A stretch of 64,000 nt of DNA from Lachnospira eligens (GTDB lineage Bacteria > Bacillota > Clostridia > Lachnospirales > Lachnospiraceae), in NCBI RefSeq assembly GCF_009680455.1, contig NZ_WKRD01000003.1, forward strand, positions 1-64,000, in the 5' to 3' direction. Positions 1-64,000 of this stretch are shown one piece after another; position 1 is the stretch's first letter, and every line of letters starts with the position of its first letter. The position numbers were made by a program, and so were the translations under genes. A model generated the notes under the pieces. The model was not told the origin of the DNA. It did not search any database and worked only from the letters and a program-made list of their open reading frames with translations.

Positions 1-7
1 ATGTATT

Positions 8-57
8 TTCCCTTATTTTTGCCCTTATGAGATAATCGTAAGGGAAATAAGGGAAAG
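8..57. repeat. Left attachment-type repeat of the mobile element
   Basis: A 25-base segment (8-32) matches 13,834-13,858 at 22 of 25 positions in the same orientation. It is followed by an AAGGGAAA/TAAGGGAAAG block (40-57), also present at 13,890-13,910. Within each end the blocks are roughly inverted (TTCCCTT.. against ..AAGGGAA), as expected for integrase arm or core sites. The site abuts the 3' end of the integrase gene, the usual place for one att end. The exact crossover is not visible because the left flank is outside the window. Confidence 0.6.
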
Positions 58-63
58 TTTTAT

Positions 64-1359
64 TTAGTCATTGCCTGCCACTTTATCAAGTAACCTTGCA
101 GATTCCTGCTTGGCTTTTCTTGTAGAGTGTGCATAGACATTCATGGTGGTACTGACATCTGAGTGCCCTAACAGTTCCTGCACATCCTTTGGTGCTGCTC
201 CATTTGCCAGAAGGTTGCTTGTGTAGGTGTGTCGCAACTGGTGAAAATGAAATCCTTCAAATCCATCCAGTTTCTGAGCAATCTTCCTGCAAACAATTCC
301 TAACGTGCTTGGCAGTTCCAAACTTCCATCCGGTCTTAAGCAGACAAAGGATATTTCCTTATAATCTTCTGGAACATTCTCTGTTCCGTCCAGATGATAG
401 AACTCATAGTAAACTCTGTTTTTGTCTTTTACTTCTCTGTAGTAGTTTTTGTGGTAAAGTTCTCCGTACTGCATTCGGTTTTTAAGTTGTTCCTTTCGGG
501 CATTGCGAAGAATCTCTGCCAGTGTATCTCCAAAATCAACAATCCTTACCTTTTTTCGTTTGGTTGGTCCGATGATATTCTTGTGCCTTGAACCATCATA
601 TCGGATACTGCGTCTGATTGTAAGGCACTGTTCTTCAAGATTCACATCCTGCCATGCCAGACCACAGGCTTCACCGATACGAAGTCCTGCATAATAAGCT
701 ATCTGGATTGGAAGTATTGCCGGTGGATTGTAATTCTGTAGAAATTCAATCAGTCTTTCATAATCCTCTCGTGGAATTGGCTGTATATCGCCATCCATGT
801 CATCATCGGAAAACAGGTCAACCTCATCCGTCTGGTATTTCAGTTTAATATACTGCATGGGATTGAAAGTGATATATTGCTTTGGTGATACTGCAAATCG
901 GAATGACTGCTGTAATACTGCCGAGAAAGAACGAATGTAATCTTTGCTATAACCTTTTCTTTCTGAACCATCTGGATAAGTGCCACCAAAGGAAAGCAGA
1001 TCGAAGAAGGCTTGTAAATGCTCAGATGTTACATTTTTCAACTTTCTCTCTGAAATTGGATGCTTCTTGATGTTGGTAATGGCACCGAGGTAATTCTGGA
1101 CTGTCCCATTACTGAGCGTACCGGTCTTTAATTCTTCCTCTGCCCATATATCAAGTAATTCTCCAATTGTAATATTTTCCGACTTTGCAATGAATTTCTT
1201 GCTTTCGTAATCGTCCATTGCCTGACGGAGCAGTTTTTCCGTTTCACTTTTACTTTCTGTTCCAGCGTATTCTTTCTGAACCAGATTGCCGCTTGCATCT
1301 TCTACATAGAAGCGGTAGTACCATTTCTTTCCTTTTTTTCTTACAGATCCTTTTGCCAT
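64..1359 (-). CDS. int: Tyrosine recombinase / integrase (Tn916-type)
   Basis: Site-specific recombinase of 431 residues that should integrate and excise the element. The N-terminal region resembles the arm-binding AP2-like domain (about residues 1-50), followed by a SAM-like core-binding domain and a C-terminal catalytic domain. Catalytic residues are visible: Arg227 (GLRIGE), His373-x-x-Arg376 (HQLRHT), His399 (LLGHS) and nucleophile Tyr409 (NVYAHS). The start at 1359 is preferred because AAAGGAGA lies about nine bases upstream; a longer reading from 1389 has no such site. It lies at the extreme left end of the element, reading towards the att-like repeat. All catalytic residues are present, so it looks functional. 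Confidence 0.95.
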   Translation of the reverse strand: MAKGSVRKKGKKWYYRFYVEDASGNLVQKEYAGTESKSETEKLLRQAMDDYESKKFIAKSENITIGELLDIWAEEELKTGTLSNGTVQNYLGAITNIKKHPISERKLKNVTSEHLQAFFDLLSFGGTYPDGSERKGYSKDYIRSFSAVLQQSFRFAVSPKQYITFNPMQYIKLKYQTDEVDLFSDDDMDGDIQPIPREDYERLIEFLQNYNPPAILPIQIAYYAGLRIGEACGLAWQDVNLEEQCLTIRRSIRYDGSRHKNIIGPTKRKKVRIVDFGDTLAEILRNARKEQLKNRMQYGELYHKNYYREVKDKNRVYYEFYHLDGTENVPEDYKEISFVCLRPDGSLELPSTLGIVCRKIAQKLDGFEGFHFHQLRHTYTSNLLANGAAPKDVQELLGHSDVSTTMNVYAHSTRKAKQESARLLDKVAGND

Positions 1360-1445
1360 AATCGTGTGTCTCCTTTCGATATCAGACAATCGGAACTGAT
1401 GAAATGCTTCTTGCGTGTAAGTATATCATAACTCCGGTTGTCGTT

Positions 1446-2075
1446 CTATACCGAATCGGAATCCTCATACAAAACTTCTGATAAAAGATTTTCAAGCCTT
1501 TGTTCTGCCATTTCCGGTTTCTTGGAATAAAGCCTTACGATATCTGCCATGTCGTTAAAGGCATTAACAGTGTGGGTGATCTCCCGGAGAAACATAATCT
1601 CGTTATATTCATCATTCGATTCAAACCCCATTACTTTTGCAATATCAGCTTCATTCGTGTTGCCCTTGTAATTCTTGCAGGCAAACTGGAATGATTCCAG
1701 AAACAGGTTATATTGCTTTAACATCAACAGCAGTAAATCTTTGGAAAAAGCATCTTCCTTTTTACTAAGGTCGAGAGGTAACTGTTTGAGAATATCGCCC
1801 ATTGCATCACGAATCTGTAATTCTTTCTTATCCGTAATATCGGTTTCGTATTCATCGGTTTCCCCCTTGAGCCATTCAATAGATACATGAAGTGCTTCCG
1901 AAAGACCTTCCAGCACCATCTTTTTGGTATTGTCAATCGAACCATTCTCATAACGCAGGATTGTGGAAGCTGTAACTCCCATCTTCTCTGCAACATAAGG
2001 CTGTGTCAGATTTAATTCCAGACGACGCTGTTTTGCCCTGCTACCTATCAGCTTGCGTAGTTCTTTATCTTTCAT
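1446..2075 (-). CDS. Xre/cI-like repressor of the mobile element
   Basis: Protein of 209 residues with an N-terminal helix-turn-helix of the Xre/cI family at about residues 8-65 (LTQPYVAEKMGVTASTILRYENG) and a helical C-terminal half of unknown fold. It is divergent from the excisionase gene and separated from it by a control region with two perfect ATTGCA-N3-TGCAAT palindromes. One palindrome overlaps the predicted -35 of this gene and the other lies just downstream of the excisionase promoter. I infer that it represses itself and excision/transfer. A strong AAAGGAGG precedes the ATG. There is no RecA-type autocleavage or ImmA-like partner in view, so the inducing signal is unknown. Confidence 0.85.
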   Translation of the reverse strand: MKDKELRKLIGSRAKQRRLELNLTQPYVAEKMGVTASTILRYENGSIDNTKKMVLEGLSEALHVSIEWLKGETDEYETDITDKKELQIRDAMGDILKQLPLDLSKKEDAFSKDLLLLMLKQYNLFLESFQFACKNYKGNTNEADIAKVMGFESNDEYNEIMFLREITHTVNAFNDMADIVRLYSKKPEMAEQRLENLLSEVLYEDSDSV

Positions 2076-2105
2076 GCTGATTGCCTCCTTTTTCGGTATG
2101 TATGA

Positions 2106-2134
2106 ATTATAGCATGTACCTTACATAATTGCAA
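2106..2134 (-). promoter_or_regulatory. Predicted promoter of the repressor gene
   Basis: Reading leftwards, TTGCAA (2134-2129) and TATAAT (2111-2106) are separated by 17 bases, a good sigma-A promoter. The -35 hexamer lies inside the palindrome at 2128-2142, which fits autorepression. Confidence 0.65.
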
Positions 2135-2142
2135 TATGCAAT
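2128..2142. promoter_or_regulatory. Operator palindrome 1 (ATTGCA-N3-TGCAAT)
   Basis: Perfect 6-bp inverted arms around a 3-bp centre. The same arms recur at 2217-2231. It covers the -35 region of the leftward repressor promoter. Binding by the adjacent Xre protein is inferred. Confidence 0.65.
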
Positions 2143-2172
2143 CTAATAATTAATTTTAAAATTTCATAACGC

Positions 2173-2201
2173 TTGACAACGCAATATAAAACCGCTATAC
2201 T
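2173..2201 (+). promoter_or_regulatory. Strong promoter for the excisionase/mobilization genes
   Basis: TTGACA (2173-2178), a 17-base spacer and TATACT (2196-2201) form a near-consensus sigma-A promoter reading towards the excisionase gene. A GCAAT half-site lies in the spacer and a full operator follows at 2217-2231, so it is probably repressed in the integrated state. Confidence 0.75.
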
Positions 2202-2216
2202 AACAGCACAACAAAA

Positions 2217-2231
2217 ATTGCATAATGCAAT
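2217..2231. promoter_or_regulatory. Operator palindrome 2 (ATTGCA-TAA-TGCAAT)
   Basis: The same 6-bp arms and 3-bp spacing as at 2128-2142. It sits just downstream of the excisionase -10, between the promoter and the ribosome binding site, which suits a roadblock or initiation repressor. Confidence 0.65.
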
Positions 2232-2249
2232 TTATAAGGAGGTGACAAG

Positions 2250-2480
2250 ATGACGGAAAGAAAGATTGCATTATCCATCGAGGAAGCAGCCGACTATACA
2301 GGAATTGGCAGAAACACTTTGAGAAAGCTGGTTGAATGGAAGAAGCTTCCGGTATTAAAGGTCGGAAGAAAAGTCCTTATTAAAACTGACATTCTGGAAA
2401 AGTTCATGGAAGCCAACGAGGGGCGTGATCTGAGGGATAAAGGAAATGTAAAAGCTGTCACAAGAAATGTGGCAACTTAA
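2250..2480 (+). CDS. xis: Excisionase / MerR-like DNA-binding protein
   Basis: A 76-residue protein with a winged helix-turn-helix of the excisionase (HTH_17) type: SIEEAADYTGIGRNTLRKLV followed by a wing (LPVLKVGRKVLIKTDILEKFM). Small proteins like this bend DNA at att sites and steer the integrase towards excision. AAGGAGGTGACAAG gives an excellent ribosome binding site. It is the first gene of the rightward transcript and is controlled by the operators upstream. A weak GGCGG/CCGCC hairpin (2484-2505) follows, without a T tract. The start and family are clear; the Xis role is inferred from position and size. Confidence 0.85.
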   Translation: MTERKIALSIEEAADYTGIGRNTLRKLVEWKKLPVLKVGRKVLIKTDILEKFMEANEGRDLRDKGNVKAVTRNVAT

Positions 2481-2624
2481 AAAGGCGGCTTCCTACGAAA
2501 CCGCCAAAGGTTCTATCAGACCGAAGCCATGATATACCTACACGCAAGAGGATTATACCATGTGCTTCTCCTGATATGCAACCGGGAACTGTTGTTTATC
2601 GGAAAAAGAAAGGATGAAGACGAT

Positions 2625-2939
2625 ATGGCGAAATCAACAAAGACTTATGAAGAAAGAATACGTGCATTAGAGAAAAAGGAACAGGAAAGCATTGAAGCTA
2701 CAAAAAAGCTCATAGCACAGCGGAAGGAACTGGAAAAGAGAAAGAAAGCGGAAGAAAGTAAAAAACGAACCCACAGGCTTTGTCAGATTGGAGGAGCGGT
2801 GGAATCAGTTCTTGGCTGTCCGATTGAGGAGGAAGATTTACCAAAGTTGATAGGCTTCTTAAAAAGGCAGGAAACAAACGGAAAGTTTTTCTCAAAGGCG
2901 ATGCAGAAAGAGCCACTTACAGATATGGAGGAAGTGTAA
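2625..2939 (+). CDS. DUF3847 mobilization accessory protein
   Basis: Small charged protein of 104 residues. The N-terminal half is a lysine/glutamate-rich coiled coil (about residues 5-48), followed by KRTHRLCQIGGAVESVLG and a short C-terminal helix, the pattern I recall for DUF3847. Such proteins are typically encoded just upstream of MobA/MobL relaxases, as here, and are presumed oriT-binding or relaxosome accessory factors. The ATG at 2625 follows AAAGAAAGGA. An upstream ATG at 2529 would add a hydrophobic stretch with no clear ribosome binding site and is not preferred. The oriT region begins immediately after its stop. Confidence 0.75.
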   Translation: MAKSTKTYEERIRALEKKEQESIEATKKLIAQRKELEKRKKAEESKKRTHRLCQIGGAVESVLGCPIEEEDLPKLIGFLKRQETNGKFFSKAMQKEPLTDMEEV

Positions 2940-3219
2940 TGGCGGAGGGAGTGGTTTTTCCATTCCCTTCATTGCCTTTGAATGAAGGGCGCACTTATGG
3001 ACAACCAGAGGTCGTCCTTATAAGTTTGCCACAAGTGGCAACCGGTCTGCGCTTACGCTTGCCGGGCTCGTTCCGTCGGCGGGGCTTTCAGCCAGACCTG
3101 CTCATGCCGCAGGGGGCACTCTTGCGCAGAGGGCGTTCCGACAGCTTCACTTCTGCCAAACCAGAAGAAGATGCTGTCGGGAATCAATGCCGGATACGGC
3201 AGAAAGGGGGAATCGTATC
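2940..3219. other. oriT region with MobQ/IncQ-type nick sequence
   Basis: This gap is visibly more GC-rich than its neighbours and holds no convincing gene. On the minus strand, 2997-2986 reads TAAGTGCGCCCT, matching the conserved nic sequence of the RSF1010/pIP501 (MobQ) oriT family, where cleavage falls between G and C (here between 2989 and 2990). A perfect inverted repeat TTGCCAC-AA-GTGGCAA lies at 3026-3041, with more GC-rich partial dyads beyond it. Its place between an accessory gene and a MobQ-type relaxase supports the call. The nick position is inferred from the known family. Confidence 0.75.
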
Positions 3220-4941
3220 ATGGCGATATTTCACTTTACAGTAAAGATTGTCGGGCGCAGTAAAGGAAAATCTGTCATATCCGCATCGGCATATCTTAAT
3301 GGAGATGTGATGAAGAATGAGGAAACAGGCAGAATCAGTTACTATACTTCCAAAAAGGAAGTCGTCTACACCAGTCTGATGATGTGCGAAAATGCACCTC
3401 CTGAATGGCTGCATGTACCGGAAGAAAATATAAAAAGGTTTCAACAGTCTATCCGTTATAAAAGAGCGGATGATAAAGATGCCGCACTGGAAAAGTTTAA
3501 AATCACATTTCAGAAACAGCGTCTATGGAATGAGGTATTGAAGATAGAAAAAAATGCAGATGCACAGCTTGGACGCTCATTTGAATTTTCCCTGCCGAAA
3601 GAATGGAGCAGACAGGAACAGATTGATTATACAACCGAATATATTCAAAAGACTTTCGTGGATAAGGGAATGTGTGTCGACTGGAGCATACACGATAAGG
3701 GCGATGGAAACCCACATGTGCATTTACTTGTAACCATGCGACCATTCAATCTGGATCATTCATGGGGCAGCAAAGAAGTCAAGGACTGGGATTTTGTCAG
3801 AGATACTGACGGAAATATCGTGGTTGATGAATCCCACCCGGACTGGTGGCAGGATAAGAAAAATCCTGATCGGCATGGAATCCGCATTCCGGTACTTGAT
3901 GAAAACGGAGTACAGAAAGTCGGGGCAAGAAACCGAAAACAATGGAAACGGGTTCTGACCGATGCTACCGGCTGGAATAATCCAAAGAATTGTGAGTTAT
4001 GGCGAAGCGAATGGGCTGGGATGTGTAACCGGCATTTATCCATAGACAATCAGATTGACCACCGCTCTTATGAAAGACAGGGCAAATTAAAAATCCCTAC
4101 GATTCATGAGGGTGCGGATGCAAGAAAGATTGAGGAAAAATATCTCACCGGACAGATATGGAATGGTTCATGGAAGGTAGAGGAAAACCAGATGATTAAA
4201 AAACAAAATGCACTACTGCAAAAGGTAATCACAACCTTTGGTAAGGTATCCGGTGCATTGTCAATATGGAAGGAGTGGTTGAATGACATTAGAAGAAAGC
4301 AAAGAAGTAATTCCCATGATGGAAGCAATGATTGCACAGATAGAGGAACAGCAGAATATCATGGCAGAGATGCTTCAGGAGATACAGGAAAAGGACGAGA
4401 AGCTGATGTGCTTTCAGGAGCAGGAAGAACGATTGCAGCAATTAGAGAAAGAATTGTCAGAGCTGCTACAAATCTTACCGGATACAGAAGAACTGTTGAT
4501 GCTTCTGGAAGAAAAGACAGACCAGATACAGAAACTCACAGACGAAAATCAGCAATGGCAGGAATTGGCACAGAAATTGAACAGCGAGAACCGGCTATTG
4601 CAGAAACAGAACAGCGAATTACTGAACTTGAACAGCAATTAGAGAAAGGAAGGTTGATTGATGAACGAATTAAGAAACTCAAAGAACGACGATCAACTGG
4701 AAGAACTGCTAATGCTGACGGAGCAGATGCAGGAAGAACTCGACCAGAAAGACCGGACTATCAGGAAACTGAAAGTGCAGCTCGACGAATCGCTGACCTT
4801 GAACGAGAGGTTAAACAGCGAGAACAGAGCAGGGAACATTCAAGCCTTAAAGAACGACTTGAGGAAAACAAAAGAATTATTGCAGAGCGAGAAAGAGAAA
4901 ACGCTCACCGCAAAGGACATGATAGAGGAATGTCGCGATAA
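3220..4941 (+). CDS. MobA/MobL-family relaxase (MobQ type)
   Basis: Relaxase of 573 residues that should nick the adjacent oriT and stay bound to the transferred strand. The N-terminal domain has the family layout: catalytic Tyr25 in SASAYLNGD and a metal-binding motif GNPHVHLL with His166 and His168. A third of the length (from about residue 355) is arginine/glutamate-rich and ends in a coiled coil (RIADLEREVKQREQ). The ATG at 3220 has AGAAAGGGGG upstream. The last 660 bases are also covered in another frame by two coiled-coil genes (4283 and 4658). No type IV secretion genes are present, so transfer would need a helper element. Confidence 0.9.
   Translation: MAIFHFTVKIVGRSKGKSVISASAYLNGDVMKNEETGRISYYTSKKEVVYTSLMMCENAPPEWLHVPEENIKRFQQSIRYKRADDKDAALEKFKITFQKQRLWNEVLKIEKNADAQLGRSFEFSLPKEWSRQEQIDYTTEYIQKTFVDKGMCVDWSIHDKGDGNPHVHLLVTMRPFNLDHSWGSKEVKDWDFVRDTDGNIVVDESHPDWWQDKKNPDRHGIRIPVLDENGVQKVGARNRKQWKRVLTDATGWNNPKNCELWRSEWAGMCNRHLSIDNQIDHRSYERQGKLKIPTIHEGADARKIEEKYLTGQIWNGSWKVEENQMIKKQNALLQKVITTFGKVSGALSIWKEWLNDIRRKQRSNSHDGSNDCTDRGTAEYHGRDASGDTGKGREADVLSGAGRTIAAIRERIVRAATNLTGYRRTVDASGRKDRPDTETHRRKSAMAGIGTEIEQREPAIAETEQRITELEQQLEKGRLIDERIKKLKERRSTGRTANADGADAGRTRPERPDYQETESAARRIADLEREVKQREQSREHSSLKERLEENKRIIAERERENAHRKGHDRGMSR
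4283..4642 (+). CDS. Coiled-coil protein encoded inside the relaxase gene
   Basis: A 119-residue acidic protein that is almost entirely heptad-like coiled coil (leucine, glutamate and glutamine rich; LEEKTDQIQKLTDENQQW). It is read in the +2 frame wholly inside the relaxase gene. AAGGAGTGGTTGA lies just before its ATG, a usable ribosome binding site. The opening MTLEESKEVIPMMEAMI resembles, from memory, a small protein encoded after relaxases in related Clostridia elements. The overlap makes reality less certain, but the amino-acid pattern is coherent. Possible roles are relaxosome or oriT accessory protein. Confidence 0.6.
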   Translation: MTLEESKEVIPMMEAMIAQIEEQQNIMAEMLQEIQEKDEKLMCFQEQEERLQQLEKELSELLQILPDTEELLMLLEEKTDQIQKLTDENQQWQELAQKLNSENRLLQKQNSELLNLNSN

Positions 4942-5629
4942 GCTAAGACAGGCAGAACAGGAACGGGATTATGCACTCTCCCATCAGAAAAAAGTAGAGA
5001 TACCGGTTGAAAAGTCGGTGCTCTATCAAAAGTGCAGGAATTGTAACCAGACAGCTTATCTGAAAGCGAAGGAAAGGTATGATACGCAGAGAGAAAAAAT
5101 GGCAGGCAGATATAAAGCAAAAACAGCTATGTATGAAGCATTGATGTTTCTGCTGATATGGTATTCCGCATCAACTACTCTTTTTCAGATGATACAGTCA
5201 AAGGTATTTATTTCTGATTGCAGAATATTCTTTGGTGCAATCGGAACTTTCACACAGACTATTGCTGGCTGGATTGCACTGATAGGAGAGAATGTGGCAC
5301 AGATTAGTAATGGAATATCCAATCCTGTCATTGCCGGAATTATATACTGGCTGATAAGAATATTGATTTGCGGTGGATGTCTGGTGGGTGCGGGAATACT
5401 TGTAGCGTTTATAGGGATAAAGATTGCAGGGCTATATAAGAAATACTGTTGGGATATGATTACCATACTGGTAACACTTATAAGCCTGGAAATAGCAATC
5501 TACTTTGGAGATTGGATAAAGACAGTCTTGCCGATCAATATGCTATTTCTCTTATTATTGGTGCAACTGGTATATGTTGGAATTAGGTGGTATGTAAAAG
5601 GATGGCAAGAAGCCAGAGGATATTATTAA
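4658..5629 (+). CDS. Coiled-coil membrane protein of the mobilization module
   Basis: Protein of 323 residues. The N-terminal half (about 1-120) is a long coiled coil, followed by a small CxxC segment (YQKCRNCNQTAYL) and a C-terminal half with about four or five membrane helices (for example MFLLIWYSASTTLF, IAGIIYWLIRILICGG, MLFLLLLVQLVYVGI). The first 284 bases overlap the relaxase gene in another frame and the rest is free of overlap, which argues the frame is real. It starts 16 bases after the stop of the preceding coiled-coil gene in the same frame, with AAAGGAAGG upstream. A role linking the relaxosome to the membrane or a helper secretion channel is plausible but unproven. Confidence 0.75.
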   Translation: MMNELRNSKNDDQLEELLMLTEQMQEELDQKDRTIRKLKVQLDESLTLNERLNSENRAGNIQALKNDLRKTKELLQSEKEKTLTAKDMIEECRDKLRQAEQERDYALSHQKKVEIPVEKSVLYQKCRNCNQTAYLKAKERYDTQREKMAGRYKAKTAMYEALMFLLIWYSASTTLFQMIQSKVFISDCRIFFGAIGTFTQTIAGWIALIGENVAQISNGISNPVIAGIIYWLIRILICGGCLVGAGILVAFIGIKIAGLYKKYCWDMITILVTLISLEIAIYFGDWIKTVLPINMLFLLLLVQLVYVGIRWYVKGWQEARGYY

Positions 5630-5692
5630 AAAACTATTAGAAACTATTCATATTTACTTTCGTGCTAGGACAGATTATTCTAAAAATTCAGT

Positions 5693-5844
5693 GATGAGCA
5701 TGCACATGAAATCTTACTTCGTTTAGGTACGAAAAAGGGCAATGGAAACTTTGTGTTCAGATGAGCTCTCACTATCTTGGTAACAACCGCAAGCAGCAGT
5801 GGAATATTGACGATGCATTCCGTATATATTCCACACATGGCTAA
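5693..5844 (+). pseudogene. Possible frameshifted gene remnant
   Basis: Two short open stretches join with a -1 shift. The first, 5693-5761, is 23 residues ending HEILLRLGTKKGNGNFVFR. The second, 5761-5844, starts with an ATG and runs 27 residues to ...FRIYSTHG. The protein-like composition suggests a decayed gene from an earlier insertion. I do not recognise the family. The rest of the gap 5630-5875 shows nothing else. Confidence 0.3.
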
Positions 5845-5875
5845 GCCCGACTAGAATGTGGGTGAAAAATTTCAC

Positions 5876-5901
5876 GAGTGCCAGAGTTTCCTCTGGCACT
5901 C
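5876..5901. terminator. Rho-independent terminator
   Basis: A perfect 11-bp stem (GAGTGCCAGAG / CTCTGGCACTC) with a TTTC loop is followed by ATTTTATTTT on the plus strand. It lies between the mobilization genes and the converging AraC gene and separates backbone from cargo. Confidence 0.85.
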
Positions 5902-5904
5902 ATT

Positions 5905-6873
5905 TTATTTTCGCTGTGCGTTTTTTCTGTACTCCAGTGGCAACAATCCCGTGCTTTTTCGGAATAATTCTGCAAATCGGCTTGAAGTGGAATAGCCTAC
6001 TGTTTGGGCAACTTGCCCGACTGTCAGCTCTGTATATGCCAGCAGATATTCTGCTTGGCTCATGCGCCGCTGTTGAACATATTCCGTGATGGTGCAGTCG
6101 TAGTATTTCTTAAAACAGCTTTTGAGCTTTGTTGTTCCCATGCAGGCAATCTGTGTTAGCCGTTCCAGAGGAATATCAAAAGCATAGTGATCGCTAAGAT
6201 AAGCGGCAACTATTTGGAGATTTTCAATATCCTGTTGAGAGAGCTTATGGGCTGGTTTATCAGGATGTTTCTTCTGATATTCCACCACCATTGAAACAGC
6301 TTCTGCGACTTTACCCTCATAAAAAAGTTTTGCGGCAATCCCTTCCCCGCGATAGTCTTTGATTTCTGTGAGTAACCGTGACATTTCTGGAAAGTCGGAA
6401 GTTTGGTCGATCTTCCGAAATGCATCCACAGGATTGATCTGTGCCTCTGGGTACAGTTTTTTCAGGTAGTCCTCATAATATGCCGGTGCAATCTCAATCC
6501 CAACCGAACGGATTGGAATATTTTTATGTATCAAAGCCTTGTATGGAGCGTAGCCTCCAATAAATGTTTTGATACAACCGGCAGACAGCCTACGGTATGG
6601 AGATAATTCCTCCCCGGAAATAGAGTCATACCGAGTGATACTCAGACATTCCGGCAGGGAACATTCCAACATGAAATCTTCGTGGAAGGAAAAGTTGTGG
6701 ATTTTAATATCATATAGGTCTTTCTGTCCATAAGTCCAGTAGGAGCCTTCTCCAACTTCGGGAGAAAGTTTCCAGCAGTCACCTAATGCCCCATATTGCT
6801 GGTTGTCTGGGTCATGGATAAAACCGTGTTTAATCAGCAACGGTGTATAAAACTGGTCAATAATTTCAGACAT
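5905..6873 (-). CDS. AraC-family regulator of the transporter cargo
   Basis: A 323-residue regulator. The C-terminal ~95 residues hold two AraC helix-turn-helix motifs (IPLERLTQIACMGTTKLKSCF and VGQVAQTVGYSTSSRFAELF). The N-terminal ~200 residues form a ligand-binding region that resembles the PchR/YbtA style of siderophore-responsive regulators, a weak inference. The start at 6873 is chosen because AAGGAGG lies upstream in a usable position; the longer open frame to 7071 runs into the divergent promoter region. It is divergent from the ECF/ABC operon and most likely activates it when its small-molecule ligand is present. Confidence 0.88.
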   Translation of the reverse strand: MSEIIDQFYTPLLIKHGFIHDPDNQQYGALGDCWKLSPEVGEGSYWTYGQKDLYDIKIHNFSFHEDFMLECSLPECLSITRYDSISGEELSPYRRLSAGCIKTFIGGYAPYKALIHKNIPIRSVGIEIAPAYYEDYLKKLYPEAQINPVDAFRKIDQTSDFPEMSRLLTEIKDYRGEGIAAKLFYEGKVAEAVSMVVEYQKKHPDKPAHKLSQQDIENLQIVAAYLSDHYAFDIPLERLTQIACMGTTKLKSCFKKYYDCTITEYVQQRRMSQAEYLLAYTELTVGQVAQTVGYSTSSRFAELFRKSTGLLPLEYRKNAQRK

Positions 6874-6986
6874 GAAAACAGACCGCCTCCTTTTTGCAAC
6901 GATTAGACGAACTTTTGAAAGGAACAGACGAACATCGCCGGGACCTATTGAATGTTGTTCGATAAATGCGTATTGTATTAGACAGT

Positions 6987-7004
6987 GGTTAGAACTATCT
7001 AACC
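6987..7004. promoter_or_regulatory. Palindrome in the AraC/ECF divergent region
   Basis: GGTTAGA-N4-TCTAACC is a perfect 7-bp inverted repeat 56 bases before the S-component start. It is a likely operator for the operon. The half-site GGTTAG recalls DtxR/IdeR boxes, but those have a 1-bp rather than a 6-bp centre, so the assignment is only suggestive. No clear -35/-10 pair was identified in this 186-bp gap. Confidence 0.45.
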
Positions 7005-7059
7005 GAAGAATATCACAAACCACTTGTCGAGTCAAGACAATGAAAGGTAGGAGGTCAAA

Positions 7060-7671
7060 ATGAGTAATCAAGTAAATTCTATGAACAAAGGTCTGACAGT
7101 GAAAGACCTTGTAACAACAGGTATTTTTACTGCACTGTTATTTGTTTTTGTATTGGTGGGCGGTGTCTTTTTTGCAACGAATCCTGTACTTACTTTTTTC
7201 ATGCCAGCAGGAGGTGGGCTGCTTGCTGGCCCCATTTATCTTTTGCTGATTGCAAAAGTACATAAGCGTTGGAGCCTTTCTATAATGGGCGTTATCATGG
7301 GTATTATTTGGTTCGTGACCGGTATGCACTGGGCTTTTGCATTGGGCTATCTGATCATGGCGATTGTCGCGGACTTTGTTGCTGGTGCAGGGCAGTACAA
7401 AAGCAAAAAACTCAACAGCCTGTCTTATATCCTGTTCTCCCTCGGCGGCACTGGTTCGTATATCGTGTTCTTTGTTGACCCCAACGGCTGGGCACAGACT
7501 ATGCTGGGAAACGGAACCGAACAGAGCTACATCGACACCATGCAGGCAACTGCAAATACCGGCATCCTGATTGCCATGTTCGCTGCTGTTATCATTACAT
7601 CTGCAATCAGCGCTTTTGTAGGCTGCAAAATGCTGAAAAAGCAGTTTGAAAAAGCAGGTATTACAGAATGA
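7060..7671 (+). CDS. MptD/Trep_Strep-family ECF transporter S component
   Basis: Membrane protein of 203 residues with about six hydrophobic segments, matching the Trep_Strep/MptD family of putative ECF substrate-binding subunits (LTVKDLVTTGIFTALLFV near the N-terminus, then PAGGGLLAGPIYLLLIAKV). It would bind the substrate in the membrane and hand it to the T/ATPase module encoded next. The start has GGTAGGAGGTCAAA upstream and the last codons overlap the T-component start by four bases (ATGA). The substrate cannot be read from the sequence; AraC control and the paired ABC half transporters point to a metal chelate or siderophore. Confidence 0.85.
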   Translation: MSNQVNSMNKGLTVKDLVTTGIFTALLFVFVLVGGVFFATNPVLTFFMPAGGGLLAGPIYLLLIAKVHKRWSLSIMGVIMGIIWFVTGMHWAFALGYLIMAIVADFVAGAGQYKSKKLNSLSYILFSLGGTGSYIVFFVDPNGWAQTMLGNGTEQSYIDTMQATANTGILIAMFAAVIITSAISAFVGCKMLKKQFEKAGITE

Positions 7672-8393
7672 GCGGTAAACGCCACAAGAAAGGGCTTTGG
7701 CTCGACCCACGGGCCAAGCTCTTTCTTATTCTTATATGTGTTTTATCGTCCATGTTCGCTCCTTCACTTGCATATCAATTTGTCCTTGTTATGCTGATTG
7801 CGATATTGGGTGCTTTCTTTGGAAAGTGGAAATATGTCATTAAGGCTGTATGCTTTTATGCGGTCATCTGTGTCCTGACAGTTTGGATCATGGCAGAAAT
7901 GACAGGCACGCTGCGGACAATGTTTATTGCCTTTTTAGGATTGTTTCATAAGGTCTATGCGTGCGGAACCTTGGCTGGGATTGTTCTGACTACTACAAAA
8001 GTCAATGAGTTCCTGTCTGCTATGAACCGTGTCCACGCACCCAAAAAGTTAGTAATTCCTATGGCAGTTATGCTGCGGTACATTCCAACTATTCAAGAGG
8101 ACTGGCGATATATCAAGGACGCTATGCGGATGAGAGATGTTTCACCTTCTCTGGCGGGCTTTTTAGCACATCCGGGCATGACGGTTGAGTGTATTTATGT
8201 GCCTTTGTTGATGGCAGCTTCAAAAGCAGCGGATGATCTTTCTGTTGCTTCTGTCACTCGTGGAATTGAAAATCCCAATCCACGCACCTGTCTTGTCCAG
8301 ATAAAATGCGGAGTTGCCGATTGGGGTGTTATGGCCGTTGCCGTAGCTTATCTGATTTTTGAATTATGTGTGCGGGGAGGTGTGATTGGTTGA
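7668..8393 (+). CDS. ECF transporter transmembrane (T) component
   Basis: A 241-residue CbiQ/EcfT-family membrane protein. It has several N-terminal transmembrane segments (KLFLILICVLSSMFAPSLAY), a later cytoplasmic segment with the family's arginine-rich coupling helices (MLRYIPTIQEDWRYIKDAMRMRD) and a final membrane helix. It couples the S component to the ATPases. Start and stop codons overlap both neighbours (ATGA upstream, TTGA downstream), indicating translational coupling in one operon. Confidence 0.9.
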   Translation: MSGKRHKKGLWLDPRAKLFLILICVLSSMFAPSLAYQFVLVMLIAILGAFFGKWKYVIKAVCFYAVICVLTVWIMAEMTGTLRTMFIAFLGLFHKVYACGTLAGIVLTTTKVNEFLSAMNRVHAPKKLVIPMAVMLRYIPTIQEDWRYIKDAMRMRDVSPSLAGFLAHPGMTVECIYVPLLMAASKAADDLSVASVTRGIENPNPRTCLVQIKCGVADWGVMAVAVAYLIFELCVRGGVIG

Positions 8394-9862
8394 TTGAGTT
8401 TGAAAATGTATCGTTTTCCTATACGGGGCAGGAACATGGCGGGCTGCATGACATCAATTTGAAAATTTCGGACGGAGAATGTGTCCTGTTCTGTGGCCGC
8501 AGTGGGTGCGGAAAGACAACGATCACACGGCTGGTGAACGGCTTAATTCCTCAATTTTATCAAGGGGAACTTCATGGCCGTGTGCTGGTAGATGGTCAGG
8601 AAATCAGCAATATCCCTATGTATCAGATTGCCGCTAAGGTCGGCTCCGTTTTCCAAAATCCACGGACACAGTTTTTCAATGTGGACACAGACAGCGAGAT
8701 CGCCTTTGGCATTGAGAACGAGGCTCGTCCTCCACAAGAGCTGATAGAGCGAGTGGAACAGACAGCCGACGATCTGCGTATTCAAAAGTTGCGGAACCGG
8801 AATATTTTTGAGTTGTCCGGCGGTGAAAAGCAGAAAATCGCCTTCGCTTCTGTTTATGCTATGAACCCACAGATTTATTTGCTGGATGAACCGTCCTCCA
8901 ATTTGGATATGACTTCCATTCAGGAGTTGAGAGAGCATTTGCGGCTGATAAAAAAGCAGGGCAAAACGGTTTTGATAGCAGAACACCGGCTGTACTACCT
9001 GATGGAACTGGCCGACCGAATTGTTTATCTGGAAAAAGGAGAAATCAAAGGGATTTATACCCCGGAAGAATTTCGACAGCTGTCGGAACAGGAGCGTGAA
9101 CGCATGGGCCTGCGGGCAGTTGATCTTCGGGCGGTGTTCCCACCTAAACCCCACTCGATTGCCCCTATCCCGGTATTAGAGCTACGGAATGTGACGCTCC
9201 GTTACAAGAAGCGAACCATTTTGCATGATATTGGCTTATCCGCAGGAAAGGGCGAAGTGATTGGCGTGGTCGGCCACAATGGAGCCGGAAAGACTACATT
9301 TTCTCGCGCTCTCTGTGGGCTTCACAAAGACTGCGATGGACAATTTTTGTGGGAAAGCAAGCCGATTGAGCGTAAGGAAAGGCTGCAACGCTCTTATATG
9401 GTCATGCAGGATGTGAACTATGAGCTTTTCGCTGACAGCGTAGAAGCAGAATGTTCCTTTGGCATCCGAAATCCAGACCAAACGCTGGTAAATGCAACTT
9501 TGGAAGAACTGGGACTTTCCCCATATCGAGAACAACATCCAAACACGCTTTCCGGCGGTCAAAAGCAGCGAGTAGCTGTAGCTGTCAGCATGATTTGTGG
9601 GAAAGACTTGCTTGTATTTGATGAACCGACCAGCGGCCTTGACTTTGACAGTATGACGCAGGTTGCAGGATTGATCCGGCGATTATCCAATATGGGAAAA
9701 GTCATTTTCATTGTCACCCACGATTTTGAATTTGTCTGCCGTACCTGCTCCCGTGTCCTGCATTTTGACGAGGGCGAAATGCCCGATGATGTACCAGTTA
9801 CAATGGATGCCCTCCCGAAATTGAGAGAGCTGTTCTCTGTTTCAGATGGAAAGGAGAGGTGA
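8390..9862 (+). CDS. Double ATPase of the ECF transporter (fused A1-A2)
   Basis: Protein of about 490 residues with two complete ABC ATPase domains in tandem. Domain 1 has Walker A GRSGCGKTT, signature LSGGEKQ and Walker B IYLLDEPSS; domain 2 has GHNGAGKTT, LSGGQKQ and LLVFDEPTSG. It powers the ECF complex. The start is taken as TTG at 8390, overlapping the T-component stop (TTGA), because GGGGAGGTG sits about nine bases upstream. An in-frame ATG at 8366 lies upstream of that ribosome binding site and is less likely. The fusion replaces the separate EcfA1 and EcfA2 of most Firmicutes. Confidence 0.92.
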   Translation: MIEFENVSFSYTGQEHGGLHDINLKISDGECVLFCGRSGCGKTTITRLVNGLIPQFYQGELHGRVLVDGQEISNIPMYQIAAKVGSVFQNPRTQFFNVDTDSEIAFGIENEARPPQELIERVEQTADDLRIQKLRNRNIFELSGGEKQKIAFASVYAMNPQIYLLDEPSSNLDMTSIQELREHLRLIKKQGKTVLIAEHRLYYLMELADRIVYLEKGEIKGIYTPEEFRQLSEQERERMGLRAVDLRAVFPPKPHSIAPIPVLELRNVTLRYKKRTILHDIGLSAGKGEVIGVVGHNGAGKTTFSRALCGLHKDCDGQFLWESKPIERKERLQRSYMVMQDVNYELFADSVEAECSFGIRNPDQTLVNATLEELGLSPYREQHPNTLSGGQKQRVAVAVSMICGKDLLVFDEPTSGLDFDSMTQVAGLIRRLSNMGKVIFIVTHDFEFVCRTCSRVLHFDEGEMPDDVPVTMDALPKLRELFSVSDGKER

Positions 9863-9865
9863 TCT

Positions 9866-11629
9866 ATGAAACAGAAAAAAGAAAACAGAGTAGCTTTGCT
9901 GCTCCATTGGGCCGGTGAGCAAAAAATCTGGCTGTTCCTGGCAATTTTTCTATCGGCGGTCAGCGGTCTTTGCATTATCGTCCCTTACATTGGAATTTAC
10001 CGGCTGATGGACGCCACCTTCAATCATACCTGCACGCAGGAACTTGTTGTACATACCGTGGTAATGATTGCAGTGGCGGTAACTTTGCGGTTTGCCCTGT
10101 TTGGCTGTTCCGGCGTAGCAGCCCACAAAGGGGCCTATGGCGCTCTTTTCAAAGTGCGCTGCATGGTTGCAGAACACATGGCCAGAGCGCCTTTAGGGGC
10201 CTTGAATGAACGGCGCACCGGGGACATAAAAACGGTTCTGAATGAAGATATTGAAAAGTTGGAGCTGTTTCTGGCCCATAACCTTCCTGACCTTGTGTGC
10301 TATCTGGTGGGGCCGGTAGTCATCTTTATTTATCTGATGACCGTCAATATTCCTCTGGCATTGATTTCCCTGGTTCCGCTGATCCTTGCTGTTGTTGTAA
10401 TGGGGATGATGTTCCGCAATACGGATGACCTGATGGAACGGGCCAATCACTCCATTACCACACTGAACTCGGTTATGATTGAGTACATCAGCGGCATGAA
10501 ATTGATTAAAGCCTATAACATGGGGAGCAAATCGTTTCAAAAGTTTTCAGACGCTATCCAGGAAGAAAACGCCATGTGGAATGAAACTTCCCGGCGCATG
10601 GGGCCACCTTATGCGGCCTTTGTTGTTATCATCGAATGTGGGATGTTGATGATGGTTCCAATCGGCGGAATGTTTTTCCTGAAAGGCTCACTGGCTGCCA
10701 GCGCATTTTTGCTGTTCGTCTATGTAGGTTCCATGTATCTGACGGAAATACGCCCCCTACAGGAACTGGGGACTAATTTTGCCAATGTGCTGAACGCTGT
10801 TACTAAGACCAAAGAGATATTGGATATTCCAATTTATGAGGGTGGAGCGGACTTTCCCCAAAATCACGATATTGAACTTCGGAATGTTCGGTTTTCCTAT
10901 GATGGCAAGACCGATGTACTGCAAGGCGTTAATCTCAAAATTAAAGATGGTGAACGCATGGCCCTTGTGGGACAGTCTGGTGCCGGTAAAAGTACCGTGA
11001 TTGAGCTGATCTCTCGGTTCTATGATGTGCAGGAGGGCGAAGTGCTGATTGGCGGGAAAAATGTAAAGGAACTTAATTATGATACTATCCTAAAAAATGT
11101 CGCCATTGTGTTCCAAAAGACCTTCCTGACCCGTGACAGCGTTTTAGAAAATATCCGCATGGGCAGTAACGCCACTCTGGAAAAAGTACGGACCGCCGCA
11201 AAAGAGGCGCAGATTGATGATTTCATCATGTCTTTGCCGGATGGATATGACACGAAGGTGGGCAGCTTCGGCTCTCGCTTCTCCGGCGGTGAAAAACAGC
11301 GGATTGCCATTGCCCGCGCTATCCTGAAGAATGCCCCCATTTTGATCTTAGACGAGGCCACAAGCGCCTCTGACCCGGAAAATCAGATGGAGATTGACAA
11401 AGCCATTCAAAATCTCTGTAAGGGAAAGACTGTCATTGTGGTAGCCCATCGTTTGAGCGCGTTGAAGATGTGCGAGCGTGTAGCAGTGGTTGAAAATCAC
11501 ACAATTACCTGTGTCGGAACCCATGAGGAAGTCCGAAAGAACAATGCTTACTATCGGAAGGCGTGGGAGGACTACGAAACAGCCCGGAATATTACTTATC
11601 AGTTGGAGGGAGGCGAGCAGCATGAGTGA
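9866..11629 (+). CDS. ABC transporter, permease-ATPase half transporter 1
   Basis: A 587-residue exporter-fold (type IV) ABC protein. The N-terminal membrane domain of six helices (about 1-320) is followed by an ATPase domain with Walker A GQSGAGKST, signature FSGGEKQR, Walker B ILILDEATS and an H-loop (VVAHRLS). It sits directly after the ECF ATPase with a GGAGAGG ribosome binding site, and its 3' end overlaps the next half transporter by eight bases, so the two probably form a heterodimer. Such pairs next to ECF modules and AraC regulators resemble YbtPQ/IrtAB, exporter-fold proteins that import siderophores. The import direction is inference. Confidence 0.9.
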   Translation: MKQKKENRVALLLHWAGEQKIWLFLAIFLSAVSGLCIIVPYIGIYRLMDATFNHTCTQELVVHTVVMIAVAVTLRFALFGCSGVAAHKGAYGALFKVRCMVAEHMARAPLGALNERRTGDIKTVLNEDIEKLELFLAHNLPDLVCYLVGPVVIFIYLMTVNIPLALISLVPLILAVVVMGMMFRNTDDLMERANHSITTLNSVMIEYISGMKLIKAYNMGSKSFQKFSDAIQEENAMWNETSRRMGPPYAAFVVIIECGMLMMVPIGGMFFLKGSLAASAFLLFVYVGSMYLTEIRPLQELGTNFANVLNAVTKTKEILDIPIYEGGADFPQNHDIELRNVRFSYDGKTDVLQGVNLKIKDGERMALVGQSGAGKSTVIELISRFYDVQEGEVLIGGKNVKELNYDTILKNVAIVFQKTFLTRDSVLENIRMGSNATLEKVRTAAKEAQIDDFIMSLPDGYDTKVGSFGSRFSGGEKQRIAIARAILKNAPILILDEATSASDPENQMEIDKAIQNLCKGKTVIVVAHRLSALKMCERVAVVENHTITCVGTHEEVRKNNAYYRKAWEDYETARNITYQLEGGEQHE

Positions 11630-13331
11630 GCATGATGTATTGAAAAAGAACCGCAATTTTTATATTGGCGTTGGCGGGACTGTTCTGGAAGGGCTTCTCT
11701 CCGGCAGCCTGTTTATGCTGCTTTACTCTGTCATGCAGTTTTTGTGGTCGGGACAATTTGACATGAACCGTGTCCTGGTTCTGACCTGTGTGATCGCGGT
11801 GGTTTTTCTTCTTCGTATCTTGATTTACAGCTATGGCTATACCAAAGCGCAGATCGGCGGTGCAGAGGTCAGCAAGAATACCCGCCTCTTTATGGGCGAC
11901 CATTTGAAGCGTATCCCGCTTTCCCGGTTTACCCAGGGACAGACCGGCGATTATATCAATACCATCACAAGCGATGTAAACAACTATGAAAAAATCCTGA
12001 CCCATAAAATCGGTGATATGGCAAAGAGTTTTGCACTTTCGCTCATGCTGATTATTTTTGTGATGACCATTTATGTGCCTGCCGGAATTATTCTGCTGAT
12101 TGCCGACTTGCTTTTGATCCCTGGACTGTGGCTTTCCTTCCGTATGGTTCGGAAGTATGGTAAAGAAAAGAATGATATTTGTGCAGAGAATGTCAGCAGC
12201 ATTGTGGAGTATGTGTCTGGTATTCAAACTTTCCGGGCCTATGGCGTAGGTGGTTTGAAGAATAAAACCGTTATCAACGCTATGCGGGAGTTCTGTCGGA
12301 TCAGCTTTGTGTACGAATCAAAAGTGCTTCCTATTGGTGCGGTCTTTGGTATTTTGAGTTGGCTGTCCTGCCCGCTGGTTATCTTGCTGGCCTATGCACC
12401 CTGGGTCGCAGGGACACTGAACACGGTGGACTACCTTTTGATTTGTATGCTGCCCCTGTTCTGTGCAAAGCTGGCAAACTCTATTTTTGTAGACCTGACA
12501 AGTTATAAAAACCTGATGATCTCCAAAAACAAAATCCTGGGTGTAATGAACGAGCCGGAGGAAACTGGCAGTATGGAGCCGCTTCAGATAGCTACCCATG
12601 AGATTACCTTCGATAGTGTGGACTTTTCCTATGTGCCCGGAGAGCCGGTGCTGAAACACGCCACCTTTACAGTGCCAGACCAGAAGCTCACGGCCATTGT
12701 CGGGGACTCCGGTTCCGGCAAATCTACCATTCTGAATTTGATTGCAAAATATTACGAGGCAACAGGCGGAACAATTTCCATTGGTGGTAAACCTATAAAC
12801 CATATAGCTGCCGAGCGTGTACTGGAACAAATCTCTATGGTAGATCAGGATGTATTTCTCTTTGATGATACCATTCGTGAGAATATCCGGCACGCCCGCC
12901 CCGAGGCCACGGATGAGGAAATCGAAGCCGCCTGCCGGGAGGCCAACTGTGACGGCTTCATCCGCAAGATGGAAAAGGGATACGATACGCCGACTGGCGA
13001 GAATGGAAATCTTCTCTCTGGCGGTGAGCGTCAGCGAATTTCAATAGCCCGCGCTATCCTGAAAAATAGCCCCATCCTACTTTTGGATGAAGCAACAGCA
13101 TCTCTTGATATTGAAAATGAGCTTGCCGTAAAGCGGGCCATCGCCAATCTGCTGAAAGAAAAAAAGACAGTGGTAATGATTGCTCATACCCTTTCCATTG
13201 TCAAAAATGCAGATCAAATCCTTGTGGTATCTGGCGGAAAGATTGCTGAAGCCGGTACTCACGATGAATTGCTGGCTAAAGGCGGAAAATATGCTGCTAT
13301 GTGGAACGCAGAGCAAAAAATATCGGCTTGA
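11622..13331 (+). CDS. ABC transporter, permease-ATPase half transporter 2
   Basis: A 569-residue partner of the preceding gene with the same layout: six membrane helices, then Walker A GDSGSGKST, signature LSGGERQR, Walker B ILLLDEATA and H-loop (IAHTLS). The ATG at 11,622 follows GGAGGCGAG and overlaps the upstream stop; a longer in-frame reading from 11,490 would overlap the upstream gene heavily and is not supported. It is the last gene of the cargo operon, followed by a hairpin. Both ATPases look catalytically complete (Walker B glutamates present). Confidence 0.9.
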   Translation: MSEHDVLKKNRNFYIGVGGTVLEGLLSGSLFMLLYSVMQFLWSGQFDMNRVLVLTCVIAVVFLLRILIYSYGYTKAQIGGAEVSKNTRLFMGDHLKRIPLSRFTQGQTGDYINTITSDVNNYEKILTHKIGDMAKSFALSLMLIIFVMTIYVPAGIILLIADLLLIPGLWLSFRMVRKYGKEKNDICAENVSSIVEYVSGIQTFRAYGVGGLKNKTVINAMREFCRISFVYESKVLPIGAVFGILSWLSCPLVILLAYAPWVAGTLNTVDYLLICMLPLFCAKLANSIFVDLTSYKNLMISKNKILGVMNEPEETGSMEPLQIATHEITFDSVDFSYVPGEPVLKHATFTVPDQKLTAIVGDSGSGKSTILNLIAKYYEATGGTISIGGKPINHIAAERVLEQISMVDQDVFLFDDTIRENIRHARPEATDEEIEAACREANCDGFIRKMEKGYDTPTGENGNLLSGGERQRISIARAILKNSPILLLDEATASLDIENELAVKRAIANLLKEKKTVVMIAHTLSIVKNADQILVVSGGKIAEAGTHDELLAKGGKYAAMWNAEQKISA

Positions 13332-13365
13332 TAGAAGCTAAAGAAGAATAATTGCATAGCGCATG

Positions 13366-13412
13366 AACCTGCCCCGACTACGGGGAAAGAAAAAAACGCT
13401 GGCTGGGGCAGG
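13366..13412 (+). terminator. Hairpin after the transporter operon
   Basis: ACCTGCCCC (13,366-13,374) pairs perfectly with GGGGCAGGT (13,404-13,412) around a 29-base loop and is followed by GATTTT. A second stem AACGGCGG/CCGCCGTT lies at 13,446-13,477. Together they probably end the cargo transcript, though the T tract is weak. Confidence 0.5.
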
Positions 13413-13489
13413 TGATTTTGCGCGCCTATTTTAAGTTATTATCCTAACGGCGGTTTTGAGAAATCAGAGCCGCCGTTTCTTGCGTATAC

Positions 13490-13720
13490 CTAAAAGGAAT
13501 CTTCCGCATCTATCCACATTTGCATCGTTCCATCAAGATACAATCTTGCATACTCAAGTGGTTCATCAATGGCAAGTGCGTTTAATGCACAGTCAGATCC
13601 GGGAGTAGTTGTTAAATTCTTCTCCGCTTCCCAGCAGTCAATGCGGAGCATATAGCCAGCAGAAGTATAAACATCAATGCTGTTGCGTTGTGGATTGTAT
13701 TCTGCAAATATCGTTCTCAT
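13490..13720 (-). CDS. DUF6061 family small protein
   Basis: A 76-residue soluble protein (opening MRRTIFAEYN-like: MRTIFAEYNPQ; ending MQMWIDAEDSF). I recognise it as the DUF6061 family, common on Clostridia mobile elements; no function is known. AAGGAGATTTGATACG precedes the ATG. It is the last gene inside the element, about 110 bases from the right att-like repeat and reading inward. No motif for catalysis or DNA binding is visible. Confidence 0.75.
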   Translation of the reverse strand: MRTIFAEYNPQRNSIDVYTSAGYMLRIDCWEAEKNLTTTPGSDCALNALAIDEPLEYARLYLDGTMQMWIDAEDSF

Positions 13721-13833
13721 CGTATCAAATCTCCTTATCGTTCAATCAATCATTTGTTGCAAAAATCAGAAGCATTTCAATCAGTTCACCATGTCACTTT
13801 TATTTTGTGTTATACTGTTTTATAAGATTTTCT

Positions 13834-13910
13834 TTCCCTTGTTTTTTCCCTTATCAGAGTTCGTAAAAACTCATGGGACAATATAATACAAGGGAAACAA
13901 TAAGGGAAAG
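13834..13910. repeat. Right attachment-type repeat of the mobile element
   Basis: The 13,834-13,858 segment matches 8-32 at 22 of 25 positions in direct orientation, and 13,890-13,910 (AAGGGAAACAATAAGGGAAAG less its last base within 20) matches the AAGGGAAA/TAAGGGAAAG block at 40-57. The spacing between blocks differs (about 7 versus 31 bases). This defines an element of about 13.9 kb. The gap 13,721-14,060 holds no other gene. Confidence 0.6.
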
Positions 13911-14062
13911 CTCACCTGCGACAAACTTAGTGTTTTCAAGGGCTTGAGAGATATTTGATAATAAAATATAACAGTTATTAAATCCCTTTGAATATATGAA
14001 ATCTCAATTCAAGTTTGAAGAATTGAAAAAAACGGAATTTACCTATTAAGACATATAAACTC

Positions 14063-14118
14063 TTGACAATAAAGCTCCTATATAGTATGTTTTTGATAAA
14101 CTACTATATAGGAGCTTT
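14063..14118 (+). promoter_or_regulatory. MarR promoter with perfect 17-bp dyad
   Basis: TTGACA (14,063-14,068) and TATGTT (14,086-14,091) at 17-base spacing form the promoter. A perfect 17-bp inverted repeat overlaps it: 14,071-14,087 pairs with 14,102-14,118 across 14 bases. Each arm contains the self-complementary CTATATAG, so it may be two operator sites. The right arm also contains the GGAG ribosome binding site of the MarR gene. Autoregulation by MarR is the natural reading. Confidence 0.7.
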
Positions 14119-14121
14119 TGT

Positions 14122-14559
14122 ATGGAAATGAATGGAGGATTTCTTGTTACCAAAATAAAACAGCTTGGAGACCGGATTTTCGAGAAGATTCTCAGTGAAA
14201 AGAATATTGATGCGTTTAATGGAGCCCAAGGGCGTATTCTTTATGTGCTGTGGCAGAAGGATGGTATTTCAATCAGGTCACTCTCGACTAAATGCGGATT
14301 AGCGATAACATCTCTTACTACGATGCTGGAAAGAATGGAAAATCAAGGGCTGATAAGCCGTGTTCAGTCTGAAACGGACAAAAGGAAAACGCTCCTGTTT
14401 CTGACTGAGAAAGCACATGCCTTAAAGGGCGAGTACGATTCTGTATCTGATGAGATGGGCAGTATTTACTACAAAGGTTTTTCAGAGGAAGAAATTACCC
14501 AGTTTGAGGAATGCCTCGACCGCATCAGAAAGAATCTTGAGGAGTGGCAGAAGTCATGA
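14122..14559 (+). CDS. MarR-family regulator
   Basis: Regulator of 145 residues with the winged helix of the MarR family (ISIRSLSTKCGLAITSLTTM, then a wing with SRVQSETDKRKTLLFLTEKA). It probably represses its own operon through the dyad at its promoter. Its last codons overlap the start of the first radical SAM gene (ATGA), so the three genes are one translationally coupled operon. Base composition is higher in G+C than the chromosome to the right, consistent with a transferred cassette. The ligand is unknown. Confidence 0.9.
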   Translation: MEMNGGFLVTKIKQLGDRIFEKILSEKNIDAFNGAQGRILYVLWQKDGISIRSLSTKCGLAITSLTTMLERMENQGLISRVQSETDKRKTLLFLTEKAHALKGEYDSVSDEMGSIYYKGFSEEEITQFEECLDRIRKNLEEWQKS

Positions 14560-15245
14560 GTATTTGTATCAAAGATCAGATACAGAACATGAATATCGTC
14601 ATTGGCTGCACAGTGGGGTGTACATATTGCTATGCCCGCAACAACGTGAAACGCTGGCATATGATTGATGATTTCGCTGACCCTGAATTCTTTCCGGGTA
14701 AGCTCAAGATGATGGAAAAGAAACGTCCGCAGAACTTTCTTCTTACCGGCATGAGCGATCTCTCTGGATGGAAGCCGGAATGGAGAGACGAGGTATTTGC
14801 AAAGATCCGTGAAAATCCACAGCATCAGTTCCTGTTCCTTACCAAGCGACCTGATTTGCTGGATTTTGATACCGATCTGGAAAACGCATGGTTTGGCGTT
14901 ACGGTGACGAGGAAAGCAGAACTGTGGCGTATCGACGCCCTTCGGAAAAACGTTAGAGCAAAACATTACCATGTTACCTTTGAGCCGTTATTTGATGATC
15001 CCGGCACAGTTGACCTTTCTGGAATCAATTGGATCGTTGTCGGCACCATGACCGGAGCGCAGAGCAGGAAGATTCATACGGAGCCGGAATGGGCATGGTC
15101 TCTGACGGACCAGGCACATAAGCTTGGCATTCCGGTGTTTATGAAGGAAGACCTTGTCCCTATCATAGGGGATGAAAATATGATTCAGGAAATGCCGGAA
15201 GAATTTAATAAAGTGTTAGAGGTACAGAAATCATGGAAGAAGTAA
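14556..15245 (+). CDS. Radical SAM mobile pair protein A
   Basis: A 229-residue radical SAM protein with a CX3CX2C cluster motif at Cys18, Cys22 and Cys25 (GCTVGCTYCYARN), a spore-photoproduct-lyase-like spacing shared with the DUF5131/Gp37-Gp68 group. The overall pattern matches what I recall as 'radical SAM mobile pair protein A'. It would bind a [4Fe-4S] cluster and cleave S-adenosylmethionine; the substrate is unknown. The ATG at 14,556 overlaps the MarR stop and follows GAGGAG; an upstream GTG at 14,544 is possible. Its 3' end overlaps its partner by 13 bases. Confidence 0.85.
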   Translation: MSICIKDQIQNMNIVIGCTVGCTYCYARNNVKRWHMIDDFADPEFFPGKLKMMEKKRPQNFLLTGMSDLSGWKPEWRDEVFAKIRENPQHQFLFLTKRPDLLDFDTDLENAWFGVTVTRKAELWRIDALRKNVRAKHYHVTFEPLFDDPGTVDLSGINWIVVGTMTGAQSRKIHTEPEWAWSLTDQAHKLGIPVFMKEDLVPIIGDENMIQEMPEEFNKVLEVQKSWKK

Positions 15246-16141
15246 TAAATGGAATCCTCATTCGTGAGGTGGAAACAAAGAATATCATGACTAAGTCTAG
15301 TCTGCCGGTAGGCGGTTACTCGGTCAATCCCTATGTGGGCTGTACACATGCCTGCAAGTATTGCTATGCTTCTTTTATGAAGCGCTTTACCGGTCACAAG
15401 GAGGAATGGGGCACTTTCCTTGATGTGAAGCATTGGCCGGAAATTAAAAATCCGAAGAAATATGCCGGACAGCGGGTGGTCATCGGTTCTGTGACAGATG
15501 GCTACAATCCACAGGAGGAGCAATTCGGGAATACCAGAAAATTTCTGGAGCAGCTGATCGGCAGTGACGCAGATATTCTGATCTGCACAAAGTCGGATCT
15601 TGTGGTACGGGATATTGATCTGTTGAAGAAGCTTGGACGTGTAACCGTTTCATGGTCGATCAACACACTAGATGAAAATTTCAAGAACGATATGGATTCT
15701 GCTTCGAGCATTGAGCACCGTATCGCTGCTATGAAGCAGGTATATGAGGCAGGTATCCGTACAGTCTGTTTCGTATCCCCGGTATTCCCCGGAATCACGG
15801 ATTTTGAAGCAATCTTTGAGCGGGTAAAGGACCAGTGCGATCTGTTCTGGCTCGAAAATCTCAATCTTCGAGGCGGTTTCAAAAAGACAATTATGGATTA
15901 TATCGCCGGAAAATATCCTGATCTTGTACCACTTTACGACGAGATCTATAACAAGCATAACCGCAGCTACTTTGAAGCACTTGAAGTAAAAGCTGAGAAA
16001 ATGGCTAAGAAGTATGATTGTGCCTTTGTGGATAATGAAATGCCTTATGGCAGAGTCCCGCAGGGACATCCGGTGATCGTAGATTATTTCTATCATGAGG
16101 AAATCCGTGGGACAGAGAATACCGGAAAAAGAAATCGCTAA
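15233..16141 (+). CDS. Radical SAM mobile pair protein B (SplB-like)
   Basis: A 302-residue radical SAM protein with Cys37, Cys41 and Cys44 in GCTHACKYCYASF, again CX3CX2C, followed by SPL-like segments (VVIGSVTDGYNPQEE, ILICTKSDLVVRDIDLL, VSWSINTLDE). It is the usual partner of protein A. The two overlap by 13 bases, implying a fixed stoichiometry. SplB homologues repair DNA photoproducts, but this pair has no assigned reaction. Candidate roles are nucleic-acid repair or modification. Confidence 0.87.
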   Translation: MEEVINGILIREVETKNIMTKSSLPVGGYSVNPYVGCTHACKYCYASFMKRFTGHKEEWGTFLDVKHWPEIKNPKKYAGQRVVIGSVTDGYNPQEEQFGNTRKFLEQLIGSDADILICTKSDLVVRDIDLLKKLGRVTVSWSINTLDENFKNDMDSASSIEHRIAAMKQVYEAGIRTVCFVSPVFPGITDFEAIFERVKDQCDLFWLENLNLRGGFKKTIMDYIAGKYPDLVPLYDEIYNKHNRSYFEALEVKAEKMAKKYDCAFVDNEMPYGRVPQGHPVIVDYFYHEEIRGTENTGKRNR

Positions 16142-16173
16142 CTTCGGATTTGACGAATAATGGAGTAGTACTT

Positions 16174-16335
16174 ATGAAAAAATTCTTTTTTCCAGTATAC
16201 ACTATATTGGTATTTTCAATCGTTATTTGGTTTGCTTTATATGGAGAACATCGTGATCCGAGGTTTTATGTCTCTATTTTGATACTTGCAATCATTGGGA
16301 AATTTATTGCTTCACACATAGATAAAGAAAAATAG
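16174..16335 (+). CDS. Small two-helix membrane protein
   Basis: A 53-residue protein with two hydrophobic segments (PVYTILVFSIVIWFALY and YVSILILAIIGKFI) separated by a charged turn (GEHRDPR) and a charged tail HIDKEK. The ATG at 16,174 has AATGGAG upstream. An in-frame start at 16,150 would add residues before the lysine-flanked first helix and is less likely. It lies 32 bases after the radical SAM pair but has the AT-rich composition of the following chromosome. No family is recognised. Confidence 0.55.
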   Translation: MKKFFFPVYTILVFSIVIWFALYGEHRDPRFYVSILILAIIGKFIASHIDKEK

Positions 16336-16395
16336 TAATAAATGTAGAATTGCCAGAGAGTTTGGCATAGGTGATTAATAATAATGAGGCGGCAT

Positions 16396-16914
16396 ATGTA
16401 TCTTATATCAGCATATTTTGATGAACATGTAACAAAGGGATTGCAGAGGTTAATTGATAATATTGCAAAAGAAACAGGTAATACTTATATGATTGAGAAT
16501 AATGTTCCTCCGCATCTGACAATTTCAAGCTTCGAAACAAGAAAACCTGATAATCTTAAGGAAGAATTCATGAAGCTTAATAAAATAGGTGCAGGAGAGA
16601 TAAATATATTTTCAATCGGGCAGTTTCTGCCGTATGTTATGTATGCTACACCTGTTCTGGACGAATATTTAATGCATCTTTCCAATGAGGTGTATGATAT
16701 ATTTTCTGCAAGAGAAGATGTAACAATTAATCGTTGTTACAAACCATATAACTGGTTTCCACACATAACATTGGGAAAGAAACTTGAAAAAGAACAGATG
16801 ATAATGGCAATGAGAGTATTACAGACACATTTTGTTCCAATAAAAGGGAAAATAGTAAGGGTTGGATTGTCACAGACTAATCCACATAAGGATATTATAC
16901 AATTTAATATATGA
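16396..16914 (+). CDS. 2'-5' RNA ligase family (2H phosphoesterase)
   Basis: Protein of about 172 residues with the two hallmark HxT/S motifs of the 2H superfamily: PPHLTIS (near residue 40) and FPHITLG (near residue 123). These place two catalytic histidines in a bilobal cleft that hydrolyses or forms 2'-5' or cyclic phosphodiester bonds in RNA or nucleotides. The start at 16,396 is chosen because GAGG sits six bases upstream and the protein then begins directly with the first beta strand (MYLISAYFD); an ATG at 16,384 is an alternative. It is a single gene without obvious operon partners. Confidence 0.85.
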   Translation: MYLISAYFDEHVTKGLQRLIDNIAKETGNTYMIENNVPPHLTISSFETRKPDNLKEEFMKLNKIGAGEINIFSIGQFLPYVMYATPVLDEYLMHLSNEVYDIFSAREDVTINRCYKPYNWFPHITLGKKLEKEQMIMAMRVLQTHFVPIKGKIVRVGLSQTNPHKDIIQFNI

Positions 16915-17000
16915 TAGTGTAACCGGGGGAGGGAGAATGGATTTTAGTTGATACTGAAGATGAGATGGTGGCTATTTTTTTACAACAGAGGATATATTTT

Positions 17001-17729
17001 ATGCAACAACAGAAATTATTAAGCCTTATAAGACAGGCAATAGAAGATTACAACATGATAGAGGAAGGCGATAAGATTGCCGTTGGAGTATCAGGTGGCA
17101 AGGATTCGCTTGCATTGCTGCATGCAATGAAGATACTTAACAGGTTTTATCCGAAGAAGTTTGAACTGTATGCAATTAACTGTAATGTTGGATTTGAGGG
17201 AATGGATTTTACAGGAGTGAGGAAGTTCTGTGAGAGTATAAATGTGCCATATGAACAGGTTGATACAGAGATTGCGAAGATTGTCTTTGAGGATAATAAA
17301 GATGAAAGACCATGTTCACTGTGTGCGAAGCTTAGAAAAGGCGCAATGTATAAGAGGCTTGGAGAGCTTGGAATCAATAAGATTGCATATGCACATAATA
17401 AGGACGATTTTATAGAAACAGCATTAATGTCTCTTATATATGAAGGGCGGTTTTACGCATTTCCACCAGTTACATATCTGCCAGAGGCAGGGGTTACGGT
17501 TATACGGCCAATGATGTATGTGCCGGAAAAGGGTGTGGCTAATTTTGTGATTAATCAGGGAATCAAGGTTGTTAAGAACACCTGTCCGGTTGATGGTTCA
17601 ACTAAGAGGGAATATGCCAAGCAGCTTATGGAGCAGATTAATAGAGAAAATCCGGGAACTAAGGACAGAATTATGCATGCAGTTGTGAACGGAAGATTTG
17701 AGGACTGGCCAGAAGTGCATAGAAATTGA
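17001..17729 (+). CDS. TtcA-like tRNA 2-thiolation protein (PP-loop ATPase)
   Basis: A 242-residue N-type ATP pyrophosphatase. The PP-loop is SGGKDSLALLHAM (about residues 30-42). CSLCAKLRKG (near 100) supplies the CxxC typical of TtcA/TtuA-type enzymes, with a third cysteine later in NTCPVDG. Family members adenylate a tRNA base and replace oxygen with sulfur, usually with an iron-sulfur cluster held by such cysteines; 2-thiocytidine at tRNA position 32 is the best-known product. The ATG at 17,001 follows GAGGATATATTTT; an in-frame start at 16,965 is less likely. The assignment to TtcA rather than another TtcA/TtuA subfamily is tentative. Confidence 0.82.
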   Translation: MQQQKLLSLIRQAIEDYNMIEEGDKIAVGVSGGKDSLALLHAMKILNRFYPKKFELYAINCNVGFEGMDFTGVRKFCESINVPYEQVDTEIAKIVFEDNKDERPCSLCAKLRKGAMYKRLGELGINKIAYAHNKDDFIETALMSLIYEGRFYAFPPVTYLPEAGVTVIRPMMYVPEKGVANFVINQGIKVVKNTCPVDGSTKREYAKQLMEQINRENPGTKDRIMHAVVNGRFEDWPEVHRN

Positions 17730-17799
17730 AAATAACTGTTGATACAACACCAATGAGATAATAGAATAATATTAAATCTATTTATAAGGAGATACGAAC

Positions 17800-17907
17800 A
17801 TGAGAAGATTTCATCTCTGGGTAATGGCAGGTGTTGATACAAGACAGCTTACACCTTGTGATGACCCTGACCACGCATGGGTAAAGGCTGTAGAGAAGAT
17901 GGTGTAA
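17800..17907 (+). CDS. Small 35-residue protein
   Basis: The gene has AAGGAGATACGAAC upstream, an excellent ribosome binding site, and codes for a compact 35-residue peptide rich in Asp, His and Trp (MRRFHLWVMAG ... TPCDDPDHAWVKAVEKMV). It has no signal peptide or membrane helix. It lies 70 bases after the TtcA-like gene and is easily missed by gene finders because of its length. The ordered composition (three aromatic and several metal-capable side chains) suggests it is real. I do not recognise it. Confidence 0.6.
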   Translation: MRRFHLWVMAGVDTRQLTPCDDPDHAWVKAVEKMV

Positions 17908-18066
17908 TGTATTTTGAACAAGGCATATGTGGAATCAGATATGAATTAAAAGGCTTAATTAAAAGCTGAACATTAAAGGCTGAATATTAAGAAAAATATT
18001 GAAACTTTTTATCGATAATGATATATTTAGTGTATAAAATTTTAACAGATTCGAGGTAAAATAATA

Positions 18067-18531
18067 ATGATTTACGCATCACTTAATGCAAAAAAAGGTA
18101 ACTACCAGTACCCAGCAGCTATTAATACTGCACTTGAATTTCTTGCAAAGCCAGAGACAGCTGAGCTTCCAGTAGGAAGATATGAACTTGATGGAGATAA
18201 CATTTTTGTTCTTATTCAGGATCAGACAACAGCTCCAGTTGAGAATAAGCGTGCAGAAAGTCACAGAAATTATATTGATATCCAGTATCTTTTCACAGGA
18301 AAAGAAGTTCAGGGATATGCACCACTTCTTCCAGGAGTTACAGGTGAAGAGCCAGCTGGTAAAGACAATATCTTTTATGAGACAGTAGAGAATGAGCAGT
18401 TCGTTACATTACATCCTGGTGAATTTACAGTATACTTTACTAATGATATCCACCGCCCTAATTGTACAATGGATGAGCCTGTTAATATCCATAAGGCAGT
18501 TGTTAAGATTAAGGAAAGTCTTATTAAGTAA
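18067..18531 (+). CDS. YhcH/YjgK/YiaL family protein
   Basis: A 154-residue cupin-like protein of the YhcH/YjgK/YiaL (DUF386) family. Diagnostic segments are SHRNYIDIQYLFTGKE, TLHPGEFTVYFTNDIHRPN and the HKAVVKIK end; the histidines and glutamate form a metal site in known structures. Relatives are linked to sialic acid and sugar-acid metabolism, possibly as anomerases or isomerases. GAGGTAAAATAATA precedes the start and a terminator follows. The 159-bp gap before it has an AT-rich stretch with AAAGGCTTAA/AAAGGCTGAA repeats and probably its promoter. Confidence 0.88.
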   Translation: MIYASLNAKKGNYQYPAAINTALEFLAKPETAELPVGRYELDGDNIFVLIQDQTTAPVENKRAESHRNYIDIQYLFTGKEVQGYAPLLPGVTGEEPAGKDNIFYETVENEQFVTLHPGEFTVYFTNDIHRPNCTMDEPVNIHKAVVKIKESLIK

Positions 18532-18577
18532 TTGGAATAGTTGACTTGTTGATACAATATAATATTTAAAACAGAAG

Positions 18578-18620
18578 CACCATAAGAAGCGAATGCAATG
18601 TATTCTTATGGTGTTTTTTG
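18578..18620 (+). terminator. Rho-independent terminator after yhcH
   Basis: CACCATAAGAA (18,578-18,588) pairs with TTCTTATGGTG (18,603-18,613) and is followed by six T. It ends the YhcH transcript. Confidence 0.85.
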
Positions 18621-18652
18621 TATTAATAAAGGACAGAATAAATGGAAAAATG

Positions 18653-18681
18653 TTGCTATTAGTTATATATGTTTGTATAAT
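18653..18681 (+). promoter_or_regulatory. Promoter of the permease gene
   Basis: TTGCTA (18,653-18,658), a 17-base spacer and TATAAT (18,676-18,681) lie 50 bases before the permease start. Confidence 0.6.
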
Positions 18682-18730
18682 ACAGTTAAAAGTTTGTTAT
18701 TAATTTAACATGTGATGGGGGTTATTTAAT

Positions 18731-20089
18731 ATGTTAGCAGAGCAGGTATTGGCATTAATTATTTTCATTTCTATGTTTGTATTGATAGTTCTTGATAAGA
18801 TAGAGAGGCATTATGTGACGCTTGGATGTGGGGCATTGACGCTGATTGGGGTATTTGGAATTATCATGAGGTCGCCGGAGGCGGTTATTAGTACTCTTAA
18901 TTTAAGAAGCATTTTTACATCAGGTTTCTGGTATCAGTCCGGAGCTGCTGAAGAGGCAGTAACAGGGATTAACTGGTCGACCATTATATTTATTGCGGGT
19001 ATGATGATTATGGTTGAGGTTATGGCTGCCGCCGGATTTTTCAGATGGCTGTGTATGCTTCTGGCTAAGGCTGTACACTATCGTACAAGAGCATTGTTTA
19101 TTACATTTATGATAATGTCTTTTGGACTGGCTATGTTTATAGACAGTATAACGGTTATATTGTTTCTTGCAGCTGTATCTATTGAGCTTGCCAAGCTGCT
19201 AAAGTTTAACCCGGTGCCAATGATTTTATCAGAGATATTCTGTGCTAATCTGGGCGGCTCGGCAACAATGTGCGGAGATCCGCCTAATATAATTATTGGT
19301 ACATCACTTAATTTTTCATTTTCAACATTTATTACCCATACAGGACTGATTGCAGTAATCAGTCTGGTATTTATTGTGGTTTATTTTCTTATAGCATATA
19401 GAAAAGAACTGGAATCGTCACCGGATATTGATAAACTGGCTGAATCTATGCCAAGTCCGGCAGAGACTATTACGAACAGAAGGGATTTTGCATTAAGCTG
19501 CGTTATATTCATGTGTGCGGTTGTATTGCTTGTAACGCATGCACTGACAGGACTTACGGTTGCATTTATAGGACTTGTTATAGCAATATTTTCACTTATT
19601 GTATCAGGCAGGAAGGCTTTACATATGTTGAAGTCTATTGATTATAAAACACTTTTGTTCTTTTTAGGACTGTTTATCGTTGTAGGTGGGCTTGAACAGA
19701 CGGGAATATTAGAGATTATTGCTGCATTTATAGGCCGTGTGAGCAAAGGTAATCTTAAACTTATGGTTGCAATTATTATTATTATTTCAGCATTTGCAAG
19801 TGCACTTATTGATAATATTCCTTTTGCAGCAACTATGGTACCGGTTATTAAGAGTCTGGCTGCGACACAAGGGGTTGACCTTTCTGTTCTTGCGTGGGCA
19901 CTTTCTATGGGAACTGATGTAGGTGGAAGTGCAACACCTATAGGTGCATCTGCTAATGTTGTCGGAACATCAGTTGCAGCTAAGAATGGTTATATGATTG
20001 GTTGGGGTAAGTATTGTCGCACAGCTGTTCCGGCAACTATAATAGTTGTGCTTATATCTATGGTGTGCATATTTGTAAGGTATTGTTAA
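18731..20089 (+). CDS. ArsB/NhaD/SLC13-type ion or anion permease
   Basis: A 452-residue integral membrane protein of the ion-transporter (IT) superfamily (ArsB/CitM/P-protein). It has about eleven or twelve hydrophobic segments and the conserved half-site loops NLGGSATMCGDPPNIIIGT in the first half and TDVGGSATPIGASANVVGTS in the second, the two inverted re-entrant motifs of this fold. It also has the characteristic FFLGLFIVVGGLEQTG. Substrates in the family include arsenite, citrate, sulfate and sodium/protons; none can be fixed here. GATGGGGGTTATTTAAT precedes the ATG. The next gene follows within 40 bases. Confidence 0.85.
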   Translation: MLAEQVLALIIFISMFVLIVLDKIERHYVTLGCGALTLIGVFGIIMRSPEAVISTLNLRSIFTSGFWYQSGAAEEAVTGINWSTIIFIAGMMIMVEVMAAAGFFRWLCMLLAKAVHYRTRALFITFMIMSFGLAMFIDSITVILFLAAVSIELAKLLKFNPVPMILSEIFCANLGGSATMCGDPPNIIIGTSLNFSFSTFITHTGLIAVISLVFIVVYFLIAYRKELESSPDIDKLAESMPSPAETITNRRDFALSCVIFMCAVVLLVTHALTGLTVAFIGLVIAIFSLIVSGRKALHMLKSIDYKTLLFFLGLFIVVGGLEQTGILEIIAAFIGRVSKGNLKLMVAIIIIISAFASALIDNIPFAATMVPVIKSLAATQGVDLSVLAWALSMGTDVGGSATPIGASANVVGTSVAAKNGYMIGWGKYCRTAVPATIIVVLISMVCIFVRYC

Positions 20090-20127
20090 TTCTTCGTGCA
20101 CAAAATGTGTACAGAAATGGGGGTTTT

Positions 20128-20733
20128 ATGGGAGAACAGTTGATTATTTCTATAAGTCGTGAATTCGGAAGCGGAGGACATGAGATAGCAAGGAAGCTGG
20201 CAGACAGATTAGGACTTGCATTTTATGACAGATGCATGTTGGACGAGATTGCAGAACAGATGAATGCTGATGTGTCAGATTTTCACAAATATGATGAAAA
20301 GCCGGGAAACCGTCTCCTGTCGAGGCGTGTAGGTAATCACACCAATTCTTATGAAGAGATTATTGCCCAGTTTCAGTTTGATTATATCCGTAAGAAAGCT
20401 GAGAGCGGAGAATCATTTGTAGTAGTCGGCAGATGTTCAGAGAATGTACTTAAGGATTATGACTGCCTTATATCCGTATTTGTAACAGGTGATAAGGAGC
20501 ATAAGATACAGAGAGTTATGGAGCATTTTGACTTATCCGAATCAGAGGCATATACTAAAATGCGTAGACACGACAGAACAAGAAAACAGTATCATAACAG
20601 ATACTCAGAAGGTAAATGGGGAGATGCAACATATTATGATATGTGTATCAACAGCAGTCCTCTGGGAATAGAGAAAACTGTTAATGTTCTGGAGAATTAT
20701 GTGAAAGAAAGAACAGGTAATCAGGAGCTTTAA
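20128..20733 (+). CDS. Cytidylate kinase-like protein
   Basis: A 201-residue P-loop protein of the cytidylate kinase-like family (Cytidylate_kin2). The N-terminus ISISREFGSGGHEIARKLADRLG gives a modified Walker A (REFGSGGHEIA) typical of this group rather than classical GxxGxGKS. Later segments include VVVGRCSENVLKDY and RRHDRTRKQYHNRYS, the arginine-rich lid. The true cmk is normally fused or paired with IspH/rpsA, so this is probably a paralogue with an unknown nucleotide substrate. The ATG at 20,128 has ATGGGGG upstream; a longer reading would overlap the permease. Confidence 0.85.
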   Translation: MGEQLIISISREFGSGGHEIARKLADRLGLAFYDRCMLDEIAEQMNADVSDFHKYDEKPGNRLLSRRVGNHTNSYEEIIAQFQFDYIRKKAESGESFVVVGRCSENVLKDYDCLISVFVTGDKEHKIQRVMEHFDLSESEAYTKMRRHDRTRKQYHNRYSEGKWGDATYYDMCINSSPLGIEKTVNVLENYVKERTGNQEL

Positions 20734-20735
20734 TT

Positions 20736-21452
20736 ATGAAATACACAATAGACACACATACTCATACACTTGTAAGCGGTCATGCATATAACACAATTGA
20801 TGAGATGGCAGCTTACGCAGCAGGTATAGGAGTTACGCACCTTGCGATAACTGACCATGCACCCAAGATGCCGGGAAGCGCAGGTATATTATATTTTTCT
20901 AATATGAAGATAATTCCAAGAGAAAAATGTGGTGTCAGGATATATATGGGTTGTGAAGCTAATATTATGGACTATGATGGAAATATTGATCTTAAAGAAT
21001 ATGGACTTAAGGGCTGTGATGTTGTAATAGCAAGCCTTCATATTCCATGTATCAAGCCCGGAAGTATAGAGCAGAATACGAATGCATTAATTAAAGCAAT
21101 GGATAATCCATATGTTAATATTATAGGACACCCTGATGATTCAAGGTATCCTGTCGATTATGAAAAGCTTGTAAAGGCCGCTAAGGAAAAGCATGTGCTT
21201 CTTGAACTTAATAATACATCATTGAATCCGGATGGCCCAAGACAGGGAGCTTTTGAGAATGATGTTAAGATGCTTAACATATGTAAGGAATTAGGAGTCT
21301 GCATATCTATAGGAAGTGATGCACATATAAAAGAGGGAGTATGTGAATTTGACAGAGCCTATAAGGTTATAGAAGATACACAGTTTCCAGAAGAACTTAT
21401 TGTTAATAGTGATTACAGTTTATATGAATCATATATTGGAAAGAAGAATTAA
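20736..21452 (+). CDS. PHP-domain phosphatase (YcdX-like)
   Basis: A 238-residue PHP hydrolase. Metal-binding motifs are visible: DTHTHT (residues 6-11), AITDHAP (about 39-45), GCEANI, ASLHIP, GHPDDSRYP and SIGSDAH, together the histidine/aspartate set of the trinuclear YcdX-type phosphatases. It starts three bases after the kinase-like gene and belongs to the same transcript. The physiological phosphoester is not known. The converging azlD gene follows with a short AT-rich gap. Confidence 0.88.
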   Translation: MKYTIDTHTHTLVSGHAYNTIDEMAAYAAGIGVTHLAITDHAPKMPGSAGILYFSNMKIIPREKCGVRIYMGCEANIMDYDGNIDLKEYGLKGCDVVIASLHIPCIKPGSIEQNTNALIKAMDNPYVNIIGHPDDSRYPVDYEKLVKAAKEKHVLLELNNTSLNPDGPRQGAFENDVKMLNICKELGVCISIGSDAHIKEGVCEFDRAYKVIEDTQFPEELIVNSDYSLYESYIGKKN

Positions 21453-21479
21453 AATCAATTTCATTTCTATTATGAATTA

Positions 21480-21791
21480 TTAGAATCTTATAAGTTCAAC
21501 AAGAAATACTGCTACACATGACGCTATAGCAACAGTTGTAAGACCTTTGCCTTTCAAAGCAAATATTACGGCTGTCAAAAGTCCTGCAGCTGCACCAACC
21601 CACCAGCTGGTTGCATAGAATATTGCAGGAATTGTCATTGCTGTAAGAACTGCATAAGGTATGTAATAAAGAAAAGAACGGACAAAGCGGTTGTTAATCT
21701 TTTCCTTAATTGCAGTGAAAGGTATAACTCTTATAAGGTAGGTTGTGCCTGCAAGTATAAGCAGATATATAAAGAAAATACTGTTTTTCAT
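21480..21791 (-). CDS. azlD: AzlD branched-chain amino acid exporter subunit
   Basis: A 103-residue membrane protein with about four helices and the AzlD-type opening FFIYLLILAGTTYLIRVIPF. AzlD works with AzlC as a branched-chain amino acid exporter. The ATG at 21,791 is preferred because GGAGGAACTT lies directly upstream; a TTG at 21,803 would place the ribosome binding site inside the gene. It is 17 bases downstream of azlC in one operon. Confidence 0.9.
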   Translation of the reverse strand: MKNSIFFIYLLILAGTTYLIRVIPFTAIKEKINNRFVRSFLYYIPYAVLTAMTIPAIFYATSWWVGAAAGLLTAVIFALKGKGLTTVAIASCVAVFLVELIRF

Positions 21792-21808
21792 AAGTTCCTC
21801 CAATAAGA

Positions 21809-22516
21809 TTAATTATTGCTGTTATCAGCTTCATCAGATACCGGAAAGAATATTGAACCGATAATGGCAGCTGTGATAGCAACAATTGTTATTGTTATAC
21901 CGCTGGAAATTTTAGAAAGAAGCGGTATGTAGTAGAATAAGCAGCTAAGTATAATTGCAATGATTACGACAATCAGGACGGGGCGAGCTTTCTTCATCTC
22001 TGGAACAACCACGGCAACGAACATTCCATAGATTGCAACACTTAAAGCACTCATAAGGCGGTCTGGAAGAATATTTCCAAGAATAGCACCAATAAATGTG
22101 CCTAATGCCCAGCCCAGATAAGGCAGGGTAGCAAGTCCTGCAAAGTAGCTGCGCTTGATTTCGTCTTCTTTAGTTGCTACTGCAAATATTTCATCAGTTA
22201 TAAAGAAACCGAGAAGCCAGCGGTATATGCCACTGAAACGGCTGTCGGCTTTCTGTCCGATTGATATAGACATGAAAGAGTACCTTATATTAATAGTAAT
22301 CTGTGATATAAGCATCTGAATATACTGTCCTGGATGAATCATAATGCCGATTCCTGCAAACTGTCCGGCAGAGGTTACTGTTGTCATAGATATGAGAACG
22401 GCCTGCCACCAGCTAAGACCAAAGGATACAGCCATAATTCCAAAGGTAAAAGAAACTGACAGATATCCGAGTGCAATTGGTATGCCGGTTATTAGTCCGC
22501 GTTTATAATTATTCAT
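21809..22516 (-). CDS. azlC: AzlC branched-chain amino acid exporter subunit
   Basis: A 235-residue integral membrane protein with the AzlC signature GIPIALGYLSVSFTFGIMAV and QAVLISMTTVTSAGQFAGIGI. It is the main subunit of the AzlCD exporter for leucine, isoleucine and valine (and azaleucine). The ATG at 22,516 has GGAG nine bases upstream; another in-frame ATG at 22,531 lacks a ribosome binding site. The 145-bp gap to the right contains AT-rich promoter-like sequence. Confidence 0.9.
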   Translation of the reverse strand: MNNYKRGLITGIPIALGYLSVSFTFGIMAVSFGLSWWQAVLISMTTVTSAGQFAGIGIMIHPGQYIQMLISQITINIRYSFMSISIGQKADSRFSGIYRWLLGFFITDEIFAVATKEDEIKRSYFAGLATLPYLGWALGTFIGAILGNILPDRLMSALSVAIYGMFVAVVVPEMKKARPVLIVVIIAIILSCLFYYIPLLSKISSGITITIVAITAAIIGSIFFPVSDEADNSNN

Positions 22517-22661
22517 TTTATTTATCTCCATGTATACAATGTCTGGGTTAATATAGTAAAGTCATTTTTATATTCTATCATACATTTGCCATAAAATCAC
22601 TTGAGAAATATTAATAAATAAATTGATGAATATGTAATATTAAAAAGGGCAGAGAAAGCGG

Positions 22662-23720
22662 CTATCTGCCAGCTTTCTCTGCCTGTTTGTTATTGTACAT
22701 ATTTTTATCTGCTTTATCAAAGAGTGTCCTTAATGTGCAATTCTCATAATCAGAAGAGAATGCACAACCATGAGCATAACTTATCTTAAAAGCTTTTCCA
22801 AGCTCATTGAATTCGGATATTTCTTTGTCAAGCTGTCTGAGAATATCAGTAACTTCATCCTTAGTAGTGTTATATATTACGGCAATAAATTCATCGCCAC
22901 CATATCGTCCAACAAAATTGTTAGAAGGAACAGCATTTCTTAAAAGCCTTGCAAAATTAAGAATCAACTGGTCACCAACGGAATGACCAAGTGTATCATT
23001 GACCTTCTTAAGATTATTGAGGTCAAACATAATACATGCAGTAGAATCAGTAATAAATTGCGAAGTTCTGAATATTTCTTCACATTTACTCTTGTTAGGA
23101 AGACCTGTGTGCAGGTCAAGAAATGCCTGCTTTTCAAGCTGTTTATTCTTTTTGGTGATTACAATTGCATTAATGAAATGATTAATTATAAATATTATTA
23201 TAATGATCATATCTATTGCTGTAAAAGTTTCAAATAATCTTATATTACATGCAATTCTTTCAGAATACTTTTCAGCAGCAGAAACAGTCTGGTCAGCAAG
23301 CTGGAAGTATTCTTCACTGAGATTTACAATATCAGTGTTTTCATAACCATATTCACGGACTTTATATATTTCGTCCTTTAGTAAAATCCAGAAAGCAATC
23401 TGTGTATCAAGTTTTTTTTCATAATCATTGTTATCAAGTTTGATAAGATTATAATCGCCATCTTTATATTTAAGATCTTCAAGAATTCCATCAAGATAAT
23501 TGATGAGCTCATCATTAGGATTACCAGTGATTTCAAGCTTGACTTCTCTTTGAGTAGCACCTCTGACAAGACCGGTATAGTTAATAACTCTGGCAGTTCC
23601 CTGTAATTTTCCTATAAGAACCATCATTATTGCTACAAGAACAATAAGAATAACGATAAGACAGCTTTCAATAACAGTATTGATTGTTTTTATATGTTTT
23701 CCGTGTTTGTGTATTTTCAT
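22662..23720 (-). CDS. Membrane GGDEF protein (diguanylate cyclase)
   Basis: A 352-residue protein with an N-terminal membrane helix (about 14-38), an extracytoplasmic helical sensor region (about 40-160), a second helix (AIDMIIIIIFIINHFINAIVI) and a C-terminal GGDEF domain (about 200-350). The active-site motif GRYGGDEF is intact, as are the DLNNLKKVNDTLGHSVGD metal and guanine segments, so it should make cyclic di-GMP. The inhibitory RxxD site expected just before GGDEF is absent (SNNFVG). AAGGTGAG precedes the ATG. The extracytoplasmic ligand is unknown. Confidence 0.92.
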   Translation of the reverse strand: MKIHKHGKHIKTINTVIESCLIVILIVLVAIMMVLIGKLQGTARVINYTGLVRGATQREVKLEITGNPNDELINYLDGILEDLKYKDGDYNLIKLDNNDYEKKLDTQIAFWILLKDEIYKVREYGYENTDIVNLSEEYFQLADQTVSAAEKYSERIACNIRLFETFTAIDMIIIIIFIINHFINAIVITKKNKQLEKQAFLDLHTGLPNKSKCEEIFRTSQFITDSTACIMFDLNNLKKVNDTLGHSVGDQLILNFARLLRNAVPSNNFVGRYGGDEFIAVIYNTTKDEVTDILRQLDKEISEFNELGKAFKISYAHGCAFSSDYENCTLRTLFDKADKNMYNNKQAEKAGR

Positions 23721-23895
23721 ATCTCACCTTATAAAATAATTGTTACATAAATACTATAAAATCGGTACTTTAGTACTATATCAATATGCTGTATAAATGT
23801 CAATACAATAAATGTAAATTATGAATGAATCCGACTGAAAATGAATGAAAGTGGTAATGACATTTATCAGTATGCAAGTATACATATGTTGTGCA

Positions 23896-23924
23896 TTGAC
23901 ACATAAGTATTGCAATATTAAAAT
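23896..23924 (+). promoter_or_regulatory. Promoter of nfo
   Basis: TTGACA (23,896-23,901), a 17-base spacer and TAAAAT (23,919-23,924) form a good sigma-A promoter in the 272-bp divergent gap. The rest of the gap is AT-rich with nothing else recognisable. Confidence 0.65.
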
Positions 23925-23992
23925 TAATTCGTTTGGATTTTCTAACCGGACAGATAATAATTTATACAGGTTAAATATTGGAGGAATCATAT

Positions 23993-24859
23993 ATGTCAAA
24001 TATAAAGCTTGGAAGTCATGTGGGAATGGCAGGTAAGGAAATGTTTCTTGCATCTGCGAGGGAAGCAGTATCTTATGGTGCTAATGTATTTATGTTATAC
24101 ACAGGTGCGCCACAGAATACAAGAAGAAAAGAAATAAGTGAGCTTAATATAGAAGCTGGCTGGAAGTATGCTAAGGAACATGGAATTGAGGAGATTATTG
24201 TACATGCACCTTATATAATCAATCTTGCGAATACAATTAAGCCAGAGACTTATGAGCTTGCTGTTGAATTTCTTGAAAAAGAAATTATAAGGACTGCTGC
24301 CATGGGAAGCCATATAATGGTGCTTCATCCAGGAAGCCATGTTAATGCCGGAGTTGAAGCCGGAACCGCACAGATTATCAAAGGACTTAATACAGTGCTT
24401 AACCAGAACAATGATGATGTATATATTGCACTTGAGACAATGGCTGGCAAGGGAAGCGAGATAGGCAGGACATTTGAAGAGCTTAAGGCAATCTATGATG
24501 GAGTTGACAAGAAGGACAGATTGAGAGTGTGCTTTGATACATGTCATGTTAATGATGCTGGTTATGATTTAGTTAATCATTATGATGAAGTATTTGCAGA
24601 ATTTGACAGGGTGATTGGTCTCGACCAGATAGCAGTATTTCATATCAATGACAGCATGAATCCGCTTGGAGCGCATAAGGACAGACATGCCAACATTGAC
24701 AAGGGAAATATCGGATATGAGACTCTTCACAGACTTGTCCATGATGAAAGATTCTTAGATGTTCCTAAGATTCTTGAGACCCCATGGGTAGCAGTTGAGG
24801 GAACTGATAAGAAAGAGCCTCCTTATAAGGAAGAGATAGCGTGGCTTTTAGAGAAATAA
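23993..24859 (+). CDS. nfo: Deoxyribonuclease IV (AP endonuclease)
   Basis: A 288-residue TIM-barrel endonuclease IV that cleaves DNA 5' of abasic sites in base excision repair. Metal-binding segments of the family are present: SHVGMAG at the start, [58 protein letters not shown] and LETPW near the end. Length is normal. GGAGGAATCATAT gives the ribosome binding site for the ATG at 23,993; an in-frame TTG at 23,978 precedes that site and is rejected. Confidence 0.96.
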
Positions 24860-24973
24860 TGTGAAAATGCTGTTTTTTCGTTTTATTATAATTTTTGAAC
24901 TGATTTTTTGTATTTATATTAGTACAATCTGGATATAATGGGTTCATAATCACAATGAACGGAGGAATAGAAT

Positions 24974-27811
24974 ATGCTAAGACACAAGAAACATGCATCG
25001 GCCTTTATCGCATTTTTGATGGCTTTTGCACTCATCTTCACTAGTTCTGGTATTGGCTCTCTTACATTTACGAAAGCCGATGATACACAGACGATTTACT
25101 ATAATGGTGAATCAGTTACTCTTTCAGAGCATGCATTATATGTAAATCAGAATTTAGCTTCTTCAAGCGGATATTCATATAAGACACTTCAGGAAGCAGT
25201 AGCTAATGCAATTCCTGGCACAAAGGATAATCCAACAATTATTTATCTTGAGCCGGATGTATATTGGACTGACGATTATACTAAGACAGAAGATCGTGAT
25301 AAGAATGATCTTATAGGTCTTATAATTCCACAGGCTTATATAACACTTGTAGGAATGACTGGTAATCGTGATGATGTAGTAATTGCATCAGACAGAGGAC
25401 AGAATGCAGGAGCTAATGGTAACTTTAACACAATTGGTGTAGGCGACGGATTTCATGCAAAAGACCTTACAATCGGAAATTATTGTAATGTAGATTTAGT
25501 GTATGAAAGAGATACTACTAAGAATCATACTAAGAGACAGGAAGCTGTTACACAGGCACAGGCTGTTACTAAAGTTCCTGGCATTACAGATATGGATGAA
25601 TGGTTCTTTGAAAATTGTAACATTATATCAAGACTTAATCTTTTCTCAAGAGATGACAGACCTAAGCGTTCTCTTATAAAAGATTGTCATCTTGAGTGTA
25701 CAGATGATTCGCTTGGAACCGGTTATATAACGATATTTGAAAATTGTACGTTTAGCCTGTTTTCTAATACTCCTTGTGGTGGAGCATCATTCTATATGCA
25801 GGCATTCTTAGGCTGTGAATTTACAACACAGTTATCAGATAATAAAACAATTACATTATGTAAGAATACAAAACCGTTTGCTTTTATTGACTGTGATTTT
25901 AAGGGCGACATGACTGGTATGGAATGGAAACAGAGTAATTTTTCTGATGATATAAGACAGATTGTTTCTAATAATACTCTTAATGGACAGCCATTGACAA
26001 TCAGTCCTGATTATCCAGATTTATCAGTAACTCCTGATGGAGAGCAGATGAAAGCATTTAAGTATAATGGGGAATATAATATATATAATCTCTTAAATGG
26101 TGTGGGTTATGATGAATGGGATCCGTTAAATCAGAAGGATTATATGCCAACCGGTACATGGAATATCCAGTTTGACTATCCAGGAATTGCTAAGGATGTT
26201 GTTCCGGTACTTCAGGGAAATGTTTCTGATTCACTTCAGGTTACGCCTGTTGTTCTTGGTGGCAATGACAAGACTGTAACATGGAGTACTGAAGACGATA
26301 CGCTTGTTATTGAACCACAGGATGATGGTACTGTAATAGTAAAGGGTGACAACTCAACATTAGACAATAAGAAAGGCTGTCTTGTTGCAACAGTAGCCAA
26401 CGGAATGAAGAAGGTATTACATTTTACAGTTACTCCTAAGATATTTGAGGCACCTGTATTATCAGAAAAACCTGTTTTATCAGCACCTGAGAATGGAATG
26501 ATTAATGTAACATATGCATTTACAGATAATAGTGAAGCAGCAGACGAAAGTATAATTAACTGGTATCGTGCTACAGACAAAGAAGGAACAGATAAAGTCC
26601 TCGTTGCACAGACAACATATGTAGATAGTGATGCTAAGCCATACTCTTCATATGTACTCCGCTTAGATGATGTTAATCATTATATTATCTGTGAAGTTAT
26701 ACCAAAGCGTTCGAATTCAGTAGAAGGCAGTTCAGTATTTACTGCAGCTTCTGAACTTATCAAGTCAGCATATGTAGCAGATGAACAGAAACAGTCATAT
26801 AATGTTGATCTTGAGCATCTTGCATATATTGAAGCTGAGAATGATACAGAAGAGAATAATTATGAATGGAAAAACACACTTGAAGCTGGTAATTGGTATG
26901 GAGGATTCTATCTGCCTGCTGAATACAGAGAAGGTGGAGAGTGGAGTGACAAAGCATATAAGCCTGTTTCAGGTGAGCTTCCATATACATATGCACAGGG
27001 AGCATCAGGCGCATCAGGAACTACGGGACTTCAGACAACTACACAGGGTGCAAGACTTGTATATGTTGATGATACTGCACGAAAAGATATGTCAATGACA
27101 TTGACTCTTTCTCCTCATAAAACAGGAGCACAGGGCTTCGGTAGTGCTAAACAGTTCATAGATATCTATTTCAAATATGATGCAAAAACAATGACTGGTT
27201 ATGGCTTAAGAATTGCCAGAGTACCATCTATAAGTGATCCGGTTCTAAGTAGTTTTGCAGCTAAGTCATGTACATTTACATTGATGGAATATAAGAATGG
27301 AGTTGCAATTCCGCTTGAGGATTCAGTCATATCAACAGCATTTCTTCCAGGATGCACAATTAAGCTTGATGTGACTGGCAATACATTTACAGCAGATGTT
27401 ACAACAACATCATCTCAGGACTCAGCAAGCAATATCATGCCTCATGAGGTACATTTAAGCCATGTATTTGAGAATGAAGTAAACAGTTACAGTGGAATAG
27501 GATTCCAGCATACAGGTACATCTGGTGCAGGAAAGTCTGGTAACAGAGTTACTATTCATTCTGTAAGCGTAGATTACAAGGGTGTAACAGGAGAAGTTAT
27601 TGATGTACCAGATAATGACATTAATAATGGCAATGATGATATTAATAAAGACACAGATGACAGAGAAGATGTTCCAGATAGTTCAGTTGATGTAGTGCCA
27701 ACAGGAGATTCATCTGATATGAGAATTCTTATTATGTTAATGGCAGTATCCGGATTAGCGATTGGAATGACTGTTGCAAAATCAAAAAATTCTCTAAAAG
27801 CATTTAAGTAA
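24974..27811 (+). CDS. Secreted pectinesterase-like surface protein
   Basis: A 945-residue exported protein. A lysine/histidine start followed by FIAFLMAFALIFTSSGIG is a signal peptide. Residues about 40-390 look like a right-handed beta-helix of the pectin lyase/pectinesterase type (YKTLQEAVANAIPG, LVGMTGNRDDVVIASD, then stacked FENCNI, KDCHLECTDDS, FENCTFSL, FLGCEF rungs). An Ig-like region follows near 415-480, then Ig/jelly-roll-like domains. The C-terminus has VPTGDSSD, a hydrophobic helix and a KSKNSLKAFK tail, a sortase-type layout with a non-canonical motif. It would act on pectin at the cell surface. Catalytic residues could not be confirmed by eye. Confidence 0.78.
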   Translation: MLRHKKHASAFIAFLMAFALIFTSSGIGSLTFTKADDTQTIYYNGESVTLSEHALYVNQNLASSSGYSYKTLQEAVANAIPGTKDNPTIIYLEPDVYWTDDYTKTEDRDKNDLIGLIIPQAYITLVGMTGNRDDVVIASDRGQNAGANGNFNTIGVGDGFHAKDLTIGNYCNVDLVYERDTTKNHTKRQEAVTQAQAVTKVPGITDMDEWFFENCNIISRLNLFSRDDRPKRSLIKDCHLECTDDSLGTGYITIFENCTFSLFSNTPCGGASFYMQAFLGCEFTTQLSDNKTITLCKNTKPFAFIDCDFKGDMTGMEWKQSNFSDDIRQIVSNNTLNGQPLTISPDYPDLSVTPDGEQMKAFKYNGEYNIYNLLNGVGYDEWDPLNQKDYMPTGTWNIQFDYPGIAKDVVPVLQGNVSDSLQVTPVVLGGNDKTVTWSTEDDTLVIEPQDDGTVIVKGDNSTLDNKKGCLVATVANGMKKVLHFTVTPKIFEAPVLSEKPVLSAPENGMINVTYAFTDNSEAADESIINWYRATDKEGTDKVLVAQTTYVDSDAKPYSSYVLRLDDVNHYIICEVIPKRSNSVEGSSVFTAASELIKSAYVADEQKQSYNVDLEHLAYIEAENDTEENNYEWKNTLEAGNWYGGFYLPAEYREGGEWSDKAYKPVSGELPYTYAQGASGASGTTGLQTTTQGARLVYVDDTARKDMSMTLTLSPHKTGAQGFGSAKQFIDIYFKYDAKTMTGYGLRIARVPSISDPVLSSFAAKSCTFTLMEYKNGVAIPLEDSVISTAFLPGCTIKLDVTGNTFTADVTTTSSQDSASNIMPHEVHLSHVFENEVNSYSGIGFQHTGTSGAGKSGNRVTIHSVSVDYKGVTGEVIDVPDNDINNGNDDINKDTDDREDVPDSSVDVVPTGDSSDMRILIMLMAVSGLAIGMTVAKSKNSLKAFK

Positions 27812-27847
27812 CACAAAACTTGATATGATTTAGAATAAAATAATCAG

Positions 27848-27893
27848 CCCCGCCTGCTATATATCATATGTGGTATATTGCAGACGGGGTTTT
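27848..27893 (+). terminator. Terminator after the pectinesterase-like gene
   Basis: CCCCGCCTGC (27,848-27,857) pairs with GCAGACGGGG (27,880-27,889) apart from one mismatch, around an AT-rich loop that can itself pair, and is followed by TTTT. Confidence 0.8.
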
Positions 27894-27953
27894 AATATGG
27901 GTAAAATTCTGTTAAACTGTAGGAAAGTATGTTGTGAAAGGCGGGATAATAAT

Positions 27954-28514
27954 ATGTCAATACCAGCACATGAAGCAAAGTCAAGATTAATAGAGGGTAA
28001 TAAAAGATTTATTAATGCTACAAGCAATCCAGGAGATGTTTCGCTGGAAAGGCGCGTGGATACATTAAAGAATGGTCAGCATCCATATGCGATTGTTCTG
28101 TGCTGTTCGGATTCCAGACAGGTACCGGAAGCAATATTCTCAGCGGGAATAGGGGAACTTTTTGTTATCCGCGTGGCAGGAAATGTAGTGGATTCGCATC
28201 AGCTTGGAAGTATTGAATATGCAGCAGACCATCTTGACTGTAAGCTGGTGGTTGTACTTGGACATAACCATTGCGGTGCAGTTGAGGCGGCAATAAAGCA
28301 TGACCCCGACGGACATATCAAGTATATAACTGACGACATAAGGGAAGCTATTAAGGAAGAGAAAGACGAGTATATTGCAACATGTCTTAATGTAAAGCAT
28401 AGTGTTAAGGTGATAGAGGATAATACAGATATGAAGCTGCTTGAGGAAAAGGGGCTTGAGGTTATCGGGGCTGTGTACCATCTTGAGGATGGACATGTGG
28501 AGTTTTTGGAGTAA
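27954..28514 (+). CDS. Beta-class carbonic anhydrase
   Basis: A 186-residue zinc enzyme that interconverts CO2 and bicarbonate. The zinc ligands and dyad are visible: CCSDSRQVPE (Cys and the Asp-Arg pair) and GHNHCGAVEAA (His and Cys). The start at 27,954 is chosen because GAAAGGCGGG lies upstream and the protein then begins with the usual N-terminal helix; the frame is open further upstream but runs into the terminator of the previous gene. It is followed after three bases by a metallo-hydrolase gene, so the two are co-transcribed. Confidence 0.93.
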   Translation: MSIPAHEAKSRLIEGNKRFINATSNPGDVSLERRVDTLKNGQHPYAIVLCCSDSRQVPEAIFSAGIGELFVIRVAGNVVDSHQLGSIEYAADHLDCKLVVVLGHNHCGAVEAAIKHDPDGHIKYITDDIREAIKEEKDEYIATCLNVKHSVKVIEDNTDMKLLEEKGLEVIGAVYHLEDGHVEFLE

Positions 28515-28517
28515 AGA

Positions 28518-29141
28518 ATGGATGAATGTAGAGTCGTTGCAATTAATAATTTAATATCGTATATATCCCCGACAGAGAATCCATTGTCAGCTAACGTCGT
28601 GATGATTCAGGGAAAGGATGCATTATGGTTGTATGATGTTGGTAATCATCCAGACATTCTTGCGATAGTAGACACATATAGCAATGGAAGAAAAGTTAAT
28701 GCTATCTTGTCACATTTTCACGAGGATCATATCGGTAATCTTCCGGGTATGGGCGTTGATGAGGTGTATCAGGGAAAGTATACCCATAGACACACTGGCA
28801 TGGGAACAGTCGTAGAAGATGACATTTATATTCAGGACGGAGATGTGTCACTTCACATATTTCCACTGCCGTCAAGCCATGCAAAGGGCTGTGTTGCGTT
28901 GGAAGTCAACGAAGATTGGTGCTTTCTTGGAGACGCACTATATGCCATGCAGAAATGCGGACATAACCTGTATAATGCAGGTGTGCTAAAGGAAGAAATT
29001 GCCGTATTGGAAAATGTTAAAGCAAAGCATTTCATGTTGAGTCACAGGACACCTTTTGAGACACCGAAGGAGATAATTATGAGGTGGCTTGGGGATATAT
29101 ATGACAGGAGAGTTAAAGGGGAAGTGTATATTGAGGGGTAG
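28518..29141 (+). CDS. Metallo-beta-lactamase-fold hydrolase
   Basis: A 207-residue MBL-fold protein with the zinc motif SHFHEDHIGN (HxHxDH), a later LPSSHAKGC histidine, GDALY (bridging aspartate) and FMLSHRTPFETP. The set gives a binuclear site. It lies three bases after carbonic anhydrase. The substrate is not evident; family members include glyoxalases, lactonases and RNases, but its short length argues against the RNase J type. A terminator follows. Confidence 0.85.
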   Translation: MDECRVVAINNLISYISPTENPLSANVVMIQGKDALWLYDVGNHPDILAIVDTYSNGRKVNAILSHFHEDHIGNLPGMGVDEVYQGKYTHRHTGMGTVVEDDIYIQDGDVSLHIFPLPSSHAKGCVALEVNEDWCFLGDALYAMQKCGHNLYNAGVLKEEIAVLENVKAKHFMLSHRTPFETPKEIIMRWLGDIYDRRVKGEVYIEG

Positions 29142-29196
29142 GAATCAGCACTAATCAGAAATAGGTAGAACCATCAGGTATAATATGAATATATTT

Positions 29197-29235
29197 GAGC
29201 CGGTATAAGTACATGTTACTTTACCGGCTCTTTTT
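29197..29235 (+). terminator. Terminator after the MBL-fold gene
   Basis: GAGCCGGTA (29,197-29,205) pairs with TACCGGCTC (29,222-29,230), with further pairing inside (AAGTA/TACTT), followed by five T. It separates the chromosome-like genes from the accessory island. Confidence 0.88.
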
Positions 29236-29280
29236 GATTGGAATTTTTCTGATGAAATTTTGTTATAACTCGAATAAGGT

Positions 29281-29310
29281 GGAAAAAGCCTACTTTTTCA
29301 ATATTATAAT
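29281..29310 (+). promoter_or_regulatory. Island promoter element, copy A
   Basis: GGAAAAAGCCTAC at 29,281-29,293 is followed after 11 bases by TATAAT (29,305-29,310). The same arrangement occurs at 35,071 and 37,529 (consensus GRAAAAANCCKAC-N11-TATAAT). There is no canonical -35, so an activator probably binds the shared element. An ATG at 29,316 opens a 25-codon frame to 29,393 without a ribosome binding site; it may be a leaderless peptide or chance. The Xre gene begins at 29,435. Confidence 0.6.
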
Positions 29311-29434
29311 TAATAATGAGCGAGAGAGTTGTGAAAATCACACTGACAGTTGAGCTCTATAAGTATCTGAAAATGTCGGGAAAGCATAAATAATTATATA
29401 ATGGTTAAGTATACGATAATAGGAAAAAACAGGC

Positions 29435-29806
29435 ATGAATACAGAAAAGATAGGAATTAATATTTCAAAATTAAGAACGGAACGAGGTATTACACAAGAA
29501 CAGCTTGGGAGGGATATTGGGCTTACGGCTTCAGCAATTTCTAATATAGAGTGTGGGAGGAGTGTGCCGTCAGTAGATACTTTATGCAGATTTTCAGAAT
29601 TGTTTGGAGTTAAGGTGGATTCGATTATATCAGACAGTTCAGAATCTGATCTGAGCAGGCTTGAGATGGAGGAAAAACTTGTTACCGTTGACAGATATTT
29701 ATCAGAAATAAATGAGATGTCTGCTAATTACAGCATAGGTCATAGAAATTATGAGATTAGCAAGAAAGGGGGCGAAATAGTTTATAAGGCATCATCTAAA
29801 GATTAA
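29435..29806 (+). CDS. Xre-family regulator
   Basis: A 123-residue protein with an N-terminal helix-turn-helix (about residues 7-60: LRTERGITQEQLGRDIGLTASAISNIECG) and a C-terminal helical tail (EEKLVTVDRYLSEINEMS). It is the first recognisable gene after island promoter A and is followed closely by a membrane-protein gene. It probably regulates this group of surface and membrane proteins. The ribosome binding site is weak (AGGAAAAAACAGGC). Confidence 0.85.
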   Translation: MNTEKIGINISKLRTERGITQEQLGRDIGLTASAISNIECGRSVPSVDTLCRFSELFGVKVDSIISDSSESDLSRLEMEEKLVTVDRYLSEINEMSANYSIGHRNYEISKKGGEIVYKASSKD

Positions 29807-29840
29807 ATGAAATTATAAGTTAAGTATGAGGAGGAACAAA

Positions 29841-30683
29841 ATGCGAAGATTTATAAATTGGATAGCAGATTTAATTGATGATTATTTAAATGCATTTGTT
29901 GAGAAACCATTAGAAACATTGTCGAAAACAATATCATGGGTGTTTGGTATCGTAATAGGTGTAATGTCAATTGTGGCGTATATCATGTTTATAGCTGAGG
30001 GAGGATATCCAAAGGCAATAGCAGCAATAAAGAATTCAGAAACTGGATTTTTTGATGGAGTTGGAGCAAGCTTTTCTAAAGGAACAGTACATATAATTGC
30101 TAATAATGGAGTGCATAAGGCACTTGGAATTATACTGATAGTTCAGATTGTAATAGCATTATTAATGCTTGTGTTTGAAGGAAAGATATGGAAATGGATT
30201 CTTGCCATAATTGATTTTATATTGATGGGGGTTTCAGGAACATGGCTGCTTGTCAAATATAATCAGTATAAGAAGATAGAAAAAATGTACTATGAACAGG
30301 CAGACAATGAACTGATTGACTGGGATTATGCCGGCAGGATGGTTGATAACTGGGTAAACAGCATCAGGGATAATCTTAAGATATTCCTGATAATTGCAGG
30401 CGTTGCAATAGTATTGTTTATAGTAGTTCTAATGATAAGCAATGGAAGATATGCTGTCTTTTCATTTGCAATAAGTGCCTTGATTACATGCGCAGCTATG
30501 CCATTGGCAATTCTAATACTGGAAAATATTATTGGATTGGCAATTGGACTTGTGACAATTATTGTAATAGGAATAATTCTTCTCATAATATGTTCATTTG
30601 CTGACGGTGGTTCAGATTCATCAGTAGCTACTGAAGCATTTGACAGAGCGGGAAACTTTATTGGCTGGTTTCATAGAAAATAA
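29841..30683 (+). CDS. Multi-pass membrane protein of unknown function
   Basis: A 280-residue protein with about six hydrophobic segments: ISWVFGIVIGVMSIVAYIMF, ALGIILIVQIVIALLMLVF, WILAIIDFILMGVSGTWLL, IFLIIAGVAIVLFIVVLMI, VFSFAISALITCAAMPLAIL and IGLVTIIVIGIILLIICSF. The N-terminal amphipathic stretch is MRRFINWIADLIDDYLNAF. GAGGAGG precedes the ATG at 29,841. It sits between the Xre regulator and a large exported protein. I do not recognise a family. Confidence 0.7.
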   Translation: MRRFINWIADLIDDYLNAFVEKPLETLSKTISWVFGIVIGVMSIVAYIMFIAEGGYPKAIAAIKNSETGFFDGVGASFSKGTVHIIANNGVHKALGIILIVQIVIALLMLVFEGKIWKWILAIIDFILMGVSGTWLLVKYNQYKKIEKMYYEQADNELIDWDYAGRMVDNWVNSIRDNLKIFLIIAGVAIVLFIVVLMISNGRYAVFSFAISALITCAAMPLAILILENIIGLAIGLVTIIVIGIILLIICSFADGGSDSSVATEAFDRAGNFIGWFHRK

Positions 30684-30708
30684 TGCATAAAACATAAGGG
30701 GATACATT

Positions 30709-33021
30709 GTGAAGAAGAAAATTATAATTGGAGTATCAGCAGCGGTAATAGTTATTGCGGCAATAGCTGCAGGCGTTATAATGGGTGTTTCATCTAAGAA
30801 GAAAAGCAGTAATGATATAAATGTTTCGTGTAAGGCAGTAGTGATTAAAAATGATGATATAACATGCTATGACTGGCTTAAGAAGTTATGCAACAAGACG
30901 GGCATTGAAGCAGAGGATTACAGAAAAGCGGCTAAGGAAAATGGTTATATTACAGATAGCGATGAATTTAGTAATGATGACATAGCTTCTGGTGGATTTA
31001 TGGCACTCACTTCAATGCGCGCGATGGGCGAAGGCAAAATGCAGATATATCTTGGCACTGATGATGAAATATCAGACAATACCAACATAGAACTTGCAAT
31101 TGATAAAGACCTGATAGCAGAAGATTCGCTTGATAAGGGGTTTTCAGATAAAGAGGCTGATGCTATTCTTGATAAATTTAATGATTTGTATTATGGAGAA
31201 TTCTGGCCTGATAATATTGAAAATGTTTCTTATAAGGAAAATATATCAAAGCTCGAATATTTTGACATTAAAGATTATAAGGAAGATGACAATATTATAA
31301 CTTTAGATGACAGTGCAGCCAGAAATCTCAAAAAGGGTGACACATTTGTATTCGATTATAAGGGCGACATGGTTTCAAAGAAAATCGGTGAGGATATGGG
31401 TAATGGCACATTTTCACTGGAAGACCCAGAGATTGAAGATGTCTTTGATACTCTGATAGTTTCAGATTCGGCAAGCATAGGTATTGACGATATTATTAGT
31501 TATTATGGACTTGATAATGTGGAGGTGTCAGCGGGAAATCCAGTAACTACGATGGCAGCAGATGTGTCTGGCAATATTCATTCCAAGGGATTTGCAATAG
31601 AGGCAGAGGTAAATGATGATAATGAACTTGAAGTTACATTGACAGATAATGACACACATACAAAGTACAAGCTTCCTGTTAAGCAGAAGCTTAATAAAAA
31701 ATGTGAGAATTTCTCTATAAAATGGGATGTTAATAATATAAATGTAGGCGCACAGGTTAAATACACACTTAAGAACGGATTAAAATATGCCTCTGTCGGT
31801 GTTGATATTGATTCAGAGATTTCAGGAAAAATCGGAGTTGAAGGGAATTTTTCAGACGGAATCTTTTTATGTCAGACACCTGCACCGATTGGTAATCATC
31901 TTGTTGCAGTAAATGTAGCATTATATATTGTTCCAACAATAGATGGTTCAATTACTCTTAAAGTTGAAGTACCGTTTCATGCCGGAGTGTCATATGAAAA
32001 AGGCAAAGGCGTGAATGGAACAATGGGGCTTCGCTCGTCTATGCAGACATCAATTGAGGCAGAAGGAAAAATGGGCTTATATTTCAGGACAGCGCCAATG
32101 CTTGTGACAATGAAATCCATACCGCTGTTAGACGCAGAACTTGATATGGGTGCAGAAGCGGATGCAAAACGAACAGGCAGACCAAATGGACAGATATGTT
32201 CTGATGTTAATATCAACTTCCCTGTTTTTAAGCTTGGAGCTGGCAATGAGAGTGTCAAATATAAGAATAAGAAGTCACTTCTTTGCACAATGAATATAAG
32301 TAAGGATTGTGAATTTGCATCATTTGCAAAAAGTAAATCACTTCATTATGAAATACTTGCTGATGGCACGAAACAGTTTGTGGATGAATGTACATATAAT
32401 GAGCAGTCAGAAAATGATAAGCCAAAGGAAAGTGAGGCAAGTACAGAAGCACCAACACAGGAGCAGACGACGCAGAAAACTAATGCAAACCAGACAGGCT
32501 CACTTCATACATATAAGACGAGAATGGCGGAATATTTTCCAGAGCAGACAACATTTTATTTTGACTATCCGGATAATTGGACTGTGGTATCAGAGCGGGT
32601 TAATGCGAATACAGAATTTGTTATAATTCAAAATGATAATGGAGTTCAGATTGAATATAGTGCAAAAGATAATAAATCAGGAATAGATTATGGTGGTAGT
32701 ACTGTATTAGAAGCTAAAAATGATGTTGTATCAAAGCCAAGGTATAATTCTGGTGAAGAATTGGTAATAGTTAAGACAAAGGATTATAAAGAATATTCAA
32801 GAACTTCACCTGATGTAAGGGAATATGATGATGGCCCAGAAAGATATGCATTGATGCCAGCTTCTACATATTTTGCAGGGTGTAGCACGGGAATTTATAG
32901 AGGCTGTTATTTTGAAACACCTAAAGAAACAATGTTCTATTCAATACCAAGTAAAAAATTAACAGATAAAGACAGGGAGGAAATAATTGCAATATTAGAG
33001 TCATTTAGAGATACTCCTTAA
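30709..33021 (+). CDS. Large exported or membrane-anchored protein
   Basis: A 770-residue protein beginning with GTG. The N-terminus KKKIIIGVSAAVIVIAAIAAGVIMG is a signal anchor. The exterior is rich in Asp, Asn and Ser with beta-strand patterning. A Thr/Glu/Ser-rich linker (about 590-625; SEASTEAPTQEQTTQ) leads to a final ~140-residue domain (YFDYPDNWTVVSERVN ... REEIIAILESF) resembling the PsbP/photosystem-like fold found in bacterial lipoproteins. AAGGGGATACATT precedes the start. It lies 25 bases after the membrane gene and appears co-transcribed. Function unknown. Confidence 0.7.
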   Translation: MKKKIIIGVSAAVIVIAAIAAGVIMGVSSKKKSSNDINVSCKAVVIKNDDITCYDWLKKLCNKTGIEAEDYRKAAKENGYITDSDEFSNDDIASGGFMALTSMRAMGEGKMQIYLGTDDEISDNTNIELAIDKDLIAEDSLDKGFSDKEADAILDKFNDLYYGEFWPDNIENVSYKENISKLEYFDIKDYKEDDNIITLDDSAARNLKKGDTFVFDYKGDMVSKKIGEDMGNGTFSLEDPEIEDVFDTLIVSDSASIGIDDIISYYGLDNVEVSAGNPVTTMAADVSGNIHSKGFAIEAEVNDDNELEVTLTDNDTHTKYKLPVKQKLNKKCENFSIKWDVNNINVGAQVKYTLKNGLKYASVGVDIDSEISGKIGVEGNFSDGIFLCQTPAPIGNHLVAVNVALYIVPTIDGSITLKVEVPFHAGVSYEKGKGVNGTMGLRSSMQTSIEAEGKMGLYFRTAPMLVTMKSIPLLDAELDMGAEADAKRTGRPNGQICSDVNINFPVFKLGAGNESVKYKNKKSLLCTMNISKDCEFASFAKSKSLHYEILADGTKQFVDECTYNEQSENDKPKESEASTEAPTQEQTTQKTNANQTGSLHTYKTRMAEYFPEQTTFYFDYPDNWTVVSERVNANTEFVIIQNDNGVQIEYSAKDNKSGIDYGGSTVLEAKNDVVSKPRYNSGEELVIVKTKDYKEYSRTSPDVREYDDGPERYALMPASTYFAGCSTGIYRGCYFETPKETMFYSIPSKKLTDKDREEIIAILESFRDTP

Positions 33022-33097
33022 AGACAATTTGTGATATAATCAACCTATATTATCAGGTCGTGAAAACTAAAGAAAAAGACTTGAGGGAAGGGGGATT

Positions 33098-34354
33098 ATG
33101 AACGAATTTAATGCCAACAGACAGGTGTATTCTGATTCGATAAGGGGAACATATGTAATATTTCCTTTAAAGTATGAAAGTAGTCTTAATCTTACAGAGC
33201 TTACTATTGATGGAGCAGAAAATGCGGATTTTTCATCATATGATATGTCAGATATTCTTGCCAGAAGATGTAGGAAAGAAAATGGTTTTGTCAGAAGATA
33301 CATTTTAAATTCATGCATTGATGATGTACATTTTTCAGATGGTAAAATATTGGCAGTTAATGAGAGCCAGTTATATGTATTTAATAACAGAATAGCATTT
33401 TTCACGGTGCTTGTTACATATGACAATGCTGACGCGGATTACATTGATAAGCTGATTAATCCGGGCTATGTACAGAATTACAACCGCAGTTTTGAAGAAA
33501 ATGTAATTAAAGCTGTAAGTAATATTTCAATAGGCGGGGTCAGTAATATATTCAGATTGTATGTTGATGATATGAAACTGGCGGTGAAGGAGACATATCT
33601 TTTTAATGTGGCACTTGTAAACAGGCGTTTTAATGAGTTGGAAACTATTGAAAGAATTACATTTAACGAACATAAATTAATAGACATTTCGCGTGATTTT
33701 TCGGATCCTTCAGAAAAGGATATAGCATATACATACGGCGCGAAGGATACTAATATGTGTTCATACAGATGGGGAGCATGCATTACATCACAGTCAATAT
33801 CATATGTGTATGCAACAGATGATATGACAACGGCAAATGTTGCAGAGCAGTCAAGAGATGATGTATTTCTTACAATGCTGGTTTTACACCAGAAAAGTAC
33901 ATGCATGCTGGTTAATGAAGGAATTCAGAATACGCTGATTGACAATAAACGTCAGAGTCTTGAGTATTTCAGAAAAGTGAAAATGCTTAAAAAAGAAGCG
34001 TTGGAATTTCGTGCTTCAGGTACGCTTGCACCATCGCAGGTATCACGCTGGAATAATGTCTGCGAAACATACAGATGTCTGTTAGCCGTTAATGGAATTG
34101 ATGAAGCACTTGAAGAAATCGAGCAGAAGGTTGAACTCATAAGGGACGAACAGGAGAGGAAATCTTCTGACATGCAGAATTATGTGGCAACTGTCATAGC
34201 AGTATTTGGCTTGATTTCGATTGTTGCGTCTGTATTATCAATAGTTGATCTGGTAAATAGCGGTTCGACAGACATAGTAGCAGCTCTTGGAGTTTCGTGC
34301 ATAGGAGTTGTGTTGTTTGTGTTCTCGTGGTTGATTTTGATGTTGAAGAAATAA
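33098..34354 (+). CDS. Cytoplasmic-domain protein with two C-terminal membrane helices
   Basis: A 418-residue protein with a soluble N-terminal ~350 residues, a helical segment (LEEIEQKVELIRDEQERKSSDMQ) and two C-terminal membrane helices (VATVIAVFGLISIVASVLSIV, VAALGVSCIGVVLFVFSWLILML). The topology recalls CorA-type channels, but the GMN motif is absent, so magnesium transport is not claimed. GAGGGAAGGGGG precedes the ATG. A TATAAT-like sequence at about 33,032 may give it its own promoter. No family recognised. Confidence 0.65.
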   Translation: MNEFNANRQVYSDSIRGTYVIFPLKYESSLNLTELTIDGAENADFSSYDMSDILARRCRKENGFVRRYILNSCIDDVHFSDGKILAVNESQLYVFNNRIAFFTVLVTYDNADADYIDKLINPGYVQNYNRSFEENVIKAVSNISIGGVSNIFRLYVDDMKLAVKETYLFNVALVNRRFNELETIERITFNEHKLIDISRDFSDPSEKDIAYTYGAKDTNMCSYRWGACITSQSISYVYATDDMTTANVAEQSRDDVFLTMLVLHQKSTCMLVNEGIQNTLIDNKRQSLEYFRKVKMLKKEALEFRASGTLAPSQVSRWNNVCETYRCLLAVNGIDEALEEIEQKVELIRDEQERKSSDMQNYVATVIAVFGLISIVASVLSIVDLVNSGSTDIVAALGVSCIGVVLFVFSWLILMLKK

Positions 34355-34393
34355 GATAAGAGATTTATTGGTTTTGAAAGGGGTTATATAACA

Positions 34394-35020
34394 ATGGCTA
34401 TTAGTTTAGAGGAATTTAGTAATGATTTTAAAGAAACAATAAAGGTAATATTTGATGAAACTGAAGGTAGTGAATGGTATAAAGATTTTCTGTGTAAATT
34501 TAAAAAATTAACTGAGAAAGATGATAAAAAAGTAGGTTATTATGGTTGCAGTATAGGAACAATCGAATTAATGCTCTTTATAAGAAAAAGAATGAGAGAT
34601 GAAGGTCTTGCACCTGATATAGCTTTAGAAAACAATTCATTTAAAAAGAGAGATAGGTTACATTATATAAAAAAATATTGCCCTAAATTTTGCAATTTAT
34701 TTCCGCGTACATGTGAATGCGAAGAAAAGTATGACTTAAACTATAAAGTAGATGGATGGAATTATACGGATATTAAGTATTCTTGTGAAGATTGGATTAA
34801 AATTCTTCCTGTAGAACAAAAAGATAAAGACAAGTCAGTGAAAGAATACTTAACACATTTATATTATAATGAATTGGATCATTATTTAACAAATTGCGTT
34901 AGTAAATTGAAAAATGAATGTGTCAAAAATGAGAATAGTTCTGATTATAAAGAAGGAATTAAAGCTCCTAAAGAAAGAGGATTATTATGCATTAGAGAAG
35001 AAATAAAAGATAAATTTTAA
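34394..35020 (+). CDS. Hypothetical soluble protein
   Basis: A 208-residue charged protein with a central cysteine group (KKYCPKFCNLFPRTCECEE, about residues 93-111) that could hold a metal, and otherwise helical sequence. There is no signal peptide or membrane helix. Its base composition is more AT-rich than its neighbours and GAAAGGGG precedes the start. It ends the first part of the island. No family recognised. Confidence 0.6.
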   Translation: MAISLEEFSNDFKETIKVIFDETEGSEWYKDFLCKFKKLTEKDDKKVGYYGCSIGTIELMLFIRKRMRDEGLAPDIALENNSFKKRDRLHYIKKYCPKFCNLFPRTCECEEKYDLNYKVDGWNYTDIKYSCEDWIKILPVEQKDKDKSVKEYLTHLYYNELDHYLTNCVSKLKNECVKNENSSDYKEGIKAPKERGLLCIREEIKDKF

Positions 35021-35070
35021 AAATTATAAATTATGATTATTTACAAATAAAAAGACATCCACCCAAAGGC

Positions 35071-35100
35071 GAAAAAACCCGACCTCTCCGACATTATAAT
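35071..35100 (+). promoter_or_regulatory. Island promoter element, copy C
   Basis: GAAAAAACCCGAC (35,071-35,083), 11 bases, then TATAAT (35,095-35,100), identical in layout to copies A and B. Downstream similarity with copy A continues (TATAAT, AATAAT and CGAGAG shared). A short frame TTG...TAG (35,124-35,156; about ten codons) with GAGAGG upstream could be a leader peptide. It drives the operon beginning at 35,185. Confidence 0.65.
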
Positions 35101-35184
35101 AAATAATAGACGAGAGGTCATCTTGTCTGAACACAAAACACCATATAAAAGATAGGAGAACAGCCAGACGAAAGGAGCTTATTA

Positions 35185-35685
35185 ATGAAAAGAAGAAATC
35201 AATACATAAGCCAGCTCGGAGTATCGGGAAGAATTTATGGTGGTAATTTTGTTACAGAGAAAAAGCTGTACAGAATTCATCAAAGATATCGATATGGATT
35301 TGATTATCGTGACATTTTTAATATGGATATGTCATATGCAGAATGGTTATACTCACATATGCGAATGTATAAGGATAATAGTGTTCATGATGATACTATG
35401 GCTACTGTAACATTTGATGGCAAAGAATACACCATACAAGAGGCGGTGGATTGGATTATTGAAAATATCGGGGAATTTATCAGATATGATTATTATTTGG
35501 ATACACATTTTGATTACATAACAAGATATCCTCTTATAGGAAAAATTATGAGTAAATTTAATCCGGCTGTCAGAATGTATTTACAGGAGTATGAATGGCT
35601 TGAAGATAATGAGTGTCAAATAACGGATAATTTTATTAAAGCAGGCGGACTATTTATTGAGATAATGCAATATTGCTGGTTGTAG
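35185..35685 (+). CDS. Hypothetical protein, first gene of island operon
   Basis: A 166-residue soluble protein rich in Tyr, Asp and Arg (RIHQRYRYGFDYRDIFNMDMSYAEWLYSHMRMY). A segment AVDWIIENIGEFIRYDYYLDTHFDYITRYPL suggests an all-helical fold. CGAAAGGAGC precedes the ATG. It is the first gene after island promoter C. No motif supports a function. Confidence 0.65.
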   Translation: MKRRNQYISQLGVSGRIYGGNFVTEKKLYRIHQRYRYGFDYRDIFNMDMSYAEWLYSHMRMYKDNSVHDDTMATVTFDGKEYTIQEAVDWIIENIGEFIRYDYYLDTHFDYITRYPLIGKIMSKFNPAVRMYLQEYEWLEDNECQITDNFIKAGGLFIEIMQYCWL

Positions 35686-35716
35686 GAAATAATGTCTATA
35701 GATAAGGAGAATCACA

Positions 35717-36235
35717 ATGACAATTAAATTTAAAGAGATAAGAAGATTTCTGGCAAGAAACATAAGATTATCAATCTGCTTTTTAGATGGGCATTATCAT
35801 AATTATCTGTTGGTATCCGATATTCTGTCTTCGGAATATGATGAGTTCTATGTGTACGGAGTAGGTATGACTGATGTGGAGTTTTCGAAGGATATCTATT
35901 CAGAACCAGAAGAACCAAATGGTGAGGTAAGTATATCTATGAGTAATCTTACAATACAGCCAGCGTTAGAGATAGTATTATCTGATAAGCCACGGAATAT
36001 TGAGAGAAACATTTGTGATAATCTGACATTTAAAGATCTAAAGCCGTATTTACAAGTTATAGGTGAGTTCAATATTGTTAATAAGCTGGACTGGTCAGAT
36101 GAATCATATAAGTGCAGAGAAAACATTCCAGAAAAATATGACAACATGTATGTGTATGGCATTGGAATGGAGAGAATCTCTGACCATAAGAAAAGAATGG
36201 TGTTGGTGCTTTCGGACAACCCAAGACAGAACTAA
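35717..36235 (+). CDS. Hypothetical protein with internal duplication
   Basis: A 172-residue protein built of two similar halves. Half 1 has FKEIRRFLA, YDEFYVYGVGM and LEIVLSDKPRN; half 2 has FKDLKPYLQ, YDNMYVYGIGM and MVLVLSDNPRQN. The matching order shows a tandem domain duplication of about 85 residues. AAGGAGAATCACA gives the ribosome binding site. Its stop touches the start of the next gene, so the pair is coupled. No family recognised. Confidence 0.7.
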   Translation: MTIKFKEIRRFLARNIRLSICFLDGHYHNYLLVSDILSSEYDEFYVYGVGMTDVEFSKDIYSEPEEPNGEVSISMSNLTIQPALEIVLSDKPRNIERNICDNLTFKDLKPYLQVIGEFNIVNKLDWSDESYKCRENIPEKYDNMYVYGIGMERISDHKKRMVLVLSDNPRQN

Positions 36236-36631
36236 ATGCAAAAAGAGGCTGATAAATTGAAGTGTAAAAATTGTAAATACAAAACCAATATAGCAAATAC
36301 GAGTGAAACAGGTTCGGCAATATGCTCATATCCAAGCTCATGGTTGCCTGTAAATATCGAAGATAACTGCCATTTTATTCCAGAAAAGAGGGAACTTACT
36401 TGTAGTGATTGTTCCAGATTGCATGAAGATATGGCGTGTTTTAGCTGCGCTGAAGATGACAGTGCAATATTTAATGGGCAGTTGTGCAGGGGATTTATAG
36501 ATAAAAGAAAAGAAGAATTGAATAGTATTCTTATGTTTTGGAAAGTACAGGGATTTTATGACCGTAAAAAAATAAATGAATTAATCGACGAATTTGAACA
36601 GTTTTATGATAGTTTTTTTAAGCAGGAGTAA
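36236..36631 (+). CDS. Cysteine-rich small protein
   Basis: A 131-residue protein with three paired-cysteine segments: LKCKNCKYK, LTCSDCSRLHEDMACFSC and a final LCRGF, a probable double zinc ribbon in the N-terminal 85 residues, followed by a helical tail (KKINELIDEFEQFYDSFF). It starts immediately after the stop of the preceding gene (TAAATG). Zinc-ribbon proteins of this kind often serve as adaptors; the role is unknown. Confidence 0.65.
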   Translation: MQKEADKLKCKNCKYKTNIANTSETGSAICSYPSSWLPVNIEDNCHFIPEKRELTCSDCSRLHEDMACFSCAEDDSAIFNGQLCRGFIDKRKEELNSILMFWKVQGFYDRKKINELIDEFEQFYDSFFKQE

Positions 36632-36636
36632 TACAT

Positions 36637-36810
36637 TTGAACATAGTAGATAAATGTGAAAAAGAGGCAGACATAACTTTATCAGACATAGAAAAGATGA
36701 ATATGTATGATATAAAAGCTGCACATATCAAAGAAGATAAACAGAAAATTATTGAAATTGAAGGAAAGTTTAGCGTGATTGATACACTGAAGGATTTATT
36801 AAAAATGTAA
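36637..36810 (+). CDS. Small 57-residue protein with TTG start
   Basis: TTG at 36,637 has AGGAGTAATACA upstream and opens a 57-codon frame (begins MNIVDKCEKEAD; ends IDTLKDLLKM) rich in Lys, Glu, Asp and Ile. It starts five bases after the stop of the cysteine-rich gene and ends 16 bases before the phosphoesterase gene, filling the gap exactly as an operon member would. No family recognised. Confidence 0.55.
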   Translation: MNIVDKCEKEADITLSDIEKMNMYDIKAAHIKEDKQKIIEIEGKFSVIDTLKDLLKM

Positions 36811-36826
36811 TGAGAGGCACATATTT

Positions 36827-37510
36827 ATGGATATTACAATAGATGATAATAGAAATGTATATGTGGTTTCGGATATTCATAATTATGCAGATGGATTTAA
36901 AAGGCTGTTAAAGAAGATACAGTTTAATGAGAATGATTTGCTGATTATTGATGGAGATATATTTGACCGTGGAGATAAGCCAGTTGAGCTGTATTTTGAA
37001 ATATTAAAATATCCCAATATACAGGTGATACAGGGCAATCATGATGTCTGGGTTGCAAGGCAGATTATTGAACAATTCGGACATAGAAAAACTGGAGAAT
37101 ATATTTCTTATAATACAGTGGCTATTATGGAGAAGCGGCTGACAGCTGTTGATATGTTAAGACTTGCTGAATGGATACAGGAAAAGCCATATTATATTAA
37201 TCTCACCATTAATGGCAGGAAATATCAGATAGCACATGCACAGACATTTCTGACGCCTGAGCGTATGTTGGATAAAAGAAAGATATATATGGGAGACGGG
37301 CATTATGAGTATTTTATCAGGGGTATGGAGGAACATGAGCAGTTTATATCTGTTGTGGGGCATACTGTAACTGATAACAGGAGAATATGGGTGTCTCCTT
37401 CAGGACGGACTATACGCATAGATTGTGGCGCTGGTTATAAATGTTATGGTAAAGAGGGAACACTGGGAGCAATAAGGTTAAATGACATGAGAGAATTTTA
37501 TATAGATTAA
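36827..37510 (+). CDS. Calcineurin-like metallophosphoesterase 1
   Basis: A 227-residue phosphoesterase of the PPP/ApaH-like branch. The motif series is complete: VVSDIHNYADG (GDxHG equivalent, DIH), IDGDIFDRGDKP (GDxxDRG), IQGNHDVWV (GNHD), and later histidines in IAHAQTF and VVGHTVTDNRRIW. It should bind two metals and cleave a phosphomonoester or a dinucleoside polyphosphate. GAGAGGCACATATTT precedes the start. It ends the first island operon. Confidence 0.88.
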   Translation: MDITIDDNRNVYVVSDIHNYADGFKRLLKKIQFNENDLLIIDGDIFDRGDKPVELYFEILKYPNIQVIQGNHDVWVARQIIEQFGHRKTGEYISYNTVAIMEKRLTAVDMLRLAEWIQEKPYYINLTINGRKYQIAHAQTFLTPERMLDKRKIYMGDGHYEYFIRGMEEHEQFISVVGHTVTDNRRIWVSPSGRTIRIDCGAGYKCYGKEGTLGAIRLNDMREFYID

Positions 37511-37528
37511 TAAATTTTGATAAATGGT

Positions 37529-37558
37529 GGAAAAAACCGACCAAACTGTTATTATAAT
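37529..37558 (+). promoter_or_regulatory. Island promoter element, copy B
   Basis: GGAAAAAACCGAC (37,529-37,541), 11 bases, then TATAAT (37,553-37,558), 39 bases before the WYL regulator start. It has the same spacing as copies A and C. Confidence 0.65.
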
Positions 37559-37596
37559 AGAGAATACAATATATTATGATTAACACGAGGTGACAT

Positions 37597-38802
37597 ATGG
37601 CAAAGAGAAAGATTCAGAAACCAACCCGTTTTGAGCGTATGTATAAGGTCTGGGATTATCTGAGAAAGAATACAGACAGAAGACACCCTACCAGTATTGC
37701 AAAGATGAGGAAAGATGAAAATATAAATGCGTATATTGGTGATAAGGAGACTATTAACAGGCTTTTAAAAGATATGGCAAATATTATGAATCTGGAAGAT
37801 GGAGGAAGTGATTATAAGCCAGAGGCTGAGTGGAGGCTGTATTTTGATGATTTCAAGAAGTTTTACGGTGATAAGGAAAGATATGAACGGGATGATTCTG
37901 ATGAAGATGATTCTTATATTGCAAATGTAATGCGAATAAAGAACCTTTACTATAACAGAACATTTTCTGAGAAAGAGGTTGATTCAATTATTGAGGGTAT
38001 TATGGCAACAAGGACACTGGATTCCAAGTCGGCGCAGGAGCTTGTCAGGAAGGTTGAGGACAATATGACTACGGTATTTTATAAGAGAACGCCGAGACAT
38101 ATATGTAAGGTTCAGGAGCCGGAGCTTGCAGATAGGGAACTGCTGAAGGACAATCTTGCCATTATACAGAAAGCAATTGATGATAATGTGAGAATACAAT
38201 TCAGATTCAATGGCTATTCTTATGAGAAAAAGCTGGAGCCGGTCAGGGCGGAGATGGACGAGCTTAGCCCATACTATATTGTTGCGAGTGGTGGAAAATA
38301 CTATCTGCTGGCGGCTAAAGAGTATGAGGGTTACAAGCCCAATATGTCTATATGGCGGATTGACCTTATGACGGATATAGAGATTCCAGGAAGAAATGAC
38401 AGGCTTCATATTAAGGGGATACCGCGTATCCCAAAGAAAAATGTTTCAAATCTTCCAGAAAAATGGTCAGAAGATTTTCAGTTGAAACATCTTAATATGT
38501 CGTTTGATAAGCCGGTTCCGGTAACGCTAAGAATTAAGAGTGAAAAATGTGAAGGCAATCCGAAAAAGAGAGTCCGCCCCGGTTATACATTTTTACATGA
38601 CTGGTTCGGAGATTCATTCACATACATAAGAACAGAAAAAGAGCCACCATATGACGATATCGTCAGGGTGGAGTGTTCACCTTATGGTATGGCACACTGG
38701 GCATTGCAATATAGTGAACTTGTGGAAGTTCTTGAGCCGGAAAGTCTGCGGGAAGATATTAAAAGTAAGATAAAGGCATTAAATGAAAAGTATTCATTGT
38801 GA
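37597..38802 (+). CDS. WYL-domain transcription regulator 1
   Basis: A 401-residue regulator. An N-terminal winged helix (about 5-65; RKNTDRRHPTSIAKMRKDENINAYIGDKETINRLLKDM) is followed by a WYL ligand-binding domain (about 190-290: IQFRFNGYSYEKKLEPVRAEMDELSPYYIVASGGKYYLLA) and a WCX-like C-terminal extension. WYL domains sense nucleic acids or nucleotides and often govern phage-defence or repair islands. CGAGGTGACAT precedes the ATG. It is directly behind island promoter B, so it probably acts on this promoter family. Confidence 0.9.
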   Translation: MAKRKIQKPTRFERMYKVWDYLRKNTDRRHPTSIAKMRKDENINAYIGDKETINRLLKDMANIMNLEDGGSDYKPEAEWRLYFDDFKKFYGDKERYERDDSDEDDSYIANVMRIKNLYYNRTFSEKEVDSIIEGIMATRTLDSKSAQELVRKVEDNMTTVFYKRTPRHICKVQEPELADRELLKDNLAIIQKAIDDNVRIQFRFNGYSYEKKLEPVRAEMDELSPYYIVASGGKYYLLAAKEYEGYKPNMSIWRIDLMTDIEIPGRNDRLHIKGIPRIPKKNVSNLPEKWSEDFQLKHLNMSFDKPVPVTLRIKSEKCEGNPKKRVRPGYTFLHDWFGDSFTYIRTEKEPPYDDIVRVECSPYGMAHWALQYSELVEVLEPESLREDIKSKIKALNEKYSL

Positions 38803-38837
38803 AAAGAAGTTAGATTAATAGGAGGAAAGTGGAGTTT

Positions 38838-39746
38838 ATGTCAAAAGTATCTTTTGTGATTGGAGCGATGGCTTCTGGTAAAACACATTTCATAAAACAA
38901 TTTTTTGCTGATAAGGATGTTGATGTTTTAAATATTTTTGACTATCAACAAAATGCATATAAAGAATCTGGATTTGGAGAAATGATGCCTATAGGAGTTC
39001 AATTCAGATGTTTGATGAAAGCTAATGATATGCTTCTTAACGATATCATCGAAAAACTGAAATGTGGAAGAGATGTTGTCGTAGAACAGACATTTTTTAA
39101 AGCAAAGCGTCGAATTGTTTATGTTGATGCGATACGTGAATCTGTTGATGCAGAAATGGAAATATATGTTATGTGCCCAAGTGATGAGAGATGGCAGAAA
39201 AATATTAGAATAAGAAATTTGGAAGAGGGTTGTGGCTCTTTTAAGATGAATATTTCAGAGATAGAATTTCCGAATCCGATTGAAGGATTTGATTCAATTT
39301 ATGAGGTGTCAGAAGACGGCATCAAATTAAGATTAGATCCGCCTTTGGATGAGCAGTTCCTGATAGATGCAAGAAAACAGATTACAGACGAAAAAGAGAG
39401 AATAGAAAAAGAAGATGATAAATCAAGGAAACGTAAAGCTTTATTGGAGAGTATGAAAACACGACCGTTTTGGCACTATTGTGAAGTGTGTGGAAAGAAG
39501 GAGTTTTTGACTGACGAAGATGCATTCAATAGGGGATGGGATTACCCGCCTAAAATGGGTTCCTTTGGGCTGCTTGGACCTCGGACATGTGGGAATTGCA
39601 AAATGAGGGATACTTTGTATTGGAAGATACAGACATCTGGGAAGCTTCCGATAGTCATAGAAGGAGATTTGAACGAAAAAGATCTTATTACTTGGAGACG
39701 TATAAAAGGAGAACCAGAGAGCCTCCTTAACGAAGAAAATCAGTAA
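38838..39746 (+). CDS. Zeta-like P-loop kinase with C-terminal zinc ribbon
   Basis: A 302-residue protein. The N-terminal ~170 residues form a P-loop kinase: Walker A IGAMASGKTHFIKQFF, VVVEQTFFKAKRR and an arginine-rich lid (DERWQKNIRIRNLEEG), the zeta-toxin or polynucleotide-kinase style. A charged linker (ERIEKEDDKSRKRKA) leads to a zinc ribbon (YCEVCGKKEF ... TCGNCKMRD) and a tail. GGAGG lies 12 bases before the ATG at 38,838. A kinase that phosphorylates a nucleic acid or nucleotide would fit the phosphoesterases around it, but the substrate is unknown. Confidence 0.72.
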   Translation: MSKVSFVIGAMASGKTHFIKQFFADKDVDVLNIFDYQQNAYKESGFGEMMPIGVQFRCLMKANDMLLNDIIEKLKCGRDVVVEQTFFKAKRRIVYVDAIRESVDAEMEIYVMCPSDERWQKNIRIRNLEEGCGSFKMNISEIEFPNPIEGFDSIYEVSEDGIKLRLDPPLDEQFLIDARKQITDEKERIEKEDDKSRKRKALLESMKTRPFWHYCEVCGKKEFLTDEDAFNRGWDYPPKMGSFGLLGPRTCGNCKMRDTLYWKIQTSGKLPIVIEGDLNEKDLITWRRIKGEPESLLNEENQ

Positions 39747-39782
39747 TGGGAGAACTTTACATTAATTAATGGAGGAATGTAA

Positions 39783-40817
39783 ATGATTGATATAACAATG
39801 TCAGATGATTATAGGAAGTTTTTAGAAGAACAAAATTATAACTTTACAGATTTCCAGACAGCAACTCTTGTCTGGAATGACCCCATGAAAAGCAGACAGC
39901 AGAAGCTGGAGGCATTGGCTTTATTAAGAGACACTACTAAAGATATTGTACTTAAGAAGCAGATCATCGAAAGAATAGAGTATGAAAATAAATTGTTTGA
40001 TACATTTAAAGATAATTCTAAGGGCAGGTATGTATATTTTGTAGAAAACAACGAAGGGGACAGCAGAGGTTTTTTCGGTGATTATGAAAGAGCCGTACAT
40101 TATATCACTAAATATATAGCGGAAAATGAAAAGTATAACAATAAGTATATGGAAGAAAATAAAAAAGAAATAATAAATAGTGAATTGTTATATGAAATAC
40201 GTAAGCAGATAATTGTGAAATCAGATGATGATGAGAAGAATCTGGTAAGGTGTACGGGAAGACCCGGTTCAAAATTTAATTATGAAAAATATGAGGATTA
40301 TGATGGTCTGCCAGTGGGAACTTATACATTAAATAACAAAGGGAATATAGTTCATTGGTGGAGTGATGAACTGTCAAAAGAGGAAGCAGACATAGTAAAT
40401 CCGTTCAGACCGGAAAGATTTGAAGGTGCATTTTTTGAAATCCCATTTTGTTATAAGTCAGCAGGTACTCCAGTGAAGGATATAGTAGATGGAACATATG
40501 GAATACTTTCATTTGGAGAAGATGACTGGAATGATTATCTTCAAGAGATTAAAGACAGAAAATGGGAAGTTGATTATTCAGATATTCAGGCTGTGGTTTT
40601 ATATCCAATAAAGTCGGAGTACTGGGATCATATGCATTGTAATCCATTGCATCTTCAGATGGAACTGCCGCCACATATGGAGAACAAAGAGGAAGATGCA
40701 GCTTATAGGAGAGCCATGGAAGCGCTCAGTGATTATTGCTTTTACAAAGGAGAGCACAATACAGAGGAAACAGCTAAACGGTGTATGAGGGAATATGCTA
40801 AGGTTTGTAGAAAATAA
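39783..40817 (+). CDS. Hypothetical protein with shared N-terminal helical module
   Basis: A 344-residue soluble protein. Residues about 8-70 (KFLEEQNYNFTDFQTATLVWND, KLEALALLRDTTKDIVLKKQ) match in pattern the N-terminus of the protein at 42,035, a helical module I have seen in many orphan Lachnospiraceae proteins. The rest has a middle domain (GRYVYFVENNEGDSRGFFGDYERAVHYI) and a C-terminal region with no clear motif. GGAGGAATGTAA precedes the ATG. No function can be assigned. Confidence 0.68.
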   Translation: MIDITMSDDYRKFLEEQNYNFTDFQTATLVWNDPMKSRQQKLEALALLRDTTKDIVLKKQIIERIEYENKLFDTFKDNSKGRYVYFVENNEGDSRGFFGDYERAVHYITKYIAENEKYNNKYMEENKKEIINSELLYEIRKQIIVKSDDDEKNLVRCTGRPGSKFNYEKYEDYDGLPVGTYTLNNKGNIVHWWSDELSKEEADIVNPFRPERFEGAFFEIPFCYKSAGTPVKDIVDGTYGILSFGEDDWNDYLQEIKDRKWEVDYSDIQAVVLYPIKSEYWDHMHCNPLHLQMELPPHMENKEEDAAYRRAMEALSDYCFYKGEHNTEETAKRCMREYAKVCRK

Positions 40818-40834
40818 TAGATTAAGGAGAAAAT

Positions 40835-41740
40835 ATGAATAAAAGAGATTACGAAAAAACTAATGATTATAAGAAAAGTATAGAGATTTTAAAAGGGTTT
40901 GTGAGAGATGTCTTAGATGGAAATATAGAGAAATTAAAAGATTTTGATTTTACTGATTTAACAACATATGTTGGAGATAATATTGATTCAGATATGTATC
41001 TTATTACACAAGCTATATATATTATTCTTTGGGGTGATATATATGACTTGACTTTTGAAAAAATGGGTTCGTGGACTTGGAATAATAGATATCCTTTTAG
41101 AGGTGATACAATGAACTCCTTCGGATCTTTATTTGGTAAGGAAGATAAGGAAAAAGGTAGAGAGTTTGCTTTTCGAGCTAAATATTACAATGCAGATCAA
41201 AATCCCCATTTATGGGCAAAGATAAAGAAATTTTCAAAATCTTACCATTGTATAGGAAATTTCATTGTTATTCCTAACAGGGGAACTTTGGAAAAAGGTA
41301 TTAATGGAGCAAGAGGTAAATATTACAATGAAGAAAAGTGTGAAGGAATGAGGGATTATTTTGATTGGTTTTTAATAGCGATTGCTAATTACCAAAACAA
41401 GGTAAAGAGAGGGGATAATCATTTAAGTAAATTTGAGATGCAACTTCAAATGAATCCAGAATATAATCCAGAATATAATCCAGCATTTTTATCTATAAAA
41501 GAATGGGAAGAACGATTTTTTTTAAAACCATATTTTAAAGAGGGTGAACCAATTGTACTGTTTAAAACACCATTAGAAGAGAGATTAAAGGTGACAGCAG
41601 CTAATGCTACGAATCCAAAGATTTCTTACTATGGAGCAGAAGAGTACCTTGAACTTCTAGAAGATTTCCTGGATAAATCAGAAGAGGTTATAGAATATAG
41701 AACAAATAAAATTATTGAGATTTTGAAGGAAAAATTGTAA
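40835..41740 (+). CDS. DUF6994-like protein
   Basis: A 301-residue soluble protein whose pattern (WGDIYDLTFEKMGSWTWNNRYPFRGDTMNSFGS, NPHLWAKIKKFSKSYHCIGNFIVIPN, MRDYFDWFLIAIANYQN) matches what I recall as the DUF6994 family, a widespread Firmicutes group of unknown function. An NPEYNPEYNP repeat lies near residue 208. AAGGAGAAAAT precedes the start. It is 17 bases after the preceding gene. Composition is more AT-rich than the phosphoesterases. Confidence 0.65.
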   Translation: MNKRDYEKTNDYKKSIEILKGFVRDVLDGNIEKLKDFDFTDLTTYVGDNIDSDMYLITQAIYIILWGDIYDLTFEKMGSWTWNNRYPFRGDTMNSFGSLFGKEDKEKGREFAFRAKYYNADQNPHLWAKIKKFSKSYHCIGNFIVIPNRGTLEKGINGARGKYYNEEKCEGMRDYFDWFLIAIANYQNKVKRGDNHLSKFEMQLQMNPEYNPEYNPAFLSIKEWEERFFLKPYFKEGEPIVLFKTPLEERLKVTAANATNPKISYYGAEEYLELLEDFLDKSEEVIEYRTNKIIEILKEKL

Positions 41741-41793
41741 AGAAACGCTGTTTGTATAATAGTGGTAGTTACACTGTTGGGGAGGTGCTTTTT

Positions 41794-42000
41794 ATGATGA
41801 ATTTGTCTGAATTCTTGGGAAATTGGGATGGTAATACATTAGTTTTTATTAAGACACATACAGATAAAGTGTTTTCAGGAAAAATCGCAGATGTGTCAGC
41901 GGATGTGGCGGGTAGGTATTGTATTCCGAAGGCTGGTGTAAAACACAATAAAGGAATAATGTATATAACTGTATATGACAAATTCAAGGAAGTTGAGTGA
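41794..42000 (+). CDS. Small hypothetical protein
   Basis: A 68-residue protein (MMNLSEFLGNWDGNTLVFIK ... VYDKFKEVE) of small beta-barrel-like composition. The ATG at 41,794 is chosen because GGGGAGGTGC sits just upstream; the frame is open from 41,752 but that start has no ribosome binding site. A TATAAT at 41,754-41,759 may be a promoter. No family recognised. Confidence 0.6.
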   Translation: MMNLSEFLGNWDGNTLVFIKTHTDKVFSGKIADVSADVAGRYCIPKAGVKHNKGIMYITVYDKFKEVE

Positions 42001-42034
42001 GATGAGTTAAAATAAAAGCGTAAGGAGGTGCCTG

Positions 42035-42886
42035 ATGATAGAAAATTTTATAGACAGATTTGTTCCATCCAGAGATGAAAGAGAGTTTCTTAAAGACAAG
42101 AGTGTTACATTTTCGGATGTGGAACAGGCAGAAATAATAATTAATCATGAGTGCTTAAAAAATTCAGAAAAAAAACAGGCAGTGCAAGAGTTGAAAGAAA
42201 CCATATCAGATAAAGAATTGATAGCGGATTTAAATAAGGCAATTGATGAAATACCGGATTCGGAGAATTGCTGGCACGAATCGGGTATGAAATGCTTTTA
42301 TAGAAAATTTGATATTCCACATAATTTCAGACATGGGGATATAGTAAGAGTTGTTGATGGGAAACATGAAGGGAATATCGGAGTAATACTTGGGCTTACA
42401 GATGAAGAGTATGAGAAATTTAAAGTCAAAAAGGGTGATTACAGTGATATACAGATATGTGTTGATGTGATATTCAGAGGATATGATTATCTTGGAGAAT
42501 TTTCACACTCGCATGTTAATCCAATATATATTGAGAGAATCCAGCTTCCAGAAAGTGATGCAAGGAAACATTACATCGACTATCTTGTGGAAACATACGA
42601 TAAACAGTATTTATCAGATTATAATACAGCTACACACAAAGAAAAAATAAAACAACGAATCCACATTTTGTCTGCCGTTATGTGGGCGCAGGAACATCAT
42701 AACCAGATTATGTATCTGGTGGATAGTGCAAAGGATAAAGCCTGTTTTCAGGAGATGCTAATGGAACAATATAATTTTGACAGAGAACAGGCATGTGCTA
42801 TTTCGGATATGAGAATGAGTGTGTATACAGCAATAGAAAAAGATAGAACAAAAAAGGAAATACAGGAATTATTAATGAAAATGTAA
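42035..42886 (+). CDS. Hypothetical protein with shared N-terminal helical module
   Basis: A 283-residue protein. Its N-terminal ~70 residues (REFLKDKSVTFSDVEQAEIII, KKQAVQELKETISDKELIADLN) share the module seen at 39,783. The middle part has HGDIVRVVDGKHEGNIGVILG, a KOW/SH3-like beta segment, and a helical C-terminus (LMEQYNFDREQACAISDMRMSVYTAIEK). AAGGAGGTGCCTG precedes the ATG. No enzymatic motif is seen. An RNA- or protein-binding adaptor role is possible. Confidence 0.68.
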   Translation: MIENFIDRFVPSRDEREFLKDKSVTFSDVEQAEIIINHECLKNSEKKQAVQELKETISDKELIADLNKAIDEIPDSENCWHESGMKCFYRKFDIPHNFRHGDIVRVVDGKHEGNIGVILGLTDEEYEKFKVKKGDYSDIQICVDVIFRGYDYLGEFSHSHVNPIYIERIQLPESDARKHYIDYLVETYDKQYLSDYNTATHKEKIKQRIHILSAVMWAQEHHNQIMYLVDSAKDKACFQEMLMEQYNFDREQACAISDMRMSVYTAIEKDRTKKEIQELLMKM

Positions 42887-42910
42887 TTATAAGAAAATGG
42901 AGGGCGTCAG

Positions 42911-43063
42911 ATGGAATTAAAACAATCAGATACGATAAACAGATATGATAAAGAAATGAAATCACAAGAGGAGTTAAAACATTTTCAGGAATCAGCGGCA
43001 CTTTTTTATAAAGACGCACAGGAATTATACAAAGAAGATGTCAAAAGAAGAAAGAATAATTAA
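42911..43063 (+). CDS. Small 50-residue protein
   Basis: A 50-codon frame (begins MELKQSDTINRYD; ends LYKEDVKRRKNN) with AATGGAGGGCGTCAG upstream. It is highly charged and helical. It fits between its neighbours with only 24 and nine bases of spacing, so it is a probable operon member. No family recognised. Confidence 0.6.
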   Translation: MELKQSDTINRYDKEMKSQEELKHFQESAALFYKDAQELYKEDVKRRKNN

Positions 43064-43072
43064 AGGTGAAGT

Positions 43073-44098
43073 ATGAGTATTGAGTATAATGTGCTTAATA
43101 TATTAAAGGAACACAGTTCCAAAGAGGCAGCAATAACGCTGAAGGTTACTGATATCGTTACTTATATGCATAGGGAATATGATAAAAGTATTACAGATAA
43201 GCAGGTCAGGAAGGCGTTAAAGGATTTGACGGACTCAGAGCTTAATCTGCCTGATGAACAGAAGATAATCAGATACAGGACATATGACAATGAGCGCCGC
43301 AAGACAGATTATTATTATAATAACATTATAACCGATGTAGAGTTTAAATTTCTTATAGATTCTGTGTTGTACAGTAACATTTTTAATAATGAAAGAGCAA
43401 TGGACTTAGCCGGGCGTATTCAGACTTTATCAGGGAAGAATCTGAAGGATATAACACCTTATGCAAATGCTTCTTTCGGACAGACCAGATATGCACAGAA
43501 TACAGATGTTTTGGCAAACTGCCAGCTTATAATTGACGCCATTAAAAATGACAATTACATAGAATTTGACTGGAATGTGTATGATGTTAAGAATAAAAAT
43601 GTTTATCTGCATTTTCAGGGAAGAAGAACGGTGATTCCTATAAGACTTATGCTCAATAATGGAAGATATTTCTGTCTGGTAAGATACAGGGACAGCAGGA
43701 AAGTGTATACATACAGTGTTGACCTTATGACCAGATTAAGAGTAAAGGAACAGAGAAAAAGTGATGGAATAGGCTTTGATAACCTTGATATACCATTGGA
43801 GAGAGCAGTATATATTCTGAATCACCCTTATATGATGGGCGGTGAATTAAGACCTTATATTGTCAGGATAGACAGGGAGTATTTTTCAAGACTTATAGAT
43901 GATTTTTCGTATGAGATAAATGTTTTGAAAGAAACGGATACAACAGTTGATATCCGTGTAAATGCGTCATGCAAGGGAATGGCATACTGGCTGTGTCATC
44001 ATTATGATATAGCTTCAATTGTTGATAATAAGGATAAAGAACTGAATAAAGAATTAAAGAAGGCAGCAGAGTCTATATTAAGACAGGTACAGGATTGA
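43073..44098 (+). CDS. WYL-domain transcription regulator 2
   Basis: A 341-residue regulator with an N-terminal winged helix (about 5-70; ITLKVTDIVTYMHREYDKSITDKQVRKALKDLT), a WYL domain (about 150-220: IIDAIKNDNYIEFDWNVYD, RRTVIPIRLMLNNGRYFCLVRYRDSRKVYTYSVDLM) and a C-terminal extension. It is a distant paralogue of the regulator at 37,597. AAAGGTGAAGT precedes the start. Two WYL regulators in one 8-kb stretch is unusual and suggests separate or heteromeric control. Confidence 0.88.
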   Translation: MSIEYNVLNILKEHSSKEAAITLKVTDIVTYMHREYDKSITDKQVRKALKDLTDSELNLPDEQKIIRYRTYDNERRKTDYYYNNIITDVEFKFLIDSVLYSNIFNNERAMDLAGRIQTLSGKNLKDITPYANASFGQTRYAQNTDVLANCQLIIDAIKNDNYIEFDWNVYDVKNKNVYLHFQGRRTVIPIRLMLNNGRYFCLVRYRDSRKVYTYSVDLMTRLRVKEQRKSDGIGFDNLDIPLERAVYILNHPYMMGGELRPYIVRIDREYFSRLIDDFSYEINVLKETDTTVDIRVNASCKGMAYWLCHHYDIASIVDNKDKELNKELKKAAESILRQVQD

Positions 44099-44115
44099 AA
44101 AAAGGAGAAACACGA

Positions 44116-44706
44116 ATGAATTACTATATTAGTGATATGCATTTCTTCCATAAAAATGTGACAAAGGAAGGCAATAATTTTGATAAGCGACCATTTAATT
44201 CATTAGCTGAAATGCACCAGTATATGAAAGAAAAATGGAACAGTAAGATTACAAATGGTGATACAGTTTATATTCTTGGAGATATTGCCATGCGGGGTAC
44301 AAACGAGGAGCTGATAGCCTTAGTTGCACAGTTAAAGGGCAGGAAAGTTCTTATTAAAGGAAATCATGATGATGTTTCTGATATGAGGTATAAGAATGTT
44401 TTTGAAGAGATATATGATTATAAGGAAATTACTGACTATGCAGACCAAGATGCATACAAGCTTGTGTTAAGCCATTATCCTATACTTATGTGGAATGGAC
44501 AGCACAGGGGGACAATACATTTGTATGGACATACTCATAATACTTATGAAAATGAATTCTATCAGGAATGTTTACGCAAGCTGAATATGGAAATGCTTAT
44601 GCGGTCAGAGAAGTGTTATGATATAGCAAGGGCTTACAATGTAGGCTGTATGATGCCTTATATGAATTATGAGCCACGCACATTGAAGGAAATACTTAAT
44701 AAATAA
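44116..44706 (+). CDS. Calcineurin-like metallophosphoesterase 2
   Basis: A 196-residue phosphoesterase of the compact phage/YfcE-like type. Motifs are YYISDMHFFHKN, ILGDIAMRG, LIKGNHDDVSD, LVLSHYPILMWN and IHLYGHTHNTYE, giving the complete dimetal site. The ATG at 44,116 follows AAAAAGGAGAAACACGA, 17 bases after the WYL stop. Substrate unknown; relatives cleave cyclic nucleotides, nucleic-acid ends or ADP-ribose derivatives. Confidence 0.88.
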   Translation: MNYYISDMHFFHKNVTKEGNNFDKRPFNSLAEMHQYMKEKWNSKITNGDTVYILGDIAMRGTNEELIALVAQLKGRKVLIKGNHDDVSDMRYKNVFEEIYDYKEITDYADQDAYKLVLSHYPILMWNGQHRGTIHLYGHTHNTYENEFYQECLRKLNMEMLMRSEKCYDIARAYNVGCMMPYMNYEPRTLKEILNK

Positions 44707-44738
44707 CATACTTAATAAATAGCATACGGAGGGAATAT

Positions 44739-45482
44739 ATGGCGACATATGTGATATCGGATATTCATGGTGAATACGGGAAGTTTATGGAACTGCTGGA
44801 TATAATACATTTTTCAGATGAAGATATATTGTATGTGCTGGGAGATGTTGTTGACAGAGGAAAGAACCCGGTAAAGACGCTTCTTAAGATGATGGAGATG
44901 CCAAATGTTATACCTATAGCAGGCAACCATGAACAGATGATGCTGGAATGTATGTCGGTTCTTATTAATGAAGTAAAAGATGAGAATTCCATCAAAGAAT
45001 TTGCAGAAAAGTTTAGTGACGATATGTTCCAGAAGCTTTATGCATGGCAGAGAAATGGTGGGATTGCAACCACTGATGAGCTGAGTAAGCTGGATAATGA
45101 GACAAGAAAAGATGTGCTTGACTATGTGTCGGATTTTTCATGGTACGAGAAGGTAGCGGTTAATGGACAGAAGTATCTTCTTGTGCATGGAGGGCTTGGC
45201 AATTTCGATATTAAGAGGGATATTGATGATTATTTACTTGATGAGCTTGTATGGTCAAGGGTGGATTATGATGTCAGATATTTTGATGATGTAATAACTG
45301 TCACAGGGCATACACCAACAAGATATATTGAGGACAATCCCAGACCAGGCTATGTGTACAGAAAGAATAATCACATTGATATTGACTGTGGCGCATATCT
45401 GCCGGGTGGAAGGCTTGCGGCAATATGTCTGGACACAGGTGAAGAATTTTATTCCAGTGATAATGATAAAGAGTTAATATAA
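44739..45482 (+). CDS. Calcineurin-like metallophosphoesterase 3
   Basis: A 247-residue PPP/ApaH-branch phosphoesterase: VISDIHGEYGKF, VLGDVVDRGKNP, IAGNHEQMM, LLVHGGLGN and VTGHTPTRYI are all present. GGAGGGAATAT precedes the start. It closely resembles the phosphoesterase at 36,827 in subfamily, but carries an additional helical insert (about 80-135). It follows phosphoesterase 2 by 32 bases. Ser/Thr protein phosphatase or Ap4A hydrolase activity is equally possible. Confidence 0.88.
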   Translation: MATYVISDIHGEYGKFMELLDIIHFSDEDILYVLGDVVDRGKNPVKTLLKMMEMPNVIPIAGNHEQMMLECMSVLINEVKDENSIKEFAEKFSDDMFQKLYAWQRNGGIATTDELSKLDNETRKDVLDYVSDFSWYEKVAVNGQKYLLVHGGLGNFDIKRDIDDYLLDELVWSRVDYDVRYFDDVITVTGHTPTRYIEDNPRPGYVYRKNNHIDIDCGAYLPGGRLAAICLDTGEEFYSSDNDKELI

Positions 45483-45497
45483 CAAACGGAGGCACAC

Positions 45498-46574
45498 ATG
45501 GCAAAATATCATTTTATTATAATCGGTTCAGGCTGGCGGGCCTTATATTATGTACGCGTAGCAAAGGCTCTGCCTGAAATATTCTGTATTGATGCGATGT
45601 ATTGTAGGACGCAGGAGAAAGCGGACTTAATTGCCGGTCAGTATCAGATACATACAACTACATCTATAGAAGAATGCGTGGCATATAAACCGGATTTTGC
45701 AGTTGTGGCTGTTAAGAAGGACGCCATATGCGATGTTTCAATGGAATGGCTTGACCGTGGAATAACAGTTTTATCAGAGACTCCGGCGGCACTTGATACG
45801 GATTCGCTTAATAAACTGTATTCTTATTACAAATGTGGTAAAAAACAGGTGGTTGCTGAACAGTACAGGGAGTATCCTAATATTAAAGCATCATTAAAGC
45901 TTATTAATGAAGGAATTATTGGTGATGTCAGCTGTGTAAATATGTCACTGGCGCATGAATATCATGGAATAAGTCTTATAAGAGCATTTCTTGGAGTTAA
46001 TCCGGGAGAGAAGTATACAGTTTCAGCTAAGACATATGAGTTTCCTACAACACAGACTCTTACAAGATATGATAAGTTCACTGATGGCAGGATTGCAGGA
46101 AAGAAAAGATGCGTCGCCACATTTGAATTCGAAAGCGGGAAAGTGGCATGGTATGATTTTGATTCGGAGCAGTACAGGTCACCAATCAGAAAGAATACGC
46201 TTAAAGTTCAGGGTGTAAGAGGCGAACTTATTGATGACTGTGTATATTATCTTGATGAGAATAATGAAGGTCAGACTGGCAGAATTATAACGGATTCCCA
46301 TGTGATTAATACAGGAAATTCTAATCCTAATTTTGAGAAGATTCGTGAAATTAAGAAAATTTCATTTAATAATAAGATTATATATGAGCCGGAATTTGGA
46401 TTGTGTGGTCTGTCAGAAGATGAAACAGCAATCGCAGTGATGATGAAGAATACGGCAGAGTATAGCAGAGGAAATGCGTCTGCACCATATAGTATGGAGG
46501 ATGCCCTTGCAGATGCGTATGCCGCCATCTTACTGAAGAAGGCTGTGGAAACAGGAGAAGTGGTGCATAGTTAA
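45498..46574 (+). CDS. Gfo/Idh/MocA-family oxidoreductase 1
   Basis: A 358-residue NAD(P)-dependent oxidoreductase. The N-terminal Rossmann segment FIIIGSGWRALYYVRVAKAL carries a modified GxGxxG (GSGWRA). The second half is the alpha/beta dimerization domain. The usual EKP motif is replaced by SETPAA, which may mean altered catalysis. CGGAGGCACAC precedes the start. It lies 15 bases after the last phosphoesterase and 23 bases before a second member, suggesting shared metabolism, possibly of an amino sugar or sugar acid. Confidence 0.78.
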   Translation: MAKYHFIIIGSGWRALYYVRVAKALPEIFCIDAMYCRTQEKADLIAGQYQIHTTTSIEECVAYKPDFAVVAVKKDAICDVSMEWLDRGITVLSETPAALDTDSLNKLYSYYKCGKKQVVAEQYREYPNIKASLKLINEGIIGDVSCVNMSLAHEYHGISLIRAFLGVNPGEKYTVSAKTYEFPTTQTLTRYDKFTDGRIAGKKRCVATFEFESGKVAWYDFDSEQYRSPIRKNTLKVQGVRGELIDDCVYYLDENNEGQTGRIITDSHVINTGNSNPNFEKIREIKKISFNNKIIYEPEFGLCGLSEDETAIAVMMKNTAEYSRGNASAPYSMEDALADAYAAILLKKAVETGEVVHS

Positions 46575-46597
46575 TATAATGAAACGGGGTACATGGT

Positions 46598-47740
46598 ATG
46601 CAGAAAGAATTGTTAAAGGTGGCACTTATAGGTGTAGGAAGTGTTGGAAAGAAATATGCCAGAATGATAACAGCGGGAGAAGTTCCGCATATGAAATTAT
46701 CAGCTGTGGTTATAAGAAGAGATGAACTTATTGAGTGGGGCGAATCACTTGTCAATACAGATGGTGATAATGCAAGGATATTCAGGAGTGCAGAAGAATT
46801 ATTTGAGACAGGAGAATCATGTTATGATGCGGTTATTATAGCAACACCTCATAAAACTCATAAAGAACTGGCTTTGAAAGCATTTGCAAAGGGAAAAGCA
46901 GTGTTATGTGATAAGCCGGCAGCGGCAGATATAGGTGAAGCACTTGCAATGCAGAAGGCTGCCAGTGAAAGTGGCAGAATATATGGAATGATATTTCATC
47001 AGAGGCTTTACCCTAAATACATCAGGATTAAGCAGATGATAGATAATGGTGAATTAGGAGATATAAAGAGAGTATGTCTTATTAATTCACGATATTTAAG
47101 AACCTCATACTATCATAAATCTGGCTCATGGAGAAGCAGCTTTGCAGGTGAAGGCGGTGGAGCACTTATCAATCAGGGACAGCATATTCTTGATATGTAT
47201 CAGTACCTGTTTGGAATGCCACAGAAGCTTTTTGCAGCGATTCCATTTGGAAAATACAACGACTTTATAGTAGATGATGAGGCTACTATCGTTATGGAAT
47301 ATGACAATGGAAAGACCGGTACATTTATACTATCAACAGGCGAAGCCTGCCATGAAGAGCGACTTGAGATTATAGGAACGAAGGCAAGAATTCTTCTGGA
47401 AGACGACACGCTCACCATTACAAAACACAGAGATGTATGTGAGTATATCAAGAACGAAGAAGTCAACTCAAGGCAGAATATGACATTTGCAGAGGAAACT
47501 ATACAGTTCGAGAAGGCATCTGAGCCATATGCACAGTTATTTGAAAACTTTGCAAATGCGGTGCTTAAAGATGATGAGTCTTATCTGACCGTTAAGGGCA
47601 GTGAGGGAATTAATTCACTCATGTTGTGTGCCAGTGCTTATTATTCAGCATGCAAAGGCATAAAAGTAGAACTTCCGCTTGAAGCCTCAGATTATAAAGA
47701 ACTTATGGATGAATTGATTAAGAAAGAAGAGGGAGAATAG
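46598..47740 (+). CDS. Gfo/Idh/MocA-family oxidoreductase 2
   Basis: A 380-residue oxidoreductase with a Rossmann motif (VALIGVGSVGKKYARMI) and the conserved CDKPAA (EKP equivalent; the lysine binds substrate and cofactor), then GEGGGALINQGQHILDMYQYLFG with the catalytic GGG..xDxxxH-like pattern. This is a canonical member and the likely catalytic partner of the preceding gene. The substrate is not determinable. The 3' end meets a converging small gene. Confidence 0.85.
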   Translation: MQKELLKVALIGVGSVGKKYARMITAGEVPHMKLSAVVIRRDELIEWGESLVNTDGDNARIFRSAEELFETGESCYDAVIIATPHKTHKELALKAFAKGKAVLCDKPAAADIGEALAMQKAASESGRIYGMIFHQRLYPKYIRIKQMIDNGELGDIKRVCLINSRYLRTSYYHKSGSWRSSFAGEGGGALINQGQHILDMYQYLFGMPQKLFAAIPFGKYNDFIVDDEATIVMEYDNGKTGTFILSTGEACHEERLEIIGTKARILLEDDTLTITKHRDVCEYIKNEEVNSRQNMTFAEETIQFEKASEPYAQLFENFANAVLKDDESYLTVKGSEGINSLMLCASAYYSACKGIKVELPLEASDYKELMDELIKKEEGE

Positions 47741-47747
47741 ATTCAGT

Positions 47748-48044
47748 CTATTCTTCCTCTTCTTCGTCGTTAAAGCCGTGGAGCAGAAAATCGTTCCACC
47801 TGGCATTAGTTTCTTCAAGCTCTTTTTTCTGCATGATACGGTTTCTGTCGCTTAGAATGGAAATCATTTCATCAGCTATCTCCTCAACAGGAGGGTGGTC
47901 ATAATGATAGAGATAACCAATCATGCGGCTGGCAGTGAAATCAGTATTGAGATTCTTAGTGACAATATCACAGAAATTTTCCTCATAACCTCTTTGCAGC
48001 ATTAATTCATATAATTGTCTGCTTAAATCTGATTTGGGTTTCAT
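47748..48044 (-). CDS. Small hypothetical protein
   Basis: A 98-residue helical, acidic protein (SRQLYELMLQRGYEENFCDIVTKNLNTDFTASRMIGYLYHY, ending NDEEEEE). AAGGAGTCACATTTT precedes the ATG. It converges on the Gfo/Idh gene with seven bases between the stops. Its pattern recalls small conserved Lachnospiraceae proteins of unknown function. Confidence 0.7.
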   Translation of the reverse strand: MKPKSDLSRQLYELMLQRGYEENFCDIVTKNLNTDFTASRMIGYLYHYDHPPVEEIADEMISILSDRNRIMQKKELEETNARWNDFLLHGFNDEEEEE

Positions 48045-48112
48045 AAAATGTGACTCCTTGTTTGTGGTGCGTAATATGTCTGTTTATTATAGCATAAATA
48101 TTTGAAAAATAT

Positions 48113-48135
48113 AATGTATTATGATATATTACATT
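48113..48135. promoter_or_regulatory. Probable operator of the toxin-antitoxin genes
   Basis: AATGTATT (48,113-48,120) and ATTACATT (48,128-48,135) form an inverted repeat with one mismatch, about 50 bases before the antitoxin. Autoregulation by the antitoxin is the usual scheme. Confidence 0.4.
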
Positions 48136-48187
48136 TGTAATGATATAGCATTAAGATAGTATACTATATGAATATGGAGGTGTTTTT

Positions 48188-48481
48188 ATGTCAAGTACGA
48201 TTCAAGTAAGAGTGGATGACGATTTGAAGATTAAATCAGATAATTTATTTAGAGAATTAGGAACAGATACTACAACGGCTATAAGAATGTTTTTAACACA
48301 GGCAGTTGCTAATAATGGATTTCCATTTGAGATAAAGAAAGTGGCAGCTAATCCTTACATTGCTATTTCGGAAAAGGAAGTTCTTGACAGATTAGCAAAG
48401 TCAAGAGATCAGTCAAAGAATGGAGAATATTCAGAAGCAGGTGATTTTGTTGCAGATATGAGGACAAAGTATGGCATATAA
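48188..48481 (+). CDS. RelB/DinJ-type antitoxin
   Basis: A 97-residue protein with an N-terminal ribbon-helix-helix (STIQVRVDDDLKIKSDNLFRELGTDTTTAIRMFLTQ), the mark of the RelB/DinJ family, and a C-terminal toxin-binding tail. It should bind its own operator and neutralise the toxin encoded next. GGAGGTGTTTTT precedes the start. The stop overlaps the toxin start by 11 bases. Confidence 0.9.
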   Translation: MSSTIQVRVDDDLKIKSDNLFRELGTDTTTAIRMFLTQAVANNGFPFEIKKVAANPYIAISEKEVLDRLAKSRDQSKNGEYSEAGDFVADMRTKYGI

Positions 48482-48785
48482 AGTGGTTGTTACTAATGAT
48501 GCTAAAGAAAATATGCAAGAGTATATTGAATACATCTTATATGAAAAAAAGAATCGGCAGGCAGCAGGAAGTCTGCTTGATGATTTTGAATATACTAAAG
48601 ATATATTAGCAGAGGTCGCAGGAAGTTTAAAATTATGTGATAACGAAAAATTGAGAAGTTTAGGATATAGAAGGATATCCTTTAAATTCCATAGATATTT
48701 TATGTTGTATAGAGTGGAAGATACAACTGTTTATATAGATGGGATTTTTCATGAGTTACAGGATTTTGAGAATAAGATTAACTGA
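48471..48785 (+). CDS. RelE/ParE-type toxin
   Basis: A 104-residue protein of the RelE/ParE fold: YKVVVTNDAKENMQEYIEYILYEKKNRQAA at the start, RRISFKFHRYFMLYRVEDTTVYIDGIFHELQDF at the end, the usual basic and aromatic strand. Translational coupling to the antitoxin (11-base overlap) is typical. RelE-type members cleave mRNA on the ribosome and ParE-type poison gyrase; the sequence does not decide between them. Confidence 0.88.
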   Translation: MAYKVVVTNDAKENMQEYIEYILYEKKNRQAAGSLLDDFEYTKDILAEVAGSLKLCDNEKLRSLGYRRISFKFHRYFMLYRVEDTTVYIDGIFHELQDFENKIN

Positions 48786-48797
48786 GGGATAATAAAT

Positions 48798-48911
48798 ATG
48801 GCAAGATATAATTTTAGTAAAACAATTGTACATAGTGGGTTGAATAAAACAAAAACAATATATGGAACCAGATGTTATTATGTAAAGAAGGTTAATAATA
48901 ACTTAATCTGA
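48798..48911 (+). CDS. Small basic protein after the toxin gene
   Basis: A 37-residue frame (begins MARYNFSKTIVHSG) with GAGGGATAATAAAT upstream, 12 bases after the toxin stop. It is basic, with several Tyr and Lys. It could be a third operon member or a decayed gene. The remaining bases to 49,007 are AT-rich and hold a TGACA/TGTCA dyad near 48,934-48,952. Confidence 0.4.
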   Translation: MARYNFSKTIVHSGLNKTKTIYGTRCYYVKKVNNNLI

Positions 48912-49007
48912 CCATATAAATTTAACTCAAAATGACAATGTACACATGTCACTTTATCTGTTATTCTTATGTGCAATTAAAGTATGTTGATATAGGAGGC
49001 AGATAAA

Positions 49008-49577
49008 ATGGAAGCACAACAGACACAGTTAGTACAGCAGGGGATTAAGAAAGAAGGATTTCATATTACTGTAACACAGATGTGTATAACAGCAGTATTT
49101 ATGGCACTTACATGTGTTGCAACAATGGTGGTACAGATTCCTATTCCTTTGGGATATGCACATTTGGGAGACAGCGTAATACTTATATGTGCATTTTTCT
49201 TCGGACCAGTTGTTGGCGCACTCGCAGGAGGAATTGGTTCTGCGATGGCAGATATATTAACTGGATTTGCAGTATGGGCAGTTCCAACACTTATAATAAA
49301 GACAATCATGCCAATAATAGCATGTGCAATATTTGGCAATATGAAAAGTAAGTTTGACAGATGTAAGGTTATTTCAGTAAAAGGAATTGTTGGTGCAGTT
49401 GTTACATTACTTTTCATGACATTAGGATATGTTGTATTTGGTGCAATAATAGCAGGCAGCTTTGCAGCAGGATTAGCTTCGGCACCAGGACTTCTTCTTA
49501 AATCAGTAGTTAATATGGTTGTATATCTTTTTGTGGCAACAGGAATGTCTAAGATTCTTGGCAGAAATAATAATTGA
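49008..49577 (+). CDS. ECF transporter S component
   Basis: A 189-residue membrane protein with about five or six helices and the S-component features of the ECF-type group (ITAVFMALTCVATMVVQIPIP, GYAHLGDSVILICAFFFGP, GALAGGIGSAMADILTG). This pattern is closest to the PanT/HmpT/ThiW-like families for vitamins or precursors. It has no ATPase or T component nearby, so it must use the shared housekeeping ECF module. GGAGGCAGATAAA precedes the start. No riboswitch was recognised upstream. Confidence 0.82.
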   Translation: MEAQQTQLVQQGIKKEGFHITVTQMCITAVFMALTCVATMVVQIPIPLGYAHLGDSVILICAFFFGPVVGALAGGIGSAMADILTGFAVWAVPTLIIKTIMPIIACAIFGNMKSKFDRCKVISVKGIVGAVVTLLFMTLGYVVFGAIIAGSFAAGLASAPGLLLKSVVNMVVYLFVATGMSKILGRNNN

Positions 49578-49610
49578 TTACAAGTAGAGGAGAATAGATA
49601 TATAGTCTAC

Positions 49611-49640
49611 AGGGTGGTGCTTTCGGGCATCACCCTTTTT
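49611..49640 (+). terminator. Terminator after the S-component gene
   Basis: AGGGTGGTGC (49,611-49,620) pairs along its full length, with one G-U pair, with GCATCACCCT (49,627-49,636), followed by a T run. Confidence 0.85.
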
Positions 49641-49725
49641 CGGTTTGATGCGGATATTTAGAAGGGCATATAAAAATAGACAATAGGGCATTGTATGGAT
49701 GACAATGGTTTAGCGGACTTAGTGT

Positions 49726-49776
49726 TTCGAGTTTTCTTTCGAGTTGATTTTTGAAAAAACTCGAAAGAAACTCGAA
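49726..49776. repeat. Long inverted repeat
   Basis: A 20-base left arm (49,726-49,745) pairs with a 19-base right arm (49,758-49,776) with one bulged T, across a 12-base loop. Each arm contains two TTCGAGTT (or AACTCGAA) copies. It would form a very stable hairpin, but without a T tract. It may be a recombination or plasmid-like site, a small RNA or a MITE end. Confidence 0.55.
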
Positions 49777-50362
49777 GAACAATTTAAGACATGGAGGATT
49801 ATGGAGATAAATTTATTTCTTGTCTATAACCATGATATGATTATAGAGGTATAAAATCAGCAGAATCAGCAGAAAATCAGCAGATTCAAAAAACATGAAT
49901 AGATCAGATTTATCAGCAATACACAAACAGATTTTAACAAATATGGATATAGGTGTTGAATATAGTACGGAACAGATTGCAGAGAAGATATATTAAGCCT
50001 GTTGATTGAAAACACATGATACCTATCAGTAGTCGCAAATTTAAATTCCTTATAGGTCTAAAATAATAATGACTAATATATTAGCCACAAAATACACCTA
50101 TAAAGTAACTATAATCAGGAATCTTATAGGAAATTCAACTCCAAAATCACATTTTAGACGGTGAAAGAGGGAAAATCAGCCTATAAGATGAGATATATTT
50201 ATTTTCTTATAGGAAAAACGCTTTCAAGAAGTCAATATTTCAAGAGAAAATACAAAAAGCCGCTGGCAATTCAAGCCAACGGCTTTCATCAAGTTAACAT
50301 ATAAGGTGAGGTTTGCAATAATTAGAAATGAACAGCAATCCACAATCAAAAAATCAGAAAAA
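49777..50362. other. Gene-poor region with short repeats and a gene fragment
   Basis: No complete gene is evident. Three tandem AATCAGCAGA-like units lie at about 49,857-49,886. A 33-codon frame (49,895-49,996, opening MNRSDLSAIHKQIL) resembles the start of a winged-helix protein and then stops, so it is likely a fragment. CTTATAGG occurs three times in direct (50,049; 50,123; 50,206) and once in inverted orientation (50,180-50,187). A hairpin (AAAGCCG..GGC/GCC..CGGCTTT, 50,256-50,286) closes the stretch. It looks like decayed mobile DNA. Confidence 0.5.
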
Positions 50363-50363
50363 A

Positions 50364-50385
50364 CCGCCAGCAGTTAAGCTGGCGG
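50364..50385 (-). terminator. Terminator of the second GGDEF gene
   Basis: CCGCCAGC (50,364-50,371) pairs perfectly with GCTGGCGG (50,378-50,385). On the minus strand it is followed by a run of T, placing it 32 bases beyond the GGDEF stop. Confidence 0.85.
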
Positions 50386-50416
50386 CATAAATCAACGCAT
50401 ATACAGTATTTCACAA

Positions 50417-51535
50417 TCACCGATGGTGGTAGAGCTGTTTGTCAGCGTACATTGCTGAGTCAGCATTTTTTACTATTTCAATAATATCACTTCCGTTGCC
50501 GGATGCAACACCGACAGCACTTGATATTTCTATTGAAATATCATAACTGCATTTCACAAGTTCATCTTTAACAGCAGATATTATTCGGTCAGCTTCACCG
50601 TTATGTGGGTTATCAATTATCATGACAAATTCATCACCACCAAATCTGTAAACACGGCGGCATTGTTCATCTGAATTGGCGTATAATATAGAAGCTAGTG
50701 CGGAAAGTGCTTTATCACCATATTCATGTCCATAAGTGTCATTAATAATTTTCAGGTTGTTAAGATCCCAGAAAATAACAGTAATATTATCTACATTAGG
50801 ATAATACATTGATACCATTTCGTTGTATTTATTCTTGTTGAAAAGCCTGGTTAAAGAATCAGTTTCTTTAAGATATGTAAGCTGGGCAATTCTTGCGGCA
50901 TCATGCAGGCTGGCGGTAACTATATACTGTATCATGAATGTAAATACAAGCAGTATCATACTGCGGGGTATACATGCAAAGATTAGTATTATAAATACCG
51001 GATGTGCATTATATGTAAAGCTTCCTCCGTTTGCTATAAGGTCAAGATACCATTTGCGCTGGTGTGTTCCGGCAATAAGCAGATTGGTATCCATTATTCC
51101 GTAATAATAATTAAGAATCGAACTTACAAAAAGCATTAATACACTTAATACATATGTGTACCATAGCACAGAACGTTTTCTGTAATGTCCAGCAAATAAA
51201 AGCGGAAGAACATACAGAAGAATAGCGTGATATGATAAAAATGTAATTATAGTTCCTGTAATTATACATATCTGAGTCATGGCAATGTACTTGTAGGCAG
51301 GCTTAGATAAATCGCCTTTTACCATGATAAGGATTATGGGGATAAATAATACAATAGATGAACCTATAACAGCAGACATTATCTGGTTATCAAGTTCAAA
51401 AAATCCAATTATATTAAGAATCCATATCAGTAATTCAACTCCTATAAATAGCAGAATACCGTAAAGAGTGTATTTATTCGAGGTAATTTCCTGATAGGCA
51501 AGTTCTTTCTCATATCGAGCATTAAAATTATCCAT
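50417..51535 (-). CDS. Membrane GGDEF protein (diguanylate cyclase)
   Basis: A 372-residue protein with six or so N-terminal membrane helices (about 22-215) and a C-terminal GGDEF domain (about 220-370) with VYRFGGDEF intact and FWDLNNLKIINDTYGHEYGD. The motif CRRVY just before GGDEF lacks the usual RxxD inhibitory site. It should make cyclic di-GMP in response to an unknown membrane signal. No clear ribosome binding site is seen; the start ATG at 51,535 is preceded by AAAAGGATTTTTAAC. Confidence 0.9.
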   Translation of the reverse strand: MDNFNARYEKELAYQEITSNKYTLYGILLFIGVELLIWILNIIGFFELDNQIMSAVIGSSIVLFIPIILIMVKGDLSKPAYKYIAMTQICIITGTIITFLSYHAILLYVLPLLFAGHYRKRSVLWYTYVLSVLMLFVSSILNYYYGIMDTNLLIAGTHQRKWYLDLIANGGSFTYNAHPVFIILIFACIPRSMILLVFTFMIQYIVTASLHDAARIAQLTYLKETDSLTRLFNKNKYNEMVSMYYPNVDNITVIFWDLNNLKIINDTYGHEYGDKALSALASILYANSDEQCRRVYRFGGDEFVMIIDNPHNGEADRIISAVKDELVKCSYDISIEISSAVGVASGNGSDIIEIVKNADSAMYADKQLYHHR

Positions 51536-51594
51536 GTTAAAAATCCTTTTAAAAATAATCCGTTAAATATACGAATACACGCATAACTTATATT

Positions 51595-52995
51595 TTAACA
51601 TTTAGTTAAATCGATTTCCAGCTTTTTTAATTCTTTTAATTCTCTTATAGTAAAGTATCCGCATACGATAGCAGCGGCAGCGTCTGCTATAGGTCCGGCA
51701 TACATAACACCGTCAATTCCCATGAATATAGGAAATATAATGATAAGTGGCAGCAGGAAAATAATCTGCCTTGTAAGCGACATAAATACACCAAGCTGTG
51801 ATTTGCCAATTGAGTTAAAGAAACTGGAAGTTACAGGCTGGATGCCATTAACAATTGTCAGAAACATATATATTCTGAAATATCTTTCAGAGAATTTAAA
51901 GTACAGGTCACTTCCGTTTCCAAATATGCTGATAATCTGTCTTGGGAATATCTGGAAGCATGCAAATGCGATTAAAGACAGGGCAGAAGCTGCACCAAGT
52001 GAAAGAAGATAAGTTTTTCTTACACGTGCGTACTTCTTTGCACCATAGTTAAAACCTATAACAGGCTGTGTTCCCTGAGATATTCCGATAACAAATGACA
52101 TGAAAATCATATTAACTTTAGTTATAATTCCGGCGCAGGCAAGAGGAATGTCTCCACCGTATATTGATTGTGCGCCGTAGTGTGACAGCGTATTGTTCAT
52201 AACAATCTGTACAACGGTCATTGCAATCTGATTAAAGCAGGCACTTGCTCCAAGAATAAATATTTTCTTACAGTGGGCAGCAGATACAATAAAACTTTCC
52301 CTGCTAAGTTTTATTGTCTTAAAATGAAACATATAACGCAGACTGATTGAAAATGAAATTATCTGGCCTGTAATTGTTGCAAGAGCAGCACCAGTCATTC
52401 CCATGTTAAAGACAAAGATAAACAATGGGTCAAGAATAGTATTTACTATGGCACCAGCAAGCATAGATATCATGGAATATCGTGGGCTTCCATCTGCGAG
52501 AATAAGCTTGCTCATACCAGTGTTTGCAATTAAGAATGGGAAGCCAAACGCAGTGATTCTTGTATATGCCTTTGCATAAGGAAGTACATCTTTAGTTGCA
52601 CCAAAGAATTTAAGCATAGGTGTTAAGAATATAGTGGTTACAAGGAACAGAAATATTCCAAACAATGCCATAAGCACAATACCATTGCCGGCATATTTTT
52701 CAGATTCGTTCTTTTCACCGGCACCAAGATACAGCGAGAAATTAGTCGCACTTCCTATACCGAGAAGAAGCGATATAGCTGTACATGTTGTTGAAAGTGG
52801 AAATGCAATATTAGTCGCAGCATTTCCAAGCATGCCGATTCCCTGGCCGATAAATATCTGGTCGACAATATTGTAAAGCGCTGTCACAAGCATTGAAATA
52901 ATGCATGGAATTGCAAAACCAACAAGCAGAGTGGATTCTTTTTTATATCCAAGCGGATTATCTTTTGTGTTCATAGTTGCTGACTGATTATTCAT
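51595..52995 (-). CDS. MATE-family multidrug efflux pump
   Basis: A 466-residue membrane protein with twelve predicted helices in two halves, typical of the MatE family (GFAIPCIISMLVTALYNIVDQIFIGQGIGMLG at the start, SFVIGISQGTQPVIGFNYGAKKYARV at the centre). It exports drugs or metabolites in exchange for sodium or protons. AAGAGGTTTTATT precedes the start. It is close behind the GGDEF gene in the same direction but with a 59-bp gap and no shared promoter seen. Confidence 0.92.
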   Translation of the reverse strand: MNNQSATMNTKDNPLGYKKESTLLVGFAIPCIISMLVTALYNIVDQIFIGQGIGMLGNAATNIAFPLSTTCTAISLLLGIGSATNFSLYLGAGEKNESEKYAGNGIVLMALFGIFLFLVTTIFLTPMLKFFGATKDVLPYAKAYTRITAFGFPFLIANTGMSKLILADGSPRYSMISMLAGAIVNTILDPLFIFVFNMGMTGAALATITGQIISFSISLRYMFHFKTIKLSRESFIVSAAHCKKIFILGASACFNQIAMTVVQIVMNNTLSHYGAQSIYGGDIPLACAGIITKVNMIFMSFVIGISQGTQPVIGFNYGAKKYARVRKTYLLSLGAASALSLIAFACFQIFPRQIISIFGNGSDLYFKFSERYFRIYMFLTIVNGIQPVTSSFFNSIGKSQLGVFMSLTRQIIFLLPLIIIFPIFMGIDGVMYAGPIADAAAAIVCGYFTIRELKELKKLEIDLTKC

Positions 52996-53126
52996 AATAA
53001 AACCTCTTAATTATTATACAATATTATTAAAAACTGATAATAGCATAATTGATATCATAACATATTATGTTAATAAATGTGTAGCCAGATTATTAAAATG
53101 TGCTGTTATATGCTTTGAGTTTGTGA

Positions 53127-53132
53127 TATAAT
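53127..53132 (+). promoter_or_regulatory. Promoter -10 of the sulfhydrylase gene
   Basis: TATAAT at 53,127-53,132 lies 36 bases before the ATG; the -35 region is weak. No SAM or T-box riboswitch is visible in the 172-bp gap to the MATE gene. Confidence 0.45.
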
Positions 53133-53167
53133 TCATGTCATGTAAACATATAAAGCCGGAGGGAAAT

Positions 53168-54451
53168 ATGGATAATTATTCAATTAACACAAAATGCGTC
53201 CAGGCAGGCTATACTCCTGGAAATGGTGAACCAAGACAGATTCCTATAATCCAGTCTACTACATTTAAGTATGATACAAGTGAGGATATGGGAAAACTTT
53301 TTGACCTTGAAGCAAGTGGATATTTCTACACAAGACTTCAGAATCCAACTAATGATTATGTGGCAGCTAAGATTGCAGCCCTTGAAGGTGGAAGTGCAGC
53401 AATGCTTACTTCATCAGGACAGGCAGCTAATTTCTTCGCTTTATTTAATATTTGCGAAGCTGGAAGCCATATAGTAGCATCATCTTCTATATATGGAGGA
53501 ACATTTAACCTTATTGATGTTACTTTGAAGAAGATGGGAATTGAAGCAACATTTGTTGACCCTGACTGCACAGAGGAAGAACTTAATGCAGCGTTCAAGG
53601 ACAACACAAGAGCAGTATTTGGTGAGACAATTGCCAATCCTGCACTTACAGTATTAGATATTGAAAAGTTTGCAAATGCAGCACATGCACACGGTGTACC
53701 ACTTATCGTCGATAATACATTCCCAACACCAGTTAATTGCAGACCAATTGAATGGGGAGCAGATATTGTAACACATTCAACAACTAAATATATGGACGGA
53801 CATGGAGCAGCAGTCGGTGGAGCTATTGTAGACAGCGGAAAGTTTGACTGGATGGCACATGCAGACAAGTTCCCTGGACTCTGCACACCTGATGAATCAT
53901 ATCATGGAATTACATATGCCGAGAAGTTCGGTAAAGAAGGCGCATTTATAACAAAATGTACTTCGCAGCTTATGAGAGATTTAGGTTGTATACAGTCTCC
54001 ACAGAATGCATTTATATTAAATCTTGGTCTTGAATCACTTCATGTGCGTATGCCAAGACATGTTGAAAACGGACAGGCTGTTGCAGAATTTCTTGAGAAG
54101 CAGGATAAGGTTGAATTCGTTAATTATCCGGGACTTCCTTCTAACAAGTACTATGAGACAGCTAAGAAGTACATGCCAGATGGCGGCTGCGGAGTAGTTT
54201 CATTCGAGTTAAAGGGTGGAAGAGAGGCTGCAGAGAAGTTTATGAAGAATCTGAAGCTTGCAGCTATCGAAACTCATGTAGCAGATGCGAGAACATGCTG
54301 CCTTAACCCTGCAACATCAACACACAGACAGATGAATGATGAGCAGCTTAAAGCCGCTGGAATTCCAGCAGGACTTATCCGTATCTCATGTGGTCTTGAG
54401 GATAAGAAGGATCTGATAGCGGATATTGCACAGGCGCTGGAGGCTATATAA
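53168..54451 (+). CDS. metY: O-acetylhomoserine sulfhydrylase
   Basis: A 428-residue PLP enzyme of the Cys/Met metabolism family. The PLP lysine lies in HSTTKYMDGHGAAVGG, with PLP contacts in TSSGQAANFF and VDNTFPTP. It makes homocysteine (or methionine) from O-acetylhomoserine and sulfide for methionine synthesis; length fits MetY rather than the shorter cystathionine enzymes. CCGGAGGGAAAT precedes the ATG at 53,168; an in-frame ATG at 53,135 coincides with the predicted transcript start and is rejected. Confidence 0.93.
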   Translation: MDNYSINTKCVQAGYTPGNGEPRQIPIIQSTTFKYDTSEDMGKLFDLEASGYFYTRLQNPTNDYVAAKIAALEGGSAAMLTSSGQAANFFALFNICEAGSHIVASSSIYGGTFNLIDVTLKKMGIEATFVDPDCTEEELNAAFKDNTRAVFGETIANPALTVLDIEKFANAAHAHGVPLIVDNTFPTPVNCRPIEWGADIVTHSTTKYMDGHGAAVGGAIVDSGKFDWMAHADKFPGLCTPDESYHGITYAEKFGKEGAFITKCTSQLMRDLGCIQSPQNAFILNLGLESLHVRMPRHVENGQAVAEFLEKQDKVEFVNYPGLPSNKYYETAKKYMPDGGCGVVSFELKGGREAAEKFMKNLKLAAIETHVADARTCCLNPATSTHRQMNDEQLKAAGIPAGLIRISCGLEDKKDLIADIAQALEAI

Positions 54452-54519
54452 TTCTAATAGAGAATTAAAGTTACCAATAAATCTGGATAATTAAGAAATT
54501 GAAATGTTTTATATGAATA

Positions 54520-54576
54520 AAGTCGTTAAAATGATGAGATTATTATAAATAAAAACCATCATTTTAACGACTTTTT
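54520..54576 (+). terminator. Terminator after metY
   Basis: A 17-bp perfect stem (54,520-54,536 with 54,557-54,573) with an AT-rich loop is followed by a T run. Confidence 0.88.
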
Positions 54577-54655
54577 GTTTACAATAAAATGTGTACATGG
54601 TACACTCGGATTATGAAAAGTCATTATTTATCAAGGACTGAAAGGAAGTGACACA

Positions 54656-55192
54656 ATGTTTGCATTAAAAGATTATATTACATCTGAGGATATTAAGAAT
54701 CTGCGAAAGAATCTTGGACTGACACAGAAAGAATTTGCCAGTCTTGTAGGAACATCAAAACCGACAATAGAACGATGGGAAAAAGAAAATGCTAAGATTA
54801 CAGGTCCAATTGTTTTACTTTCTAAGATGATTAATGATTATCCTGATTATGTGAACAGACTGATAATACCGGAGAAAGAATTTCCTGTCAGAATGTTTTA
54901 TATGTATAAGGATGACATCTGTACACTGATAGATGTTGATGACGCAAAGCAGCTTGTGAGAATAAAGAATTATACAGACAAGCTGATGTTTCGTGCATTT
55001 GGCGTTAATGAAGATCCTGATTACAATGACTATAAGGAATTTCTTGAGTCAAGATGTTTTCCAAGAACAAGAGATAAGATGAAGCTTGTGCTGGAGGATA
55101 TCGGACTTCCGTTTTATGACACATTTATGATAATAGAAAAGACGCAGGGGCGTATGGCAGAGGACGATTTCTGGATAAGAATAGAGAAGTAG
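54656..55192 (+). CDS. Xre-family partner of the HipA-like kinase
   Basis: A 178-residue protein with an Xre helix-turn-helix (about 12-60; LRKNLGLTQKEFASLVGTSKPTIERWEKE) followed by a ~100-residue domain (PVRMFYMYKDDICTLIDVD, FLESRCFPRTRDKMKLVLEDIGLPFYDTF). This second domain has the sort of compact beta/alpha layout that HipS-like or HipA N-terminal subdomains have, but homology is unproven. AAAGGAAGTGACACA precedes the start. The kinase gene follows 17 bases later. It is the presumptive antitoxin and autoregulator. Confidence 0.75.
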   Translation: MFALKDYITSEDIKNLRKNLGLTQKEFASLVGTSKPTIERWEKENAKITGPIVLLSKMINDYPDYVNRLIIPEKEFPVRMFYMYKDDICTLIDVDDAKQLVRIKNYTDKLMFRAFGVNEDPDYNDYKEFLESRCFPRTRDKMKLVLEDIGLPFYDTFMIIEKTQGRMAEDDFWIRIEK

Positions 55193-55209
55193 ATGATGGA
55201 GGAATGTTT

Positions 55210-56019
55210 ATGGTCGAACTTTTTGAACAGAATATAAGAACCAATACCCGACAGTCATCTAAGGGAAATCAGTTAAAATGGGAAAACGAAAGCATATGGT
55301 ATAAAGCTGATTATACTGGATACGAGGGGTTAGCGGAATATGTTATATCACATTTATTAAAGTATACTAATCTTAATGAAGACGAGTATGTATTATATGA
55401 ACCGGAACAGATTAAATATAAAAGACAGATATATAATGGAGTCAGGAGCAGAGCTTTTATAGATGGCGACTGGCAAATAATTACATTGGAGAGATTATTT
55501 AAAAATGTATATAATGAAAGTCTTACAAGTGTTTTGTGGCATATGAGTGATGTGAAGGAAAGGCTTGAATTTCTTGTAAATGCTATAAAGAATATAACAG
55601 GTCTTAATAATTGGGGTGAGTATATATGCAGACTATTTACAATAGACGCATTTTTCCTAAATGAGGACAGGCATATGCATAATATTGCTGTCTTGATGAA
55701 TGGAAAAGGTGATTATAAATATTGTCCGGTGTTTGATAATGGTGCAGGGCTTCTGTCAGATACAACAATGGATTATCCAATGGAACAGGATATATATCAG
55801 ATGATATCAGAAGTTAAGAGCAAGAGCGTAAGTCAGAATTTTGATGAGCAGCTTGATGTGGCCGAAAATTTATACGGACAGAATCTGCAATTCCTATTTA
55901 CTAAAAAGAATGTAAGCGATATAGTTAATAACGCAGATATGTATCCACAGGAAGAAAGAAAAAGGGTGGAGTTAATCATATACAGTCAGATGAACAAGTA
56001 CAAATATTTATTTAGATAA
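55210..56019 (+). CDS. HipA-like kinase without the N-terminal domain
   Basis: A 269-residue protein with the HipA C-terminal kinase core: WYKADYTGYEGLAEYVISHLL (phosphate and ATP-binding segment), FLNEDRHMHNIAVL (catalytic Asp and Asn) and CPVFDNGAGLLSD (metal-binding Asp, DFG equivalent). It is far shorter than HipA (about 440 residues), lacking the N-terminal lid region, so resembles HipT/CtkA-like minimal kinases. The ATG at 55,210 is seven bases after GGAGG. Targets could include aminoacyl-tRNA synthetases as for HipA. Confidence 0.78.
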   Translation: MVELFEQNIRTNTRQSSKGNQLKWENESIWYKADYTGYEGLAEYVISHLLKYTNLNEDEYVLYEPEQIKYKRQIYNGVRSRAFIDGDWQIITLERLFKNVYNESLTSVLWHMSDVKERLEFLVNAIKNITGLNNWGEYICRLFTIDAFFLNEDRHMHNIAVLMNGKGDYKYCPVFDNGAGLLSDTTMDYPMEQDIYQMISEVKSKSVSQNFDEQLDVAENLYGQNLQFLFTKKNVSDIVNNADMYPQEERKRVELIIYSQMNKYKYLFR

Positions 56020-56031
56020 GGAGCAATTATT

Positions 56032-56334
56032 ATGGTAAAGCATGTTATTTTATGGAAATTAAAGGACGAGCTTGCAGGAGAAGAAAAAGAGCAGGTTAAG
56101 GCAGGTATTAAGGAAGGACTTGAAGGTCTTGCAGGACAGATTCCGGGGCTTATAGAGGTAAAAGTAAGAACAGAGTGTCTTCCAAGTTCTACAGCAGATG
56201 TAATGTTAGACACAACATTTGACAGCGTGGAAAGTTTAAAGGGTTATGCCGTACATCCTAAGCATGTGGCAGTTGCAGACAGCAAGGTAAGACCTTACAC
56301 AGCAGTAAGGTCATGCATGGATTACGAAATATAG
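56032..56334 (+). CDS. Dabb (stress-responsive A/B barrel) protein
   Basis: A 100-residue dimeric alpha/beta barrel protein. Typical Dabb sequence MVKHVILWKLKDE at the start, PGLIEVKVRTE, MLDTTFDSVESLKGYAVHPKHVAVADSKVRPYTAVRSCMDYE at the end. The family lacks a fixed function; some are polyketide cyclases or monooxygenases. AAGGAGCAATTATT precedes the start, 12 bases after the kinase stop; this may be chance adjacency. Confidence 0.85.
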   Translation: MVKHVILWKLKDELAGEEKEQVKAGIKEGLEGLAGQIPGLIEVKVRTECLPSSTADVMLDTTFDSVESLKGYAVHPKHVAVADSKVRPYTAVRSCMDYEI

Positions 56335-56344
56335 GAGAAGGAAA

Positions 56345-56764
56345 ATGTTTAATACTCCAACAGATTGTTACAATTATATAATTGAGAATGACCTTGAAAT
56401 GCCAGTGCTTGGAGCGATGATGAATCATGTTGGCGGATATTCAATAGCAGAGATTGCTGATGGAAGATTCCATAACAGAGACGGAGCAGTCTCATTTTCA
56501 TCGCCGGGCTACAAGATAAACATTCCTGTTACTGATGATGAAATAGTTACGGCAGTGCTTAATGGACTGTATGTAAGTGCATTTATATCAAGAAATCAGG
56601 ATAAGTACCAGATTCATTTTCTTGTATCGGGATATCCTGTCGATATGAAATGCCGCTACGAGGAGCATATTGCAAAAGGTGTGGTAAAATACATGATAAT
56701 GTCTACTATTGTTGCATGCAGATTAGACAGCGAGAAAAAGCTGAAAGAATATATAGCAGATTAA
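56345..56764 (+). CDS. Hypothetical protein
   Basis: A 139-residue soluble protein (SPGYKINIPVTDDEIVTAVLNGLYVSAFISRNQDKYQIHFLVSGYPVDMKCRYEEHIAKG) of mixed alpha/beta composition. GGAGAAGGAAA precedes the ATG, ten bases after the Dabb stop, so the two are co-transcribed. A terminator follows. I do not recognise the family. Confidence 0.7.
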   Translation: MFNTPTDCYNYIIENDLEMPVLGAMMNHVGGYSIAEIADGRFHNRDGAVSFSSPGYKINIPVTDDEIVTAVLNGLYVSAFISRNQDKYQIHFLVSGYPVDMKCRYEEHIAKGVVKYMIMSTIVACRLDSEKKLKEYIAD

Positions 56765-56766
56765 AT

Positions 56767-56827
56767 AAGAGAGCCAGGATATACGGACTGACAATGGGGT
56801 TGAAGTTCGTATATACCGGCTCTCTTT
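56767..56827 (+). terminator. Terminator after the Dabb operon
   Basis: AAGAGAGCC (56,767-56,775) pairs with GGCTCTCTT (56,818-56,826), with inner TATACG/CGTATA pairing, followed by T. The following 220 bp to 57,049 contain only AT-rich, promoter-like sequence (TATAAT at about 56,995). Confidence 0.82.
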
Positions 56828-57049
56828 ATGAGGGGGAAAAATGTTTTTTAAACATCCGATGGCTGCTGCATTGGGAGATTAGACAGCCATCTTTTTTATG
56901 AAAAAGTTTGTCTGTTGTCTTTCGACATTGTTAATATTAAATGGGAAATGTGAAAATGAGTTGGAAAGTTTGTGAGAATTTTGTGAACAGTGCTATAATA
57001 AATGGCATTGAAATTATGAAAATACTTAAATAATGGAGGACACATTTAC

Positions 57050-58234
57050 GTGAAAGAGTTAAGTAACAGATCAGCAAATTTTACAGACTCTGTCATCAGA
57101 AGAATGACAAGAGTTGCTAATAAATATGGTGCAGTTAATTTATCACAGGGATTTCCTGATTTTGACCCACCAAAGGCTATAACAGACAGGCTTGCAAGAG
57201 TTGCAGGCGAAGGACCTCATCAGTATGCATTGACATGGGGAGCTAAGAATTTCAGAGATGCAGTTGCTAAGAAATATGAACATTTTTCTGGTGTTAAGAT
57301 TGATCCTGAGACAGAGATTGTTGTCACATGCGGAAGTACAGAGGCAATGATGGCTACAATGCTTAGCATTACTAATCCGGGTGACAAGGTTGTAATATTC
57401 TCGCCTTTTTATGAGAATTACGGTGCAGATACAATTCTTTCAGGCGCAGAGCCGATATATGTTCCATTAGTTCCACCAGAATTTCATTTTGATAAGGAAA
57501 AGTTAGAAGATGCATTCAGACAGGGCGCTAAGGCATTAATTCTGTGTAATCCTTCCAACCCATGCGGTAAGGTGTTTACAATGGAGGAAATGCAGACAAT
57601 TGCTGAACTTGCTAAGAAATATGACGCATATGTTGTTACAGATGAAGTGTATGAGCATATTGTGTATGCACCGTATAAGCATATTTACATGCAGTCGCTT
57701 GAGGGTATGAGAGAAAGAACGATAGTGTGCAATTCGCTGTCTAAGACATACTCAATAACAGGCTGGAGATTAGGTTATGTTATTGCTAACCCACAGATAA
57801 TCGACAGAGTTAAAAAGGTACATGATTTCCTTACAGTTGGTGCAGCCGCACCATTGATGGAGGCAGCAGTTGTGGGATTAGAGTTTGGTGATGGCTATTA
57901 TGATGAACTTGCCGCACATTATGCACATATGAAAGAGGTATTTGTAGGTGGTCTTAAGAAGCTGGGATTAAAATACACAGACCCACAGGGGGCATATTAT
58001 GTGCTTGTTGATGTGAGTGAATTCGGAGTTAAAGATGATGTGAAATTTTGCGAATGGATGGCACAGTTCGTTGGTGTGGCGGCAGTTCCGGGTTCAAGCT
58101 TTTTCAGGGAAGATGTGCATAATCTTGTGAGATTTCATTTCGCAAAGCAGGACGATACACTTAATGAAGCAATAAAGAGACTGGCAACACTTAAAGAAAA
58201 AGCGATGAATGCCAAGAATGTGGACTGGAGATAA
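57050..58234 (+). CDS. Class I/II aminotransferase (aspartate/aromatic type)
   Basis: A 394-residue PLP aminotransferase. The PLP lysine is in NSLSKTYSITGWRLGY; NPSNPCGKVF and TDEVYEHIVY supply the asparagine and aspartate/tyrosine contacts, and HFAKQDD near the end carries the substrate-carboxylate arginine (LVRFHF). It transfers amino groups between an amino acid and 2-oxoglutarate; exact specificity is unresolved. It starts with GTG behind AATGGAGG. The VanZ-RDD gene follows within four bases. Confidence 0.93.
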   Translation: MKELSNRSANFTDSVIRRMTRVANKYGAVNLSQGFPDFDPPKAITDRLARVAGEGPHQYALTWGAKNFRDAVAKKYEHFSGVKIDPETEIVVTCGSTEAMMATMLSITNPGDKVVIFSPFYENYGADTILSGAEPIYVPLVPPEFHFDKEKLEDAFRQGAKALILCNPSNPCGKVFTMEEMQTIAELAKKYDAYVVTDEVYEHIVYAPYKHIYMQSLEGMRERTIVCNSLSKTYSITGWRLGYVIANPQIIDRVKKVHDFLTVGAAAPLMEAAVVGLEFGDGYYDELAAHYAHMKEVFVGGLKKLGLKYTDPQGAYYVLVDVSEFGVKDDVKFCEWMAQFVGVAAVPGSSFFREDVHNLVRFHFAKQDDTLNEAIKRLATLKEKAMNAKNVDWR

Positions 58235-58237
58235 TTC

Positions 58238-59452
58238 ATGGAAATATACTTAAAACCGATAATTTCAGCGTGTTATGTGTTCCCGGTTCTTGCCGTGCTT
58301 TTCACACTGCCATATATAATATACGAATATCATAAATATGGCTCAATACTTGTAATAAGAACAGGGGTTGTGTACACATTTATATTCTACATGCTTACCT
58401 CATATTTTATGACAGTGCTTCCGCTGCCTCCGATTGATTCAGTGACACCGGATTCGGCATGTATGCTGTTGGTGCCATTTGACGCAGTAAGAAGAGTTGT
58501 TGCTACTGTGAATATTACTTTATCGAATCCGGCAACATATATTAATCTGTTCAAATGTGGTGACTTCTGGCAGATTGCTTTCAATATTCTGCTGTTAGTG
58601 CCATTTGGTGTGTATCTGAGATACTATTTTAAGAGAAAATGGTGGCAGGTGCTTATAATGTCATTCTGCTACAGCCTGTTTTTTGAGCTTACGCAGTTGT
58701 CAGGCTTGTATGGAATATATCCTTATCCATACAGATTCTTTGAAGTGGACGATCTGATATGTAACACACTTGGAGGAATGGTGGGCTTCTGGGTTGCGCC
58801 GGCGGTTGTTTTCATGCTTCCAAAGCGTGACAGAATGGATGAGGTTGCTTACAACAGAGGACAGATTGTGTCGGAATTCAGAAGAATAATAGCATGGGCG
58901 TTGGATATGCTTGTGATAATGGCTCCGGTTGCCGTATTTTTTGCAATAGATAAAGAAAAGTTTATGAATGCTGTGTACGATGTAAGATATCTGGTTGTCA
59001 TAGCTGTATATATAGTTATTGCATTTACAATAGTTACAGCAGTTACTAAGGGAAGAACTATAGGCAAGGCACTTGTTAATATAAGACTAGTGAGGGCAGA
59101 TAGTAAGAAAACTGATAACAAGACTGCTGATTACGAAGCTGAGAATATTGAGGCTGATACTCACAGGAGAGTGAATGTTTTCAGGCTTATGGGAAGATAT
59201 TTTATTCTGTATGTTTTAAGCCTGCCTTCTCCTGTATATGCATATAATCTTTATCATGTGGCACTTAAGGCTGATGGTTGGAGATTCTCTGTCAGTATAG
59301 CAGTATGTCTATTGTGCCTTATGGTTACGGCATATTTTGCGATAGATTTCATATTATGTCTGTTCAGCAGCACACGGCAGATGTTCTATGACAGGGTGAT
59401 GGGAATTACTCATGTCAATATGGTGAAGCAGAAGGAAAAGATATCAAAATAA
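58238..59452 (+). CDS. VanZ-RDD fusion membrane protein
   Basis: A 404-residue membrane protein with two domains. VanZ-like (about 1-190) has YIIYEYHKYGSILVIRTGVVY, NILLLVPFGVYLRYYF and FFELTQLSGLYGIYPYPYRFFEVDDLICNTLGG. An RDD domain (about 210-390) has FRRIIAWALDMLVIMAPVAVFF, the Arg-Asp-Asp type first helix, and TKGRTIGKALVNIRLV. VanZ relatives give low-level glycopeptide and amphiphile resistance; RDD proteins are transport-like. It starts three bases after the aminotransferase stop. Confidence 0.88.
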   Translation: MEIYLKPIISACYVFPVLAVLFTLPYIIYEYHKYGSILVIRTGVVYTFIFYMLTSYFMTVLPLPPIDSVTPDSACMLLVPFDAVRRVVATVNITLSNPATYINLFKCGDFWQIAFNILLLVPFGVYLRYYFKRKWWQVLIMSFCYSLFFELTQLSGLYGIYPYPYRFFEVDDLICNTLGGMVGFWVAPAVVFMLPKRDRMDEVAYNRGQIVSEFRRIIAWALDMLVIMAPVAVFFAIDKEKFMNAVYDVRYLVVIAVYIVIAFTIVTAVTKGRTIGKALVNIRLVRADSKKTDNKTADYEAENIEADTHRRVNVFRLMGRYFILYVLSLPSPVYAYNLYHVALKADGWRFSVSIAVCLLCLMVTAYFAIDFILCLFSSTRQMFYDRVMGITHVNMVKQKEKISK

Positions 59453-59488
59453 ATTGAAAAACATAACAAAATAAACTCAAAAAATACA

Positions 59489-59517
59489 TTGACATGTTAG
59501 AACTGACATGTTAGTAT
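59489..59517 (+). promoter_or_regulatory. Promoter/operator of the hexuronate operon
   Basis: TTGACA (59,489-59,494), a 17-base spacer and TAGTAT (59,512-59,517) lie 72 bases before uxuA. An 11-bp direct repeat TGACATGTTAG occurs at 59,490-59,500 and 59,504-59,514, overlapping the -35 and -10. Each copy contains the palindrome ACATGT. It is a probable operator for the GntR regulator encoded at the end of the operon. Confidence 0.6.
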
Positions 59518-59588
59518 ACACATAGCAAATAATTATGCAAATATAGTACAGAATAATAATGTTGTTATGTAAAAGGAGGATTTTTGTT

Positions 59589-60656
59589 ATGGATATGACA
59601 TTGAGATGGTATGGACCAGGATACGACAGCGTAACACTTAAGCAGATCAGACAGATTCCAGGTGTAAAGAATGTTATTACAACGCTTTTTGGTAAGCAGG
59701 CTGGGGAGCGGTGGCTTCCAGAGGAAATAGCGGAGCTTAAAAGGATTGTTGAAGATGCCGGGTTGGGAATCGCTGGTATTGAATCTGTTAATGTGTCAGA
59801 TGATATTAAGATTGGCACAGCTAAGGCAGATGAGCACATTGACAATTATATAAAGACTCTGCAGGCTCTTGGAGAAGCGGATATTCATGTGGTATGTTAC
59901 AATTTTATGCCTGTATTTGACTGGACACGATCAGAACTTGCAAGAGAAAGAGCTGATGGTTCAACGGTGCTTGCATATAATCAGGATACAGTTGATATGA
60001 TTGATCCGGAGCATATGAAGGAATCAGTTGCAAAGATGTCTAATGGATTCGTAATGCCAGGATGGGAACCAGAGCGTCTTGACAGATTAAAAGAACTTTT
60101 TGAAATGTATAAAGATGTTGACGCAGAGAAACTGTTTAATAATCTGGTATATTTTCTGGAAGCAATTGGTCCAGTATGTGAGAAGTATGATATAAAGATG
60201 GGTATTCATCCGGATGATCCTGCATGGCCTATATTTGGGCTTCCAAGAATTATGACAGGTAAGGATTCTGTTACAAAACTTCTTGATGCTGTAAATAAAC
60301 CATATAACGGAATAACACTTTGTACGGGTTCATTTGGCTCTAACCAGAATAATGATATTTGTGAGATTATCAAGGCGTGCAGAGGAAGAATACCATTTGC
60401 ACATGTGAGAAACCTTAAATATAATTCACCTAGGGATTTTGAAGAAGCAGCACATTTATCATCTGATGGTTCTATGGATATGTATAAGATTATGAAAACA
60501 TTATATGATACAGGTTTTGACGGCATTATAAGACCTGACCATGGAAGAATGATATGGGATGAGGTGGCTATGCCAGGTTATGGTTTATATGACAGGGCTT
60601 TAGGTGCAACATACCTTAATGGCTTATGGGAAGCTATTGATAAATCATCAAAGTAA
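59589..60656 (+). CDS. uxuA: Mannonate dehydratase
   Basis: A 355-residue enzyme of the UxuA family that dehydrates D-mannonate to 2-keto-3-deoxygluconate. Family landmarks: MTLRWYGPGYDSVTLKQIRQIPGV, GIESVNVSDDIKIG, MGIHPDDPAWPIFGLPRI and IRPDHGR, with the metal-binding histidines and cysteine (LCTGS). AAGGAGGATTTTTGTT precedes the ATG at 59,589. It is the first gene of an uxuA-uxuB-gntR unit for glucuronate breakdown, the monomer from pectin or hemicellulose side chains. Confidence 0.95.
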   Translation: MDMTLRWYGPGYDSVTLKQIRQIPGVKNVITTLFGKQAGERWLPEEIAELKRIVEDAGLGIAGIESVNVSDDIKIGTAKADEHIDNYIKTLQALGEADIHVVCYNFMPVFDWTRSELARERADGSTVLAYNQDTVDMIDPEHMKESVAKMSNGFVMPGWEPERLDRLKELFEMYKDVDAEKLFNNLVYFLEAIGPVCEKYDIKMGIHPDDPAWPIFGLPRIMTGKDSVTKLLDAVNKPYNGITLCTGSFGSNQNNDICEIIKACRGRIPFAHVRNLKYNSPRDFEEAAHLSSDGSMDMYKIMKTLYDTGFDGIIRPDHGRMIWDEVAMPGYGLYDRALGATYLNGLWEAIDKSSK

Positions 60657-60695
60657 TTATTAACATTGGGTTTTTATGACATAATGGAGGATATT

Positions 60696-62303
60696 ATGAA
60701 ACTTTCAATAAATGGTATTAAGAATACGACAGATTGGGAAAAGGCTGGCATAAAGCTGCCTTCATATGATGTTGAAAAGGTTGCAGAGGATACAAAAAAG
60801 TCACCTGTATGGGTACATTTTGGTATTGGCAATATTTTCAGGATATTCATTGGTGGAATTGCAGATTCATTATTAGAACAAGGAGTTTCAGATAAAGGCA
60901 TTACATGTGTTGAAACATTTGACTTCGATGTAGTAGATAAAATATATAAGCCATTTGATAATCTTGTTATGGCTGTTACATTGAAGGAGGATGGAAATAC
61001 AGAAAAAAAGGTACTTGGTTCACTTACAGAAGCTATTAAGGCACAATCATATTCGCAGAAGGAATGGGAAAGATTAAAGGAGATATTTGCTGACCCTGGG
61101 CTTCAGATGGTGTCATTTACTATTACAGAAAAAGGTTATGCGTTGAAGGATTCTAAAGGAGAGTTTTTCTCTTTTATCAGGGAAGACATTGATAATGGAC
61201 CAGAAAAAGCAACATCAGCAATGGCAGTAACAGCAGCACTTTTGTATGAACGTTTTAAAGCCTGTAAGGCACCGATTGCAGTTGTATCAATGGATAACTG
61301 CTCACATAACGGAGAGAAACTTAGAAATTCGATAACCGAGATGGTAACTGAGTGGAATAAAAAAGGATTTGTTGGTAATGATTTTGTTGATTATGTGAAT
61401 AATGAAGAGCTTGTATCATTTCCATGGTCTATGATTGATAAAATTACACCAAGACCAGCAGATAGTGTTGCTAAAGCATTAGAGGAAGCAGGTGTTGAGG
61501 ATATGAGTCCGGTGATAACATCTAAGAAGACATATATTGCTCCATTTGTAAATGCTGAAGGACCACAGTATCTTGTAATAGAAGACAGGTTCCCTAATGG
61601 CAGACCTCAGCTTGAAAAAGCAGGTGTGTTTATGACTGACAGACAGACAGTTAATAAGGTTGAGCGTATGAAAGTAACAACCTGCCTTAATCCGTTACAC
61701 ACAGCCTTAGCAGTATATGGCTGCTTATTAGGATATAATCTGATTGCTGATGAAATGAAAGACAAGGAACTTTCAGAGCTTGTGAGACGAATTGGGTTAT
61801 CTGAGGGAATGCCTGTGGTAATTAATCCGAAGATAATTTCACCACAGAAGTTTGTGGATGAAGTTCTTAATGTAAGAATACCTAATCCTTTTATGCCTGA
61901 TACACCGCAAAGAATAGCGACAGATACTTCACAGAAGGTAGGAATACGGTATGGTGAAACAATTAAGTCATATGTTGCAAAGGATGGAAGTGCCAAAGAA
62001 TTAATAGCGATTCCATTGGCAATTGCAGGATGGTGCAGATATCTTCTTGGAATTGATGATAATGGCGAAAGCTTCGAATTGTCTCCAGATCCGATGGCAG
62101 ATGAATTAAAGAAGCATTTATCAGGTATAAAAATAGGTGACATATCATCTTATACAGGACAGCTTAAGAATTTATTGTCAAATGCTAATATATTTGGTAT
62201 AAATTTATATGAAGCAGGAATTGGCGATAAAATAGAAGAGATGTTTGTTGAAGAGATAGCAGGAAAGGGTGCTGTAAGAAATACACTTAAAAAATACCTT
62301 TAA
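60696..62303 (+). CDS. uxuB: Fructuronate reductase (mannitol dehydrogenase family)
   Basis: A 535-residue long-chain dehydrogenase that reduces D-fructuronate to mannonate. The cofactor-binding start is VHFGIGNIFRIFIGGIADSLLEQG; the catalytic lysine-asparagine region is KVERMKVTTCLNPLHTALAVYG. Sequences IAVVSMDNCSHNG and ITPRPAD complete the family pattern. AATGGAGGATATT precedes the ATG at 60,696. It follows uxuA directly. It could be a tagaturonate reductase instead, though proximity to uxuA favours fructuronate. Confidence 0.88.
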   Translation: MKLSINGIKNTTDWEKAGIKLPSYDVEKVAEDTKKSPVWVHFGIGNIFRIFIGGIADSLLEQGVSDKGITCVETFDFDVVDKIYKPFDNLVMAVTLKEDGNTEKKVLGSLTEAIKAQSYSQKEWERLKEIFADPGLQMVSFTITEKGYALKDSKGEFFSFIREDIDNGPEKATSAMAVTAALLYERFKACKAPIAVVSMDNCSHNGEKLRNSITEMVTEWNKKGFVGNDFVDYVNNEELVSFPWSMIDKITPRPADSVAKALEEAGVEDMSPVITSKKTYIAPFVNAEGPQYLVIEDRFPNGRPQLEKAGVFMTDRQTVNKVERMKVTTCLNPLHTALAVYGCLLGYNLIADEMKDKELSELVRRIGLSEGMPVVINPKIISPQKFVDEVLNVRIPNPFMPDTPQRIATDTSQKVGIRYGETIKSYVAKDGSAKELIAIPLAIAGWCRYLLGIDDNGESFELSPDPMADELKKHLSGIKIGDISSYTGQLKNLLSNANIFGINLYEAGIGDKIEEMFVEEIAGKGAVRNTLKKYL

Positions 62304-62348
62304 TATATATAACAAGCAGGCTCATAGTATAAGAAAGGCCGCAGGGTT

Positions 62349-63011
62349 ATGGAAAAATCATTAAACGAAGACACATACGAAAAATTAAAATACGATATCA
62401 TGAATTTCAAGCTTGTACCGGGAGATTCAATAAGTGCACAGAAGATAGCTGTAAGGTATAATGTTTCGAGAACACCGGCAAGAGAGGCAATTGTTAATCT
62501 TGAAAAGGAGGGACTTCTCAAAATAATACCTCAGTCAGGCACATATGTTGCAAGTATTAATTGCAGACGTTTTGAACAGGAATGGTTTGTCAGAAAAAGT
62601 CTTGAAGTGGGTATGGTAGACCCGGTTTTTGAGCATGTCAGCAATGAGATGCTTGATAAGATGGAAGAATTAAACAGCCGTCTCATTAATTATGATAAAT
62701 GTAATGAAAAAGTTCCAAGGATTGAAATCGATAATGCTTTTCATGAACTTATATATGAAAGCTCTGGAGAACAGCTCGCTGCTAATATAATTAAAATGCA
62801 GATGAGTCATTATAACAGAATACGATTCTTAGCGGAACTTAATAGTTCTATTAGTGTTAAAACTAATGAGGAACATGAAATGCTTATAGATGCAATAAGG
62901 AAAAAAGATAAAAGAATGTATCTTCGTGTTATTAAAGGACATATTAACAGAATTTTTAATGAGATTGATAAGTTAAGAATAATTTATCCTGATTATTTTG
63001 AAAACAATTAA
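62349..63011 (+). CDS. GntR-family (FCD) regulator of hexuronate genes
   Basis: A 220-residue regulator. An N-terminal GntR winged helix (about 8-70; ISAQKIAVRYNVSRTPAREAIVNLEKEGLLKIIPQSGTYVAS) precedes an all-helical FCD ligand domain whose metal-binding residues are present (DNAFHELIYESS, EEHEMLIDAI, KGHINRIF). This suits a UxuR/ExuR-like sensor of a uronate. It is the third gene of the uxu operon and probably binds the tandem ACATGT repeats at 59,490-59,514. Confidence 0.9.
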   Translation: MEKSLNEDTYEKLKYDIMNFKLVPGDSISAQKIAVRYNVSRTPAREAIVNLEKEGLLKIIPQSGTYVASINCRRFEQEWFVRKSLEVGMVDPVFEHVSNEMLDKMEELNSRLINYDKCNEKVPRIEIDNAFHELIYESSGEQLAANIIKMQMSHYNRIRFLAELNSSISVKTNEEHEMLIDAIRKKDKRMYLRVIKGHINRIFNEIDKLRIIYPDYFENN

Positions 63012-63061
63012 AAACAACCATCTGGATACCGGAAATCAACAGGTATCCAGATGGTTGTTTT
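63011..63061. terminator. Bidirectional terminator
   Basis: A 20-bp stem (63,011-63,030 with 63,042-63,061) carries A runs on one side and T runs on the other, so it ends both the uxu operon and the converging AraC gene. Confidence 0.92.
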
Positions 63062-63064
63062 TAT

Positions 63065-64000
63065 TTATTGAATCATTTCTCTATATTGAGAAGGAGTCAT
63101 GTTTTTGATTTTTTTGAAAAGCTTGGTGAAATAATTAACATCTGTAATTCCACATTGTACAGCAATGTCCTGTATAGGAAGCTTGGTTGTATTGAGCAGA
63201 TAGATAGCGTGTTCAATACGTTTATTATTAACAAAATTAGTGAGCGTTGAGCCGGTTTCACGTTTAAATAGAGAAGATACATAACTGCTGTTTAAAGCAA
63301 ACTCAGCAGAAATTGCATTAAGGCTGAGATCGTCAGTAAGGTTAAATGAGATATAATTAATAATATTTTGAACAGGTTTGCTATATTTTCTTAAAGAATA
63401 AGATTGAACAAGCAGACAGTATTTACGCGTGATTTCATTTTCCAGGGTTTCAAGCTGGGCAATTGTGGTACAGGATTCTATACGGATAGCAAATTTGCGT
63501 GATATTTCATCAAGATGAATAGGATGAACATATGCTGATTGGGCAGCTTTCCTGCAAAGGGTATTAAGAATTATCATGAAATTCTTTCTATCGCGTATTG
63601 AATCCGAAAGGCGCGGCTTAATTCCAGATGAATTAAGATGAGCAAGCTTGTCAATTGATGCAAAATCACCATGAGCAACATATTCCATCAGAAGAGATTC
63701 ATCATTATAGCGTTGTTCAAGAACCTCAATGGATTGCTTTGTTGGCTCGGGAGAATAATCATTGTACATGTATTCAGAAGTATTTTTATTAAGAAAATGT
63801 TTTTTCTCAAGTGTGTAACTGCTCCATAATTTACTACATAAACAGTTTATAATTGCTTCTATACATCGTTCATCTGCAAATACCGGGAGTGCGGCATAAT
63901 AAAGCTGCATAAAATCAGTAAATTTTGGTGGTATTGAATTGTATGAACATAAATCATCAATTCTTTGATTGGTAAACTTTTCAAATGAAAAAGGTCCGGC
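63065..64000 (-). CDS. AraC-family regulator, partial at the window edge
   Basis: An AraC regulator whose frame stays open from 63,065 to the last base, so its 5' end is outside the window; at least 311 residues are visible. The C-terminal ~100 residues hold two helix-turn-helix motifs (LSLNAISAEFALNSSYVSSLF and LPIQDIAVQCGITDVNYFTKLF). The N-terminal part is a helical/mixed region with no clear cupin pattern. It may control a neighbouring uronate or pectin operon to the right. Confidence 0.85.
   Translation of the reverse strand, partial: AGPFSFEKFTNQRIDDLCSYNSIPPKFTDFMQLYYAALPVFADERCIEAIINCLCSKLWSSYTLEKKHFLNKNTSEYMYNDYSPEPTKQSIEVLEQRYNDESLLMEYVAHGDFASIDKLAHLNSSGIKPRLSDSIRDRKNFMIILNTLCRKAAQSAYVHPIHLDEISRKFAIRIESCTTIAQLETLENEITRKYCLLVQSYSLRKYSKPVQNIINYISFNLTDDLSLNAISAEFALNSSYVSSLFKRETGSTLTNFVNNKRIEHAIYLLNTTKLPIQDIAVQCGITDVNYFTKLFKKIKNMTPSQYREMIQ

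Follow-up and report, generated by a model that had tools for sequence, protein, structure and literature searches.

A horizontally shuffled one-strand gene array in Lachnospira eligens that may process RNA ends or nucleotides

We analyzed a 64,000-nt stretch of Lachnospira eligens DNA (assembly GCF_009680455.1, contig NZ_WKRD01000003.1, positions 1 to 64,000; here called the window) and found a 16-kilobase island whose genes are linked to one another across genomes far above chance. Our preferred reading, to which we give a probability of about 0.45, is that the island is an accessory array, reshuffled by horizontal exchange and with its genes all on one strand, whose enzymes process the ends of cleaved RNA or released nucleotides under WYL control. 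The members named in the original prediction, a zinc-ribbon P-loop kinase, a pair of WYL regulators and three phosphoesterases of the calcineurin-like type, were all present as open frames on the plus strand between 35185 and 45482 (Table 1).

Table 1. Features of the island, with coordinates in the window.
Feature	Positions	Strand	Observations
Whole island	29137..45503	+	Empty site in three genus relatives
HTH_3 regulator, left island end	29435..29806	+	PF01381, 50.3 bits
285-aa protein	29826..30683	+	No Pfam match at E 0.01
770-aa protein	30709..33021	+	Also in G015 array, 89% DNA identity
g418	33098..34354	+	Family recurs near kinase, 3 of 42 loci
208-aa unrecognized protein	34394..35020	+	No match above cut-off; no relative in loci searched
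P1, promoter-like	35066..35125	+	GAAAAAACCCGACC, TATAAT, inverted repeat GACCTCTC/GAGAGGTC
g166, small protein family	35185..35685	+	2 of 42 kinase loci
g172, small protein	35717..36235	+	Loosely grouped family (iterated profile plus one fusion; poor alignment), 7 of 42 kinase loci
g131, small Cys-rich protein	36236..36631	+	Weak Zn-ribbon match, E=0.05
57-aa ORF, uncertain	36637..36810	+	TTG start
PPE1, lambda-phosphatase-like (PPP) phosphoesterase	36827..37510	+	PF00149 54.3 bits, 3e-14; phrog_246 NinI-like 3.9e-29
P2, promoter-like	37525..37575	+	AAAAAACCGACC...TTATAATA common to P1
WYL1, WYL + WCX protein	37597..38802	+	98% identical protein in G015
KIN, P-loop kinase, C-terminal CxxC...CxxC ribbon	38829..39746	+	PF13671 AAA_33, 32.1 vs cut-off 27
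g344	39783..40817	+	Family common to g283
g301, DUF6994-like	40835..41740	+	15.7 vs cut-off 27
g82, small protein	41752..42000	+	76% similar DNA in kinase slot of G015
g283	42035..42886	+	g344-family N-terminal part, KOW-like domain, GyrA C-gate-like C terminus
50-aa ORF, uncertain	42911..43063	+	
WYL2	43073..44098	+	WYL 21.9 vs cut-off 21.8, borderline (Pfam)
PPE2, metallophosphoesterase	44095..44706 (alternative start 44116)	+	PF00149 39.3 bits, 1.2e-09; phrog_547 1.6e-43
PPE3, lambda-phosphatase/ApaH-like (PPP)	44739..45482	+	PF00149 73.7 bits, 3.5e-20; phrog_246 3.6e-45

The limits of the island were set by blastn of the window against relatives. In G003, G001 and G020, position 29135/29136 joins 45504 with 3 to 4 bases between. 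Because the empty site is clean in these three genus relatives, we take the unit to run from about 29137 to 45503, and it is larger than had been proposed, its start having been placed at 35060. The same site in another relative (G013) is occupied by a phosphoesterase relative and an AbiLi/AbiLii abortive-infection pair. A position empty in three genomes and holding abortive-infection genes in another is best read as a defence hotspot, where defence genes too can settle. A fifth relative, G015, carries much of the array elsewhere in its genome as segments of 75 to 98% identical DNA, with a 123-aa HTH-like frame at the end occupied here by the HTH_3 regulator. KIN is dispensable to the array: it is missing from the allied array of G015 and was found in only 1 of 61 relatives. 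A structured RNA or tRNA as the insertion target was rejected, since the window contained no tRNA and no Rfam match at the gathering threshold. We also rejected an integron-like array, since no integrase was recognized among the island proteins and no repeat recurred between genes among the best 20 of at least 60 direct-repeat families.

We then asked how often relatives of the island genes lie near KIN. Across 42 kinase-bearing genomes, relatives of WYL1, PPE2 and PPE3 lay within 10 kb of KIN some 40- to 70-fold above chance, in a count that took in every listed row and whose expected values assume uniform positions and independent genomes, neither of which holds. All 41 near places (31 and 10 from two counts) were on the strand of KIN. 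The stronger WYL places were near KIN in 11 of 27 cases, in contrast to 1 of 36 WYL rows below 60 bits (0.24 expected) and, among the matches listed, 1 of 32 AAA_21 rows of at least 60 bits (0.18 expected). Rows below 60 bits near KIN numbered 11 of 32 for PPE3 and 4 of 16 for PPE2; the weak PPE3 rows thus do show an excess, which is expected if the pool includes other PPP enzymes. Rare co-occurrence, which would have refuted the original prediction, was thus not what the counts showed, and a random pile-up as the whole story was rejected on the linkage excess, which weak WYL matches and AAA ATPases did not share.

These counts also bear on a distinctly unlikely alternative, that the array is a passive store in which unrelated single-gene functions gather at permissive operon sites that attract mobile genes, this being the sole reason that neighbors are shared. 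Gene order is shuffled and content varies gene by gene between arrays; together with the rarity of KIN, and with 12 of 42 kinase loci that held no other island family by ORF count, this locus-specific content is what a passive store would give, as is the presence of GNAT, Mob, TnpV, AbiL and other cargo. (KIN escaped the ORF caller in two loci, L017 and L041, and one count covers 39 of the 42 loci; by tblastn, L017 has KIN, PPE2 and PPE3.) Against it stand the WYL and AAA_21 controls, the shared strand and the fusion of a g344-family member to a metallophosphoesterase in L041.

Among the neighbors of KIN, the commonest domains included RNA-repair HAD_SAK_2, T4 Rnl1-type ligase, PARG and Thg1, all in small counts, in a census of KIN neighborhoods alone that aligned 119 of 199 listed neighbor proteins, at most two per cluster. 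For HAD_SAK_2, 22 of 24 rows were counted; of the other two, one was a fragment from the same frame and one scored below the cut-off. In 4 of the 42 genomes, a PF09511 RNA ligase lay no more than 10 kb from KIN. The proposal that kinase and phosphatases act on the same nucleotide or RNA ends in one repair or signaling system was partly supported: the neighbor census and phage loci that pair the KIN ribbon with ligases (below) lend its RNA-end form some independent support, but none of the 20 island proteins scanned had a ligase Pfam match, the kinase is dispensable, and by ORF count 12 of 42 loci have the kinase with no further island family.

KIN had been described as zeta-like. It is a P-loop kinase, but the zeta label is too specific. 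The KIN model fitted PFKFB and bacterial polynucleotide kinase roughly equally, and these were its best predicted fits together with other P-loop kinases. PezT (2p5t) was among its Foldseek matches at E=2e-05 and absent from the best 50 VIA rows; the VIA matches listed for KIN cover residues 3 to 168. Its viral matches mix polynucleotide kinases with zeta toxins, and its profile gave only a weak match to the PDB (E 0.088). The adjacent proteins, WYL1 and g344, matched no Pfam antitoxin family. The homologues of KIN number 752; most homologues begin at the position equivalent to 38838. The ribbon cysteines C218, C221, C254 and C257 were invariant in 30 aligned sequences, including that of the window, and the only Pfam match to the ribbon was a sub-threshold one to the TFIIS ribbon. 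Phages carry free-standing copies of the ribbon, and in 3 of 16 such loci an RNA ligase lies beside it, as judged with profiles that included those same phage proteins; Pfam directly confirmed two of the three ligases, in L049 and L053. A second viral scan for ribbons added one contig, L096, and ribbon-only matches in plasmid and phage collections came to one plasmid and three phage records.

All three phosphoesterases scored above the PF00149 cut-off of 21.5 bits and may supply the calcineurin-type phosphatase component of a Pnkp/Rnl system. PPE1 and PPE3 contain the DxH, GDxxDRG, GNH[DE] and GH motifs in their translations and alignment, which we take to be the PPP-family phosphatase motif set. 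Their nearest PDB entry is 1g5b, a serine/threonine protein phosphatase; that of PPE2, which is presumably COG4186-like, is 1xm7. In NCBIfam, PPE1 and PPE3 both matched the ApaH-type PRK00166 best (5.1e-11 and 1.4e-15), and ApaH structures were among the PDB matches of PPE3. Such matches are consistent with turnover of a nucleotide signal: the PPP enzymes would cleave dinucleoside polyphosphates or cyclic or oligonucleotide phage-defence or stress signals, the substrate of the kinase would be a nucleoside or nucleotide, and the same ligand would be sensed by the WYL proteins, with no joining of RNA. The want of a recognized ligase among the island proteins fits this as well, as do passages of PMC4012209 and section 3.8 of PMC9503650 in which WYL domains are predicted to be nucleotide or ligand sensors. 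However, the PRK00166 scores, 42.4 bits for PPE1 and 57.3 bits for PPE3, are far under the family cut-off of 176 bits, and the linkage to RNA ligases, HAD_SAK_2 and Thg1 would go unexplained. We consider this reading rather unlikely.

The 1g5b and NinI-like phrog_246 matches could instead point to a countermeasure in which lambda-phosphatase-like enzymes remove phage-added phosphate, or processed ADP-ribose phosphate, from host proteins. PARG and SIR2 do occur among the neighbors of KIN, and WYL proteins accompany phosphatases in the predicted systems of PMC9503650 discussed below. Yet no ADP-ribosylglycohydrolase, Macro, NADAR or protein-kinase domain was recognized by Pfam in the island proteins, and KIN and the RNA ligases would have no explanation. 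We regard this countermeasure as quite improbable.

WYL1 just passed the Pfam cut-off for WYL (22.0 versus 21.8) and passed that for WCX (27.1 versus 23.9). PADLOC WYL matches were stronger for WYL1 (E=2.8e-21) than for WYL2 (E=2.3e-12). Pfam called no HTH in the N termini of either protein. P1 and P2 share a motif, at about 35076 and about 37535, and P1 is kept in G015 with diverged flanks. In 1.18 Mb of partly overlapping sequence, the motif was confined to the window and G015, which accounted for four of six relaxed matches; by eye, it was not found upstream of the WYL1 relatives in L005, L024, L037, L038 and L039. We therefore rejected a general WYL operator across relatives. Here WYL1 and WYL2 would be candidate regulators of P1 and P2, raising or lowering transcription from them.

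Among the proteins that had been called small and unrecognized, g344 and g283 turned out to be one family. Residues 200 to 282 of g283 matched TIGR01063 (1.2e-12), with a KOW score of 21.3 bits just under the cut-off of 22.3; "C-gate" is our presumed label for this C terminus. A recent copy of host gyrA was rejected as its source, the identity to gyrA-like frames in five genus genomes being 25 to 27%. The g344/g283 profile gave only weak matches to the PDB (E 0.13 or worse). In a genome search seeded with KIN-linked members, 10 non-seed places were found: three near KIN (G074, G091 and G082), two near a PPE2 relative and five near neither. The DUF6994-like label of g301 held for a relative in L024, which scored 31.9, above the cut-off that the window's own member missed; the AlphaFold model of g301, from eight sequences, had a pLDDT of 54.9.

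Since the relatives co-occur in shuffled order, sometimes beside RNA-repair genes, the block may be a portable kit that mends or clears damaged RNA. In the preferred reading, RNA-end or nucleotide processing, the substrate and the repair role are inferred. The ligand of WYL1, WYL2 or both would be cleaved RNA or a nucleotide whose end is 2',3'-cyclic or similar, and its binding would alter transcription from P1 and P2. PPE1 and PPE3, of the lambda-phosphatase type, and PPE2 would strip terminal or cyclic phosphates, and KIN, targeted by its zinc ribbon, would phosphorylate 5'-OH ends. A ligase from another locus would then seal the healed ends, or these would simply be cleared.

More broadly, and more tentatively, gut Firmicutes could harbor an unrecognized class of mobile one-strand arrays in which a swappable zinc-ribbon "GWDYPP" kinase, phosphoesterases, WYL sensors, g344/g283 adaptor-like proteins, HAD, ligase, PARG and Thg1 make up alternative kits for RNA end processing, with different kits answering different RNA-cleaving toxins or phages. 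Their genes would be exchanged at operon sites, one at a time or a few together, with no integrase belonging to the arrays, and the ribbon would be a module for targeting RNA repair that phages have in common with them. If so, gut bacteria trade modular RNA-mending kits as they do restriction systems, and phages carry one piece. WYL proteins, lambda-type phosphatases and several unnamed protein families would gain concrete, testable functions, and the gene combinations could be used to test which RNA damage each kit answers.

PPE1 and PPE3 resemble the lambda NinI-type PPP phosphatase in their PHROG and nearest PDB entry, but sit in a chromosomal array with WYL proteins and KIN. We know of no clear natural substrate for lambda-type phosphatases. 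Bacterial Pnkp/Hen1 and T4 Pnkp-Rnl1 are RNA repair systems with which the island shares a predicted polynucleotide-kinase-like P-loop fold and calcineurin-type phosphatases, and relatives of the island have the RNA ligases near KIN noted above. Unlike them, the island has its kinase and phosphatases as separate genes, a zinc ribbon on the kinase and WYL proteins, and neither a ligase nor Hen1 was recognized in the window. The ARG-centered WYL/Nudix host systems, predicted in section 3.8 of PMC9503650 to be anti-phage and named there from actinobacteria, planctomycetes and proteobacteria, likewise combine a WYL protein with phosphatases, one of them calcineurin-like, in a conserved core with swapped modules; the island differs in its phosphatase set and in having no ADP-ribosylglycohydrolase. 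Burroughs and Aravind (2016) surveyed a pool of RNA-repair genes that, as presented in section 3.4.9 of PMC7824862, has HAD Swiss-army-knife, Rnl1/Rnl2, Thg1, kinase and calcineurin-like phosphatase as partners, as do the island and its relatives.

We delimited the island by comparing its chromosomal site with relatives. In three genomes that the tool's kinship column places in the window's genus (G003, G001, and G020), position 29135/29136 joins 45504 within 3 to 4 bases, forming an empty site, which puts the length of the block at about 16.4 kb. The adjoining segments were 91 to 99%, 90 to 98%, and 80 to 94% identical to the window, respectively. The oxidoreductase frame has a possible TTG start overlapping the upstream stop in the empty sites and its own ATG in the window. 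The original prediction started the island at 35060 and so truncated the unit, the left part of which contains an HTH regulator and large unrecognized proteins. At the same site, a fourth relative, G013, carries an internally deleted PPE3 relative together with an AAA ATPase and a TOPRIM-like protein; PADLOC identified the last two as AbiLi (2.9e-69) and AbiLii (1.6e-5), an abortive-infection pair adjoining the PPE3 relative (L074, 12057 to 13968). Two further stretches of the window also vary. One, carrying a 945-aa gene, occurs in G013, but G003, G001, and G020 have the matched flanks without it. The other, two small overlapping genes resembling by eye a RelB/DinJ-RelE/ParE toxin-antitoxin pair, is found in G003 but is missing from the matching DNA of G013 and G020.

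Features of the island and its surroundings; the order from g166 onward also includes two very short uncertain frames
Feature	Window positions	Strand	Description
Variable stretch	24847-27912		presence/absence
945-aa gene	24974-27811		
Left flank	28518-29141		metallo-beta-lactamase-fold gene
Island	29137-45503	+	all genes described
g418	33098-34354	+	left part
Motif	35076		before g166
g166	from 35185	+	
g172		+	
g131		+	
PPE1	36827-37510	+	phosphoesterase
Motif	37535		before WYL1
WYL1	37597-38802	+	WYL protein
KIN	38829-39746	+	P-loop kinase
g344		+	
g301		+	
g82		+	
g283		+	
g283 C-terminus	42632-42883	+	GyrA-like segment
WYL2	43073-44098	+	WYL protein
PPE2	44095-44706	+	phosphoesterase
PPE3	44739-45482	+	phosphoesterase
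Right flank	45498-46574		oxidoreductase gene
Variable gene pair	48188-48785		toxin-antitoxin-like

Pfam matched three metallophosphoesterases, two WYL proteins, and one AAA_33 kinase in the island, supporting the earlier naming of these proteins, with both WYL1 and WYL2 barely exceeding the Pfam WYL cut-off. The zinc ribbon predicted for the kinase was also borne out: KIN contains a P-loop and, at its C-terminus, a CxxC...CxxC ribbon with four cysteines that do not vary across 30 aligned sequences. On three phage contigs (L045, L049, and L053), free-standing zinc-ribbon proteins of the same "GWDYPP" type were seen near RNA ligases. As distant paralogues, PPE1 and PPE3 share 27% identity, and PPE2 belongs to a separate branch (phrog_547). 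The nearest PDB entry for both PPE1 and PPE3 is 1g5b, annotated as a serine/threonine protein phosphatase and presumably the lambda phage enzyme.

KIN had 752 homologues at E ≤ 0.001 and was present in 1 of 61 relatives, so it is accessory; many of the 42 KIN-bearing loci have titles naming Lachnospiraceae or one of its genera. We located relatives of PPE3, WYL1, and PPE2 in the whole genomes of these 42 loci, counting all listed matches of at least 60 bits with fragments merged and deriving expectations from genome size. Within 10 kb of KIN lay 12 of 31 PPE3, 11 of 27 WYL1, and 8 of 29 PPE2 relatives, against 0.21, 0.16, and 0.18 expected, and at 140 bits or more 11 of 22, 7 of 10, and 3 of 4, figures that hold only to an order of magnitude, as the genomes are not independent. 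All of these near-KIN relatives were on KIN's strand, and the counts reject a random pile-up as the whole explanation. In two controls, 1 of 36 WYL matches below 60 bits and 1 of 32 AAA_21 matches of at least 60 bits among those listed were near KIN. Weak PPE3 matches were also often near KIN (11 of 32), so the contrast between strong and weak matches is limited to WYL; their frequency is consistent with a pool that includes other PPP enzymes. An ORF survey, likewise to be read as an order of magnitude, found at least one other island family at 30 of the 42 loci, at least two at 18, and at least three at 10. The 12 loci counted as having none include L017, where tblastn finds PPE2 and PPE3. 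All 78 island-family members were on KIN's strand, compared with 415 of 507 ORFs of at least 150 aa.

A fifth relative, G015, has an allied array, on another contig and adjoining a frame that by eye resembles an RNA methyltransferase. Aligned segments are 75 to 98% identical to the window, with 96% for PPE1-WYL1 and 97% for g283-WYL2-PPE2, and the common parts are the same left end, g172, PPE1, WYL1, a shorter g344, g283, WYL2, and PPE2. KIN and g301 are missing from the array, as is most of PPE3; g418 is unmatched, and the middle of g166 is absent. A g82-like stretch occupies the KIN slot, and two further phosphoesterases follow PPE2 (PF00149, 57.9 and 52.0 bits). KIN is optional in such arrays. 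The breaks fall between genes around KIN and g301-g82 and within genes in g166, g344, and PPE3, and no integrase was recognized among the island proteins scanned. We consider it improbable that the block is a passive store.

A promoter-like motif, AAAAAACC(C)GACC then TTATAATA, occurs at two sites in the window, both kept in G015. The block with the g166-proximal motif also contains an 8-base inverted repeat around a −10-like hexamer. When the pattern was relaxed, 1.18 Mb of sequence yielded 6 matches, 4 of them the window and G015 sites. The motif sites reasonably suggest a putative autoregulated WYL regulon, but the motif was absent by eye near WYL1 relatives in five other loci.

The unrecognized proteins g344 and g283 form one family, present in 7 of the 42 KIN loci; at L041 (16001 to 17446), a member is fused to an N-terminal metallophosphoesterase. 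A genome search that took KIN-linked members as seeds listed 10 non-seed places, of which 3 were near KIN, 2 were near a PPE2 relative on contigs other than KIN's (2.3 kb in G098:C79 and 1.0 kb in G100:C3), and 5 were near neither. Homologues of g344 (P0121 to P0134) range from 193 to 553 aa, and internal stretches are absent from four of the six viewed and likewise from the 215-aa G015 version. Relatives of g301 occur at 6 of the 42 loci, one exceeding the DUF6994 cut-off. The C-terminus of g283, behind a KOW-like domain, resembles a GyrA segment (TIGR01063, 1.2e-12), shares 25 to 27% identity with gyrA-like frames from five genomes of the genus, and had 4 homologues among 6 candidates in a word-limited protein search.

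So that the choice was not made by eye, we scanned 119 of 199 listed neighbor proteins, taking at most two from each cluster and leaving aside the main WYL cluster along with KIN, PPP, and PPE2. Among the 25 of 83 Pfam families listed, the commonest were HAD_SAK_2, RNA_lig_T4_1, Metallophos, and two GNAT models (3 each), then PARG_cat_microb, Thg1, TnpV, LRR_5, BPD_transp_1, AAA_21, and DSPc (2 each); SIR2 occurred once. PADLOC tallies for the same proteins include mad3 (4), AriA (3), and AbiLi (2), so known defense proteins are also among the neighbors. The genome-wide test weighs more than this uncontrolled tally. For the 42 genomes, 0.14 HAD_SAK_2 and 0.04 RNA_lig_T4_1 matches were expected no farther than 10 kb from KIN; 6 of 22 and 4 of 8 were observed there, every one on KIN's strand. 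Three of the four ligases are in identically arranged loci (L026 to L028) and count as little more than one event. Countermeasures acting on phosphoproteins or ADP-ribose, to be considered beside the 1g5b annotation and the PARG_cat_microb matches on one side and the ligases on the other, seem quite improbable.

The linkage, the shared strand, the co-location with ligase and HAD_SAK_2 proteins, the gene fusion, and the ribbon seen in phages suggest that the island acts on RNA ends or on nucleotides closely related to them, and we tentatively favor an RNA end-processing role for the island, at a probability of about 0.45. The window has no recognized ligase and no recognized cyclic-phosphate specialist. 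Turnover of a nucleotide signal is rather unlikely. None of the papers searched unites Lachnospiraceae, metallophosphoesterase, and WYL, and such arrays may have been described earlier. For RNA end processing, the comparison is with phage RNA repair, whose partners as named in section 3.4.9 of PMC7824862 are HAD Swiss-army-knife phosphatases, RNA ligases, Thg1, kinases, and phosphoesterases.
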